Positions 1 through 64,000 of a DNA stretch of 64,000 nucleotides are shown piece by piece; the first letter of the stretch is position 1; each line of letters starts with the position of its first letter. Origin of the DNA: Papiliotrema nemorosa (Eukaryota; Basidiomycota; Tremellomycetes; Tremellales; Rhynchogastremaceae); NCBI GenBank assembly GCA_032158125.1, contig JASKOT010000027.1, positions 181,351 through 245,350 of the forward strand, in the 5' to 3' direction. The notes beneath the pieces were generated by a model. It was given only the letters and a program-made list of their open reading frames with translations. It was not told the origin of the DNA and did no database searches. The translations under genes were made by a program, and so were the position numbers.

Positions 1-2085
1 AAAGGAGGGAGTGATCAGCGATTAGCGTACTCTTTGATGGCATCTCTATCGTCCTTTTCCACAAATCGCATGACAGCGTCCTCCATACCAGGTTCTACCA
101 ACACCTCCAATTCTTGCGCCTTAAGATATTGATGTACCAGATTTGACATTCGCAGTTTCGACAATCGATCACTGGTGGATACGGCGACTTCTCCATTCAC
201 ATCATCCATGTCATCGTCAAAGTCATCAGGCGCATTCGGGGCGTTTGCACTTTCTGGAACAGTCAGCTTAGGACTTTGCCTTAAGATACACGAAACTGAC
301 TCTTTTCTATCTTCTTCTTCCGGTAGTATTGCAAGATATCCCGAGGGTTCGCGACTCTTCCAATGTAATCCTGACCGAATCTCACGGGATTCGACATTTC
401 TTTAGCTTCCGACGTTTCCACCTGTCACGAGATCAGTTGCGTGACACCAGGTCGACGTACCTTCAGCCGGATGAGGGGCAACATCATTTCGGACTTTTCG
501 GTATCATCACGATGAAGCTCCTCCCAGTTCGATCTCGCCAACTCAATCAGCCCCTCGACCTGACAGTCAGCTTGCAAAGGTGGGGAGAGTATAGCTGACT
601 TTGGTCCTCAAGTAAGCTGTGATGCTATCTCTGTCATTCAAATTGATTTCGTTCTCTGAGTGTGCGGCGTCATCCGCAAGGACCAGTTCTCCATGTTCGA
701 ATGGCCTAACAGTTTTCAGAGGTATCTCGGCGATCTGAAATTGTGATCCTTGGATCGATAGCAGACCGACGTGTCTGACGTAATGAGCGGGATGGTACTA
801 CGCAATAGCATCCTGCGGACTTACTTGGCGATGGCTTCACCCGGAGCCAGGGATGTTGCGACTGAAGATCCTGGCTGGGTGATGTAGTAGTCTTTTCCCT
901 CCACCTTCTCCGGCCATATCCTGCAATCATGCTCGTGTCCCCAGACAACGAGCTTGATCGAATCATCAAACATTCCTTCCGGCACACTCTGCTGAGGACC
1001 ATGCTTGACCCTCTTTGTTAGCGATGGACCGGGCGGATCGGCAGCTAATCACCTGTTTTGGTGCACAAGCAGCATATTGAACCAGTCTTCTTCTCCTACT
1101 TCTCCCCCTTCGGGCATAAACATCTTGACCCTATTACTCCTCAATTCGTAGTGCATTCTAGCATCCTTCACATTCCCAACTCCGTACATGGCAAGATGTG
1201 TCGTTCCCTTTCGCAACAAGATGGGCTTGATACGAATACCCTTATCTCCCGCATCGGGTTGACCCTCATCTGCCGCGAGATCGACCTTGCCGAAGTAATT
1301 TAGAACTCCAGATACGGACAGCACGTCCAGAGCGCACAGAGCCCCTTCCTGCGGATCAGCTTATTTTCCTCTCCATTGACGTAAACAGCTGACCGGTCCG
1401 GTGCCTTGGGGGTCGTCGTGGTTTCCATGAATCGAGAATACGGGTATAGCGATATTGAGGTTGGGATCTTCGTAGTTGACAGCGGGAAATCTGAATGTAA
1501 GCTGCGTCATTTTGCCCAACAAAACCAGCTCACGAGAAGCCAGCTGCGCTACCATCCATGGGGTCACTCAACAGCTCAAACTAGTGCCAGTAAGCTATCG
1601 CCAAAAGCCCAAGTCTCGACTCACCGGGATCGCCTTGTCTCCTAGTGTGTACTCCCTCAACAACGCAATCGTTTGGTGCATACAAGTCCGACTCGGTCTA
1701 TTCTCATGGAAGAGGTCTCCGGCAAGCAGGATAAAGTCGACTTCGGCATCTCTGGCGATTTGGAGGATCTCTCGAAAGGTGTTGATGGCGTCTTGACCTC
1801 GGACTGGGTCTTTCTCTGCGTAGCCAATGTGATTGTCGGTCGCTAAGAGGATACGAAAGCAGCTGTACGGTAAGTTCGAGACTCAATGCAAGGACGAGAA
1901 GTTCTCGTCGTATGCGTTGACATACTTGTCCGACTCTATCGGATCAGCGCAAGCTGTACGAGGCGTGGAAGGGGAACTTACCTTGCTCAACGATACTCGG
2001 TGAAGGTCCACCACTAGGAATCAGCTTGCATCGTCACTCGGGCAGCTCACTCATTGGTAGCCCTAGAAGCCTGAGAAGCGTTCAT
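1..2085 (-). CDS. MRE11: Mre11 double-strand break repair nuclease (3' end outside window)
   Basis: Mre11 is the manganese-dependent nuclease of the Mre11-Rad50-Nbs1 complex, which processes DNA double-strand breaks in the nucleus. Reading the minus strand, several exons give the phosphoesterase motifs in order: [24 protein letters not shown] and VVWGHEHDC. These are followed by the capping-domain block [28 protein letters not shown] and [11 protein letters not shown]. The last exon seen ends in [10 protein letters not shown], which lies near residue 400-430 in the family. The start is ATG at 2085-2083, followed by a tiny exon of about 12 codons and an intron beginning GTGAGC. The reading frame meets a TGA at 15-17, but a GTACGC donor just before it suggests an intron, with the C-terminal DNA-binding region lying beyond the left edge. 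The gene is divergent from NSE4. Confidence 0.93.
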
Positions 2086-2265
2086 CCTGCTTCTGTAGGG
2101 CGGAGCTGGAGTAGGAGCTGAGTCGATGGAGAAGATGAAGAAGAGAAAAAGAAGGTCTGAGCTGAAATGATCTCTAGAACGAAGGGGGGGCAGTCCGGTC
2201 AGCTTTCCGCGTGAATGTCACGTGATTGAGGGTCGCGTCGAGGTGCGCGTTTCAGTCAGTGCAAC
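2086..2265. promoter_or_regulatory. Shared divergent promoter of MRE11 and NSE4
   Basis: Only 180 nt separate the two start codons, so both genes must share promoter sequence. The stretch holds a CACGTG palindrome near 2219 and several CGCG-containing segments. No TATA box is obvious. Co-regulation is an inference. Confidence 0.6.
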
Positions 2266-3829
2266 ATGAATCACTCTCTTCCGCACCTCATCAAGCACAT
2301 TTCTCACCATACCAGCCTTGTTGCGACCGTCAGGATGCCAAGTAGAGCCTCCCAGACAGCTCGGGAATTTCGAGATCTCGACGAGGGGTCGCAAGCCGAT
2401 TCAGGGGAGGAAGATGACAGTCTCGGACCGCTCGCTTCCCCTTCTCGTTCGGGCTCGAGGAAGAGGAAGAGACTGAGTCAGATGCAACTGGATGAGATAT
2501 TTGAGAATATGGATCCGGAGGAGAAGGCGAGGATTGCAAAAGAGTACAGACTGCTGCAAGTCGAGGCGGACGGTACGCCCACGGAACACTGGCATGGTGG
2601 TCGATTTTGTGACTGACTGGATAGATATGAGGATGAATGTGGCAAATACAAAAGTGTCACAATTGATCGAAAAGATCAAACAAGGGTCAAAACTCTTCAG
2701 GGGTGGTACGTATTCTGGTAACTCTGCCAGAAATCGATTATTGACTCGGTATAGTCCGAGATACGGCCCTGGCTTCGCTGGATGTTCGTCTCATGTTGAC
2801 CGGGTCGGAGACAGCCTTGACCATGGCAAGGACGCTCAAAACGGAGAGCAACGCTTTCAACATCGACGAATATCTCATACGGTAAGATCTTGAGTCGAAG
2901 GGCTGTGGTGATGAAAATTGACAGAACAGCATGAAGGGTATCCTCGGGTTGGACCTGGACGAATTGGAAGATCAAGATGATGATGAGGACGATCAGTTGG
3001 AGGATGAATCCTTGGAAGATCGCCACGCTCGGAGGAGACGAAACGCCAGGAAAGGAAGACTGGGGGATTGGGAGAAGATAGGCTGGATGGCTTCGAGGTT
3101 GAGCAAGAGGGTGTCGGGTGTCGAGTTCATGTAGGATATCACGCTTTCCTGACAATATGATGCTGATCTGCGTCAGGTTTGGGCCCATCGACATCGAGTC
3201 GAAGAAGAGGACAATGAAGCCCAGGCAGAAACAAGTGATAGCTGAGGAGACTCGACCGGAAGAGATTGCTTCCCAACATGCTGCCACTCAGAAGGCAAGC
3301 GAAGAAGACTTCGTCAGAAACGCCAATCTGGTATGTCATTTATCCTGGACTGAAACGGCGGGTCTGATCTCCAGGTCGCAAAAGTCCTGAGGAAGCGGGA
3401 TCCCCATGGGGAAGGAATCAACTTCTTCGACCTGGTCATCAATCCGACGAGCTTCGGTCAGAGTGTAGAGAACTGCTTCTTTGTCAGTTTTCTCATCAGG
3501 GACGGGAAAGCCGGTATCGAGATTGAGCCCAATGGGAACATCATCATACGTAAGAGGATCTTTCCAACACAAGATGAGAATCGACAGTTGACCTTGCAGG
3601 GCAGGCCGAACCTCATGATCCGGAAATGGGCGGGGAAGAGCCTGCGAGGAATCAAGCAGTGATTGAATTGACAATGGAGGATTGGAAGGTAAGAACGATC
3701 CATTCATTGGCGTTCCTAATCTGACTCGTGTAGCTTGCAGTAGAGCTATACGACATCCGGGAACCCATGATCAAGACGCGCGTCTACGAGACATCACACG
3801 AGTTGGCTCCTAATGGCTGGTATGCGTAG
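2266..3829 (+). CDS. NSE4: Nse4, kleisin subunit of the Smc5-Smc6 complex
   Basis: Nse4 bridges the Smc5 and Smc6 heads in the nuclear complex that handles recombination intermediates. The spliced protein has an acidic, Ser-rich N-terminus. Then come EEKARIAKEYRLLQVEAD, TKVSQLIEKIKQGSKLF and LDVRLMLTGSETALTMARTL, the Nse4/EID N-terminal signature. A long acidic stretch (LDELEDQDDDEDDQ) follows. The conserved C-terminal winged-helix region reads VAKVLRKRDPHGEGINFFDLV, NPTSFGQSVENCFFVSFLI, and then LAVELYDIREPMIKTR. At least six introns are needed, for example from GTACGCCC near 2573 and GTACGTAT near 2706. The stop is TAG at 3827-3829. An in-frame ATG at 2335 is a plausible alternative start, since the 23 residues before it look like leader. 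It is divergent from MRE11. Confidence 0.9.
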
Positions 3830-4020
3830 ACGTAATGGACCCCTTGGCACAGAAATCTTCCAATGTTGTAAAAGTAGAGCATTAGCATGTCATGAATGAC
3901 CCTTTACGATTGATTGCCATCAACCTCGTGCACCAGGGCACGCTTTGAGTAGCATGATGTGGAGTCGTATCAGCTCGTGTGGCGTCAAGGTCATACATCA
4001 TTTCGTCGTAACTTGTCGTT

Positions 4021-4821
4021 CTATTTCATTGCCTCAGCTATCGGATTGGCGTGTATCGTAATCTGGACATCAATTCTCCGATCCCAAGCAGGACCAGATA
4101 CACACCTTGTTCAACTTGATTTCATTCAATGGCCTGTTCTTTGCGTTGACCGGAACTTTTTCCATCATCTCCAGAGTGGAATCAGCTCCATCAATTACCC
4201 TTCTCCGTCAGCTGAACCGATGTAAACAGGAACTCCATACTCACTTGCCGAATATCGAATATTTACCATCTAGAGAAGGCTGTTTGGCATATGTGATAAA
4301 GAACTGAATTTCAACTTCAAACCAGGTACAGGTGGGGATAACTCGCCTGCGATTTATTCGTATCTGGACCTCCATTTGCCATGGCTACTATTCCTCTCGT
4401 GTTGAACTATCGATCAGCGAGACGTATAGAGGCGTGAAATGATAGAATACCCACCTTGAGAGTCTGCCTTATCTCGTCCGCAAATGGTCTACCCCATATT
4501 GACTGCCCTCCCTTGCCCGTTCCTACCGTGTCAGTTAATAGCCGAGTATGTAACTATCATACTCACCATTAGGATCTCCACCCTGTATCATGAAGGTTTT
4601 GATATTCCGGTGGAATATTGTATTATCATAGTAACCCGATGCAGCTAATGCCAAAAAGTTCTCGGCTGTCCTAGGTACCGCCTCGCAGAACAGTTCAATC
4701 TGGACATGAGCTGGGTGTTGAAGCGTCGACGATGTTCAGCTCACTTTGAGATCTCCGGAGGATGTGTGCAGTGTCACCGACTAAACCTGTCAGTTCTTTA
4801 CTGTTTGATAGCGCTTACCAT
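4021..4821 (-). CDS. CYP10: Cyclophilin-type peptidyl-prolyl isomerase, PPIL3/Cyp10 family
   Basis: A single-domain cyclophilin that catalyses proline cis-trans isomerisation; PPIL3 orthologues associate with the spliceosome. The spliced product starts [13 protein letters not shown] and continues [40 protein letters not shown] and [58 protein letters not shown] and the C-terminal [17 protein letters not shown] follow. The lack of a long N-terminal extension and the start on SVTLHT fit PPIL3. The gene has about seven exons. Exon 1 is only the ATG (4821-4819), followed directly by GTAAGC; the intron is 4781-4818 (38 nt), exon 2 is 4745-4780 and exon 3 is 4567-4699. The stop is TAG at 4023-4021. 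Confidence 0.9.
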
Positions 4822-5171
4822 GATCTTCGATGCGATGGTTGATCAAGTATGTAAGAGGAGGTCGAGCAATGGCACGCTGAAACACGCTCTCATGATGACG
4901 TGTCACCTTTGTTTACAACTAGCTTATCAATCGACGTGTGGGTTTTGCCACCCACTCCCGTGATCCAGGCGTCTCACATGGGATTGCTTCTCGACTAGCA
5001 CCTGCTCGTACATTACCCATCAACAAGCAACAGACATCGCCCGCATCGCCTAGACGACGAGGCGAGAGAGTCACAGAGGTCTCCCAGCTTGATTTGAATC
5101 ACACAAACACACGGCTCGACGCGACAATCATGGCTTCTTCTCGCTGAAACTCCGACTCGCGACATTGAGCC
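4822..5171. promoter_or_regulatory. Divergent intergenic region between CYP10 and the Sensor-like gene, with uORF
   Basis: This 350-nt stretch is upstream of both flanking genes. It contains a six-codon upstream ORF at 5130-5147 (MASSR, stop TGA) that ends 24 nt before the ATG of the plus-strand gene. No other feature was recognised. Confidence 0.45.
5130..5147 (+). promoter_or_regulatory. Upstream ORF MASSR before the Sensor-like gene
   Basis: ATG GCT TCT TCT CGC TGA lies 24 nt before the main ATG, whose own first codons are ATG GCT TCT CAA CGA. The two starts share the same following six bases and a similar context, so the uORF may limit translation of the main frame. Confidence 0.5.
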
Positions 5172-6561
5172 ATGGCTTCTCAACGATCCATGCACCACTC
5201 GCAGGTGCTCTCACCTAAACCTCGTCCTCCGGGTATGGTCCGATCACCCTCGGATCCAGTCCGTGTTAGAGGTGCGGACGAAGTGGCTACTCCCCCGCAA
5301 CAAATATACGTTCTCTCCGCAGATGGATCATCCTTGTTTCTCCTCGATCCTACCAAACCTCAAGGAAACGAAGAACCACCACCCTACGCGCCTTTCCGCA
5401 CCGATGTTGATCTGTCCAATAACACATCTTCCACCTCTCTCGCATCGCACACGGCAGGTCCATCCAGCCCTAGAAGCGTGTTGAATTCGGTACCGTACCC
5501 CAGTATCGTCGTTCCAGAAGGGAGAAATCGAGCATCGACAGTCTCGACTCTCAACCAAGAATCTTCAGTTCGGCAAAGTACAAGACCGGGCATGCGCAAT
5601 CATTCGTCCTTCTCGCACTCGCCTGCAGCCCATCATCGACAAAGAGACGAGCGAGGGATACAATCAGCGAGCAATTCACCTCGAACAGCAACATCGGCCT
5701 TACCCGATGAACGGACTCCGCTCTTACATCGCGCTCTGGATGGCGAAGAGTGGATAGAAGTGAGATGGCATAAGCGGCGTGGAGCTTGGAAGGCCATCTT
5801 TTGTGGAGAGCTAGAAGAAGGGGACGAGAGCGAGACATGGACAGCGGCATGGAAGAGGTTCTGGCGACCTGTCGGAACTGGACGATATTGGAAAGCCATG
5901 GTTCATTTATGGTTCATCAACTTTCCCTTTGTGAGTGACGCGTACGAGTCGCTGGATCGTGCTCATATTGCAGGCTTTAATGGTATGGCCGCCTCTCCTT
6001 GTCGGGACTTTAGCCGGGACAGCACTACTCATCACCCTTCCAATCGGAGCCGCAGTCTGGTGGCTTACCCTCTTCATCGCTCGGTCTTCCGCCAGGCTGG
6101 AGGTGTGTCTACTGTCTATTCGCATAGGTGTAGCGCTAACGTATAGACCGTCATGCAGCTCAACTACCACTCTCCACTCCATCCGGCCATCCCTCAATCC
6201 ACCTATCATCCCATCTTTTACCGTCCGAAAGAAAGGGCCACTCCGTCTAGTCCGACCGGCGAGGCAGCTACAGATACCGAGGTTGTATGGGAGAAGCGAT
6301 TCATCAAATGCTCGTACGCTATGGTTGGTGATTCTCAGTGTTTCGCCTGCAGAGCTGACCATCCAGTTTTGCGATCATTACTCGTACTCGGCACTGTCCT
6401 ATTTCTTGTTGATCAAACCACTCATTGTCCTCTTTTCGACCATCTTCCTCATCGCCTTCTTCCCCGTGGCGGCTGTATTGGTCGTCACTTTGCCGGTGTA
6501 CCTACGAGCCGCTCGGCGATGGGGCCAGTGGCAGGCCGGAGTAGCCATCGAGAATCTGTAG
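5172..6561 (+). CDS. Polytopic membrane protein resembling the Sensor (PF13796) fold
   Basis: Function unknown. The first ~200 residues are Ser/Pro-rich and probably disordered and cytosolic (PPPYAPF, SSPRSVLN, DERTPLLHRALDG). Next comes a block starting WKRFWRPVGTGRYWKAMVHL, followed by a hydrophobic hairpin (LMVWPPLLVGTLAGTALLIT and LPIGAAVWWLTLFIARSSAR) and LETVMQLNYHSP. A second hydrophobic pair follows (SYFLLIKPLIVLFSTIFLIA, FFPVAAVLVVTLPVYL), ending in ARRWGQWQAGVAIENL. Two membrane hairpins, with an ARxxARLE-like motif after the first, recall the bacterial Sensor family; that is an inference from pattern. Three introns are needed (near 5931, 6101 and 6325). The ATG at 5172 has a good context (GAGCCATGG). 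Confidence 0.75.
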
Positions 6562-7048
6562 GATGGAGCACGACGCGAAGATTCAAGGTTTGTCATAAAG
6601 CGGCGCAGGTTGTATAATATGGAAGGTAGTCTGTATTGGGATTCATCTTGTTTACAATGGTCTCTTCGGTACTCTAAATGCATCTGATCCAAGAATGCCT
6701 CTGTATTCTACTCGTACAGGTCTGAATGCTCTGATACCCTCACGTGACCTTGTTTTACGAGACTTGGGGACCTCCACCGAACAGGTCCAGAACGCTGCTC
6801 TTCCCGTCGGGGCGCATCTCTCGACGCCGTTGGAATCTCATGCGACACGGCCCGACAGAGCTGTAACGGTATAGCCCATGTCACTCACAGTATCAGGATG
6901 ATATCGGACACTTCGGGAATATGCCAAATGACGTAGCGTGCGCTGGGAGGCATGTATCGACATATATCATCATGCTACCCTTTGTCGTGGGTAATCCACA
7001 GACCTTTCGACTATCTGCTTCTCCAGTAACACCGCTTCTCGACACGCA
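6562..7048. other. Intergenic region
   Basis: About 490 nt between two plus-strand genes. It holds a TCACGTGA palindrome near 6738. No convincing ORF or RNA gene was seen; the open frames here look random. Confidence 0.4.
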
Positions 7049-7780
7049 ATGGGAGCCGCAATCGGAAAGAACACATCTACCGTCGATGTCGATTCCCGGC
7101 TGGTCGACGAAGGGGCGGCGAAGGAGATGGTTAATGGGAAGACCGCTGAGAAAGCTGCCGACACTTTCGATCGAGGCGTGCAGGAGATGTCGAACAATAT
7201 GACCACCCTCACCACATCTACCGCCGATTCTCAAGCTCGACTGACCGAGGTGGCCGACCGGACTTTCCAGGGAGCGACAGAGGATGGACACACGCTTAGT
7301 GACGCGGCTAGTAATGGGATGAGGGCGGCCGGCGGCGCGGCTCAGACTCTGGCTGGAGGTGTTGGGACAGGCGCTGTGGGTACCGGAATCGGAGCTGTCA
7401 CTATGAGTGTCGGGTCAGCCGCCAAGGGGATCATGCAGGGCCAAGGGGAAAGGGACAAGAAGCAAGCCGAAGGTCAGGCGACACTGGAGCAGAGCCGAAC
7501 AAACAGCCAGATTGCCAAGCAGCAAGATGTTCGACAAGGAGCTCGTGATGAAGTGAGGCTAGAGGAGGAACAGGAGCAGCATCGACAGAATCAACGAGCT
7601 CGATTTGAAGAGAGAGTCCGCCGAACTCCGGAAGCGGTAGCTGTCGAGCTCACTGCTGCTCAAGTTAGCGCGCAAAAAGGAAAAGTCCGCCTGGAAATCG
7701 AATGCGAGCGGCTCATGCGGCACCGGGATACTGATCGTCGAAGAGCAAGAATACTGGTAGCAGTGGTAGTCGATTCGTGA
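7049..7780 (+). CDS. Hypothetical protein with Gly/Ala-rich hydrophobic centre and charged coiled-coil tail
   Basis: I recognise no family. The 243-residue single-exon reading has a polar N-terminus (MGAAIGKNTSTVDVDSRLVD). Its centre is small-residue-rich (GGAAQTLAGGVGTGAVGTG, then IGAVTMSVGSAAKG), which could be a membrane-inserting hairpin. A Gln/Arg/Glu-rich segment follows (RLEEEQEQHRQNQRARFEER) that looks like a coiled coil. The last ~40 residues are less protein-like, so an intron or different 3' end is possible. The long open frame and clean ATG at 7049 support coding. Confidence 0.5.
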   Translation: MGAAIGKNTSTVDVDSRLVDEGAAKEMVNGKTAEKAADTFDRGVQEMSNNMTTLTTSTADSQARLTEVADRTFQGATEDGHTLSDAASNGMRAAGGAAQTLAGGVGTGAVGTGIGAVTMSVGSAAKGIMQGQGERDKKQAEGQATLEQSRTNSQIAKQQDVRQGARDEVRLEEEQEQHRQNQRARFEERVRRTPEAVAVELTAAQVSAQKGKVRLEIECERLMRHRDTDRRRARILVAVVVDS

Positions 7781-7933
7781 GAATATACAGGTTTTCGAAG
7801 GACGGCCGAGAGCTGAAGGCCATAGTCTGGAGCTCTACATTGCGGCCAAGGATATGCTGGACCCCACCAAAGTCGACGGCTTTCTCCAAATGGTCTGTGG
7901 CATACCCTACAAGCCGCCACGTCAGTTGCTGAC

Positions 7934-8701
7934 ATGCCAAAGGCCGATAGTCGCTGGCCGAATGCTGTTAAAACCCTGGAAACCGACGGCGAGCACGGTT
8001 TGGCCGTTTACGCGGACTGCGACCTCGGGGCGTGTCTTTTCGATCTGCACTCGCAGCTCATCACACAGAGACATCTTCTAGCCAGTGCGGTCATCGATGT
8101 AGGGAATTTCACTGGACAAAGCGCTACTCTGTCCCAATTGAGCGACTATCTCGCTTGGACCGAATGCGGACTGAATGAAGAACAACGGTCACATGTTATT
8201 ACGGACGCAAACATTATCGTCCAAGAGGATCACCAAGTACATTCCATCATTCTCCTTCTTTCCGAGCGGCGTCACACAAAACGCCAATATCATCCAATGA
8301 CTGAAGTCGCAGTCAGCCTGGGGGGTCCAAAATTGCCAAACAACGGCAACGAGGTCGCATGTGGGTTGGAAGTCGGGAAATTCCATTGGCCCATAAATCT
8401 TGCGCCATATATCGTTGGGATAGAGCTTGATGGAGTTCCCGCGACCACTTTGGGTGTGCAGAAGCTCAGCATAAAGAACGAGGCAGGCCGAGAATATCGT
8501 CGCAAGGATTTTTCGAGATTTCCCACTGCTTTCCACCGTGGAGAATGGGGCACTCCGCAAAAGACGGCAGAACTTTTCGACGCGTGGATGCTGCAGGATC
8601 TCACTCGAGAAATGTTCAGGGGAGTGGCTTTCCTCGAGGACGGGGACGAATCGCGCGTCTATCCAAATGGCTTGCCGGTGCACGTGACCCTTCTCCAATG
8701 A
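7934..8701 (+). CDS. Hypothetical protein, orphan
   Basis: A 255-residue open frame from ATG 7934 to the TGA at 8699-8701. No family recognised. The composition is protein-like (mixed hydrophobic and charged, many Trp and Pro) with blocks such as LAVYADCDLGACLFDLHSQL, LSQLSDYLAWTECGLNEEQR and KFHWPINLAPYIVGIELDG. It has no signal peptide or membrane segment. It lies 150 nt after the preceding orphan on the same strand, so the two might be exons of one gene, but I see no splice pair that clearly joins them. Confidence 0.45.
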   Translation: MPKADSRWPNAVKTLETDGEHGLAVYADCDLGACLFDLHSQLITQRHLLASAVIDVGNFTGQSATLSQLSDYLAWTECGLNEEQRSHVITDANIIVQEDHQVHSIILLLSERRHTKRQYHPMTEVAVSLGGPKLPNNGNEVACGLEVGKFHWPINLAPYIVGIELDGVPATTLGVQKLSIKNEAGREYRRKDFSRFPTAFHRGEWGTPQKTAELFDAWMLQDLTREMFRGVAFLEDGDESRVYPNGLPVHVTLLQ

Positions 8702-9274
8702 TGACGGGATGACTGACGTTGCAGACCAGACCCAATCCACAGCTGACAACCGCTATCTCCATAACCTTACAAATGTAGATCATGGACGAGGATTCACATC
8801 ACACCACAGAAGTGACGAGGAAGACTGTCTGCCATCCAATTGCAGACCTAGAGGGATGTCTGTCGTCATTTGAGGGGGGATCAGTACAGGCGATCGTACC
8901 ATCATAGCCCGATTTGAGGGGCTGGAGGGGTTATGGAGTATTCTAAATTGTCAAGTATGAAGATATCCTTTCAAGTTCAAGCCAGCGAGAGGGCAGCCCA
9001 TGAAAGTTCAAAAGTCACCCGTCTCAAAAGCGCCGAAGCGGCCGGCATAAGCTAGATCGCCAGGAAGATTGCAGATGATAGATATCTGACTTCTCGGAAG
9101 ACTGGATCATTGTACCCTCTTTGGGAAGACACCCGATCAAGCTTCTGCCCCTACGTACCCAGTGCATCAGGCTCACGGGCCCCCCTCTAGCCTCACACCC
9201 CCGCAATGGCAACCCCAGACGATCAGTTTGTAACCAATCTCTGCGAATCCTCTACTGTGCTCTCTGCGGCAACC
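8702..9274. other. Intergenic region, convergent
   Basis: About 570 nt between a plus-strand orphan and a minus-strand orphan. A frame-shifted C-terminal extension of the minus-strand gene could reach 9223. Nothing else was recognised. Confidence 0.35.
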
Positions 9275-9775
9275 CTAGCCTTTTCGTTCTTCTTTCTCTC
9301 GGTGTTCTCTGAGAGCTTCAGCAACGAACCACTCGAGGTAATCGTCCCTTCTTGTAGCTCTGTTTGCACTTGGAGTGTTGTTGTAAGCCCATACGAGAGC
9401 ATCGTAGGTGAGCTCTTCGACTTTCGACGATATCCTTGTCCAAAGACGTGCGAGGGCGGTCTTTGATGCATCGTCCGCCGTCTGTTGAGCTTCAAGATCG
9501 CATTTTGTATTGACAGTGACAGCGGGTCGTTCAGTATCATCTTGAGGATCAGTGGCGGCCGCCTGCTTGCCTTTGGCTTTGTCTGACAATCTGTCAGACC
9601 TCCCATGAAGCACCGCCCAGTCGTATCCTATGACGGAGCTGGATGGGTCCGTAGCGATGATGATATCTCGTTCCGAAGCATCAGTCTCCACTCCAGCCGA
9701 GCCATCAGCGTTGAGAGAGATTATCTGTATCGTTATTGCTTCAGTGGTATTGTCTCTGTGGGGAAGAACGCTCAT
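9275..9775 (-). CDS. Small hypothetical protein, orphan (trio member 1)
   Basis: A 166-residue open frame from ATG 9775-9773. The first two thirds are acidic and Thr/Ala-rich, without obvious structure. The C-terminal third looks helical (LARLWTRISSKVEELTYDAL, then VWAYNNTPSANRATRRDDYL) and ends in a charged tail (REHREKEERKG). It shares a weak pattern with the neighbour at 10283-10614: Leu-x-x-Arg-Ile, then Asn/Asp-Ala, then aromatic-Asn-x-x-Pro. No family recognised; no introns needed. Confidence 0.45.
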   Translation of the reverse strand: MSVLPHRDNTTEAITIQIISLNADGSAGVETDASERDIIIATDPSSSVIGYDWAVLHGRSDRLSDKAKGKQAAATDPQDDTERPAVTVNTKCDLEAQQTADDASKTALARLWTRISSKVEELTYDALVWAYNNTPSANRATRRDDYLEWFVAEALREHREKEERKG

Positions 9776-10282
9776 GATCTCGCTACAATCAAACGAGCAA
9801 AGAGTCCGTGCGATGAGGTGTACTGCATGAGAGCAAAGAGCAGCTGAGAGAATCGGGCTTCATATACTGTACTGCCAGCTGAGGAGAGCGAAGACCGATC
9901 CTTGGTATCGGTCGTGCAGACCTCACCGGTCTCGATCAAAGGAGGGCGATGGTCTGCAATCTCACCGAATCGATCTTGGACAGACGCAGGAGGACCGCAC
10001 GGTTCATTGGCTGGGTGGAGACTCGAACGACGGTCGACCATACTCTACTATTTCATGACGTGCCCCCAGGCAGACCCGATGCGCTGATACGGGGCCATGC
10101 ACTAGGGTACGCGATACATGATGGTGGCTTCGTTCGTAGACAGCAGCTAGAGTACTGTACTGTACAACCCAACCCTCCTGTATCGTACTCGCTGCCTCTC
10201 CCCACTCTGGAAATGGAACAACCTGTCCACCATTTGTACATTCGTACAGGGAGCGTGTCGATCACCCACGGGATCCGGTATG
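9776..10282. other. Intergenic region
   Basis: About 500 nt upstream of the first small orphan. It contains a plus-strand open frame (9949-10302) whose composition is not convincing. It also has short direct repeats of TACTGTAC near 10150. Read as promoter and spacer. Confidence 0.3.
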
Positions 10283-10614
10283 TCACTGATGATCCCGTCT
10301 AGCACATTCCACCATGGTGTGGATCATGCTGTGTTTGGTCGTATATAGGCTCTGGTTGGGGAAAAAGTTGAAAACGGCGCTCGAGGCGTTGACGATACTG
10401 TCCCCAATCGAAGCTATGATGCGAGATCCTAGAGAACTAGTCTCGGCGGGATCAGCAGTTCGGGTTGACGCGTTTCCAGTTCCGTCGTCTCTCTTTGGCA
10501 CCTCCAAGGTTTGCTCCGACTTCTCGACGTCAATGAGCACACGACCGCTGCGAGTTGAGGCTGTTGTAGAGTCGAATTGGCTCGGGTCTTTCTCACGGGT
10601 GACACCTTGGGACA
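10283..10614 (-). CDS. Small hypothetical protein, orphan (trio member 2)
   Basis: The open frame runs to a TAG at 10283-10285. I start it at the internal ATG near 10614 (MSQGVTREKDPSQFD), because the upstream in-frame part (to 10837) looks like untranslated leader. This gives about 110 residues: a polar Thr/Ser/Asp-rich N-terminus followed by LGSRIIASIGDSIVNASSAV and FNFFPNQSLYTTK. The hydrophobic block aligns by eye with trio member 1. No signal peptide and no known family. Coding status is moderate to low. Confidence 0.4.
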
Positions 10615-11225
10615 TACTGTATTGACAATGACCGATGAATGACTGTGCAATGAGGGGAATTGTGTTATGCGTTGAAGTAAGGGTGTCAAAAGTTTTGTGT
10701 CTGAAGGAAGAGAGACAAGAGACAAGGTGAATCTCAGACCATGTGACCGCGCACCAAGAATTGTACTTTGGGGTCTGATGTAGAGAGAAGAATTCCAGAA
10801 ACAGATTCTCATTGCATGTGGCATCAAAGGAGCCCACTCCATATCAAATCCATACATGTCGTGTACATGAGGCAGACCTGAGATGTACAGTGCGAGTACG
10901 GTCGAGGTTTCATCAAGACATTTTCTGACGAGTTTCAGCCTCGATCGCAAACAAAGGGATCACTGACATTATAGAGACGCCAAAATGGGTGGGGAGATCT
11001 CGAACGAAAGGATTTCATTCTACGAAAATCAGGAAGGTTTCACCCGCAAGAGGGAGACGCCAGTATCCAAGGCATAGGTGTCAATCTTCTGGTCGTCACT
11101 CAAGCGAGGGATGTCGTCAGTCGCCCGGAAGGGTGAATCGGGTACTTCAGCATTTAGAGCCAGGAGCACCGGTGTCATACATATACATGTGATCCGCAGC
11201 AACAACCCTGAAACCTCTCAGCTAC
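10615..11225. other. Intergenic region
   Basis: About 600 nt between two minus-strand small orphans. Its minus-strand open frames (up to 10950) overlap each other in different frames and look like leader or chance ORFs. Nothing else was recognised. Confidence 0.3.
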
Positions 11226-11561
11226 TTATTTTTGGCGTGTCAGATCTACATTCGAGCCTGAAATTGATTTGACGGTAGAATACCCACCCGAAACCACGCT
11301 CAGGAGCTGGGTTACCGCATATGCGCCGATACCACGCTCGCTCATCTCGTCCAATACGTCTTTTCTCTCGCAGACGTTCTCTGCATCCTCGGATCTGTCC
11401 TGTTCCTGAACCGGATCCTCGAATAAGGCAGGATTCGTATCGGTGCTGGGAGTCGACGCGGGCGGTGTCGTCGCGTGGTTGAGCGAAGTGGGATTGGAGT
11501 TGCTCGAAGTGGTAGCGGTATCATCTCGAAAGAAGTCCTGCACGTCTGGAGGTTGGCCCAT
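11226..11561 (-). CDS. Small Ser/Thr/Pro-rich hypothetical protein, orphan (trio member 3)
   Basis: A 111-residue open frame from ATG 11561 (MGQPPDVQDFFRDDTATTSS). It is low-complexity Asn/Thr/Pro-rich, then acidic (EDPVQEQDRSEDAENVCERK), then a short hydrophobic helix-like stretch (GIGAYAVTQLLSVVSGGYST). A GTGGGTAT donor followed by an AATGTAG acceptor near 11240-11285 could remove part of the C-terminus. No family recognised. It is the third small minus-strand ORF in a row with a disordered acidic N-terminus and a short hydrophobic C-terminal segment. Confidence 0.4.
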   Translation of the reverse strand: MGQPPDVQDFFRDDTATTSSNSNPTSLNHATTPPASTPSTDTNPALFEDPVQEQDRSEDAENVCERKDVLDEMSERGIGAYAVTQLLSVVSGGYSTVKSISGSNVDLTRQK

Positions 11562-12189
11562 TGTGCCAGTCTATTAGAAAACTAGTGAACGATCGACAGG
11601 CGTGAGTGATGTGTCTTGAGGTCCTTCGTTTAGTAATTCAAGTACAGGCCGAAGAAAATGTAAAGTCTCCCATCCCTCCCCGTCTCATCTGATGGTGCAT
11701 CCACAGCAAACACGCCTTCGATCGCAGATCAGACAAGAAGATGCCTAAAGCGCCATACTCGTCATACTAGTCATAATCGTCATCTGTGATGGTCTTATCT
11801 TGTGAAAATGTCCCTGATCCTTTGAATAGATTTCCCTATCGTTGAGCTTCTCCTACCTAGAAGCACGAAGCCAGAACCTGAAACGTTTCTCTACCGTAGA
11901 ATGACCTTCTTTATGACTTCTTGAAAGCTGCGAGCAAGCTTCTGCCAGTCGAGCAAATCCAAAGATGGCTTTTGGCTGCACCACGAAGAATTATCCGTCC
12001 GACCGGTCAACATTTCGCATTGCTTTGCAGGCTGAGGGGATCAATGACTCGACCCCTGAAGCGCTTCGCCACATGCCGTGTCATGTCGTGTTTCAGATCA
12101 CCTCCACACCTGCACTCTACATCCCATCTTCGTGGTCAGTGTCCACTCCCAGCTCGTGAACAGACGTCGCTTAGAACAGCTAAACAAGG
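11562..12189. promoter_or_regulatory. Divergent intergenic region upstream of CAB5
   Basis: About 630 nt between a minus-strand small orphan and the CAB5 start. It contains CGTCATACTCGTCATAC-like direct repeats near 11755. The open frames here (from 11921) begin at non-ATG codons or look random. Read as promoter. Confidence 0.4.
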
Positions 12190-13164
12190 ATGCTCAGTGC
12201 GTCGTTCAGTTCCATGTATCGTGCTTCGCTGACCCACAGTTGTCGGTCTCACAGGCGGGATCGCCTCTGGCAAATCCACCGTATCTTCCTTGCTCGCGCA
12301 ACACAATCTCCCCATCATCGACGCCGACCTCCTCGCGCGGGAAGTCGTCGAGCCTCAAACGCCGGGTTTCGACTCTATAGTCTCTCACTTCGGAGCTGAC
12401 AGAGTGTTGAAGCCCGATGGAACGTTGGATAGAGCTGCTTTGGGCGAGATCATATTCAACGATCCAGACCAGAGGAAATGGTTGAATGGGGTTATACACC
12501 CCGCCGTGAAGAAGTTGATGGTCCGGCGCTTGGCTGGGTATTGGCTGAGAGGAGAGTGGTGTGTGGTGGTGGATGTACCGTTGCTTATAGAGGGTGGGAT
12601 ATGGCAGTGGGTAGGTGAAGTCGTCGTGGTCTACGTGTGAGTATCGCTTGCATGGAGTTTCTCCCGTTCATGGCGAGGACTTTCCGAGTATAAACGAACG
12701 CTGATATCAGGAACGAGCGATTACAACTCTCTCGACTTCTTGCTAGACCTTCGGATCCTCCCCTGACTCAAACTCAAGCTCAATCCCGTATAAACTCCCA
12801 GTTATCCCTCTCTTCAAAACTGTCATACGCTACGCAAGTGATAGACAACTCCGGGACGTTGTCCGACCTGCAGGCTCAAGTCGATAGACTCGTCTCAAGG
12901 TGGAAAATCCAACAAGGTGGAGTCTCCGGATGGTGGTGGAGGATTTGTTGGTTGGTCCCTCCCGTGGGACTGGTAGCCGGGGCTATATGCCTGTTACAGA
13001 CTTGGTGGAGTGCTTCTGCGCGTTCAGGGAGGAGAAGAGGGAGAGGAGAGGTACATGACAACCTGGTCAAGCGGCAAGGGGAGGAAGAAGGGGAGAGGAT
13101 AGAGATGAGAGATAGGCAGGGAAGTAGGAGGAGAGGCACGGGGAGTAGTGTGAGTAGTGAATGA
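12190..13164 (+). CDS. CAB5: Dephospho-CoA kinase with C-terminal membrane anchor
   Basis: It phosphorylates dephospho-CoA in the last step of coenzyme A synthesis. The spliced N-terminus reads MLIVGLTGGIASGKST, with the P-loop GGIASGKST. IIDADLLAREVV, HFGADRVLKPDGTLDRAALG, WLNGVIHPAV and VVVDVPLLIEGG follow. These are the CoaE-family nucleotide-binding, CoA-domain and lid-flanking motifs. Exon 1 is only seven bases (12190-12196), followed by an intron at 12197-12239. Exon 2 is 12240-12638 and exon 3 is 12711-13164. After the catalytic domain a hydrophobic segment (ICWLVPPVGLVAGAICLLQT) and a basic, Arg/Gly-rich tail suggest membrane attachment, as reported for some eukaryotic members. The tiny first exon fixes the start, since it supplies the Met-Leu-Ile preceding VGLTGG. 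Confidence 0.9.
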
Positions 13165-13558
13165 TTCTGGCGCAGGCGAGTTGCAGTGTTGTATGCATGA
13201 CAATCATAGATGAACTGATATTGCCTGCTTGAATCAGGCATCGTGATGGGATCCCGAGACTGCTCTTATACCTTCATCTCACCTCTCCTAAAGAGGAGGT
13301 TGGCGAATATCGCCCGGATTCCGGGTGACTGATTCATTATTGTTGTTGTTTTTTTATTGACGTTGCCATGCCTTCACCTCTCGTATCATAAAGCAACGAC
13401 AGCTCAGGATATCGTAGAAGCCCAAGAAGGACTTGGCTGAGGTCCGCTACGCTCGACGCTCTTTTGTATCATTTAGGACTTCTGCGCACCGACCTGTTAC
13501 TTGCAAACTCGGCTGGGCCTTTCATCAGCCTGTTTCATCCCATCACCAATGTCAAACA
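13165..13558. promoter_or_regulatory. Upstream region of the Erf4-domain gene
   Basis: About 390 nt between two plus-strand genes. It has a GATTCATTATTGTTGTTGTT run ending in poly-T near 13335-13357. The frame of the next gene stays open upstream to 13433 but without an ATG. A second ATG at 13549, ten bases before the chosen start, is in another frame. Confidence 0.4.
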
Positions 13559-14737
13559 ATGTCAACATCGAGTCCACCACCTCATCAGCTAAACACTCTA
13601 CCCTTATCTACAGGTATTGGGCCAATTCATCCCCTATCCGGTACAGGTGACAACGACAACCATATCAACTTCGATCAAGCAGGTCCCTCACGCCAGATGC
13701 AGTCGTCTATCACCCAAACTACCCTCGCTCCCACTTTGAACGGGACGACAAAATTCGACAGATTCGAATCACCAGCCGGGGCTTTCCCTACGAGCCGATC
13801 GGAAGGATGGGACGAAGCGTGGGAGAGGCAACAGCGGGAACGATGCAGAGTCAAGGTGGAAGAGGATTTACGTGGATGGAGGGGAGGAAATGGGTTCGTC
13901 CTCCGCTCTCCTGAGGACATAGCAAGGACAGCTAGGGCGAGTGGAAAGCTAATTGCAGTACACCAAGATCTGGGTATAGCAAAGAGGCGGTACCTACAAA
14001 CAGCTATTATGGGCAGTCTGTCACCGGGACGATAGGGGTTCACCTGCCCAAGGAGATTATACGTATAGAGAGGGATTGGAGCGAAGGAGAGGTGTGTCAG
14101 TGAGTCATCTTTCTCAGCTCCGCCTTGTAGCTTGGGTCGTGCACTCCCTTTACAGGCATTCTCAGCCTTTTTCGAGAGAGGATCAAGCTAATGGACAGAT
14201 TTGAGACGTCTTTCCCGATGGAGCTAGAAGGAAGAGTCCGTCCCGTGCCTATAGGACACGCATGAGGGATACTGATTCACAGATAACGCCGAATCAATGG
14301 AAAGACTTTATCAATGAGATCAACATCCGCATGGTCGAAGCGTACTCTGTACAAGGAGCAGTGATCGACAATCTCATAGCTATCGCAACGTGGTGGACCT
14401 CCCTTCTCTGGCGAACATCACATTTTGAGACGGTCAGCCGTTACAGCGCGTGGAATGAGCAGTCAAGCTGACGTGATAGCATCTCCGCTTGGTAGAGAAA
14501 GATATAGACCGCGCGAATAAGGATCTATTCGAACCTGCCGGCTTGCGTGTGTTATCGCCAAGAAGCATGGCACTACAATTTGTCCGTCACTTCTTATCTG
14601 CCCTGGTTGCAGCTAATCATTAGATGGAGATAGAGTCAGTTATTGATGGCATAACGATGCTTGAACTGATCAAACAGGTACTACTAATGATCATGACGAC
14701 AAGCACGGAATTTAACGACAGGCGGTACCTTGCATGA
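13559..14737 (+). CDS. ERF4: Erf4/Golgin-A7 domain protein (palmitoyltransferase accessory subunit)
   Basis: Erf4 is the partner of the DHHC enzyme Erf2 in Ras palmitoylation at the ER or Golgi. The N-terminal ~130 residues are Ser/Pro/Thr-rich and probably disordered. The spliced C-terminal part carries the Erf4 domain: GTIGVHLPKEIIRIERDWSE, GEVCQFETSFPMELEGR, ITPNQWKDFINEINIRMVEA and DNLIAIATWWTSLLWRTSHF. It ends HLRLVEKDIDRANKDLFEPA, then GLRVLSPRSMALQFMEIE. Introns inferred: 59 nt after GKLIA, about 99 nt after GEVC, about 50 nt after ELEGR, and others near 14440 and 14580. The exact 3' end is uncertain; the stop given assumes the frame continues after MEIE. The ATG at 13559 is used because the longer upstream frame has no ATG. 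Confidence 0.8.
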
Positions 14738-14886
14738 TCATGTCAGACGGCATTATACTTTGTTATACACATATATGACTATAATACAAAGTTTTAGGAC
14801 AAACACCCACGCCTTTCTGTATCGCTTCATCCAGCGAGTCCATGGCATGCTGCTCTCTAGAGATTCTAACCAGTCCTCTACGACGT

Positions 14887-16644
14887 TTAGATGGCGGTTG
14901 CGGACACCCTTGGCAACGCCTTGATTGCTCGATCTAGAAGTCTATTCGTTTCGTCCGGGTTGTCGAGATACAAATGGTGTCCAGCTTTCGGAATGACATG
15001 AACTTCGGCATTCTCATTTCCGGCCTGCTTAAGTTCTTTCACCGATGAACGTCCACCTTCAACGTCCATCCAGTCGTTATCTCCATCTGCACGTCAGTCC
15101 TGCCCACATGGACTGACAGGTGCACTCACACATGAACGTGACGGGAACTTTGACTTTACCAATCCGGTCGACGATTGGTATCCTAGCATACGCGCCTGGT
15201 GCCAATAGATGTGCTGATGATGAGCCCATGGCCTCGCGTCGATAACGGAGACTCACATATGCAAAACTCCCCTGATCCCTTCAAGATGCTAGTGTTGTAG
15301 ATATAGGCATGGATATCCCGTCGATCTTCCTCTGATTGTGCAGCAAATCTCCTTTGAGTATACCTCGCGGCGAACATCGGTCCCCAGGGTCCCATGTTCC
15401 TGAGGAAGGTAAAGGGTGACACCCCCTTTTCCCAAGACCACACGAAGACTGATACGTCAGCTTCCCAGACACATAGTTAGAGGCATCGCCAACTCACACT
15501 TCATCATGGCCGCTCTGGTCGCTGACTCTTGTCTGTCCTTTCTCCACTGTGCGGCTTCCCCCTTTGCCTCGAATTGATCCTGGTTCATCTCTTTATTTGC
15601 GGCATTCTTAGCAGCCTCTAGGGACGCATCTCCGCCTTCGACGCCCTTGACATCTGCCGAGGGGGGATAGTGCTTGTAGTCTGGTCCGTGAGGTACTCCT
15701 GCCGGACTGACAAGGATGAGTCCAGAGACTCTGTTCGGGTATCGAACGGCGTAAGCTGAGGCGAGGTATCCACCTAATGAATGACCGACGAGAACCATCT
15801 TGTCCACTCCGACTGATTCACGCCATGACTCAAGGGAAGAGACGAAGAAGTGTTCTGCTCGCGCGACACGTTTCGGTAAAGGTGTAGAGGAAGGGGAATT
15901 GAGGAGTGCGGGAGAAGGTCGAGAGGAGAGACCCATCCCTAACCAATCTAGGAAGAACGTTCGACGGCCGGTATCGTTCGATGATTTTGCGACGGACTCC
16001 CAGTTTCTAAAGAAGAATCTGGACATCAATTGCTGCGATCTGAATCGCCCGGCCCGGTTTACTCACCCCATCGCTGCTGCGTAGCCGTGCAGGACAACTA
16101 CAGCTTCACTACTGCTTCTATTGGCAGCATTCGAAATCTCCATGGTATTGATGTAATCCACCAATCTCCCTTCCTTGTCCTTTTTACAATGCCCCTTCTT
16201 TCCGGACGAGGTCGACGCGACAGACGAAGCAGAGGATCCCGCTTCGATCGGATCGACAGGATGAGCAGGTGCATCATCCGGGTTTGGCGTTTTGATGAAC
16301 ACATTCCTGAGAGTTGCTACTAATCCATCACCGGCATGGGCGGAATCGTGGTGACTGGCCACTTCTTCTGGTGTGGGCGTGACGACGCTTTGTGATGTGC
16401 TCCATCCAAACCACCCTTTGGCCTGTTCGGCAGGCGGAGAAGGTCTAAACATCTCCATACGACGTAAAAGACGTTCTTCCGCGAATCGAGCTTCCTTGTA
16501 AGAAGCATTATTCCACCATGCGGAGAGGGACGATCGGAAGTCTGCCGGAATGGGTTTGGAGGCTGGAGGAGGGGTGAGAGATCGGTCCATGGGGAATGAG
16601 GGTGTCGCGCTGCGTGTGGCTGGGAGAGATTGGGTGGTAGCCAT
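14887..16644 (-). CDS. Alpha/beta hydrolase of the Cld1/ABHD4-ABHD5 group
   Basis: Members act on phospholipids; yeast Cld1 deacylates cardiolipin in mitochondria, while ABHD5 is a lipase co-activator. The N-terminus includes LSAWWNNASYKEARFAEERL, typical of the group. It is followed by AVVVLHGYAAAMG, FLDWLGMGLSSRPS and the nucleophile elbow VLVGHSLGGYLASAYAVRYP (GxSxG with Ser). VSWEKGVSPFTFLRNMGPWG-like and RRDIHAYIYNTSILKGSGEF segments follow, then MYGDNDWMD. The C-terminal HHLYLDNPDETN contains the catalytic His in an HxxxxD setting. It has about five exons, ATG at 16644-16642 and stop TAA at 14889-14887. It could be Cld1 or an ABHD5-like protein; I cannot tell which. Confidence 0.87.
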
Positions 16645-17332
16645 GGTGAGGGGTAACCTTGGTAGCTTTGGAAGCTTTGACGATATGCGAGGGATAAGAG
16701 TCGATATGATGTAGATGGACGGCTGACACCTAGGTGGTCTAGGTGGCGATCAGGGGAGAATAGGTGGAATGAAAGGGAGTTTGTGCGCTCTCGCCTCCTT
16801 GGATCTCTGTGCTTTGCGGTCGGTGCTGAATGTAGGTGATACTACTCGCGATGTTCTGCTCGTCGTCGAGTTATATATCCCCTCTGTGTGGTAGAGAGGT
16901 CACCGATGCCCGAAGCCTGCTTCAAAAGGTTTTGTTGTTGAAATTGTCGACGATGGGATCATCCTCGGCAGGGCGGTGACGCACTTGCTGATGGCCGCGC
17001 ATTCCGCGTTCCTCGGCAGCATGAAAATAGACCGTCGGTCATCACCGAAAGGGACATTTCTGGTACTCGTCTCATGACGTGGCAAGGGTTTTCAGCCTTA
17101 TCAATCACGTGGTTACATTCGCTTGCGCCCTTCCGTCGGAGATCGGGGATGTCATGGTCAAAAGTCCGGAAAGCGATAGAAAGCAATGTGAAGGATGAGT
17201 CAGTGATAACACCATCCCATCGACAACAACCTCGCAGACCATTACAAAGCAGCCATCAGTTTCAGCAAGGGCTAGAGTACTCTTTCAGGTGACCTTCAGT
17301 GCGACTATACACACCCCAGGCCCGTATTCGCA
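16645..17332. promoter_or_regulatory. Divergent promoter region between the hydrolase gene and RIB3
   Basis: About 690 nt separating two divergent genes. It contains a tandem CTAGGTGG repeat near 16730-16748 and an AATCACGTGG element near 17103. Open frames on both strands here lack protein character. Confidence 0.5.
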
Positions 17333-18214
17333 ATGTCGGCACCCATCTTGAACCCACTGGCAGCACTGCATCCGCCCACTCCGTTCAAATTCGACCCGGT
17401 CGAGGATGCTGTCGAGGCGATAAAACGTGGAGAATTCGTAGTCGTCATGGACGATGAAAGCAGGGAAAACGAGGGTGATGTGGTGTGTGCCGGAAGCAAG
17501 ATTACACAGGAAGGAATGGCATGGATGGTCAAATGGACAAGGTGCGTTTCGGATTCGTCTAATCCAGTTGGACATTCGGTGTCAATGTCGCACTCAGATT
17601 GTCTTTCTCGACCAACAACTAATCACCAGTGGGTACATATGCGTCCCGATGCCTCCGCAGCGCTTGGAAGAACTTCAACTCCCACCCCTGGTAGCACTGT
17701 CCGGATCGAGCGAAGATCCAAAAGGGACCGCTTACCACCTCACTTTCGACGCCAACAATGCCAAACACCCCGTATCTACAGGTATTTCAGCACACGATAG
17801 GAGTTATGCTATACGGATGGTAGCGTCCGGAGCGGGTGCCGAGGAGTTTACGAGACCTGGCCATTTGGTGACTTTGCGGTACGCATCAGGAGGTGTTGTC
17901 AGGCGGAGAGGGCATACGGAAGCTACCGTCGGTGAGTCAATGCTCCTACATTGTCAATTTCTACATCTGATGAGAACTGATGCCTTGTGTGACACGAAGA
18001 GGTGGGCTGACGACCAGACTTGTGTTATCTAGCTGGAGAAGCACCGACAGGAGTCCTATGTGAACTGGTCAACCCAGACGATCCAAAGGGCGAGATGGCA
18101 AGGAGAGACGATTGCTGGCGATTTGCTCAGAAATGGGGATTGAAGATTATCAGTATAGAAGAGTTGGCAGAATACGTTCAGAAGGAAGGGAAGGGGAGGA
18201 TACCGGGATTGTAG
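17333..18214 (+). CDS. RIB3: 3,4-dihydroxy-2-butanone 4-phosphate synthase
   Basis: It converts ribulose 5-phosphate into the four-carbon unit used for riboflavin synthesis. Three exons were resolved: 17333-17541, 17629-17931 and 18018-18214. Motifs in order are [36 protein letters not shown] (the acidic metal-binding loop), [73 protein letters not shown] and [20 protein letters not shown]. Length (about 236 residues) fits stand-alone fungal Rib3, with no GTP cyclohydrolase II domain fused. The ATG at 17333 gives the usual short N-terminus. Confidence 0.94.
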
Positions 18215-18655
18215 AGGTAGTTCCGACATCCGGGCAGCAATACTGCCTGCTTCATTAATCACTTGCATGTATAGCATGGTCTAGCTACACCGAGGCGAAC
18301 CCGCAAAGGTCAACGCGGAGTGTAGCCGCACGGTGAAGATGACTGCCTGCAAAGGACTGACCACCTGGGTCCTCCTCCCGGTCCAGAGGCATCTCTGGTT
18401 CGCCTTTGATGATCTGCTGAGATCAGATCTTACAGCTCGGCGCTACGTCGATTCCTCCTGTTTAACGGCTCGCCGTCATCATATTGCCCATGCATGGGTT
18501 GAATGGCCCATCTATCATCGTCGCCCGGATCCGATTTTTTGTTTTTGACTTTGCGACGCGTCGATCCAGTTTCATCTTCTTCCTCTCACTCTCCCTCCAC
18601 CACACGCTGAGCACACCACCACTACCCGCAGCTTTCGCTGCTCCGGATTCTCGCT
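18215..18655. promoter_or_regulatory. Upstream region of the DIA2-like gene
   Basis: About 440 nt between two plus-strand genes. It contains a pyrimidine-rich stretch (near 18570-18600) directly before the start, as is common in fungal leaders. No ORF or RNA gene seen. Confidence 0.4.
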
Positions 18656-21302
18656 ATGCCTAGCTCTAATAGAGTCCCGGCGAAGCATGCCGAGGAGTAC
18701 TTTAAGCTAGGTCTGAAAGAGTACGAAGCGAAGAAGTACGATGCGGCAGTCTCAGCTTTCGACAGGGTGAGTCTGACCGACATCTCTATAGTCAACACGT
18801 CATTGTGCGACTCGCAGGTCTTCTATAAGAGTCAAACAGGAGGATATGCTGATGGTAGGCTATCACGCTGGGAGACAAGAGTTTCGTGACTTGGGATCTC
18901 AAAGTTGCCTCCATGAGCAAAGCCGATGGGCCAAATCAAGAAAGAGCCTATTCGGCCGTCAAGGGTTTGCTAGTCCGATTCGCCAAAGATCCAAAGGTCT
19001 GGAAGGTGAGTGCTGTTGACAAGCACCCCTCGATGATTCTCCGTCCGAGGCTTCTCTCCCCTCTGTGCTCGCACTGATCAAGGAGGTTCATTATCGTAAA
19101 GCAGACATTTTACGTCGGATGGGCCTATACAACAAGGCAATTCTAGCTCTCGACGTGGCCAAGGACTTTCTCGCTCGTCTTCCTGCATCCGCTCAGCAAG
19201 ATGCTCTGACACGAATCACAGCGTTCCAATCGTCTCTCCGGGTCGAAGCGTCCAAAGCCAACGAGCGAGGTCGAAAGGAAGGCAAAATCCATCAAGCCGA
19301 ATTGGACCGTCGAGCTCGATACAAAACCCTAGTGAAGACTAATCACTTTGCGAAAGCTTTCTCGCCCGATATTCTCATGTGTATCTGCGAATATGGAATG
19401 GAGGTGAATCCGAACTTTGGAGTGGTCATGCGTGGAGTTTGCAGGGAATGGAGGGACGCTTTGGGGATGTTCCCGGCGGTTTTCGGACGATTATTTCTGA
19501 CTGGCAAGAGACCCGCGGCGATACCACCACATCTACGTACTCGCCCAGGAGAGAAAGCAGAGGAGAAGGAGCAGATGTGGAAGAGGCTCAGCGGGGGTAA
19601 GATTAGGTCGCTCAGGATCAGCGCGAGGGACAACGGAGAATTGGACCGAATCGCCCAGAACATGGTCGACTGCGTCAATTCGCTCAAAAGGTTGGAAATT
19701 GTTGACAAGGCTGAGACCGTCCTGACCAGCTGGGCAGGACGACTGCAACAACTCGAGGAATTGAAGTTGCAGGACTCGGCGGGAACGAATTGGCAGCCTG
19801 ACTCGTCTGTCGACTTCTCATTTGGTCTGATGCAGCCGAACAGCACTTCACTACGGTGTGTCGAGATCAAGGGTTTGAACATGCTGCTCGACCAACGTAT
19901 AATACACCCTTCGCCTACAGCCCACCCGGATCATCGAGAGCGGGAGGACGATCCCGACATCGACAACTCCTTCCCTACCAAACACGTTCAGAGACTGAGC
20001 ATCGATTCAACCCGTATGCAATGCAACACGACATCACCCCTTGATTGTCTATTTCAGCCCATACCAGACTTAGAGGAGCTGGTCATCCATCGAAGTGCCT
20101 TCTATCTCCTTCGAGCGACGGGCGAGGACGCTGAAAAGGCGGACGAGCGACGACAGCTTGTTCGACTGAATCACCTCGTACGATACATTCAAAGCGGGCC
20201 AGTCGATTCCATATCCATTCATGTAGGCATCCTTTCCGACGAACCCATCTTTGTGCTGGATCATTTGATTTATACGCCAAATCTCACCGACCTATCGTTG
20301 TATCAAATCAGATTCCCTATTCTAGAGGGATTGGCTACCGGTGGTTTCGAACTTGGCCGACTGGAATCATTGGACATCGGCAAAAACATTGTCGACGACC
20401 ATGACGAGTTCATCGACCTCGCTCGACAGATGGCGTCTCTGAAGTTCCTCAACGTCTCGCATACCTCGTTAGGTGATAAATTTCTCCAAGCGATTCAACA
20501 TCGAGATGGCCTGGACGAGTCGGATCAGGTTTTGCCGAATTTGGTGGCGATCAGTCTGGCGCATACCGACGTCTCTACTTTGGTCGTCCGTGATTTTGTC
20601 AACTCTCGGCTTCCTCCTCACAGACGAATGAAGACGGCTCGACGAGTCGAACCAGTGAAACCAAAGATCGGCGGCGCTTTCCGGCCCTCACAAAAGCCAA
20701 AACCCTCCTCGACTTCGACCCCATCCAAAATCTCTTCTGGCGAATCGGCAAGTCGGGGCGACTCCCTCCTGACCGATCTCGACGAGACAGTCTTCTCTAC
20801 ACAACCCTCTAAACTCTCACCTGATAGAAGTATCCGTTGGATATGCCTAGACGGATGCGAGACCATCGCTCCAGATTTGATTCCTCTTCTCAAGAAACAC
20901 GTAAAATACGTCTCGTGGTGGCTTGGCACACCGGTAGAAGATCGACATCGAGGAATGGGTAGATGGGATTGGAGAGACGATTATGCTTCTTGCGCGGATA
21001 CAAATGCACCTTGCTACATGCGACCGATTGGCAATAGTGAGTCATCCAACCACTTCATTTATGTCAGGCCTGGCGGCGCAAAAAGTGGATATGATAGCTG
21101 ATGTGTAGACAAATGGACGGTTCAACACACTTGTCAATACAAGGATGATCCCTATGCGGGTTACGATGACGACGGACAGAGCGAGCTCAAAGGCAACGGA
21201 AAGGAGAACGAGCAAGAGAAGGGTTGGTGGAGGAGCGCTCAGAGAGTGAACGAAGGAAACGACACTCAGACCGCGAACAAAAGTTCGGGTCGGGCACGTT
21301 GA
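18656..21302 (+). CDS. DIA2: TPR, F-box and leucine-rich repeat protein of the Dia2/Pof3 type
   Basis: Dia2 and Pof3 are substrate receptors of SCF ubiquitin ligases acting at replication forks and in genome stability. The order of parts fits: N-terminal TPR units (AEEYFKLGLKEYEAKKYDAA and EVHYRKADILRRMGLYNKAI), then an F-box-like stretch (KAFSPDILMCICEYGMEVNP, VMRGVCREWRDAL). A long array of leucine-rich repeats follows (SLRCVEIKGLNML, NLTDLSLYQIRF, RLESLDIGKNIV, SLKFLNVSHTSLG). A Ser/Pro-rich insert and a C-terminal Trp-rich tail (YVSWWLGTPVEDRHRGMGRW) complete it. Introns lie after FDR (near 18769-18857), after KVWK (near 19005-19080) and after PIGN (near 21040-21108). The last exon ends at TGA 21300-21302. 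Dia2 is the best assignment; another LRR F-box protein is possible. Confidence 0.82.
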
Positions 21303-21725
21303 TGACCATGACGGAACATGAGGATAATGACAGCAAAGGCAATCACGACAGAGACGAGTGCGAACCCGCGAATATGGAACTGACGGGACCGATGCAACGG
21401 GTGACAAGTCCGAGTACACAGTGTATGACAATGATGATTTCAACGGCGTGTGTATGTACATTTTCGCTCCAGGTCACCCATTATGCAACGACTTCTGCAT
21501 GACTGCATGTCCGTTCAGACTCGCCTCTAGCAACAGATGCATGCGAGATCGCTATAGGGATACTGTGTACACATTATAGACAGCCCAGTTACCATAATAG
21601 GATGGTATACTACGAGATACAGCCGAGGCCCGACCATCTAAACAATCTTGGCCCATCGGGGTGCAGGCGCACGGATAGGATAACTTTGATCAGCTCTAGC
21701 TCAAGGCTTTGGGCCAACTTGGGAC
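21303..21725. other. Convergent intergenic region
   Basis: About 420 nt between the 3' ends of two converging genes. Open frames continue here in other frames of the plus strand (to 21579) but read as low-complexity tail sequence. Nothing else was recognised. Confidence 0.4.
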
Positions 21726-24700
21726 TCACCTGACCGTTTCTCCAGCTCCAGGAGCCTTTTCAACCCTGAAATCAAAGACCAATTCCCCACTGTCATCCAA
21801 GAAATCAATGGCGGCATAGTTTCGTCGAGCCTGAACCAGCTACAACTTTAGCCAGCCCTCACACCAGGACGAGTGAGAAACACACCTTGCTCTTCATGGC
21901 TTTTCCATCAGTGTCCTTGTCAAATAGCGGAATCATCTTTTCATCCGTGTGGGAGGCTATTTCATCAGTCTTGTCCGAGCAAGCTCTCAATTTTCGACAT
22001 ACCGACTGCCGGTCAGCTTCATGAGTCTCAGGTGAGCAGAAACTTACAAAGTGTCCTATGTTTGTGTCCACCAAGCTTCGCAACCATCATGGCTGCCCCA
22101 GTTGGTGGAGGGGTATTGACAATCGCACTGGTGATGATATTCAACATGTACCTATGATCCTCTTCAGGCTTGATGGGCGGTTTAGACCCCTTCGTCTTGG
22201 TCAAGAGGCACCCAACGGCGGCGAGATGCACATCTCCTGATAAGAATGTGATTCGAGATCCAAGTTCCATAGCCAACTTTTGAACTTCGAGGACGAGCCA
22301 GTTTCGTTCCTTCTTGTGGACATTGGCACACCAATGGTCATTCAGATCGTCCAAGAGCTCTGAAGCTTGGTTGAACTTGTTGACCATACCTCCAAGACCA
22401 AACGCATTGTGTCGCGCGAGCATATTGATGGGATTCCACTTGAAATCCAGGAAGTGCTCGAGGAAGGACATCCGAGGGTATGCTTGTACGTGAGCTGAGG
22501 ACTCCCGAATGCTACGAATCTAGCTCACCAATCGGGACACCCAGTAAGAGTACCAGCTGTTCAATGCCCTTGACCTTTCTGACCTCGTTGAATGCCTTGG
22601 CGTAGGTTTGTGGCGTGCAAATTTGGTGCAATTTTCGCTCGGCCCGACAGTCCAACGCAAGTAGCGAGACTTTGGGGCCCAGGTAGACGAGCAATGAATG
22701 CGAGGGGAAAGGAATCCAGGCTCCGGGTTCTCCAATGATCATGCTCTTCATTGGATGAGTTCCAGGAGTAGGATTCGTGCCATCGACCGCATCTGGTATA
22801 ATCAATTCCTGTGACCGTGTTGTGGGTAAGATAGACGCACCGTTGACAAATAGCTGGAAAATGAGGAACCACTGGGCTTGTCAGGGCTGACTTCGTCAAT
22901 CAAAGACAAACTTACGAAGTAACCCCTAGATCCAACAAAAGACATGACGGGAGCGGCTTGCGTCTCGTCGTCATATGTACCAAAGCCATCTACGCATCAG
23001 CTCGCCCTATAGCACAAAGGCAAGTGCTCACCTATCAGATCGTGGTCATCCAACATATTCACCCTGATCGTCAGCCCTGCTGCCTTCTTGCGGACAGTGT
23101 ATTCACATTGGGACGGAAGAGTTGGCTCGTCCGAAAGCGTTCGATCGGAAGATCTTGCAGTAGTGATTGAAGCTGTATCTGTCAGAAAATCGCTCAGATT
23201 ATTCTAATGGCCGGCACGTACTAGAACCGATCGACCGCAGCTTTCTGGAAAGTGAGCGAGTTTTCACCCCAAAGGCCACAGTCGCAAGACATACCATTTC
23301 ATCTGTCAACGGATGGTTGATCTTCTTTTCTCGGTTTGGCGCATTGATCCAGCCTTTCATCAGTCTTCCATATCTACTGCAAAGATGCGTCTCACTCTGC
23401 AGTTCCGGCTCCCGGGTGATCGCATCACAGTAGATCTGGTCACCACCTCCGACCATACAGTGGAACGGTTTTTGGTGGTGCCGTAATAGTAGATCCTCCC
23501 AAACTGGATCGTAACCCGACTGGAAATCTCCTTTGAAATCGTCAGGGTTAACGCCTGAGCTGAAACCTATCCCTCAGTCTCGTTGTGCATCTTTTGGATC
23601 GACGTACCATTACAGCTGTGGGCTGCCCATCGGAAATTTTGGCCCAAAGCAGGAACGACGAAACCCATCTCTGCACCGCCGTTCAACCTATACCGAACTG
23701 TCATCTCGACTTCCTGTAGTGGGACTTCGATCATGAACCGCCAGAAGCTCGAAACGCCATTATGTCCGTCGAATTGGTGGAATCGAGTCGCAGAGAGGGT
23801 TTGGCTAGGAAGCAAGGTGTTTTTGGCATCCCATTGGGTTGGGTCGCCCTCTGATGGTTTGGTATACGGGTGGAAGGAAAGTGATAAGGTAGGAGGTGTG
23901 GTGTATATGCTTCCCCTAAGAATGTCAGCCACCACATAAAGCTAATTCGGAGAGGTCTGAACCCACTCGTCCGCGGTGACTACCATAGCTGCACCTTGCC
24001 AGACATTCTCCTTGGTGGTGTAATACGAGAGTAGGGGTCCGCACCTGAAAATTAGTCAAGTTCAAAGCCGTATATCGGGAAATCAACTCACATCAACTGC
24101 AAATGCGGCTCCATACTCTGCGATACCGAGAAATGCCTGACCATACCAGGTCTGGCGTCCCCGTTGGCCTGCCCTGGCACATTCAACGATCCCGACAGAT
24201 CGCCATTCACTTGAGATGCAGCACCGACTCCTCCACCTCTCGCATGGTCGTCCCATCCATTCTGTGTCGACTTGTATCTCTCCACTTCTGCAGCGGTTGG
24301 TCCCGGAGAAGTATGCGTTCCCCCAGCTTCCCCATCAATCTCCTTGGCACCTTTATCCAGACCCGAAGGTTTGCCTGCGTTCTCTTTGCCCCCTTCTTCC
24401 TCTCGTGTGCCTTTGGTACCATCGTGATCGACATCTTGATCTGGGTCGTGCACAGCTTGGGAAGGAGCAGGTCCGTTCATCGCTTCAATTACGGCGCCAT
24501 CTTGCTCGGAATCAGGAAGGACAGTGCCTGATTCTGACCGTTTGGGTAGGTATGTATGGAGATGGAGTTTTGGATGGGCATAGTATGAAGCATGAGCGTT
24601 GGCCGCTGCCAGACGGGAGAGATGTTCAGCTCGAGACCTTTGAGCATTGGATCGAGAATCCCTAGCGAGGATCAGTGGCACGTTTGAGCGCAGGAGGGTA

Positions 24701-24846
24701 CCCACATGTTGACAGAAGGTCCTTGACAAATTCAGTCGAAAGAATGGATCAGAAAGATGAATGTCACCAAAAGGAAGCGCAATGGGTGGATGGCTGTAAA
24801 GGTCTATCGATGATTCGTCGATTGCCGCAAGCGGTGTCGGGGTCAA
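21726..24846 (-). CDS. PhoD-like phosphatase domain protein
   Basis: A fungal member of the PhoD-like metallophosphoesterase group, substrate unknown. The N-terminal region has LALPFGDIHLSDPFFRL-like text followed by a long Gly/Glu/Asp-rich insert (GTREEEGGKENAGKPSGLDK). The phosphatase part shows MVGGGDQIYCDAI, a long linker, GRITFLSGDVHLAAVG-like text (read as GSRITFLSGDVHLAAVGCLL) and LNIITSAIVNTPPPTGAAMM. HFLDFKWNPINMLARHNAFG, GMVNKFNQASELLDDLNDHW and the C-terminal RRNYAAIDFLDDSGELVFDF are also present. It has about ten exons. The TGA at 21728-21726 overlaps a perfect donor (AGGTGAGT), so one more downstream exon is possible. The ATG at 24846 begins MTPTPLAAIDESSIDLYSHP. Confidence 0.85.
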
Positions 24847-25312
24847 CCTTGGGAGAATGTCTGAAACTTCGTTCCTTTGTCTCGATCAGTCGAAACAACC
24901 GCCAAGAGTCGGTGCGCAGTCGGGTCAGTTGATACTTGGACCTGCTCTGTACTGTATCTACCCGATGTATAGTAAGCAATTGCTTGAGATGCTTGCCCTT
25001 TGTTGCTGCTTGACCGATGCGATGCGATCGAAAAAAAGAGGGGGGGGAGATATGGGGGGACCCGTTTTGGGTGGATGGGCTAGCTTTGTGTTTGGATCCC
25101 AAAATCGTGACGTCAGAAGGCAAAACGTCTTTGGCTTGGCGTGCAGCCTCATCGGCGGTCATCTCCGCCTCTTTATTCATCTCCATTTGTGCAAGGTATG
25201 TAGGGGTAGAATGGCAAAGGCGGACGGGGGTACGAGTAGGCCTGACTGAATTCTTTCTAGGAATGCATATTGCTACAGTACCTGTAATCATAGAGAATCC
25301 GACTCGGTCCTT
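24847..25312. other. Intergenic region between two minus-strand genes
   Basis: About 470 nt upstream of the PhoD-like gene. It contains a 21-base purine tract at 25030-25050 followed by further G-runs to 25059. An antisense frame across 24764-25291 shows no convincing protein. Confidence 0.4.
25030..25059. repeat. Homopurine tract
   Basis: A run of 21 purines (A-rich then G-rich) followed by TAT and a further G6A tract. It lies upstream of the PhoD-like gene start and could adopt unusual DNA structure. Confidence 0.7.
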
Positions 25313-26214
25313 CTAAAGATACTTCTCAATCTCCGCTTTCAGCTCTTCAGGTTTTGTACCCGACCCGAATCGTCCGACCACTTTACCATGCTTGTCGACA
25401 AGGAATTTGGTAAAGTTCCTACTCATAAGCCTAAGCCTGGACGCATGTCCACAAAGAGGACGCACCATTTGATGGCGACTATCTTATCCGCCTGAGGGTC
25501 GTTGGCCTTCAACCAGGCGTATACATCGTTCATGTTGGACCCGTTCACCTCGGTCTATAAGTCAGCGCACTTGCCCATATGTGAACAATATCGATCTCGG
25601 TGGATGATGCGCGAAAGATCTGACCCGACGTACCTTCTTCATAAGCGGGAAAGTGACACCATGATTGAGTTGGCAAAACGATGCAATCTCATCGTCTGTC
25701 CCTGGATCTTGCGAGGCAAACTCGTTTGACGGGAAACCAAGCACGACCAGGCCTTTATCCGCGTAAGTTTGATGCAGCTCTTCCAGGCCGGTGAACTGTC
25801 ATGAGTTGCATTCCTGCAACCCCGTTTGGTAGTCGAGCTGGTCGTGCACATAGGGTTGTGGATAGGGATAAGTCGATGACTCACTTGCGGGGTGTAACCA
25901 CTATCCATTCAGCCACTGTCCAACGCAGCAGAGGTATGAAATGTAAACTCACCATTTTGAAGCAGTGTTGATGATCAAGACGACCTTGTCCTTCAGTTGA
26001 TTCTACCTTATCAGCCCGTTCCCCCCGAATGCCAGTCTGCCTTGCAATCGACCTAGATCACGAGAGTGACGATTGTCAGCATATGGATACTCACAAAATC
26101 ATATGTCCCTTTAGTCCCCGGCAACTCGGGTTTCAACTCGTAAAAGCTCTTATCTTTGAAAGACGGGTCCACCGATTCACTCATGAAACCCGAAATGGTG
26201 CTGAAGAATCCCAT
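25313..26214 (-). CDS. Glutathione peroxidase, Cys-type
   Basis: Fungal enzymes of this family reduce hydroperoxides, usually with thioredoxin as donor. The spliced protein starts MGFFSTISGFMSESVDPSFK, then FYELKPELPGTKGTYDF, QLKDKVVLIINTASKCGYTP, QFTGLEELHQTYADKGLVVL and GFPSNEFASQDPGTDDEIAS. FCQLNHGVTFPLMKK, EVNGSNMNDVYAWLK, AIKWNFTKFLVDKHGKVV and GRFGSGTKPEELKAEIEKYL follow. The peroxidatic residue in SKCG is encoded by TGT split across an intron (TG before, T after), so it is cysteine, not selenocysteine. Gln (FPSNEF setting) and Trp-Asn (KWNF) of the catalytic tetrad are present. ATG at 26214-26212, stop TAG at 25315-25313; about six exons. Confidence 0.94.
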
Positions 26215-27055
26215 GGCGCAATCTTGAACACTCGGGTTATCGCAACTATGTATCTATATCGAACAAGAGAAGAGTATGTCAAAGACAACGAAGATCAAGA
26301 GTGATGAGTTAAGATGATGTAGTGGATGAAGAGACGAGTTGCATACTTTATGTGGTCAACATCTTAAAGGTGGGACGAGATCTGTACGGTCGGAGAACGG
26401 TTCATGAACACCGCGTATCCTATCCGGATCTCGTACCGGTACCTCGTCTGCCTACACCTTACACAGCAGCACCGGCGAATGCTCTGGAATATCGAGTACG
26501 AGTATTTCGTTCTCGAAGCGGAGAGGCGTCGTTACAAGTCGTTTGTAAGGTTTTTGGCCGTCTTTTACGGCGAATGGATCGATCGGGCCCCGATGCGCGA
26601 CCCAAAATAAGTTGCTCAATCGTCAAACCCGAAAGGTATTTGACTGATAACTGCCGTCCGTACATACGAGTGTCGTGGGATTGCACGAGGTCAGCGGTCA
26701 TGCGAATGATTGGCGAGTTGTCCATACTCCGACCGTCCGTCTCCAGAAGAGTGCGCCGATATGTCCGGACGTGGTGTTTGTGCCCAGGTTCACCTGTTCG
26801 GCGTTTGTGATTCCAGCTCGAGACAGGGTCAACACTCAGGCACACACCAGGACCACGAGGCCAACAATCTTCGACAGATAAGATGACAAATGAGCATTTG
26901 CTCATCCCGTCGTTTGGCTACGAGACCCATACTTATGGTGTGTGATGCTTGTCGAGACACCTGCAGATAGATGGCAAAGACTGCAATCACAAGGATGGAA
27001 GTATGGTTACATCTCTCAAGATCACCATCTAGCGTAGCAGAGGATATGAGCACTC
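26215..27055. other. Long intergenic region
   Basis: About 840 nt between the GPX start and the 3' end of DBP3. Overlapping open frames exist on both strands (26322-26810 plus, 26459-26905 minus). Neither has recognisable motifs or a clear advantage over the other. I call no gene here. Confidence 0.4.
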
Positions 27056-29138
27056 TTAATCAAAAGTAATCTTGGTAGGGGCAGGAGCGTTCGTCGTATC
27101 CTTGTAAAAGGCACCATACGACCCGTGTTCTATGGGTCAACACCATCTCAATGCGTTCTGTCAGAACCGACTCACCCTTCTTCTTGATGGTAGATGGGAA
27201 TCGATCCATCTCTTTGGGAATCTCCGCCCCGACATCCCTCAACACTCGCATAAACTCTCCCGCCAAGGCCTTTTCGTGTCCTTCTCCAGTGAAGAATGTC
27301 ACTGCCTTCCCAGTTTTACCCGCTCGACCTGTTCGTCCACATCGATGCACAAAGTCCTCTATCCGTTAGCGCTACCATTCCTCACAATGTCACTGTAACT
27401 GCTACTCACCAGTCGTCAAGGGGAATGTGACGTTCAAAACAAGCCCCACGTCGGGAATATCCAAACCTCGAGCGGCCACATCGGTAGCGACCAGCACATT
27501 CACTTGACCCGTCTTGAACTTTTCCAACGCCTTGAATCGAGCATCTTGGCTCAAGTCACCGTGCAGACCTGCAACCGTGTATCCAGCTCGTCGAATCGTA
27601 CCCTCCAATCGTTGCGCTTCTTTCTTGTACAGGGCAAAGACCAAAATCCGAGTAGGCGAGGAAGCAGACGAAGGGTGAGCTTTGAGATGCTTCCTCAGGT
27701 GGCCCAACATGGGTCCACTGGAAGTCAGGTGTATACAGAAACGGGGCGGGTATGGTCACTCACTCTTTCATCCTCGGATCATCGAGAACCTCGACAATCT
27801 GCTCGATCCGCTTATTGGCGCTCAACTCGTCGGAACCGACTGTTACTCTGATTGGGTCTCTCAAAAAAGAGCTGGCAAGTCGTCTGACCGACTCAGGCCA
27901 TGTCGCCGAGACTAAATTATCAGGTTCAACTCCTCGAGTAGTCACGAGCGCCGAGGTGACTCACACATGACAGTCTGTCTACCGGCCTCGTGGCCTGGAC
28001 AGTGTCCGATGATTTGTCGGATATCATTCTCGAATCCCTGATCCAACATCCTGTCTGCTTCATCGAGAACCAGATATGATACACTATAGTCAGTCTCGAC
28101 CCTCACACATAATATCCCCCATTCAAGGTGATATGACAGAGGCAATGTAGCTCACCTTGACAGATCCAGATCACCCTGGTTGGCAAGATCCAACGTCCTT
28201 CCAGGAGTACCCACCACGATCCTAACTTCCTTTCTGTTCAAATCCCTGACCTGTGGATCTTTCGGCACACCACCAAAGATACACGTACTCTCTATTCCCA
28301 TACTTTTCCCTGCCAAACTCAGATTCTCATGAGACTGCTGGGCCAGCTCCCTCGTAGGTGCCAAAACCAACACGTTCACATTCCCCTTCAGTTTCCCTCC
28401 TTTTCCTTTCTGGAAGTCTTTGGTGGGTAAATTGTGAAGGTGAGTGAGGGCTGGGACACCGAATGCGAGTGTTTTACCGGATCCAGTCTCTGCGATTCCT
28501 ACTACGTCTCTACCACCCAACAATGCAGGCCAAGAACAAGCTTGAATAGGTGTTGGCGAAGGGAACTTTTTGAGGTAACCGAGCAAAAGGTCGGGGATGG
28601 GTAGAGTGGGGATGGATAGGTGGGGCGGGTAGAGTGGAGGAAGGAGAGTGATGTTGTGTGTTGAGAGGTAGGTGTTGTGTTCCGAGGTGAAGGCCGTAGG
28701 CGTGACGAGAGGTTTTGACGAGGTCGATGAGGTTGCGACTGATGAGGCCGCTGCAGCCTTGGCGAGTTTCTTCTGGGCTTTCCTGGACGAGGGCTCTTCG
28801 GTCGATGTGGAAGTAACAGTCTCCGAAGCAGGGTCAGAAGACTCTTTCGCCTTCTTCTCCTTCTTCTCCTTGGGCTCCTCTACATCCTCGCCCTGCTGCC
28901 TCTTCCTCTTCTTGTCTTTCCTGTCCTTCTTATCTTTCTTCTCCTTCTTCTCGCTCACTTGCGCTTCATCCTCCACGACGGGGGTAGTCTCCCCAGACAC
29001 ATTGGCAGACGCATCGGCAGAAGCAGCAGCCGCAGCCGCTTTGGCGGCCTTTTTCGCTCGTTTCTCCTCTTTTCGCTGCTTCTTCTCCTCTTTGCTCAAC
29101 TCCACTCTGGGCGCAGTCGCTGTAGTATCGTTGGACAT
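27056..29138 (-). CDS. DBP3: ATP-dependent RNA helicase Dbp3 (DEAD box)
   Basis: Dbp3 acts in the nucleolus in 60S ribosomal subunit maturation. The N-terminus is a long Lys/Glu/Ala-rich region ([20 protein letters not shown]). The Q motif region ([20 protein letters not shown]), motif I ([10 protein letters not shown]), APTRELA and [12 protein letters not shown] follow, then DEAD ([20 protein letters not shown]) and SAT ([14 protein letters not shown]). Domain 2 has [56 protein letters not shown] and [19 protein letters not shown]. The C-terminus is [10 protein letters not shown]. About six introns. ATG is at 29138-29136; an in-frame ATG at 29252 would add an unlikely leader. The short spacing (about 120 nt) from WDR70 upstream leaves little room for a promoter. 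Confidence 0.94.
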
Positions 29139-29261
29139 GGTCGGTTGTACAGTCAGATGCAGGAAATTATTTTTTGAAACGCGGTGAGACCGGAAAAATG
29201 CAACAACAATTCGCCACTCCATCTCGGATCCGAGATAAATGCATGCATGCAAACCCCCCCC

Positions 29262-31501
29262 TCACTCCTTGTCCTTCTTGTCTGCATACTTCAACAGAGC
29301 TTCTCGGGGATCTTCCCGGTCCATTTGGTTCCTGATCCATCAGCCACAGATCCCAATGGATCAAGGAACCGCTTCAACTTACCCAAAGACAGCTTGTACC
29401 GTAGAAGCCATGGCGCTCGAACCGATCCTTCCACCTTTTCCAGCTCCGGAAATCGGTTCCATCGGCTTCATCTTCTTTCCTCTCTTCTCTCTTTGATGGA
29501 GCGACTCTCCATACTTTTGATCTTGGAACATTGGCAAAGCATCGGGAGTATAGATGACAGGTTTGAGATCCGCCGTGGTGAATGAAACGTCTCGAGCGGT
29601 CGTTCGCTTGAGCTTGGCAAGGGGTAGCAGAGCTCCGTGGATGGACAATCGAGGAGAGTAGAGAACGTGCACAGCGCCAGTAGACAGCGTCGCAAAGATC
29701 TGGACATCAGCTTGAGGAGAATCACACACTGTCAGACTGACCTGATTGATACGAGAATGCCATAACACCCGAATGACGGTACCCTCGCCAACGGGTATCC
29801 TCCGTTGTTCCCTCAGATCCTCTGCGTCAAGCAGGACTATCGCTCCCTTCTCTCCGGTTTGAGCAGGTGGTACACCAGTCATGATACTCCTACCGTCCGG
29901 CGAGTATATTATGTTGGTATCGGGATATCGATTGTCCAGTCCTTCGACAACGGCTAATGGTTTCCGCAGAGATTTGACGTCCCAGACTACTGATTAGTAG
30001 AGCTCTTCACCTCAAACTCACGCTTCACAGTCCCGTCGCCGCCTCTCGTAGCTAGCCTCAGACCGTCCCGCGAGAACGCTACACTGGTCGTTTCTGTATC
30101 CTTCTTATGTGCCGTCTCGCAAGACCTATCGGGTCTGGCGTAATTCGACCCGACTTTCCAAACATGCAATGTGCCGTCAAGGCAAGCTTCCGTCAGCGCG
30201 TAGTCCTTACTATACAGGACTTTGCCCAACTCACCACCAGCGATCATCTTCCCGTCCGGACTCCAAGCACAGGCAGTCACTCTTGTTCTTGCTCCACGCT
30301 CTTTAGATCGAACCACAATGACCGACTTCTGTTTCCACCTATCGTCTACATCCCATATACTGAACTCAGTACCATTCTGGAGAAGGTCTTGCAGAGACTT
30401 ACCGTAGTGTCGAGTCATTCGAGGCGGTCAAGAACAGCTTTTTGTCGGTAGGATGCCATGCTCCACTATTTATCTCTGCGGTGTGGCCTCTACATGTCAG
30501 CTCTGCCTTGATAATCAAGTGAGGAAGCTGACTTTGTATTCTTCATATCCCTCAAGTAGACGTCTCCTCGCACAAATTCCTTTCTAACGAGTCAGCCATC
30601 GCTTTATTGTGTGAAGACCGACGCATCACGTACGCCGTCTCAGCCTCTCCTTCTCGGTTGAACACCTTGGCCTGATTCGTCCCCGAGATGATCAAAAGGT
30701 TCTGCCCATCCGGCGAATAATCCAAATCTCGAACCTGCACCATCAGTCCCTGCTGTACCTCTACTTCCATCTCCCCCTTAGGCGCATTGACGCCAGATAC
30801 TGAGTGAACGGCGCTTACATAGTAATTGCCATTCGCTTCGAACGACTTGAAAGGTTTCAAGCGACTGTCCATCCCTCCGAAATCCCATATCTTCGTATCG
30901 TAGTCATACCCTCCCGTAGCTACTCTCGCTCCAGAAGGATCTACCGCGATAGCCGAGCAGATCTACACATTAGGCCATATCCTCACAGATAAGGGATTGA
31001 CTGTGGGATTTCTCATGTAAATCTAGGTTGACGTACCTTCGTATGGTCTTTCAGAAGAATCTCGTGCGAAATAGGTAGAGATTCCGTATCATTTTCGTCC
31101 TCCTCGAAGCCTTCATCTTCGTCCCCATCCTCTCCTTCTTGCACTTCATCTCCATCTACATCCCCTTCGGCTTTCCTCTTGGCCCCTATAGATGGCGAGG
31201 GAGGCTTCGGTCCGATTTCATCGTCGTCGTCCTCCTCGTCATTGTTTGTCTGTTCTGCGCCATGGGCAGGTCTGACATTCGCAGCGGAAGGCTGGGAGTG
31301 GCTAGTGTGAGCCGGTCTATCGTCTCTGGGTATTAAAGGAGCAATCTTGACCTATTCATCAGCCATGGAACTGGGATCAAGCGCAAGAGGAATGGGCAAT
31401 CTCACCTCGTCTCGCTTGGTCGTCTCAACTTTGGATTTCAGATTAACCGTTCCATTCTTGGCTTTTTTGCCGAAGCTCATCGGCAGCCCCATTGCGTCCA
31501 T
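29262..31501 (-). CDS. WDR70: WD-repeat protein of the WDR70/gastrulation-defective-1 family
   Basis: WDR70 orthologues are nuclear beta-propeller proteins linked to DNA damage responses and chromatin. The protein starts MDAMGLPMSFGKKAKNGTVN, with the family's FGKKA motif, followed by an acidic segment. WD repeats follow: HEILLKDHTKICSAIAVDPS, VATGGYDYDTKIWDFGGMDS, GHTAEINSGAWHP, LTASNDSTLRIWDVDD and VTACAWSPDGKMIAGACLDG, then TTSVAFSRDGLRLATRGGDG and TVKLWDVKSL. The C-terminal family block is MFQDQKYGESLHQREKRGKK with GGRIGSSAM, ending DREDPREALLKYADKKDKE. About seven introns. ATG at 31501-31499, stop TGA at 29264-29262. Confidence 0.92.
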
Positions 31502-31761
31502 GTTGATAACTTGGCTTCGGTGTTTCCTGCAAGGCTATCAAAATTGAGCGGGTTGATGTATAGAGTGCCGAGTTGTAAGGGTAGAGCTGATTTCGACGTG
31601 TGGTTCAGGTGGGTGGAGGTTGACATTCAGTCAGTGGCAAAGATCTATCCCACTCGCCGTCATGAGCCAATGTATAGGGTAGTGCATGATATCTATACTC
31701 AAAGCAGAACAGCCATACTGCTGCAGTCTACAACGTCAGGTCTGAGAGCCGCAGCTGCCCG

Positions 31762-34700
31762 TCACCTCGCATCGTCCTCGTCATCTCCCAGCGCAAAGGC
31801 ATTCTTCCCGTTGGACTCTTCTTCATCCCTAAATCTCTCTCTAGCTTTCCCCTTACCCTTCCCACCCCGCTTATACTTTCTTCCATCATCATCCAGCTCG
31901 TACTCCCTCGCTCGATCTATCTCGTCCAGTTCGACGCGTTCCGTTCCCAGCGGGACCCTCTCTGCTTCGTCGTCTCGCGTGATGGGAAGTCCAACTTTTC
32001 GACGTAACCTCGAGTTACGCTTGAAGTAGAGGTAAGCGACAACGATACCGACCAAGAAGAGCAGGATGACAAATGCGGATCCGGCATTATACCAAGCTGG
32101 AAAAAATCAACTCGCGCCTCTACGGGTGGGTAAAGTTCCACTTACTCTCCAGATCTGAACCCCCGCCTTTTAGTAGAGGCATGCCCCCTGCCGCGGCGCC
32201 GATGGAGAGAGCGACCTTCTGCGAGCTTCCTATCCTTCCACTCGTTTTGCCGAGATCGCCAGGCACGAGCGACAAGTCGACACCCATGAATCGGGTGATC
32301 ATATCGTTTGTGACTTGAGGTACGTCGAATCCCACCATATGGGACGATTTTAACACCTACTCATCAGCGCTTTGGACCGATAGTCAACCCGATACACACC
32401 TTGACATAGGTCATGCCTCGACTCTCAGTCCATGTGCCGACTTGGGTACCGTTGAAGTACCATTCTGCAGCTGTGGCATTCTGTGGACTGTCAGATGATT
32501 ACTTGTGAGGTGTGTCGATCACAACTCACCCCAAGACCTTGTATACCCGACCACCTCATGTTGTCCAACATATTTTCTATCCCCTTGTAGTTGCATATCA
32601 GATCCTCCGCTCCCGCAAACATCATCACTTTGACTCCGGCATCCAAAATCGACGGAATGTATTGTACCGATGCGCCTGAAGTCCTAAGGTACAGCTGAGA
32701 TGATACCTGACCATCGCATTCTGTCCATGCTGATGATCGCTTCTCGGCATGTAATTGGCGCACAACATCGTCCCGCTAAGGAATCAGCAAGAAACCTTCA
32801 CAATCTGTCACCAGAACGCACGCGTAAAAAGTCGTAGACATCAGGCAGGTCTGGTGGCCAGTTCATCCCGCATGCCGGCCACTCATCCATCAAACGGACG
32901 TCGTAGACGTTCATGCACATTTTCTTTCCGTTCAGTCTAGTGATCAGCATGCACTTTACGAGCAGCTCAGATGATGCTCACTCTTGAGTAAAAGGCTCGG
33001 TCACGGCACCCATCAAACTCTCACATCCGCCTCCCAGGTTGATCGGTATACTTTCAACTCCCCGAAACTTGTCCAGTTCACCCATGCACTGTTCCAACAA
33101 TTCGTCGGCATGGTTTGCAGCCTGACAGTCAGCTGATGATGCCTTCCAAGAGGTTGACAAGTCAGAACTTACCGGTGTTCCCTTCGTAAGGAGCCCCTTT
33201 TCGTACGCAAAGTCGATGTATCCAGGATATTGCGACATTGGATCTATCCACCCATTTCCAATAGCGATACCAGTCAGAGTGAGTATTCCTGATGGCGGAG
33301 ACTGAAGCAGTGCATTGGCTGGGCACGTCAGTATGGCTCACCATCGCGGGTGCGACGTACCAAAATACGGGATGTATTGCCCAGCAAACGATTCACCAGC
33401 AAGGTATGTCTAAACATGAGTTGAAGGGACGGGCAGGATCACGGTCAAACCCACGTCGAGACCCAATAGTTCCGGAAAGACGGAGTAAAAGTTTCTCATA
33501 AACTGAATGAGATGCTGTGATGCCTAGAACATTAGCAACAATGCACAATAGATGTACTGCTCCGACACTTACCTGATCCAATTCGTGCAGATACCCGTTT
33601 GTCGGTACAAACGATAGACCCGTCCCAGGCGGTTGATCCACTAGCTCTATCAGTCTCATCCGGAGTAGAGGACCCACCAAAGACAACGTTGGCATACTCT
33701 TCCCATCCGCCTTCGACCAGCTTGAGCTCTACCTTGCCCGACTCGGTCTGCGAGGCTGGTACCGTCCTGAAAGGTCCGACTTCCATTAAAGATCCGTCAA
33801 AAGACGAGCATCCAGGTCCACCCTGCCTGTCAGCCAGCATCCCTTGAAGAATCGTCCCGCTTACATTGAACCAGAAGATTACACGTTGTTTTCCGGCGGC
33901 CCTCCTTGCTTTCGCCAACATGAAGCTATATGATTAGCTTCAGCCCCTGACTTTCAGACTCACAAAATTTCTGCATCTTTACCAGTATCTCCATCTCCAC
34001 CTCCTCTGTCCTCACCAGGATAACTCGGCAATAATCCAGCGTAGAGATTCAGCGGGTGTCTATCGATCAGTTGGCTTGGCGAGAGAGGAGCAGTGATCTT
34101 ACGTCGGATGAGTCGTCATGTCCTCCACACCGGGAAGACTCCGTACCCAGAAGTCGGAGGCTTTAGGTAGATCTAGCATCAGTCTCCGCTTCATTGAGGA
34201 CTGGGCTTTCAATGCCTGAACGCACTCTCATTTGCCTGACGACTGATATGCCTTCGATGGGAAGATTCGGCTTCCGAAGGCGAGGCGTCATTCCGGGCAC
34301 CTCGTATCCGGATGTCAGACTGCATGGTGGGTATCAAACCGCGTGCAGGCGGGCACAGGTAGCGTGGGTTAGAACAGAGCGAGGTATCAGTGTTGTCAAG
34401 TCGACACCATCAGGCAGGACCGACATAAGGTTGGTGGACGCGTCGAGGTGGAGGGGTCTGACAGCGGTCTTGGCCGATTCAGGTAAAACCCAGCATCGAC
34501 TTTGACAATCCAATGCCCATTCCACTCGCTCAACGCAGTGGAAAAAACGAGGCACAGGTCTGACAGGTGGGAGAGACAACATGCATGGCAGCTAAAGACA
34601 TCTATGTGCATTTGAATAATCTGTATCGAGACGTTTTGGCACCCTCCTCCCCCGACCGTATCAGTTGAAAGGAGGGTTTCCTATATAGTTTCGAGACGTT

Positions 34701-34779
34701 AATCCGTTCGTCTAGTGAACCCTCTGGACGCAGTAACAGTCACTGAACAGACTAACAGTGTGGCAGTGAGGAGAACCAT
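31762..34779 (-). CDS. KEX1: Kex1 serine carboxypeptidase (late Golgi pheromone/propeptide processing)
   Basis: Kex1 trims basic residues after Kex2 cleavage, in the late Golgi. Core motifs read [26 protein letters not shown] then [46 protein letters not shown] (nucleophile Ser), [24 protein letters not shown] text, [19 protein letters not shown] (Asp) and [12 protein letters not shown] (His). After the catalytic domain comes one membrane segment ([20 protein letters not shown]) and an acidic/basic cytosolic tail ending GDDEDDAR, as in Kex1. The 5' end is uncertain. A good signal peptide ([18 protein letters not shown]) starts at 34779, and a second exon ([20 protein letters not shown], then [10 protein letters not shown]) precedes [10 protein letters not shown]. 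However, the intron joining them would be about 400 nt with no strong donor. About twelve exons. Confidence 0.88.
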
Positions 34780-35011
34780 TTTGATCAAAGAGATATAAGA
34801 CGATGGAGAACAACAAAATAGAGCGCGGCAGCGAGGGGAGGGGAGGGGGAGCTCGAGGATTTGGACGGAATCAAATTTCCTGGCAGAGGGGTGTTTGGCA
34901 TGACGTGGCACCGGGATTGTCGGGGTTGACCGGATTGATAACGCCCCTTCGAGATTTCTGAAAGTTGAACCGGTGTAGTGTTGATGACGACTTGACCGGG
35001 ACATACCTATA
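34780..35011. promoter_or_regulatory. Divergent promoter between KEX1 and the BMT6-like gene
   Basis: A 230-nt gap between two start codons on opposite strands. It has a purine-rich GGGGAGGGGAGGGGGAG stretch near 34834-34850. Shared regulation is possible but not shown. Confidence 0.5.
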
Positions 35012-36226
35012 ATGACACACCGATCAAGGACAGGCGGACCAGTCAAGAAGCGTGGAGGACAGAAACAAAAATCAAACAGAAAACTGCATCACCCTCCACC
35101 TCCTCCACAGGCCGCAGACCCAGCTGCAAACCCCTCCCCTCCCAGTTCAGCGTACTTGGAATCACCGAGCGACGGAGAGATCCTCGAGATTGTGCATCAT
35201 GCTTTACGATCTACCATCGACTCGCCAGGATTCCCAGCTGCCGTGCAGAAGGTCAAGGGATTGTTGTATGACAAGAAATGGTTAGAAGTGTTCACCGATC
35301 ACGGATTGCTGGAGAGTTACGCTGGGAGATGGGTGCCAAGCAGGGCATGCTGTTATAGGGAGCTGTTCGCGACGCTTGGATCGATTAGGAGAATGTTCTT
35401 CGTGGAGCACGACATGGCGGGACCTGATGATTCGGACGAAGAGGAGAGTGAGCAAGAGGAAGATCAAGAGGATCAAGCTGGATCATCCACCGTCAATGCC
35501 TCATCTTCGGCAGACAGCGAGACTTCGCTTCAGACCAGTATCTTGTCTCTCGGAGGGGGCGCCTCATCTGAGCTGCTCGCTGTCGCATCTCTCGCCCGAG
35601 CATGCCAGCTACTCGAGCCGAATGTCACATCCACGGATAGAAAAGGCAAATCACCCGTCAAGTGGCACTGGACCGGTGTAGATATCGGCAAATGGGATCA
35701 TATCGTCAACAAGCTTCAGTCATCTCTGGAAAGCGAATGGGACCTTTCAAGGAACGTCTTGAACCCGAAATTCGTTCAAGGTGACCTGCTTTCGGCACAA
35801 CCGTCCCACTCTGAAGAGGGAGAACCGATCCCGAATCTGGACGTAGCGCGACTACTCACTGACACCTCGCCAGATTTGATCACAATCCTCTTCACCCTTA
35901 CCGAACTCCTCACTCAATCTCGCCCATCCACTTTCTCCCTCTTGCGCGCTCTCACACGACAGACAAAGGCGGGAACACTATTACTCGTAGCGGATAGCGC
36001 GTCCGATATATCAGAATTTGAGATGGGCTCTTCGGGTCGGAAATGGCCAATATACATGATCCTAGATACGATACTCCTCGGACCGCCCAGCTCGCCTGGG
36101 ACAGAGTGGGAATGTGTGAGAAAGGAGGATAGCAGGTGGTACAGGTTGCCTCCAGGAGTAGGCAGTGGTTGGCCGGTGAAGTTGGAGAACACTAGGTATT
36201 GGCTTAGGCTGTACCGACGCCTGTAG
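35012..36226 (+). CDS. BMT6: Putative SAM-dependent 25S rRNA methyltransferase, Bmt6-like
   Basis: A single-exon, 404-residue protein. A basic N-terminus (KKRGGQKQKSNRKLHH) suits nucleolar targeting. Then come EILEIVHHALRSTIDSPGFP, YDKKWLEVFTDHGLLESYAG and RWVPSRACCYRELFATLG, which I associate with the Methyltransf_34 family that includes yeast Bmt6. Bmt6 makes the N3-methyluridine at position 2843 of 25S rRNA. An acidic Ser-rich linker is followed by ILSLGGGASSELLAVASLAR, a SAM-binding glycine motif, then WTGVDIGKWDHIVNKL (acidic end of strand 2) and PDLITILFTLTELLTQSRP. It could instead be a Bmt5/6 relative with a different target base. Confidence 0.75.
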   Translation: MTHRSRTGGPVKKRGGQKQKSNRKLHHPPPPPQAADPAANPSPPSSAYLESPSDGEILEIVHHALRSTIDSPGFPAAVQKVKGLLYDKKWLEVFTDHGLLESYAGRWVPSRACCYRELFATLGSIRRMFFVEHDMAGPDDSDEEESEQEEDQEDQAGSSTVNASSSADSETSLQTSILSLGGGASSELLAVASLARACQLLEPNVTSTDRKGKSPVKWHWTGVDIGKWDHIVNKLQSSLESEWDLSRNVLNPKFVQGDLLSAQPSHSEEGEPIPNLDVARLLTDTSPDLITILFTLTELLTQSRPSTFSLLRALTRQTKAGTLLLVADSASDISEFEMGSSGRKWPIYMILDTILLGPPSSPGTEWECVRKEDSRWYRLPPGVGSGWPVKLENTRYWLRLYRRL

Positions 36227-36508
36227 GCTCTATACATCTTCATAGACCCCATCGAAGCCGAATCTAGAAGACGCGAAGAGGAAGCGACAAGGCCTCCAGT
36301 GCTAGGTTTCAGATTTGATCGGCCGACCGGTTCTGAATCAGAATCATGGTGATTTGGTTTTTCAAATCTCCCGTATGAAAGGCTTAAGATGCCTCAGAGT
36401 CTGGCTACGTATATGCTTCGATACTGTGCACTCTTCTCGCGAGAGGTAGCACTCTTCCTGTCATTAGCTTTCTATACGAAGACTTAGATCAGTCACTACG
36501 GTGAAGAT

Positions 36509-37381
36509 ATGGAGTCCAGCTTACGAAACAAAGAGTATGACTTGCTTCATCGAGCTTCACTTCTGCTGTGCGGATCTCACGGTCGGTCAGATAGTGTAGC
36601 GCAAATGAACAACGGGCCTGCGCAGCTCGAATGGCAGGACGCTCCGATTGAAGAGTGGCGGTCCGACAGTATGAAATCAACTTACGAGCAAATCCAGCCT
36701 GTATGGACGGCGAATGGCTCGTCGTTGCCTCACACGAAAAGTACAGCCGAGATCCTCCTCAAGTTGTGCGATGATGGGGACAGCTCATCCAGCGTCATGT
36801 CAGACGACGGAGTCAGTGTGCCAACCGTTGAGACATGGGTACCACTGCACCCCTCAGGCAATGTCATGTTCGGCACTGATGTCATATACAAGCAAAGAAT
36901 CTTGCACAAACAAGACTTGCACAAACAAGACTTGCACAATCAAGAGGCCGGTCCGAGTGGCGAAACTCAGCACGACGAAGATGAGGCTGCACTCGTGCGT
37001 TGGCTAAGCGAGCAAGACGTATCATGGGAAAAATTGTCGATGCAGGCCATACTGCAATGTCGACCAAGTCTCGAGAGACTAAGTGAGGATACTGAAATGG
37101 GGGACGAGGATATCGACTCGCAGAATCTCATTGGATTCCACAATCCCACGGCTTTGAAGCAGGCTCTGGCGAACACTGCCATATCACGCAGACGACGTTC
37201 ATGGTCAACGGATCTGAAAAATGCTACGACGACTTTGAAGGTCACCGAGATGTATTCGCTTGGGCCACAGGTGATGCAATGCGGACTGTGGGATATACCC
37301 TCGGGCCAAGGCACTGAGCATCAGACTGTGATCATGGATGTGACAGCGGTACAGCAGATGTCGCTGACGGGAGGAATTTAA
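36509..37381 (+). CDS. Tandem orphan family member P1
   Basis: First of five tandem intronless paralogues with no domain I recognise. At 290 residues it is the most divergent along with P5. It keeps the common order: N-terminal helix (LLHRASLLLCGS), QPVWTANGSSLP in place of the VFG motif, and FGTDVIYKQRILHKQDL (the G-T/M-D/E-x-x-x-K motif). VRWLSEQDVSWEKLSMQAIL, NLIGFHNPTALKQALANTAI and a C-terminal SLGPQVMQCGLWDIPSG follow. A 15-base unit is repeated three times in frame at 36902-36946, giving LHKQD LHKQD LHNQE. No signal peptide or membrane segment; probably intracellular. The function is unknown. Confidence 0.75.
   Translation: MESSLRNKEYDLLHRASLLLCGSHGRSDSVAQMNNGPAQLEWQDAPIEEWRSDSMKSTYEQIQPVWTANGSSLPHTKSTAEILLKLCDDGDSSSSVMSDDGVSVPTVETWVPLHPSGNVMFGTDVIYKQRILHKQDLHKQDLHNQEAGPSGETQHDEDEAALVRWLSEQDVSWEKLSMQAILQCRPSLERLSEDTEMGDEDIDSQNLIGFHNPTALKQALANTAISRRRRSWSTDLKNATTTLKVTEMYSLGPQVMQCGLWDIPSGQGTEHQTVIMDVTAVQQMSLTGGI
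36902..36946 (+). repeat. Three in-frame copies of a 15-base unit inside P1
   Basis: Two identical copies of TTGCACAAACAAGAC are followed by a variant TTGCACAATCAAGAG. The repeat expands the family's K-x-x-x-I/L-x-x-x-D-L motif region, so it is likely a recent slippage or duplication in this copy only. Confidence 0.9.
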
Positions 37382-37823
37382 GAGACCGAAGCTTGGTGAG
37401 TGCTGCATCTCCACAGGCATTCACTGTAGTTGTACTCCGCGCATCAGCGAGGCGATAATCTCCCTGTGAATGGTTGTCGGTCGGCCATTTGATAACGAAC
37501 GGCTTATCGATGATTCATTATTCTAGACGTAGAGTGCTACTATGTACAAGAGCCATGTACAGATGATTCCATGTTTGACATGTTGACGGTCAAGGGACAG
37601 CCAGAATGAAAAGATGAGAATCCCTCCTTTCTTTCAGTCAAATTCCTCCACGCCCCAAATGCATGAGAAGCGTAATCTGCTGCAGTAATAAAGAGCCATC
37701 CATCCTCCTCTTCTTCGTTTTCATCGTCGCTTTCATTACATGCCTGCAAATTTGCACAAGCGGTCTTGCCAAGGACTCAATAGCGATATCTCATCAAGTA
37801 CGAGTACTGTACAAGTTGGAAAT
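37382..37823. other. Spacer between P1 and P2
   Basis: About 440 nt. The P2 frame stays open upstream to 37740 but the extra residues do not match other family members. An antisense frame (37540-37749) shows nothing. Read as P1 3' region and P2 promoter. Confidence 0.4.
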
Positions 37824-38761
37824 ATGTCTCTCGAAGAATTTCGCCTCTCTGCTGAACAAGAGACGGCTGCCAGGGTGGCCCTCAGCTCCGCCGCCATGCG
37901 ACTTGTTGATGCAAAGCTGGTGACGTCAGACTGGCAGGACAAGATGAGCAATCGTCACGGCCACATTCGTCCCCCGTCCATACCCGATGTCAGTTGGAAG
38001 TTCCACTACCCAAGCGACGGCGGAACCGAGTACGGTGCGAAATTGAGAACGGTCTTTGGGACGCGCGCACCAATAATGACCGATGAGAATACATGGCTTC
38101 CCCACGAATTGACTTCGGATGAAGTCTCAAAGGTCTTACAGGATTCGAGTGACACGGACGTGAAGAATGGCAGCTATACGCTGGGCATGGATGTCCTGTA
38201 CAAACGCAGCACTATCGAGCGATGCGACCTGGAAGAGGAGCTGCAAGAATTCTTGGACAGTTGATTGGCAATCTCTCTGCAGAGTGGAATTGGAATACTG
38301 CCGACATTGACGCATACTTTCACGTCCTCGCCTCCCACAGAGCGAGTAAGAAATCTAGTAACGGGCACGTGCTCGCGTTTGCCAATCTTCCCAAACTTGC
38401 TGAGGCATTGTCCAAGGTTCACGAGGGGCAATTACACGCTTGGACGTCTCGTGATGAGCATGGCGACATCAATAGGCTTGAATTGGAAGAAGTATGGGAC
38501 CTCGGCGAGCACCCGGTAGTTCTTGGATTGTGGTCTGAACCTGAGCAACCTGACGATGCTTGCGAGATTTCTCGAATCAAAGTTTCGATTGGATTTTCCA
38601 TCCATGTCAATGAAGCTTCCGAATTGGAGACATCTCTGGAAGAGCTCGGGAAGCTCCAGCTAGGTGCTAAGAGATCAGGCAGTCATCTTGACGACGACCA
38701 GAAGTTCGCTGCTCAAAGGACAAAGAAATGGGTATCCGACGTCAGCACCCAACAGACGTAG
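37824..38761 (+). pseudogene. Tandem orphan family member P2, frameshifted
   Basis: The first half reads from ATG 37824: TAARVALSSAAMRLVDAKLV, LRTVFGTRAPIMTDENTWLP, NGSYTLGMDVLYKRSTIERC and DLEEELQEFLDS, ending at a TGA at 38262-38264. The second half of the family pattern continues at once in another frame: LIGNLSAEWNWNTADIDAYF, GHVLAFANLPKLAEALSKVH and LELEEVWDLGEHPVVLGLWS, to a stop at 38759-38761. The frame change lies between about 38225 and 38262 and equals loss of one base (or gain of two). An intron is unlikely, because every splice pair that restores the frame is too short or removes the conserved K-x-x-x-I-x-R block. It may be a recent pseudogene or an assembly error; both halves otherwise look intact. 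Confidence 0.7.
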
Positions 38762-39255
38762 ACTCGGGGCCAATAGAGAGGTCTTGTTCGAATTTGTCGA
38801 TGCATGGTATGAGGAGTGTAGAATACGCATGGGTGGACAGCTGCATCCCAATGCATCCAACGTCAAATGCTGGTGGACAGGACGGTGGGTGTCTCCAGCT
38901 CGATTGGACACTACGGGTCGCCTTGTCTGCTTTGGATTTTGTCAGAAGGTCGTAACGCGTATATGTATGACTGGAATGGTGACTATCCGTCAAGGGGTCG
39001 CTCATCAAAAGTGAGACCCTGGAAAAGCTTCGCGATCGATCATCCTTTGTCGACCTGATGTTTCCGTATCAGAAGGCACCCTCCTACAGTGCGTCGACTT
39101 GGAAAGCATGAGAACCTCTCTGTCCTTCCTGCTTTTTCACACCTTATATACTCGGGATCTCTCTTGAGCCTGCCCCTAGTCCGGTTGGGCGAGCTGATCA
39201 GTCCATCGTGAGCCCAATATACCTACAGCCAGTCTTTCCGATATCCCGCTGAGCA
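38762..39255. other. Spacer between P2 and P3
   Basis: About 490 nt. A plus-strand frame crossing the P2 end (to 39014) is Trp/Cys-rich but does not match the family. No gene called. Confidence 0.35.
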
Positions 39256-40080
39256 ATGTCCTTGTTTCGAGAGAAACATTCTGACCAGGACTTGGCGAAC
39301 GCGCAATCCGCTCTGCATTGTGCCGCTCTGCTACTGCAGAATGACAAATGGCTCTTCGAATCACCAGCCAATGATGTGCACGACCGTGAGTGGCAGGGAT
39401 CCTTGTCAAGTCATGACGGTGGACGAGGGGACTCTGCGCTACGCACCGTCTTTGGCAAGACAGCACCACGTATGACCTCTAAGAACACCTTTCTCCCCTC
39501 CAACCAAAAGTCGCACCGATATTTGATCAACTTTTCCGACGCTGGGGAGCCGCTGGAGGATATTGGGAGTGGAAATTATACGCTTGGCACCGAGCTTCGA
39601 TACAAGACTCGGGTCATAGGCCGATCTGACAACCTGTCAAGTGAGGATGGGATGGTACGCCTTTGGATGGCGACCCTACCTTCCAATTGGAGATCCATCG
39701 ATCTCGGTGCATCCATCTCCTCCCTTGCTACCGGTGGAGATATCGCAGGATCCCAACAAGGTCACATTCTCGGATTTGTAGAACTTGCGCGGCTCGCCGA
39801 ATTCCTTTCGCGGGCTACCACGCACTCCATGACGATCAGCGAGACCATTACGGATGGCGGTGCCATCTCTGAAACGCATGTTCGATGGGTCTGGCCATTA
39901 CACTTGCATCGGATCGCTCATGGATCGTGGGCAGATTACCCAAACATTGAGGGCGACACCATGTTCTGTGACCTTGAAGCCTCAATCGACCTAAAGGTGT
40001 CGTCCGACGTGCAAGCGGGATTGCAACCATCAGATGCCGATGATGTTCAACTGGAAGAAGAGCCGCAGCGCGCTTGGTGA
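39256..40080 (+). CDS. Tandem orphan family member P3
   Basis: A 274-residue, intronless member with the clearest set of family motifs. They are AQSALHCAALLLQNDKWLFE (N-terminal helix), LRTVFGKTAPRMTSKNTFLP, GNYTLGTELRYKTRVIGRSD, LWMATLPSNWRSIDLGASIS, GHILGFVELARLAEFLSRAT, GAISETHVRWVWPLHLHRIA and CDLEASIDLKVSSDV. It lacks a signal peptide and membrane segments. The start ATG at 39256 gives MSLFREKHSDQDLANA, similar in length to P2. Function unknown; no catalytic motif is evident. Confidence 0.8.
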   Translation: MSLFREKHSDQDLANAQSALHCAALLLQNDKWLFESPANDVHDREWQGSLSSHDGGRGDSALRTVFGKTAPRMTSKNTFLPSNQKSHRYLINFSDAGEPLEDIGSGNYTLGTELRYKTRVIGRSDNLSSEDGMVRLWMATLPSNWRSIDLGASISSLATGGDIAGSQQGHILGFVELARLAEFLSRATTHSMTISETITDGGAISETHVRWVWPLHLHRIAHGSWADYPNIEGDTMFCDLEASIDLKVSSDVQAGLQPSDADDVQLEEEPQRAW

Positions 40081-40588
40081 GCCGCCGACTCGACATGATC
40101 TTGGCGTTTTGAATACAGACAGAGTGGTTTGAATCTCACTTTCGGCTACATGGTATATGACGATCCAAGATGGGTGGACAGGTTTGATACATATCAGGGA
40201 GGATGCGGGATCAGAATGCATGACTGATGGAGACAATGATACGCTGGCTATTTCAGGAATCAGGGGGACCCGAGATCTGCTTTCTAGCTCTTCGCTTCAG
40301 CTCCGAGCGGCCAAGTTGTTCAGTAGTTCTGCTCATGGACGAGCCGTTGATACGCTCGCACGTGTCCGCGTGATCTACCGATCTACCATGTCGGACAGGC
40401 ATCGTGTAGCAGCTCAACTGAGAAACCTTGTCAGCGCCATTTCGCCTTTTGACCCGCCGCCATGTAAGGCCGCTCATAGTCACACATAGCTCCATGCATG
40501 CACGCTCATGTGGGTCTATCTATACCACTCATCTATCAAATCATCACGTTTCCCCCCATCTTGCCCATACTTCAATTACAGCAACGCG
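40081..40588. other. Spacer between P3 and the glycoprotein gene
   Basis: About 510 nt with one plus-strand open frame (40157-40489). It includes RVRVIYRSTMSDRHRVAAQL, faintly like the K-x-x-x-I-x-R motif of the family, but the rest does not align. It might be a decayed copy; I do not call it. Confidence 0.35.
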
Positions 40589-41247
40589 ATGACTTCATCA
40601 GTGCCCGTCTGGTTCGAATGCACCGGTGTACCCTTTGAACAATACAGTGGACCGACTGAACTCCAACATGTAATGCCGTCGATTGCCCAGAGATATCGCT
40701 GAATGTAGCTCTCGACGACGGTCAACTCTACGATCCAGGTCAATTTCACCGTGCCCGTAGGTGCGGTAGCGCCTTATAATGTGTCTCTAGTGTGAGCGAA
40801 TCCAAGCAACCTGGACTGCGGCTAAATGACGATGCAGCTACCAGGATGCCATTGGCAACGGCTATGTGAGTGCAGTACTCGTAGTGAACAACGAATCTGA
40901 TGCCTACCTAGTGTACCAGTCCCATAAACAGAACCGGTCTTGCTGCCGACAACATCACGACACTCAGCACTCCCTCGGTCAACTTCACCGTGCTGGAGTT
41001 TGATTACCCGACCGGCGGTCCAGCAAATACCACCAATTCTAGCCAAACGCTGGGTTTGCCTGGACAATCTTTGTGCGTTCACGTCCTACACGAGAGCAAA
41101 ACGAATGGCTGACTCTCTCGCAGTATGCTCCAGCTGAGCGGGCACAGGATGTATGGCGGCGAGGACTTTTGGACAACAAGCGCCAACTACACCATCAAAG
41201 ACGCTCAGGCTTCCGCGGGGGCTGGTCAACGAGTCTCCAAGTCGTGA
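40589..41247 (+). CDS. Spliced Ser/Thr/Asn-rich hypothetical protein with many N-glycosylation sequons
   Basis: I do not recognise the family. Joining exons at good GT-AG pairs gives MTSSVPVWFECTGVPFEQYS, then LSTTVNSTIQVNFTVPVGAV, APYNVSLVYQDAIGNGYCTS, PINRTGLAADNITTLSTPSV and NFTVLEFDYPTGGPANTTNS. SQTLGLPGQSFMLQLSGHRM and YGGEDFWTTSANYTIKDAQA follow, to a TGA at 41245-41247. Introns are roughly 40679-40717, 40793-40841, 40870-40914 and 41071-41122. About eight N-x-S/T sites, beta-strand-like alternation and a Gly-Tyr-Cys turn suggest a secreted or cell-wall protein. No signal peptide is visible at this start, so an upstream exon may be missing or the gene may be decayed. Unlike its five neighbours it has introns. 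Confidence 0.55.
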
Positions 41248-41790
41248 GATACATCGGGAAGGGGACAAGACGAAGGCTGACGGATCAGTCTCCAATCTGT
41301 GGGACTCTTGATAGTGTTATGGACACTCGCGATACAGATCTTGATGTAAGAGGGTCCCTTCAGGATACCATGTGCAAAGGAAATGCTTGTACTATGCTCT
41401 TTAAAAGCAGAATGAGAAGTGTGATAGTAGTCCGACAAGCTCGCGATGCTGCCCGTGAGCGTGTTGTCCGGCGAAATTCGGTCGAAACTTCGAACCGAGC
41501 CCGAACCTCACTTGCAACTCGAACACGTTTCAAAAGTGAGTCTGTCAATGTAAGGAGTACGAGAAGCTGGAGAAGGACTCTACCTTTCATGGTAGCATGC
41601 TTCAAACGAAAGCGACACCTCTGGTCGAGTATCTCGAGCTGCTCAAGAAAGAATGAGAGACAGAAAGAAAGGAAGAAAGATCTCAGCCTTGTCCTTCCTG
41701 CGTCTTGGCTTACTCATACAATCGACTCGCGAAGCTCAACGAGTCGTCTCACCGCTTGATATCTTGCTTTCCTACATACTACAATTCAAG
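41248..41790. other. Spacer before P4
   Basis: About 540 nt. The open frames on both strands are Arg/Ser-rich and look like chance. The P4 frame is open upstream to 41653 with a basic leader that other members lack. There is an AGAAAGAAAGGAAGAAAG purine repeat near 41660-41680, just before P4. Confidence 0.4.
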
Positions 41791-42696
41791 ATGGCAATGT
41801 TCAGCAGTCAAATGTCCGATGAGAAGAAGGCCGAGTGGGCGACCGCTTTGGAACAAGCAGCCGAGCTAATCAAGCACGATCGATACCTCTACATAAGAGA
41901 ACAAGCCACAAACGGTTCACCTCTCAGCGTGGATGATCTCCGATGGCGAGCCCAATCGGGCTATCAATACTCGAGGCCAAACACCGTCTTGAAAAGGGTC
42001 TTTGGGTCTCGTCTCCCGGTGATGCGGTCCACAAACACATTTCTTCCTCAAAACCCTGAGACCGTAGACATCATAGCGTTGATTGACCTTACAGATGAGT
42101 TGGAACTCAAGTATGGGGATTATGAAATTGGGATGGAACTCAGACACAAAGAAAGAACTATCGAGAAACGGACCGACCTCTCCGGAGATTCCGAAGCCTC
42201 ACGAGCTTGGTTGCAGACCCTACCGTCAGAATGGAGCAAGGTTCGTGTCCGAGCGAGTATCGACTTTCGACCTGGCAGCGAAAAGATCGATGAATTGACG
42301 TACTGTCAAATTTTGGCCTTTCAAGACCCCAAGGTGGTGGCCGAGGCCTTTTCTGAAAGTTCTAGTCATTCTCGGCACTTTACCCAGAGTAGTGACGAAG
42401 AGGGAAATATCAGTGAAGCCCTCATCAAGTGGGTGTGGCCTTTGGGCTCACACAAGATCGTCTATGGCGATATCTTTCAACCTGAGGAACCTGAAGGAAC
42501 GGGCAAAAGCTCGGATCTTGAGGCTTCCATCAGCATGCAGGTCACATTTAGCGGGACCGCTACTGCGGCGTCCACGTCGATGTCGGACATGAGAGCTACC
42601 CAGACTGACACTGATGCTGATTTGACTAAGCGCTCTGGCGAAGAAGGTGGTAACAACTCCGGCCCCCTGCCCAAGAGACCCAGGACGGAGATGTGA
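41791..42696 (+). CDS. Tandem orphan family member P4
   Basis: A 302-residue intronless member from ATG 41791 (MAMFSSQMSDEKKAEWATAL). Motifs are ALEQAAELIKHDRYLYIREQ, LKRVFGSRLPVMRSTNTFLP, YGDYEIGMELRHKERTIEKR, WLQTLPSEWSKVRVRASIDF, CQILAFQDPKVVAEAFSESS, ISEALIKWVWPLGSHKIVYG and SSDLEASISMQVTFSGTA. The C-terminal tail is acidic and ends in a basic PLPKRPRTEM that could be a nuclear localisation signal. An in-frame ATG at 41653 would add a 46-residue basic leader not seen in relatives. Function unknown. Confidence 0.8.
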   Translation: MAMFSSQMSDEKKAEWATALEQAAELIKHDRYLYIREQATNGSPLSVDDLRWRAQSGYQYSRPNTVLKRVFGSRLPVMRSTNTFLPQNPETVDIIALIDLTDELELKYGDYEIGMELRHKERTIEKRTDLSGDSEASRAWLQTLPSEWSKVRVRASIDFRPGSEKIDELTYCQILAFQDPKVVAEAFSESSSHSRHFTQSSDEEGNISEALIKWVWPLGSHKIVYGDIFQPEEPEGTGKSSDLEASISMQVTFSGTATAASTSMSDMRATQTDTDADLTKRSGEEGGNNSGPLPKRPRTEM

Positions 42697-43215
42697 CAGT
42701 TTCTATGGGACCATATGGTGTATGATGTAACAAGCATGCGCAGGAGAGGTCGAGTTGTTTGCCTGATGCATATGGTGATATGGTGATATGGTGATATGGT
42801 GACATGGTGATATGGTGATATGGTGATATGGCGGGGGCGCATTCCTAAATCCCGTCTAGACTCGTTGCGTTCCTCGTGCGACTCACGCACGCATGTGTGC
42901 AGCACAAACCACTTGGCTCACCTGGACCTCTTGATGAGCTTCTCTAGGAGTGTGCTAACCCCAGCCAAGCTCATGCTACACGTGAGAGACCCCCAGAACA
43001 CTGCAAGCTTTCCTTTCATCACTCAAACTCAGCGCTCAAAGTCTGAGTCGATCGCTGAAGCTTCTGCCAGTCTTGCGTATCTATCAGAACTCTTGTCCCC
43101 CTTGCGTCCACCGGTCTTGATCACCTTACATCGCTCGTACGCCCATACGCCCCTCATTTGCTGATACCGCCCGCGCCACACCCTCCTCAACCTATCTTAA
43201 CGCTGCACTCAGGCT
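42697..43215. other. Spacer between P4 and P5, with minisatellite
   Basis: About 520 nt. It holds the 8-base tandem repeat at 42771-42831. Downstream is a pyrimidine-rich region leading to the P5 start. No gene called. Confidence 0.45.
42771..42831. repeat. 8-base minisatellite (TATGGTGA)n
   Basis: About 7.6 direct copies of TATGGTGA, with one T-to-C change in the fifth copy (CATGGTGA). It begins 75 nt after the P4 stop codon. The near-identity of the copies suggests recent expansion. Confidence 0.95.
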
Positions 43216-44160
43216 ATGTCGAGCGCTTCTTTCGTCCAATCTCCATTCCCGCTCACACCAGAACTCGTCATCGCAATCTCAGGCGACAAGACCATCAAAG
43301 CGACATGCGAGCTGCTTGCCACTGCTCCCTTGGCTTCACATGCCAACGAGAGCCTCGACGAAGACCCCATGGAGGATCCCGAATGGCCAAACTCAATCAC
43401 ACCGCTGCGTTTCGCCAATCCTTACTTGGAGATGGTGTTTGCTGAATCACCCCCTGCGCTGGTGAGCTCCACAGCAAGGTTGTCGTGCTCTGCGCATACC
43501 GCCCAGATCATCGAGAAGGCTCTGGGAGCGGGGGAGGTGTATCTGAACCCCAACGGAGAGGTGGGAATGGGGACTGATATTCTCCACAAGACACTCACGG
43601 TCGATGCTTCAGCTAATTGGCTCCCCCCATCAATCAAGGATTGGATATCTTCCATACCTCAAGCTCGATCTCTCTCGCAGATCGAGGCGAAGGCCTTGAT
43701 CCGTGTACATCCTACAGACGACAATTCATCTGAACAGATCATCGATTATGGCGATCTGGCTCATCTTGGACAGAGCCTCGCTGCTGTTCCTCCTAGGGAG
43801 TCCTGGAAGTTGACCATGAGCGACGATACAAAGAACCGTGAGTTCATCGTTGAATACGAGTGCGATTGGGATCTCGGAAATCAATCTTTCATCCTGAGAT
43901 GCTGGGACGACTCCGTGGCATCACAACAGGGTATGCAAACGGACGTATCAGGGGGTGAATCAGATTATCAAAGCGAGATTGAAACTCCCTCGGTGGAAGA
44001 CAATCGTCCGAGACGTGATCTCTTGACGAGCCTGGTCATTTCTGGATCTATCACTTTCAAGTATACCGACGAGGAAGTCAACAATCAGCGATACGCCGTG
44101 GGCTTTGTGCCAACCTCTTCGGGGGCCGCTGCTGCAGCTGTCACAGCCTCCTCGGTCTAG
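43216..44160 (+). CDS. Tandem orphan family member P5
   Basis: A 314-residue intronless member and the most diverged together with P1. Matching segments are TIKATCELLATAPLASHANE, LEMVFAESPPALVSSTARLS, NGEVGMGTDILHKTLTVDAS, IKDWISSIPQARSLSQIEAK, EQIIDYGDLAHLGQSLAAVP and EYECDWDLGNQSFILRCWDD. The motif RRDLLTSLVISGSITFKYTD corresponds to the DLEASI strand of P3 and P4. The C-terminus is Ala-rich. The start at 43216 follows a short pyrimidine-rich leader. No signal peptide; function unknown. Confidence 0.75.
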   Translation: MSSASFVQSPFPLTPELVIAISGDKTIKATCELLATAPLASHANESLDEDPMEDPEWPNSITPLRFANPYLEMVFAESPPALVSSTARLSCSAHTAQIIEKALGAGEVYLNPNGEVGMGTDILHKTLTVDASANWLPPSIKDWISSIPQARSLSQIEAKALIRVHPTDDNSSEQIIDYGDLAHLGQSLAAVPPRESWKLTMSDDTKNREFIVEYECDWDLGNQSFILRCWDDSVASQQGMQTDVSGGESDYQSEIETPSVEDNRPRRDLLTSLVISGSITFKYTDEEVNNQRYAVGFVPTSSGAAAAAVTASSV

Positions 44161-44373
44161 GGTGTGTAGGGTAGTGATCGAAAGGTGCCTGAGTACCGCC
44201 AGAGTTGTGCCATCAGTGAGATGCATCATTTGGGCGAGGCTGCATTAATGCAGTCGTAAGTCGTGATCAGCTTTGTTCAGACATCAAGACCGGTGTTGTA
44301 TTAGCTCGTTCGTCATGTCGTTCACGTGTATTCATCGTCGGCTTAACTGTGGAATGGACTATCCCCACCGCGT

Positions 44374-45335
44374 CTAAGCTGTGATTTTGGTCCGCCCAAG
44401 CTCTCCACCAGGCGGGCTTACAGCTGTGCTAGTTGGCGAAGGGGTCAAGTTATCCTCCGTCTCTCTCTTTGTAATCTCCTCGAACAACTGACCGTCAGTG
44501 CGGGTACCCACCAGGAAAAAATCTGCACTCACATGGACAAACTCTTCAACTCCCATGGCTCCACTCGCGGCGTACTTTCCCTCAAAGACGAAGAACGGCA
44601 CACCGGTGATTCCCATTCGCTTGGCGATTCCATACCCTGCTTCCACCTCTTTCTCGCATTCGTCACCGTCCAGCCATTCTGTCGCCTCTTCGGTAGTTTC
44701 GAACACTCCATGCTTGACAGCGAGAGAAGCGAGGGACGGTTTGTCCGCAGGGTGCACTCCGTGGATATGGTAGAGCTCGAAAATGTCCATGGCGAGTGAT
44801 AGTTGTTTCTCCGGGTACTGGAGCAGAGCATAGGTTTGAAGTCTATGAGCGAGGTGTGATGAAGATGTGTTTCCGCCGAGCTCCCTGAACGTCAGTAGAG
44901 TTCCCTTCTCCTCCGGCCGAGCAATGTGCAAGTGAGGGAGCGCGACTCACGTCTTGTAGCCTAATGCTGCAAATCGAGCAATCATACCCTCCTTGAGACT
45001 CTCCGCTCTCTGAGCCCCAAACTTCTTTGCATACATCTCGGCTCTCGTGATCGGTGTCTCACTCATCCCCGGGTTAAGCTGATACGGCAGTAATCTGATA
45101 TCCACATCGAGAGGCGAGGAGGTATGATCGGCATTGTATTGGTCAATGGCCAGTAAGAGTTGTTTGGTGCCTATGAGACAGAATGGGCAGAGGACGTCAG
45201 ACTGTCCAGTCAGCGCATTCCTCATACGGCCGATTGAGAACAGTGTGAATGATAGGTGGAGGGAATCGTTGGACTCACCGTGATGTCCACTTTGAACTTT
45301 CGAGCGATAGCTCCTCCAGCAGCTTTAACAGACAT
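44374..45335 (-). CDS. DsbA-family (FrnE-like) thioredoxin-fold oxidoreductase
   Basis: FrnE-like proteins are cytosolic dithiol-disulphide oxidoreductases or isomerases. The spliced product starts MSVKAAGGAIARKFKVDIT, then SDVLCPFCLIGTKQLLLAID with the CxxC site CPFC. RLLPYQLNPGMSETPITRAE, MYAKKFGAQRAESLKEGMIA, NTSSSHLAHRLQTYALLQYP, SLAMDIFELYHIHGVHPADK and GITGVPFFVFEGKYAASGAM (with the cis-Pro GVPFF) follow. The tail is Ser/Pro-rich. Four exons; ATG at 45335-45333 and stop TAG at 44376-44374. The first intron follows VDIT directly. No signal peptide, so a cytosolic place is likely. Confidence 0.9.
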
Positions 45336-46121
45336 GGTTCGACTATCACGAAACAGGTGGAAAAATAGTGCGATCAGCAGTCGATCCTATTTGTATCCCG
45401 TCGAGGGGGAAGGGTCCTATGATCTGGATAGGCTCTGTATCCGGCCCAGAGGCTGATTCGACGAAGGAATGAGGGGGGTTCAACTAGTCAACGCCCTTGT
45501 TCTGGTTCCAAAAGTGGGCAGGGGCCGAGTAGCAGCGCCTGTTGTGAGGTCACGGCGGCAATGGTGAAGCCGAAGGGGAACGTCCACAGGGGGAATCGGG
45601 CTATCGGTGTTGTCAAAGGGGATGCCCGTGAAGATCGAATGAGGTACTGGGTCAAAGGGGTTGAGAGGTCCTGACTACTCGTAATGCGTGTTGATAGGTA
45701 CAGCGTGATTCAGTGAAGATATCGGGTGCTCAAGAAACGAGGCGACATTGGGGTGTTGGGGATATATACCCAGACCGAAGGCCTCAACCAGCAAGGTCAT
45801 GATGAATAATCACGAGACTCTGTCGGAGCTTGTCACCATCCTCCGCGGCCATGCAAGGCTGTTCGGTTCCCATGCATGCGCAAGCAGTACTTAGTGGTCA
45901 TCTGTGGATGGCCCCAGAATACGCCGGGAGGGCAATGCACTCGAGTATTGTCTTTTTTTTTTTAGTAATAGAGCTGACGAGGGGAGCGGGCAGTCATCGA
46001 TGACCCGGCCAGAAGGTTGACCGCGGCACCCGTGGTTGAGTTTGTTGAATTTGATTGAGTTGCTCCGTCGGAAGAGAATACATTTTCCGCCTTTTCCGGA
46101 GCGATAGTGCCAACAACAGCA
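45336..46121. other. Intergenic region between two minus-strand genes
   Basis: About 790 nt. It contains an 11-base T run at 45953-45963. An open minus-strand frame at 45962-46156 (DAVVGTIAPEKAENVFSSDG) could be a further C-terminal exon of the DUF2985 gene. The rest is upstream sequence of the FrnE-like gene with no recognised feature. Confidence 0.4.
45953..45963. repeat. T11 homopolymer
   Basis: Eleven T residues in a row, close to the possible distal 3' end of the DUF2985 gene. It could be a poly-A-tract artefact of a retrotransposed sequence or a simple slippage run; no other retrotransposition mark is visible. Confidence 0.8.
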
Positions 46122-48641
46122 TCACTGCGACTGAGATACTCTAGGTCTACTCGCAACCTCTCTCAGCTCCATATCCTGCGACCCGGCCATCTGCCCGGAT
46201 GGAGGTACAGCTATCGTGCTTCCTCTGTCCCTACTCTGAGATTTCTCCGCACTCGTCCCAAATGTCAATGTCTTGCGCCTGGGTTTGGTCTCCTTGCTCT
46301 CGGCAGTGACATCTGCCCGCTCAGTCTTTGACGAATGCGTCTTCTCGTCGGTCCCAGTACTGGATTGAGGTGATCCAGGGGGTGGAGGACTGGAAGCTCG
46401 ATCATCAGTCGCAATGAGGGTTCCATCCTTGGTCCGAGGTAGACCGCCGATAGCCATCTGAACCCCAAGCGCTTGTCGCAGACGATCCTCAACAGTCGCG
46501 ACCTTTTTCGTGCGCACCGAACTGTACATTCAGCCGGGATCTCCTGCGTCCAGATCCACACGTGACTCACCCTTGCCAGATCAAGACTGCTGCCCTGCTC
46601 CATTAGCAGGAATTTTATAATTCTCCATCGGAAAAGCTCACCCGATACCACATAGGAAAGACAGTGGAATAAGACATCCAGTCGTCCATGCTGGTCTTTC
46701 GTGACGATCTACTAGATTAGGCCAAATCTCTGCAAACGAAGATTGTCAAACGCACTCAGACCCCACATTGTCCCACTGATCGTCAGCGACTATCCTCAGC
46801 ACAAACAAAAGTGGACGCACCACAACATGCATTGAAAAGCAGAGTTTCCGTCCATGAGCTTCTTGGTTAGCTTCGATCGCTGCCGGGCTTTTCCAGGCTC
46901 ACAATTGTGTTCCATAAAGCCCATGCCATCGGGAACGCTCTATGAGTCGCAGTCGCATGGGGTCTGTACCAGGTCTACATGTTTTAGCTGCTTTATTAAC
47001 CCCACACCGAGCTACTTGCCTGCGATTTGGCAAACATGGCTTGTTGGTATTCCAGCTGTTGCTGCTCCTTCTCAGTCAAAACCTGGATTTTCAGCTACGT
47101 GAATCTCATGAGACTGCGCAAAAAATGTACCGAAACGTAATCTGCTTGTTCTTTCGGGTCGGGAATATCATTGGGATCATCAATCGGCGGAAGACCTTGC
47201 TGCTTCCGCCTCCTGGCCAGTCGACTCTTCAGTGTCCAGATGACAGACATCCCTGATCATGTCAGTCTCTAGAAGTCATCATGGAAGACTCACGATAGGT
47301 ATCCATTGCTCGCCAGGGTATCAATCCTACTCCCGTGACGGTAAACAGTCCATTGACAATCTGAGACGCGATTTCTGAATCTCAGCTCAATTTGTTAGGG
47401 CTTGACAAAAGACTCACCGATCCAGATATCCTGTTGATTCTTGCTGCTCATGGGAATCCACCTAGCCACCAAGATAACGATAGCCGCACCCCAGAAGACC
47501 ACCAAGAACCCATATATTGCCACAATAAACCCCATGGGCGTTTTCACATACGTCCAGAAACCCTTCAACACCTGCTTGGCAATCTCCTTTTTGGACTTCT
47601 TCTTTTCCAGGACGTTTCGAACGTGGTTGTCCAACTCGTCATGCTTTTCTACAATCTCAAGGTCCTGCTCGAGTTCCCTTTCTTCCACAGTGGCTAGTTC
47701 TGGATAGAGTTCGGGAATGGGCGCGAAGCCGCCACTTGCCGGAGGTGCGCTAGTCGGGAAGGCAGGATTCGAGGTGGTGGTTGTAGGCGTAGGAGGGAAG
47801 AGGCGGGAAACAGTACCAGAGCGTGGTCGGGAGGTGGACGATCCACGTCGGCGACCTGTAGAAGCTGTCCCGATGGCCGCCTCTTCGTCAGTGACCGAAG
47901 CAGTCAGAGGTCTACCTTCAGCGGGGGTTTCGGCGAAGAACGAGAACGGGACACTTACTGCCGGTCGTCATCGGATGAGCTTGGTAGTACCACTTCAGGT
48001 CGACGACTCCACAAGGCGGGCAGATGAGGAAAAACAAGCGTATTTGAGATGTTCTGCAGATGGTTCACTACTTGTAAGCGTATCTCAGGCGACATGACGC
48101 ATCTCGTACCCGTAGACACTTCGGGATCCACACAATCCAACATTCCCACGACCGAGTCGTTCAATGTGCCGTCCTCATGTGCGAGATCATATTGCACAGG
48201 CGCGTTATTTCCCCTGCTGTCTGTACTGGAGCGGTCACGGGTACTACTCCTTATACTGCTTCTCCTCTCGCCAGTTCCAGAATTAGCTACAGATCCAGAT
48301 CGAGCTCTGGATCTCATAGATACAGATACTGTGTGTGCTCGAGATCGACCCTTTGTACTGACGGGTGTCCCGAATGAGGCATGACTAGAAGTAGCCGTCG
48401 CTGGTGTGTCCAGTGTCGAGGAAGGGTCCGCTGTGCTAGCTGAGCGAAGGTAAGAGGGAGAACCAAGCGGGGCAATGGCGGAAGCGGCTCGAGTGGGCAT
48501 GGGACGGCTCGAGGTGGTGTTCACGGGGCTCGATGCAGTAGGCACGGGTCTTGAGCTGGGACCGATACTTGTCGCTTGATCGGGAATGTCTGCTCGAAAG
48601 TTGTCCATGTTGGTTTGTATGGACAACTTGGAAGGTGGCAT
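46122..48641 (-). CDS. DUF2985 multipass membrane protein
   Basis: A fungal membrane protein family of unknown function. The N-terminal ~220 residues are Ser/Thr/Arg-rich and probably cytosolic and phosphorylated (RSRAHTVSVSMRSRARSGSV). The core reads DNHVRNVLEKKKSKKEIAKQ, VLKGFWTYVKTPMGFIVAIY and GFLVVFWGAAIVILVARWIP, then IVNGLFTVTGVGLIPWRAMD-like and RHERPAWTTGCLIPLSFLCG segments, all typical of DUF2985. The C-terminus is disordered (SSPPPPGSPQSSTGTDEKTH). There are many short introns, so the middle is approximate. The TGA at 46122-46124 is the simplest end, but an extra exon down to 45962 is possible. ATG at 48641-48639. Confidence 0.8.
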
Positions 48642-49669
48642 TGTTGATACAAGATGTGACGCGGTGTATCACCGCTTTGCGATCCTTTGATGCTCGTAGA
48701 CTTGCAACGATCGGCGAGCAACCGTCCCCACAGGCAGTCCCGGTATAGATGAGTACGAAAACGAGAGATCACTTTCGATGCGCTGTGCGAAGACTTCGCC
48801 TGATACCGCAGAGTCTCATGGCCGAGAGCAGTGTGTTGATCACGGTGAGATCTTTCCTCATTCGGTCATTATTACAACGGGGGCCGGGGAGATCATGGGA
48901 GACCCCACAGGATGGTTTGAAACGGTGTCCGGTGACTTTTTGTAATAACCTATTACAAAATAGGTATTACAACCGTTCTTGTGATCAGGCGGTGATGTCC
49001 GCCGTATATCCGAGGGGGTGGCTGTCGGGGTTGTGCGTTTCAGAGTTGCCGGGAGGGAGAACTTTGTTGAACCGTTGCAAGGGGGGGAGAGAACGTATGT
49101 GGGCCGTTTCAGCATCAATGATGGCCATGGTCGACAGCCATGGGCATGGTCGAGTCATTGCATCCATCTTGCCATCTCTTCCTCACATTTGTGCTCCCAA
49201 GAATACTCACCGGTAGAGACCCCTTCAGTCCCCCAACTCATCATCCAACAATCCACAGTCCATCAGCACACGGAAAGGGGCCGCCTTCCGCGCATCACGC
49301 TCGGATCACTCACTGATCACTGCAAGACTCTCTTGGACTTTCCGACATTCGACCATCGACTGGATCTTCGTTCCAGCTAGAAAGACACGGCCTAGGAGGA
49401 TACTGCCAAGTACATGGTATTATCCCTTGTACAGGTAGCATCCCGACTACTTTGACCTGCACGACCACACTGTTCATAAATCCCCCTGCGACGGAAAACG
49501 TGTCGTCGCCGTCCTTTGGTCGGTCAAGGAGTCGCCTTCTGGTCTACAACACACCCCGGTCGCGTTTCATCCAGCTCGCCGCATCTCCTCGCCAAGCTTC
49601 GCATCTTACGAACTACTCGTCGTATCCCATCTTGTTTGACGTCTCCTCTGGGTCTTGCAAGCACATAAC
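48642..49669. promoter_or_regulatory. Divergent intergenic region with a hairpin-forming inverted repeat
   Basis: About 1030 nt between the DUF2985 gene and the Msb1-domain gene. It contains the near-perfect inverted repeat at 48940-48972. Open frames on both strands lack protein character. Read as two promoters with leaders. Confidence 0.5.
48940..48972. repeat. Near-perfect inverted repeat (hairpin)
   Basis: The left arm TTGTAATAACCTATT (48940-48954) pairs with the right arm AATAGGTATTACAA (48959-48972) with one bulged base and a four-base ACAA loop. AT-rich arms stand out from the GC-rich flanks. The outer part TTACAA is also repeated near 48875. Confidence 0.9.
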
Positions 49670-52600
49670 ATGCCATCAATATTTCGCTCCTCGCCTCGGA
49701 AGGACAAACATCTCACCAATGGACACCCAAAATCATTCTCGGTGACTTCTCGGGAAAAGGCAAAAAACAACACTGTCCCGACGCCTGCGAACTCGCGACC
49801 GACATCTCGACCCCGGATTAATGAAGCTACAGAGTTTGGAGGTCTTCCACATATACAGTAGGCACTTCGGTATGTGATGCACTGACGGACAGAACACCGC
49901 ATACCGTATTCAACGACCCCAACTCACCTTTGTCCCCTCCACCCATCTTACCACCGAAATACATGTTTGCACCGACCAGCTTACCCACCATCACCGCGGC
50001 CAATTCTATCGATTCTTTTGCCTACTCACAGGATGAGATGACCAAAGCGAGACATTATGGCTTCTTGGGGGGGATAGGGGGTAAAGTGAGATTGAGCTTG
50101 GAGGAGGTTGGGAGAGTGATCAAGGTCGTAGGCAAAGAGCTTGAGAGGCGATGTAAGTCATACTGCCTCGGGGTGGGAGTGAATGCAGCTTATAGCAAGG
50201 CTTGGAGACACCGCTTTTGTTCTCGAATCAAGCTCTGGAACTGAGTTCAACCAGAGTCAGAGCTTTGATACAGTCGTATATCGATTCCATCAGGTCAGCC
50301 CGCGTGTATGGATGAGAAGACGGAAGCTGACTGTTCAGATCCTCGTCTACGCCGAGAAGGGACGCCTGGGCGCGGGAATTGACCTTTGTCCGGGATCACG
50401 ACTTGGCTTGGATGTTACGCTGGGCCCTAAGCAGGATCGTGCGGATCAGAGAGGGTACGGGAGAAGTTTCTCACGGGCTGATAGAATGGGAAACATATGA
50501 AGAATGGCGGGGAAGGGAACGAGGTGAGCTAGTGTATCCGTGGATATTGCTCATGGTAGCTGCAAATTACCCTCACGATGCCTTCCCATACTTGTCAGGA
50601 CTGGTCGCCGTCGAGGTATATCACATCATCATCTCTCCCCTCTTGTCCCTCTTATCTCGTTTTGCGGCCCACTCACATTTATCCGGCCTGACGCCTCATG
50701 CTCTTTCTTCCCTCTTCGCTCCGTTCTTGTTCGACATTCCCACTGCTTCACCTTCCATGGTAGCCCACGCAGCGTTTGTTCGGGCGGCGTATGCTACAGA
50801 GCATCTTCTGTTGTCTTATATCCGCTTTTCCGGCCAAGGTGAAGGTTTGGGTGTCACGAATTTGCCTGGGAGATTACGTGATTGGGTATCAGGATACCCC
50901 TCGATGGTGGCTTCTGATGCCGAACTCGCGCGTGGTCAACCTAGACGTGGCGCCAGGACTGTACGTTGCGAACGGGCTAGTCGAATTGTTAGAGCATACT
51001 CCCGGGATCTTATCGCTAGCGCAGAAACATGGGCGAAAGACGTCGACAAGTGGGAATCCTGGGATCGAGTGGTCATCAAATCTCGACGAGGTGAAGCTGG
51101 CCGACCAAAGTTCAGTAACGCCTGGAAGAGACGTATGACAGTCAAAGATCACCTGCCTATGTCAGGATCCCCTTCCTCTGACGGTCCGGTGGTGTACGGA
51201 AAGGCAAGGAGGCCGACTGTCACATCGGACAGAGGGAAGAAGGCGACATCTGAAGACGGCGAGGAAATCTTGTGGGGAAGTCTGGCCGGAAAAGAATGGA
51301 GCTTGTTCGAAGAGGGAGGCTTCGACTCACCGATATTGAAGAATGGCAAGAACGACGATATGAGATCCAGATTACAGTTTGACCTAAATGAGAGCGCAAA
51401 GATGGTCAGTTAATATGCTCGGGTACACTTAGCTGATATTCAGAGCGTATCCGAGAGGAGGAGGACCATGGAATGGACCGAGTTTGCAGCTCCGTCAGGC
51501 GGATTTACACGAACTGATCCAGTGCTGGACGTATCGTTGTCATTCGCATCGCCTCTGTCATCTTCAATCCAAAAATGGCCCAAGGAGCGTGATGATCTGA
51601 ACAAGCGGTTGCATAAAACGCAAAAAGAGGCGACGCCTTTCCACTACGATACGACGCCGCGAGTGGGTACAGACGTCCAAGACTCAAATGTGCGGTCGGA
51701 TCATTATGGACGAGTCTATGTAGAAGAAGCATTCGTGGATTGGTGGGTCGATTGGGTCATCGGTGGCGCGTGGACAGACCGGGATGAGTTGACGTTCAAA
51801 GAGGCTAATTGGGCTATCGTGAGCTGTCGCATGCTGGAGTCGGACTTGGCTCACGACAGATCGAGTACAAAGCTCGACCGTCCCGGATCGAAGAAATATC
51901 GGGACAAGATCCGCTCGCTGATCCCCGGACAACCGACCTCTATTTCATCTTTGAGGAGAAAGTGCCGCTCGAGTACCAGATCGCAGTAGCCGATCCCAAA
52001 GAGAAGAAGACCTTTGCGACGCTTTTCAACTCGCGTAAGAAGCGAGGTGTCAACGGGACCATCACCAGAGGACAAGTAAATAGCGGTTGGGAAGATTCAG
52101 ATTTCGATCGGATGCTCCTTCACCGTGAAAAGACCAAAAAGGTGACTCTGTCGAAACATGACTCGCCTCAGGCCACCATCTGGCAGATGAGCCAGGAGCC
52201 AAAATCCCCTCTGAGGACTACGGCAGTGGTGACTGCCCAAGCTAGGCAGCCTATGAGGAGTATATCGAGGAAGAATAGTGGGGGTGTGGAAGGGGAAAAG
52301 ACCAATTTCTTCAGTAAAGGCAAAGACCGTGTGAGGAAGGGTCGAACAGATGATAACGGACGACGCGCCAATGGTGCTTCTCAGAGAGCTCACGAAGTGG
52401 ACTTTGAGCTGCACAGTGCGAGTGGACTGTCCAGTCCGGACCATAGTCCCCGCGAAGGAGCAAGAGGAGATGAAAAGTGGATGGGTGAGCTTTACACTTT
52501 CTTGAACTCGGAGCCACCCTTACGATAGACATACTCATTGCCAATGGCGCGAGGCGAATGGACAGACAAGACGCGCCACCGCCAAGAGCTCGATCTGGAG

Positions 52601-53475
52601 GACCCAGCGTCACGCCCGTACAAGGTGGACTGCCTGCATCGCCCCATCCGGCTGTACGGCAAGCGGCACCAAGCCCAACCCCGAACGATCATCCTGCGCC
52701 TTCACGGGCCGAGATCGACCCTTATGCTCCATATAACTCTCCCGCACCCGCAGACTTTGGCATCACTCACTCGCCCGAGACGAGCGGATCAGACGCCGAG
52801 GCGATTCTGACGCCGCGAGAAAAGGGCGAAGTGCAACGATGGCCGTCAAACAAGCGCAAGCCGGTTCCACCTCTTGAGCCTTCCGATGAGCTCGTCGAAG
52901 AGCTACACGACTCAAGCGACGGGCAGCACACACATGATCATTTAGACAACGCGGGAAGCTACAATCGTCACGAAGGCGGGCAAGCACATCACGATGCGCC
53001 TTATTCTGATTCGGATCGGTTCTCCTACGCGTCGGAAAGGAGTGAAGGGCCGATCCCGCCGGTCAAGGATCGTCCAGTGTTGGGCGAAGTGATCTCACCC
53101 CGACCCCAACGAGATACAATACACAACATTGTCGATACTTACCGCGACTCGATTCTGACCACTTCGTCAGATCTGGACGATAGTGAATCGTCATTCCGAC
53201 ACGAAGGCGAGATGGAGTATACAACGAGGTTCAAGGATGATTCGCACGTCATGATACCCACCAAGCATGCACTCGGTTCAAGAGGCACGGAAGAAGTCTT
53301 GAACGATAGAAAGGAGGTTGAAGAGAAGGATCAAGAGCATGATCTGGAACTGCCCAAATTGGGTGGACCGGTATTTGACTTGACTCCCGGTAGAGAACCT
53401 TCTCCCGCGAGATACAAGCACGGAGAGCCTTTACAGTTTGGTTGGTCATTGATTATACGGAAGATTCACGGATAA
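49670..53475 (+). CDS. Msb1/Mug8-domain (DUF1708) morphogenesis protein
   Basis: Proteins with this RhoGAP-like domain act with Cdc42/Rho1 in polarised growth; yeast Msb1 is the model. After a short polar N-terminus the domain begins ARHYGFLGGIGGKVRLSLEE, VGRVIKVVGKELERRCLETP and LLFSNQALELSSTRVRALIQ. AWARELTFVRDHDLAWMLRW, IEWETYEEWRGRERGELVYP and VEVYHIIISPLLSLLSRFAA follow, then AYATEHLLLSYIRFSGQGEG. The remaining ~700 residues contain folded-looking segments (VDWWVDWVIGGAWTDRDELT, TDLYFIFEEKVPLEYQIAVA), then a long charged, disordered tail. Introns were resolved near 49861, 50152, 50300, 51411, 51818 and 52485-52529. ATG 49670 is internal to a longer non-ATG frame. Stop at 53473-53475, although one more exon cannot be excluded. 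Confidence 0.83.
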
Positions 53476-53828
53476 CTGATGGTAGTGGGGGAGGAACCAG
53501 AAGAAGAGGAGTACTGAGCTGAGGATACGAGATGCTGTATGGTGAAATGGTGGGGCAGTTGTACGGTCGAACGGCTCGCTTTGATCTGACCATGTGTATT
53601 TGTGCAGTATGCCTTACTTGTCAATGTTGACCATTGTCATCAGTGTATTTATCCTCGGAGACATTTGATCAGAAACGCCTCGTGGGTCTACACACTGCCA
53701 GTTGCCCATCTCAAGCCTATAGTATACATATCTCTTACCTCCATAGTCGGTCATGTATTCTCGCTACACACATGTTTATCATGATTATAATCGGTCTCTG
53801 ACTGAATCGCGATCCTGAGGTACCCATC
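53476..53828. other. Convergent intergenic region
   Basis: About 350 nt between the 3' ends of the Msb1-domain gene and the beta-helix gene. Pyrimidine-rich in part; no ORF or RNA feature recognised. Confidence 0.4.
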
Positions 53829-55793
53829 CTACCAGTCGATACCGGCCGCATCGACGATATCCTGGACACCCTGAGGCCAAGGAAGTCGGGTATCGTTGAA
53901 AAAGATGTTACCGGTAAAGTTGCTTCCATTTGGTTTCTTTTCTTCCAGAGTGTTGTTTTGTGAGGCATAATTGTCGATAAAGAGATTATCACCCGTCAAG
54001 GTGGACCCATTGTTTTGAGTATTCTCAGTGTACCACAGAGTCCCACTGAACACGTTATCCCTAACGGTGTACAACCTGGACCCTTCATCGAGGTACATGG
54101 CGTTGACATGGGGACTGTTGATGATTGCGTTTTTCTCGATGATCGTCCCTGGACTGGCGGAAAGGCAGTATATCCCCCCTTCATCGGTATGGTTCTGACC
54201 GACCATGGAGATCAAGTTTGATCCGATATAATTGTCGTGTAGCGTCGTAGGCGTTTCGTATAGCGGTTGAAAGGCGTACAAGTTTCGAGCGATATAAGAA
54301 GGGTTGGCACCTACATCGTTTGAACCCCAACCCCATCCTTGACTCAGACCGGAGTAAGCCGAATTTTCGACGGTATTGTGCGAGATGGACGAGTATTGTA
54401 CATAGGTCAAGAGGATATTGGTGGCAGAAGTAAAGAGTTTGTTATTGTCGTGCAACCAATTGTTGGAGATGGATATACCGGAATTGATCATTTCGCTTCG
54501 GTAGGGATGATGAGCGTCGGCTCGGACACCTCCTACTTGAATCACATTCCCACCACTCTGTGAGAGTGTCATTCCCTGCACGCTGATATTTTTGGCCCCC
54601 AACCCAATTTCCAGCAGATGGGCATTGGCGTCGTTTCCTATACCCAGACTCGCCGCACCGGTACAGGTGATCCCCCCACCATTGAAGACGATTCGTTCTG
54701 CCACACTGACTTGAACCGCCCCTGGTGTTTGGTACCAGAATGGACGACTCGCTTCAAACGTTGAATAGTTGAACGGTCCACCGAGATAGGCTCCCGTTTG
54801 TTGATCTGCAAAACCGTATTTCGAAGTAGGATAATTCCAACCGGTATGTGCCCAGGTAATATTTTCAAACTGGATATCATGTGCCGGTTCATCGTAGCTC
54901 AGTCCAGTGAGGGCGAGCAGGACGTCCAGTTTGGGGATGATAATCTCCGACGTATTGGGGTCTGTACCATTGATGGGTTGATAGTACAGCGTACTGTTAC
55001 CTGCATCAAGGAACCATTCGCCGTCTTGATCCAAAAAGGAAAGGGAGTTTTCGAGGTACAAACCCTGTGTGCCGAGGTAGAGTCCGAGAATCCCAGGTTT
55101 GGATACCACGTCGTAGCCGATCAAGTTCCGATACCAGGCTGGTTGTTTCATGATCAGGCTTTGCCCATCTTCCGCTAGGTGATCCACCGGCGTGTACCGG
55201 TCGGTAAAAGTCCCGACGAAGCGAAGCTCGACGTTGCCGAGACCAGAGATGGAGGAGAGGTCGATGAAACTCGCATTGGTCGCGTACGAGTCGAGCGTAT
55301 AGGTAGATTGGTTCTGAGCAATGCTAGGTGTTCGAGCACGAGTAGCATGAACCCCATCAACGTAGAGCGATCGAGTCTCCGTGTTGATAGGGACCGAGGC
55401 AGACCACATTTCCGTCCCATCGACCTTGGTCCAGTTGTCTATTTTCATTCCACCAGACAAAACGACATCACCGTTGGCTTTCCATACCGTTGGACAATCC
55501 GGAACTCCCGAATGTGCACCAGTGAGGAACAGATACGTGTCCATGTAATATGTCCCTTGGGCAATGTTGACAGTGACTTGCGGGTAAGACGAGCTATCGT
55601 TCCAATTTTGGACGTACAGTGCAACTTGATCCGCTGCATCCTGTACATTGGAGTAGGCGAGCTGAGCCGAAGAGCCATTGCTCTGTAGGCCGATGGTATT
55701 GTTTGCCGAGCCATCGACAAAGATTTGGATCGGGCTACAATTCCAAGCGCGAACGACATCGAACAAGGCGGCAGCGACCACAAGAGAGATCAT
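53829..55793 (-). CDS. Secreted right-handed parallel beta-helix protein (putative glycoside hydrolase)
   Basis: A single-exon, 654-residue protein with a signal peptide (MISLVVAAALFDVVRAWNC). The N-terminal part reads IFVDGSANNTIG, ILNIAQGTYYMDTYLFL-like text, CPTVWKANGDVVLSGGMKID and TRSLYVDGVHATRARTP. This pattern (substrate-like SGG, then 'x-LYVDG-x-x-A-x-RAR') is seen in bacterial beta-helix enzymes; GH141 is the family I am reminded of. The core is a repeated beta-helix (ISISNNWLHDNNKLF, SISHNTVENSAYSGLSQGWG, IARNLYAFQPL, DNYIGSNLISMVGQNHTDEG, VRDNVFSGTLWY). Many N-x-S/T sites fit secretion. Intronless in an intron-rich region. Substrate unknown; plant or microbial polysaccharide is likely. 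Confidence 0.85.
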   Translation of the reverse strand: MISLVVAAALFDVVRAWNCSPIQIFVDGSANNTIGLQSNGSSAQLAYSNVQDAADQVALYVQNWNDSSSYPQVTVNIAQGTYYMDTYLFLTGAHSGVPDCPTVWKANGDVVLSGGMKIDNWTKVDGTEMWSASVPINTETRSLYVDGVHATRARTPSIAQNQSTYTLDSYATNASFIDLSSISGLGNVELRFVGTFTDRYTPVDHLAEDGQSLIMKQPAWYRNLIGYDVVSKPGILGLYLGTQGLYLENSLSFLDQDGEWFLDAGNSTLYYQPINGTDPNTSEIIIPKLDVLLALTGLSYDEPAHDIQFENITWAHTGWNYPTSKYGFADQQTGAYLGGPFNYSTFEASRPFWYQTPGAVQVSVAERIVFNGGGITCTGAASLGIGNDANAHLLEIGLGAKNISVQGMTLSQSGGNVIQVGGVRADAHHPYRSEMINSGISISNNWLHDNNKLFTSATNILLTYVQYSSISHNTVENSAYSGLSQGWGWGSNDVGANPSYIARNLYAFQPLYETPTTLHDNYIGSNLISMVGQNHTDEGGIYCLSASPGTIIEKNAIINSPHVNAMYLDEGSRLYTVRDNVFSGTLWYTENTQNNGSTLTGDNLFIDNYASQNNTLEEKKPNGSNFTGNIFFNDTRLPWPQGVQDIVDAAGIDW

Positions 55794-56543
55794 GATGCTT
55801 GAACAGTGAGGTGAATATTGATTGAAACCCAGCCTAGCTGATCTTTATACTACTGTGCAGGGTATGACGAGACTCGAGCCGGGCATGCCATGAACCGAAC
55901 CCCGATAGAGCTCAAGCAGATTGTATACACCTGTATCGACAGAGACATCTTGGTATTGGGCAATCGGCAGGTCTGCCGAGGTCCATCAATTGACTTGTAA
56001 CGACCGACTATCCACCGAGAGACTACTCGAGTACTGATCATCTGACAGATGAGTGGAAAATGCCAAAGAAGGAGGAGTTTGCAGACTCGAAACTCTCATC
56101 AATCACCATGCGAGCCGCATCGCTCCTGTCACAGGCAGGCGCCGATGCAAAGGCAAATTCCGACGCTAATGATTGTCCGAGCGGACCGCCCGGCCCCAAC
56201 GGCTCTAAGAACTCCACTCGAGGAACAAGACGCGGTACGCTGGGTCGAGCGGTCATATGTCACGTCGATGATATACGCCGAAACAGGACGGCCCGCCATA
56301 GTCATTCGGGCTCGGCAGGCCGACTCCGATCGACTAGTATAGCGTCACCGGCACACTAACTCTTGGGATCTGGACCTCGCACCGTACTATTCATTCGTAT
56401 GCATCCTCAAAGCCCCACGCGAAGGTATACCTACGAAGGCACAACGGTCAATGTGCCTCGAGCCGGTGCATTGAGCAGAATATCTGTCCGCTGTAGCTGG
56501 TAACAAGTACAATCGGTGTCCCATGTGTCAGGAAACCCAGGTC
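55794..56543. other. Intergenic region with doubtful small ORFs
   Basis: About 750 nt. A 99-residue plus-strand frame at 56060-56359 (MPKKEEFADSKLSSITMRAA) and a 72-residue minus-strand frame overlap each other. Neither has a recognisable motif. A further C-terminal exon of the membrane-protein gene may lie at about 56458-56489 through a donor at 56546. Confidence 0.35.
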
Positions 56544-58104
56544 TCACTTGCCCGGCTCGCGGAGCGATGCCTCTGCCAGTTGAAGCGTACTTCCAATCAT
56601 GAATCCCCAGGAGCCCCACCAAGTCGACAATGCACTTTGATACACCACTCCAGATTTTGACGAGTAACCCAATGCACCGCAGAGGGTAAACCCGACAGCT
56701 CCGATCAAGTTCCAAAAGGCCACTATACTTAGTTTCTCCTCCTCATACTGTTCAAAAGGGGGTGGCTCACCGTGCCATCCTATATCTGTCCATGCGGGAA
56801 TATACCATTTCTTCTGTACTTCCAACAAGAGGATTGCACTAGATACGATGAACCCTGTTCCCCCTATCACTGAATTGTCAGCCATCTTCTACTCAGCTCC
56901 CCGGCTCAGAAATGGTTAGCGGTACATACCTTGCGGAGTCCAGTAAAAAACATCAATAATGGCTTTGTTACCCCCGCCATCTGCGAACCCCGGTATGACC
57001 CCTGGCAAGCCGGTCCTGTCTCTCAGCTTGTTTCCTCGCTGCTCTTCACAACATGGTCACTTACAGACAAGGCACCCAGAAGATCGTCGCTGCAAACATT
57101 TGCACAATAGCCTATGACATGAGTCTCCGTTACGGCCCAAGAGCAGGATGGTCGCATGGGATGTAGGTTCCAACATACCGCCAGGTAACCCATATCATGC
57201 CACATGGGCCGACCCCACCATACCCAACCCTTGACTTTCTTGGCCACATGTTTCATCTCCACTTGACCCTCTCTCACTTCTCCTCTTATGGTCTCTCTAC
57301 TCCCCGTCGAGCTGGATCGGTGAAGTTGTCTCCGATGATGCAACAGTTCCTCTAACGGAGTATCTTTGACTTCTTGCCCTCTATATATCAGCCAATCCGA
57401 GTGCTATAGAGGAGGACCTCCACTGACCGGACGAGGACTTCTACTATACCCAGATATGCCCCTATCTCAAAGACTGACGCACCGACAAATGCGGTCGCTG
57501 ATGCTGCGTGGTTGAAGGCAGGGTAATCGAGTGATGGGCGAAGGATAGGGAACCACACTAAGAATCCTGCTCGTCAGGACATTGTCTCTGCTTTTCTCCC
57601 TCGTCCATCGTGGTGAGCATGGTGACCATGATCACCGTGTGTGGGTGTCCATACGCGGTTCCGCGCACCTGGAAAGGCGATTGAGAGAGACATACCATTT
57701 ACAACCCAAATCGCACTACCCAACGTGAACGCAAATGCGAGCCACCAGCTTATATCGAAGTACCAACCCGGCTTCAACCTCGTCCTTTTATGTGATAATC
57801 TAGCCGATAAAAGCACATGTTGATGGTCCGTCCCAGGATGCCCGATCGCACTGTCGCCCGGTCGAGAAGTATGCGGAGGGTAATGTAAATGGGCGTCTTT
57901 AGGGGCATACCGACCTTTACGTTGTCTACGGGACTGCCAGATTAATCCATCTTGAGTCGGCCGCCCCGAGAAGGATGAGGAGGAAGAGGGAGAGGTGGAA
58001 GTGGAAGTATGCGGGATAAAGGAAATGTGGGTAGGGGTGAGCCATGAATTTGGCGTGCGATGAGAATCGACCCTCAACGAAGGGATCTTTTCCAGGTCTG
58101 CCAT
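56544..58104 (-). CDS. Multipass membrane protein, fungal, function unknown
   Basis: No named family, although the layout resembles a group of fungal integral membrane proteins annotated only as hypothetical. The N-terminal ~100 residues are Ser/His-rich (HTSTSTSPSSSSSFSGRPTQ). Membrane segments follow, starting KPGWYFDISWWLAFAFTLGS, AIWVVNGFLVWFPIL and ATAFVGASVFEIGAYLGIVE. A charged loop follows (LHHRRQLHRSSSTGSRETIR, KVKGWVWWGRPMWHDMGYLA), then AIVQMFAATIFWV, GGTGFIVSSAILLLEVQKKW, IVAFWNLIGAVGFTLCGALG and STWWGSWGFMIGSTLQLAEA. About six exons. ATG at 58104-58102. The TGA at 56546-56544 overlaps a GTGAGA donor, so a short extra exon is possible. Confidence 0.75.
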
Positions 58105-58446
58105 GATGCACCTATTGTAAGTGATGCCTGATAATTATTGTGAAGGTGAAAGTATGGATGCATGAGCTGGTGGACCGGTGAGTGAGTCTTGAAAAATCGT
58201 GGTGGACATGACCCAGTTCTATCTTTGGAGCCCACAGACGTCACCGCCTCGACCTCTGCTCTTCTGCGAAATATCCGTCGATGTCCACTCTTCTTCTCCA
58301 GGACTGCGTTGCGCAACGCCCTCACTCTCTTGTGCTACCAACAGCAGGCCGAGATAAACTATGCAAACGTCGTCTAGCGATGCAATATGCTCTGCATGAT
58401 GGATGCTATACACGACCAATCCTTGAACCTTACCCTCCCGCGAAAC

Positions 58447-61408
58447 CTAAGCCGCCACCCTCGCCCTCGTTCCTCCCAGACCCGATTGGAATCCCCTTCC
58501 TCTACCTCGCCCTCTATACGTTCCCCTTCCACCACCTCTCCTCTCTCCACCTCCTCGCTTTTGTTGTTGTCCATCACCTCCGCCCGCCACTCGGTCGGTA
58601 CCTGTAGCTTGGTTTTGACCCAATTTTATATCCATCGCCTTTTCATTCTGGTCCATGAGTCCGACGGCTCGCTCTGCCAGTTGTTGTGCTAATCTCTGCA
58701 CCTCGGTCGGCTCGACTCGGTGGAAGATGACAACATCGTCAATCGGGTCGAGGGATCCGGCAATCTCGTCGGTGTAGATCATTCGACTGACCAGAGAAAG
58801 GACGGTGGATCGGGGCAGGGAGAAAGTGGTGGCGAGGTGTGAGAGGGAAAGGGAAGCGTAGAAGGGAGCGTGGGTAAAGATGTACGTCCTCAAGGACTCT
58901 TCTTGGATTTTCCTGTCCATCAGCACAGAAATGGGACATTCAGCGTGGCACTCACTTGGTCAACATGTCCTTGACCTCCGAGGCATTGTCGAGCAACGTC
59001 CAAACCTTGATCGAAGTGATCAGATCCCTAGCTCGCTCCCATTCACCAGCTTGCATGGCTTTACTCGCTTTGATGATGTGATCCCTCGTGTTCTCCGGTG
59101 GACCCATAAAGGCCGCCTTGTCGGCTTGGTCGAGTAACCTCTTGAACGTTTTGCTTGTGACTCGTCGTCGTTGATCATCGGTATCCACCGAGGCGAGCAG
59201 GGGAATCTCGGTCAACATGCAACAAGTCAAGTAAGCCGCCTCGAGCAGTTCAATGTTGAGGTGCATGTGGAAGGGCAGCAGTCGTCGTTTCTCGATCAAC
59301 TCCTGCTCGGGCGACAATTGAGTGTTGTATCGCTGAATCGCTTGAGCCAGGAGCTCTTTTTGTCGGGTAGTCGAGAACATCTCCGAGAGGATCGTTTGAC
59401 ACTCGTTGATGTAACCTCGTCGGAAAGCTGCAAGACCGAGCTGCATGACGGCTCGGTTGTAGAGGATCTGAGTAGTGACATCGGCTTGGGCGACGGTGTC
59501 CTGCAGATGCGACATGAGGAGCAAATCTCGAGCCTGGTGGTATCGACCGTGAGTGGCTTGGTTGAAGATGTGGGCAAGGATGGCTCGAGCTCGCAAGAGA
59601 GGCGCGTCCGAGTGGTAAATGTAGACACAGAGCAAGTGAACAAGAGCGGAAGCGTCCCGCTTAGTGCCGAAGGGAGTGATGGTGGATTGCAAACCCTGAG
59701 TCGCCTCGGCGACAGCGGCTTCAAAGTGGTCAATAATGACATCGGGCTGCCTGTCAGCCTCGCAGCGTATAGAGAAACCTTGAATAGCATACCTTGGCGT
59801 AGATGTGCTCCAATCGTCGCATGACGGTTCGCGCAGTGGCGTCCGAGCTGGACTCTCGCTCGAACAAAGCTTGCGCCTTGACGATAGTGGAGTACAGCGG
59901 GATTTCCTCCCTCAACCGCTCAATGTAATCGGCACCCTTGTCATGGGCATCGGTGTGTTGCAATGTCTTGGTGAACTGCGGGCGTCAGCAAGAATCTCAA
60001 AGACGGCTTTGTGGAACTCACCTCGTTGTCCAAGTTTTCAACCAATCCGACAATGCTACCAACAACCTTGACCCTCTTGACTTTTCCATCTTCACCCTTC
60101 TCCGGCTCCCTCTCTGCCAAATCATCGTACTCTTCGACCTGGTCTTGCACAACGTAATCCTTTTCGGCCAAGAGCAAAGAAACCAACTCGTCCAGCTCTT
60201 GCCTGCATGAGACCCAAGAATCATGAGGCATCGAGGTCAGATTCTGCGAATAATCCAATCGAGCAGGGATCAAAGCGAGGTAGACTCGAATCTTTTGATA
60301 CGTCGTACTCGAAACCTCGAGCAACTTTTGCAAAATTCTAATCGTCTCGGCTCGGTCGGTGTTTTTCCTTCCTCGTTGTTCAAAGATCTCTTTGAGTGTT
60401 CGGAAGACATTATCAGCGGTGAGGTTGAGGGCTTTTCCACCTTTACCGATGGTGGTGAAATCGTCATCAGCAGCTTCTGCCTGGTCGGCTCCAGCTGTAG
60501 ACTTTTTGGCGACCTTGGGAACAGAAGGAGCAGTGTTTGCAGCGTTGTAAGCCGAAGTGTACGCCTCGGGGCTCTGCGATTTGTCAGTTAAGTTCCACTT
60601 CTCCCATCCGCCCGCAAAGGCTCACCTCGTTGTAGGTGGCAAGAACAGCCTCAAACTCCTTTGCCTTTTTCTTCAACGTCTGTTTCATCCCGTTCAACGC
60701 CTTTCCCTTTGCCGGTGCCATCTTTTTACTTGCCGACTTTTCAGAAGCAATCGTCTTGCTAACGGCCGCTTCGAGCGAAACGAGCGTTTCAAGGAACGCA
60801 GGGGGAATGTGACCGGCAGGGGGGATGGGCGAAGAGATCATCGAAGTCTGATGTCGAGTGATGAACCGCAGCAACTTGTCGAGTTCTAACCATCAGTCTC
60901 TGCTCGAAGATGTGGGCCATGTTGTCGTGTGCTCACCTGAAGAAGCCAGAACCCAGTCGTTTGCTGATCCGTTCTCATTCTTGGTAGCGTTTTGTATACT
61001 ATGAATAGCCGCTTCCATCTCGGCGAATCGTTTATCCTTTGCACTCAATACGACGGTTTTGTCCTCTTCGTCTGAATCCTCATCACTCGACGCAGCACCC
61101 TTCAAGAATCGGTTGGCCAAGTTCTGCACAAATGTCAGCTTCCATCCCTCACACCCTCCAGTGCGCCATAATCCACTCACAGCCTTTCCGCCTTCTTCAT
61201 CACTGTCATCCTCATCCTCACTCTCATCTTCATCGCTGTCCTCATCGCTATCATCATCATCACTCCTCAGAAACCTGCTAGCGTTATTGTTGGCGAGTTG
61301 ACGATCCTGTTCGAGACCCTCATCTCCGGAAAGGATGGATTCTTCGGAATCTGATCCAGAATCAGAGTCGGTATCGGAACCGCTTCCCAATTTTGCGAAG
61401 AACGACAT
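58447..61408 (-). CDS. NIP1: Translation initiation factor eIF3 subunit c
   Basis: eIF3c is a core scaffold of eIF3 and contacts eIF1 and eIF5 on the 40S subunit. The N-terminus ([20 protein letters not shown]) and the following acidic Ser/Asp/Glu tracts are typical. Next come [24 protein letters not shown] text, [40 protein letters not shown] and [40 protein letters not shown] text, [55 protein letters not shown] and [20 protein letters not shown] lead into the PCI domain ([39 protein letters not shown]). It ends in an RG-rich tail ([20 protein letters not shown]). About eight exons; stop at 58449-58447. Confidence 0.95.
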
Positions 61409-61708
61409 GGTCTCGGTTCAAAGGTGTAGAGGTAGAAAGAGAGCTGCTATAGACGACGCGAGACCATGAACAATGAGCAGTTCCGGTTGAAATTCATTTC
61501 ACCGGATAATCCCGCTCAATGTGGCACCCTCCCTCCCAACCCATCTCGCGCTGCACCAGTCACGGCGCCTAGATGCAGGGAGCAATACATGCAAATGGTA
61601 TAGAAAGATCCAGGTATAGAAGATAATGCAAAGTCATAAAGTAAGTACTGGGCAGTGTCGCGTTCATCCGCTCCTGGCGTCATCATGGAGCTCGTAAACA
61701 ACGCCCGG
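61409..61708. other. Short intergenic region
   Basis: About 300 nt between the MAPK 3' end and the eIF3c start, both minus strand, so it is the eIF3c promoter. Nothing specific recognised. Confidence 0.4.
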
Positions 61709-63513
<1,805 letters not shown>

Positions 63514-64000
63514 GGTGAAATAGAGGGCACAGAAAAGGGGTAGGTATTGAGGTAGAGTTGGAGGTGCGTCGTGGAGGTGGAGAGATAGAGGTGGTTGTTA
63601 CTGCGCTGTCAGTTCCTGGCCAAATTGCGGATGCTCAAGAATCAGGTCGACAAGATAGATGTGAGTGGTGATAAGTCAAAGATGTCCAAGTGGAGCGGGA
63701 AGAAACGGGTGAATGATGGGATGACACGTACAGACTCTGCACAGACCCAGTAGAGCAGGGGGTGGAGTTGGGTTGGTGTCACTGATGGGAGATGAAAGAA
63801 ACGGGTGAAACTGCACGGCGAGAAGAGGTTGATACAAGTAGGATGCTGATATACGATACAAGGGGGTCAATGGTATCTATTCTGATCAACAGAGTAGCGC
63901 GGTGGTGGTGGTGGTGGTGGTGGATGGGTGGATGCAAGACAATAAGGCGACCTGTTCACTCGGCTCTGAGATTTACCGCCGCGGCCGCGCCGGGCGGCGC
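63514..64000. promoter_or_regulatory. Upstream region of the MAPK gene, with GGT repeat and GC-rich end
   Basis: About 490 nt upstream of the kinase start. It is polypurine/polypyrimidine-rich near 63540-63600. It contains a (GGT)7 microsatellite at 63901-63923 and ends in an unusually GC-rich stretch from about 63975 to 64000 that includes GCGGCCGC. No gene recognised. Confidence 0.5.
63901..63923. repeat. (GGT)7 microsatellite
   Basis: Seven GGT units plus GG, perfect, 390 nt upstream of the MAPK start codon. Confidence 0.95.

Follow-up and report, generated by a model that had tools for sequence, protein, structure and literature searches.

The window analysed here, a stretch of 64,000 nucleotides from a yeast-like fungus, occupies the right-hand end of one 245-kb contig (contig 27, positions 181351-245350) of a 68-contig, 19.2-Mb assembly and raises the question of what is encoded by a run of plus-strand open reading frames at 36509-44160, between two housekeeping genes, and of how it came to be there. 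The original prediction had placed at this site five consecutive plus-strand ORFs of one family, and the features now recognized are as follows.

35012-36226, plus strand: left flank, BMT6-like 25S rRNA methyltransferase, a single open frame of 404 aa (Pfam Methyltransf_34, E 1.5e-73).
36509-37381, plus strand: P1, 290 aa, an open frame, intronless, distant member (P2-P4 profile, E 3.7e-8).
37740-38264, plus strand: P2N, the N-terminal part of P2, 174 aa counted from its first ATG (phmmer against P3, E 5.3e-11).
38222-38761, plus strand: P2C, the C-terminal part of P2, in a different frame from P2N (phmmer E 1.9e-10 to P4).
39256-40080, plus strand: P3, 274 aa, intronless, core member (259 residues aligned with P4 at 36% identity).
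40589 to about 41247, plus strand: apparently unrelated small gene with introns, within the array (three-frame reading with GT-AG motifs; exons and ends uncertain).
41791-42696, plus strand: P4, 301 aa, intronless, core member with a basic C-terminus (phmmer E 1.7e-36 to P3).
43216-44160, plus strand: P5, 314 aa, intronless, distant member (P2-P4 profile, E 1.6e-6).
44374-45335, minus strand: right flank, DsbA/FrnE-like gene, several exons, limits approximate (Pfam DSBA, E 2.6e-9).

The proposed location between BMT6-like and FrnE-like housekeeping genes was borne out by the two Pfam matches, that to DSBA being confined to a 138-aa last frame, with the remaining exons of the gene taken from reading frames. 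The proposed run of five consecutive ORFs stood only in part; P1, P3, P4, and P5 are open, but P2 lies in two frames and an apparently unrelated gene separates P3 from P4. This intervening gene was read as frames separated by GT-AG motifs, so that the array is not strictly consecutive; its conceptual protein had no Pfam match, and several N-glycosylation-like sites were noted in it by eye. With P2, the family motifs continue from the frame at 37740-38264 into the overlapping frame at 38222-38761, where homology to the family begins at approximately 38258. An intron was considered as the cause of the frame change and rejected, P2 being devoid of any intron-like motif. The split would thus reflect either a recent break by frame shift or an error of assembly, programmed shifting being less likely. 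The starts of two members may also be drawn differently; a family-like start of P2N is found at 37824, downstream of its first ATG, and P4 could begin at an ATG at 41653 to give 347 aa.

Common ancestry of the five members was established by a profile built from P3, P4, and the two P2 pieces, which recovered P1 and P5 at the E-values listed above, the best of the 511 other frames in the window reaching 0.43. Membership of the family was settled by this distance between P1 and P5 and the next frame. Addition of P5 to the profile improved P1 to 1.5e-10, and addition of P1 left P5 at 1.2e-6. Single-sequence comparisons were less decisive at the edges of the array. When phmmer was run against the 517 window frames, P2, P3, and P4 were linked at E 1.5e-8 to 8.8e-37; P1 and P5 reached P3 or P4 only at E 0.0009 to 0.034, and when P1 was the query, P3 (E 0.034) was outranked by a minus-strand frame unrelated to the family (E 0.025). 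Alignment scores set against 200 shuffles gave a z value of 59.7 for P3/P4; z was 17.2-19.9 when a P2 piece was compared with P3 or P4, and 6.6-8.3 when P1 and P5 were compared with P3, with P4, and with one another. The similarity of P1 to the P2 pieces was weaker (5.6 and 4.0), as was that of P2C to P5 (4.0), and P2N/P5 was not significant (z 2.0; score reached by 11 of the 200 shuffles). Local identities were 36% between P3 and P4 and 30-37% when the P2 pieces were aligned with either of these, compared with 22-28% where P1 or P5 was one of the pair. These values agree with the earlier designation of P3 and P4 as the best-matching pair and of P1 and P5 as far diverged, and, as judged from the comparisons, the deepest splits in the family are those involving these two edge copies. 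Such a pattern is expected if unequal exchange works mainly inside an array. Being neighbouring genes on one strand with common ancestry beyond chance, the five constitute a tandem paralogue array, and the tandem duplication proposed for them is supported by both the profile and the shuffles.

The motifs originally said to be shared in one order were only partly confirmed. Two patterns, G[NDSE]xxxG[TM][DE][LVI]x[YH]K and a stretch of the type ILxF..L..L.E.LS, were each found in all five members and in five of the 517 window frames, every one of them from the family; a third, [WY]xL[GH], occurred in eight frames, five of them from the family. As these patterns were fitted to the five members, only their absence from other frames is informative. 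VFGxxxPxMxxxNTFLP and DLEASI, also proposed as family motifs, were present in exact form only in P3 and P4.

No known family could be assigned to the proteins, in keeping with the earlier statement that they carry no recognisable domain and with the check set for it, namely that they not fall into well-known or unrelated families. Searches of Pfam-A, with hmmscan filters on and matches admitted to E 10, returned no family at its curated cut-off, the only match being that of P2C to YfaZ, which scored 11.3 bits where 23 is required, and NCBIfam (E up to 1) had no match for the family. PHROG (E up to 1) yielded nothing convincing, with only phrog_28087 for P2N at E 0.19, and the best values against the sequences of the PDB (0.16 for the profile, 0.071 for P3, and 1.6 for P5) were those of chance. 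Within a collection of 5.8 billion proteins, the family profile returned P4 and P1 from 5152 candidates, and P3 as query returned itself only from 1005 candidates. With the BMT6-like neighbour as query, the identical collection gave 117 proteins including itself; its 116 relatives, the closest of which was 73% identical, included those of Kwoniella, Cryptococcus, Dioszegia, Naematelia, Vanrija, and Cutaneotrichosporon and, further down the ranking, of Microbotryomycetes and an ascomycete, so that the collection is evidently rich in tremellomycete proteins. To judge from these relatives, the window most likely derives from a tremellomycete fungus. The P3 query nevertheless missed P4, despite 36% identity, and the profile missed P3, though both are contained in the collection. 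P3 and P4 have four 5-residue words in common, and most pairs of family members have none, compared with the 6 to 171 words that the 116 BMT6-like relatives share with their query. Given these few words and the two missed members, the search excludes close relatives only, and any relative separated from the family by distances like those among its own paralogues would escape it. The term orphan is used here in the sense that no close relative was found; the family is perhaps restricted to its lineage.

Further copies were sought closer to the array. Six single-sequence queries of the same genome, of low sensitivity in that P5 found only itself, produced neither a further copy nor an intron-bearing parent. 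The P2-P4 profile was applied to the 100 kb left of the window (contig 27, 81351-181350; frames of at least 40 aa) and within that interval gave no member (best E 1.2). Two candidates were dismissed as chance: a sixth, dispersed copy on contig 41, suggested by a P1 match (E 0.074), contained two internal stops and upon re-examination of the locus gave E 1.2 with the profile and 0.19 with P1; a supposed relic in the P3-P4 interval, namely a frame at 41138 scoring E 0.031 in a set of 1012 fragments, was out of the frame of the presumed gene and had no nucleotide support. Neither the viral contigs searched with P3 nor the bacterial and archaeal genome contigs searched with P4 held a confirmed relative, and among the papers listed in a survey of the literature, titles and abstract openings revealed no description of such a family. 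The five genes accordingly form a real, divergent tandem family that is apparently undescribed, of a kind already known.

At the nucleotide level, no similarity between copies beyond short chance matches was detected, which indicates that the duplications are either old or fast. It might be proposed that the array consists mostly of decaying relics devoid of present function, as the splitting of P2 between two frames would suggest, but four members of 274-314 codons are intact. When P3 was allowed to drift neutrally, by substitutions only and with no indels, stop-free runs numbered 0 of 100 at 36% identity, 1 of 100 at 60%, and 6 of 100 at 80%, with a mean of 8.8 stops at 36% identity. The maintenance of four open frames at such divergence implies that coding was preserved for most of their history, and decay is considered a very improbable account of the array.

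The absence of introns, the second peculiarity of the array, was upheld for its coding sequences, to which the assessment is limited since introns of untranslated regions are invisible from sequence alone. No intron-like motif was present in the 4571 bases of the family where 4.6 would be expected at the density of the window, and the window as a whole contains 129 against 81.2 in shuffles. Nine other open frames tested were likewise free of the motif; the measure is therefore only mildly informative. The accompanying claim that nearly all neighbours are full of introns proved to be overstated, as no fewer than three further long frames in the window are single and open: the BMT6-like gene, the 660-aa frame at 19119-21101 (without Pfam match), and the first of the two features below.

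53829-55793, minus strand: GH141-like frame, single, 654 aa (GH141 insertion domain, 33 bits; cut-off 27).
7934-8701, plus strand: further open frame, 255 aa (without Pfam match at E 0.1).

The product of the GH141-like frame, which by eye has a hydrophobic N-terminus, is a probable secreted glycoside hydrolase. The 255-aa frame has no significant likeness to the array members.

In C. neoformans var. grubii, an intron has been reported for 99.5% of expressed genes, and among the only 35 that are intronless, 10 encode proteins unique to the C. neoformans species (PMC3990503). By this yardstick five intronless genes are unusual, but as they descend from one founder they are to be counted once. 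The two cases are alike in presenting intronless coding sequences, some of them without relatives, within an intron-rich tremellomycete genome; they differ in that section 9 of the same report, where the 35 genes are treated, does not mention a tandem family (PMC3990503). The rarity of such genes and the lack of introns from every coding frame of the array would fit an intronless gene gained by retroposition, or horizontally or from a virus, and then duplicated. Retroposition is one of several possible routes to an intronless founder. A gain of this kind is nonetheless unlikely given the composition of the family, which is close to that of its neighbours (GC3 of 0.50-0.64 compared with 0.47-0.57 in nine other frames, P2N, at 0.64, exceeding the range of the neighbours). 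Also against it are the want of a confirmed relative in bacterial genomes (P4) or viral contigs (P3), of a phage family below E 0.19, and of a parent in the same genome (weak single-sequence queries), together with the single-frame state of the BMT6-like gene and of a further two long frames.

As to the nature of the proteins, the check on predicted structures was answered in part. The models of P4 and P3, albeit weak (mean pLDDT 59 and 62; pTM 0.47 and 0.64), have in common an alpha/beta C-terminal domain of approximately 140 residues, with strands and helices in identical order (strand-helix-strand-strand-helix-strand-strand-strand), preceded by a helical N-terminal part; resting on the same proteins, their agreement is not independent, and no significant match to a known family was obtained. 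On our reading, P5 carries an acidic insertion preceding the last predicted strand. A structural match to an ssRNA phage maturation protein (E 9.2e-4) was rejected on the basis of its TM of 0.12 and probability of 0.14. The likeness that recurred with both models was to the Mog1/PsbP/EagR-type fold, weakly and with scores below significance. Mog1, PsbP, and DUF1795 (EagR, DcrB) make up one fold group, familiar chiefly from bacteria and plastids. It is conceivable, if doubtful, that the array represents a diverged branch of this group encoding a small chaperone or adaptor; the C-terminal domain resembles it in both models, but the array differs by its added helical N-terminal part, and no Pfam model of Mog1, PsbP, or DUF1795 was matched by sequence in the hmmscan search to E 10, run with filters on. 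Should the likeness hold, the fold group would extend to a strongly diverged fungal family.

The family proteins are acidic (pI 4.4-5.6), and their highest 19-residue hydropathy mean, 1.15, is too low for a membrane segment. No signal-like N-terminus was found by hydropathy, and the products are probably soluble and either cytosolic or nuclear. On our reading, KRSG and further basic residues, somewhat like a nuclear localization signal, occur near the C-terminus of P4 (42628-42696) and P2 (38671-38761) and were not seen in P1, P3, or P5.

The array shares with tandem lineage-specific fungal families its near-adjacent divergent paralogues, its broken copy, and the lack of any close outside relative found. 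These same features, together with the strength of the divergence, could point to a fast-evolving family engaged in conflict or recognition (of self and non-self, or of a virus, mobile element, or host) in which positive selection drove the divergence. Age combined with relaxed constraint would give the same pattern, and neither a signal-like N-terminus nor a recognition domain was seen; such a role is judged improbable. Typical effector arrays carry secretion signals, unlike the array here as viewed by hydropathy.

The explanation tentatively favoured, at somewhat less than even confidence, is that of a strongly diverged tandem family which arose from one intronless founder, is still gaining and losing members, and encodes non-catalytic binding or adaptor proteins. 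A single intronless gene between the BMT6 and DsbA-like genes would have undergone old tandem duplications to yield the diverged, perhaps lineage-restricted family, and birth and death would be continuing, with P2 broken or breaking unless the assembly errs. The C-terminal domain would serve as a non-catalytic binding or adaptor domain, its core being kept as loops and tails diverge, such that partners or ligands may differ from one paralogue to another. A binding role, as opposed to catalysis, is suggested by the alignment, in which on our reading no conserved polar active site is evident, together with the weak likeness of fold; an enzymatic role may be compatible with five such divergent sequences. 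A more ambitious version, and one held to be less likely than any of the foregoing save decay, would make this an undescribed fungal family, with a fold of its own or as a eukaryotic offshoot of the Mog1/PsbP/EagR type, that diversified within one tremellomycete lineage to serve intracellular recognition or interference, with specificity varying among the paralogues. If the family truly belongs to one lineage and has yet been under selection, it would provide a compact natural series, comprising one locus, several depths of divergence, and one broken copy, with which to address the origin and persistence of orphan families, and to ask whether the orphans of intron-rich fungi tend to be intronless.

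Regarding the DNA of the locus itself, Rfam models gave nothing reaching a gathering score at 34000-46000. A subtelomeric position was considered, the right end of the window being that of the contig, but was rejected as inspection of the last 600 bases by eye showed no telomere-like repeat. Two short tandem repeats were observed: an 8-base unit, ATATGGTG, present in 7.8 copies at 42770-42831, close downstream of P4, and a 15-base unit in three copies at 36901-36945 within P1, the repeated residues of which are added in frame.
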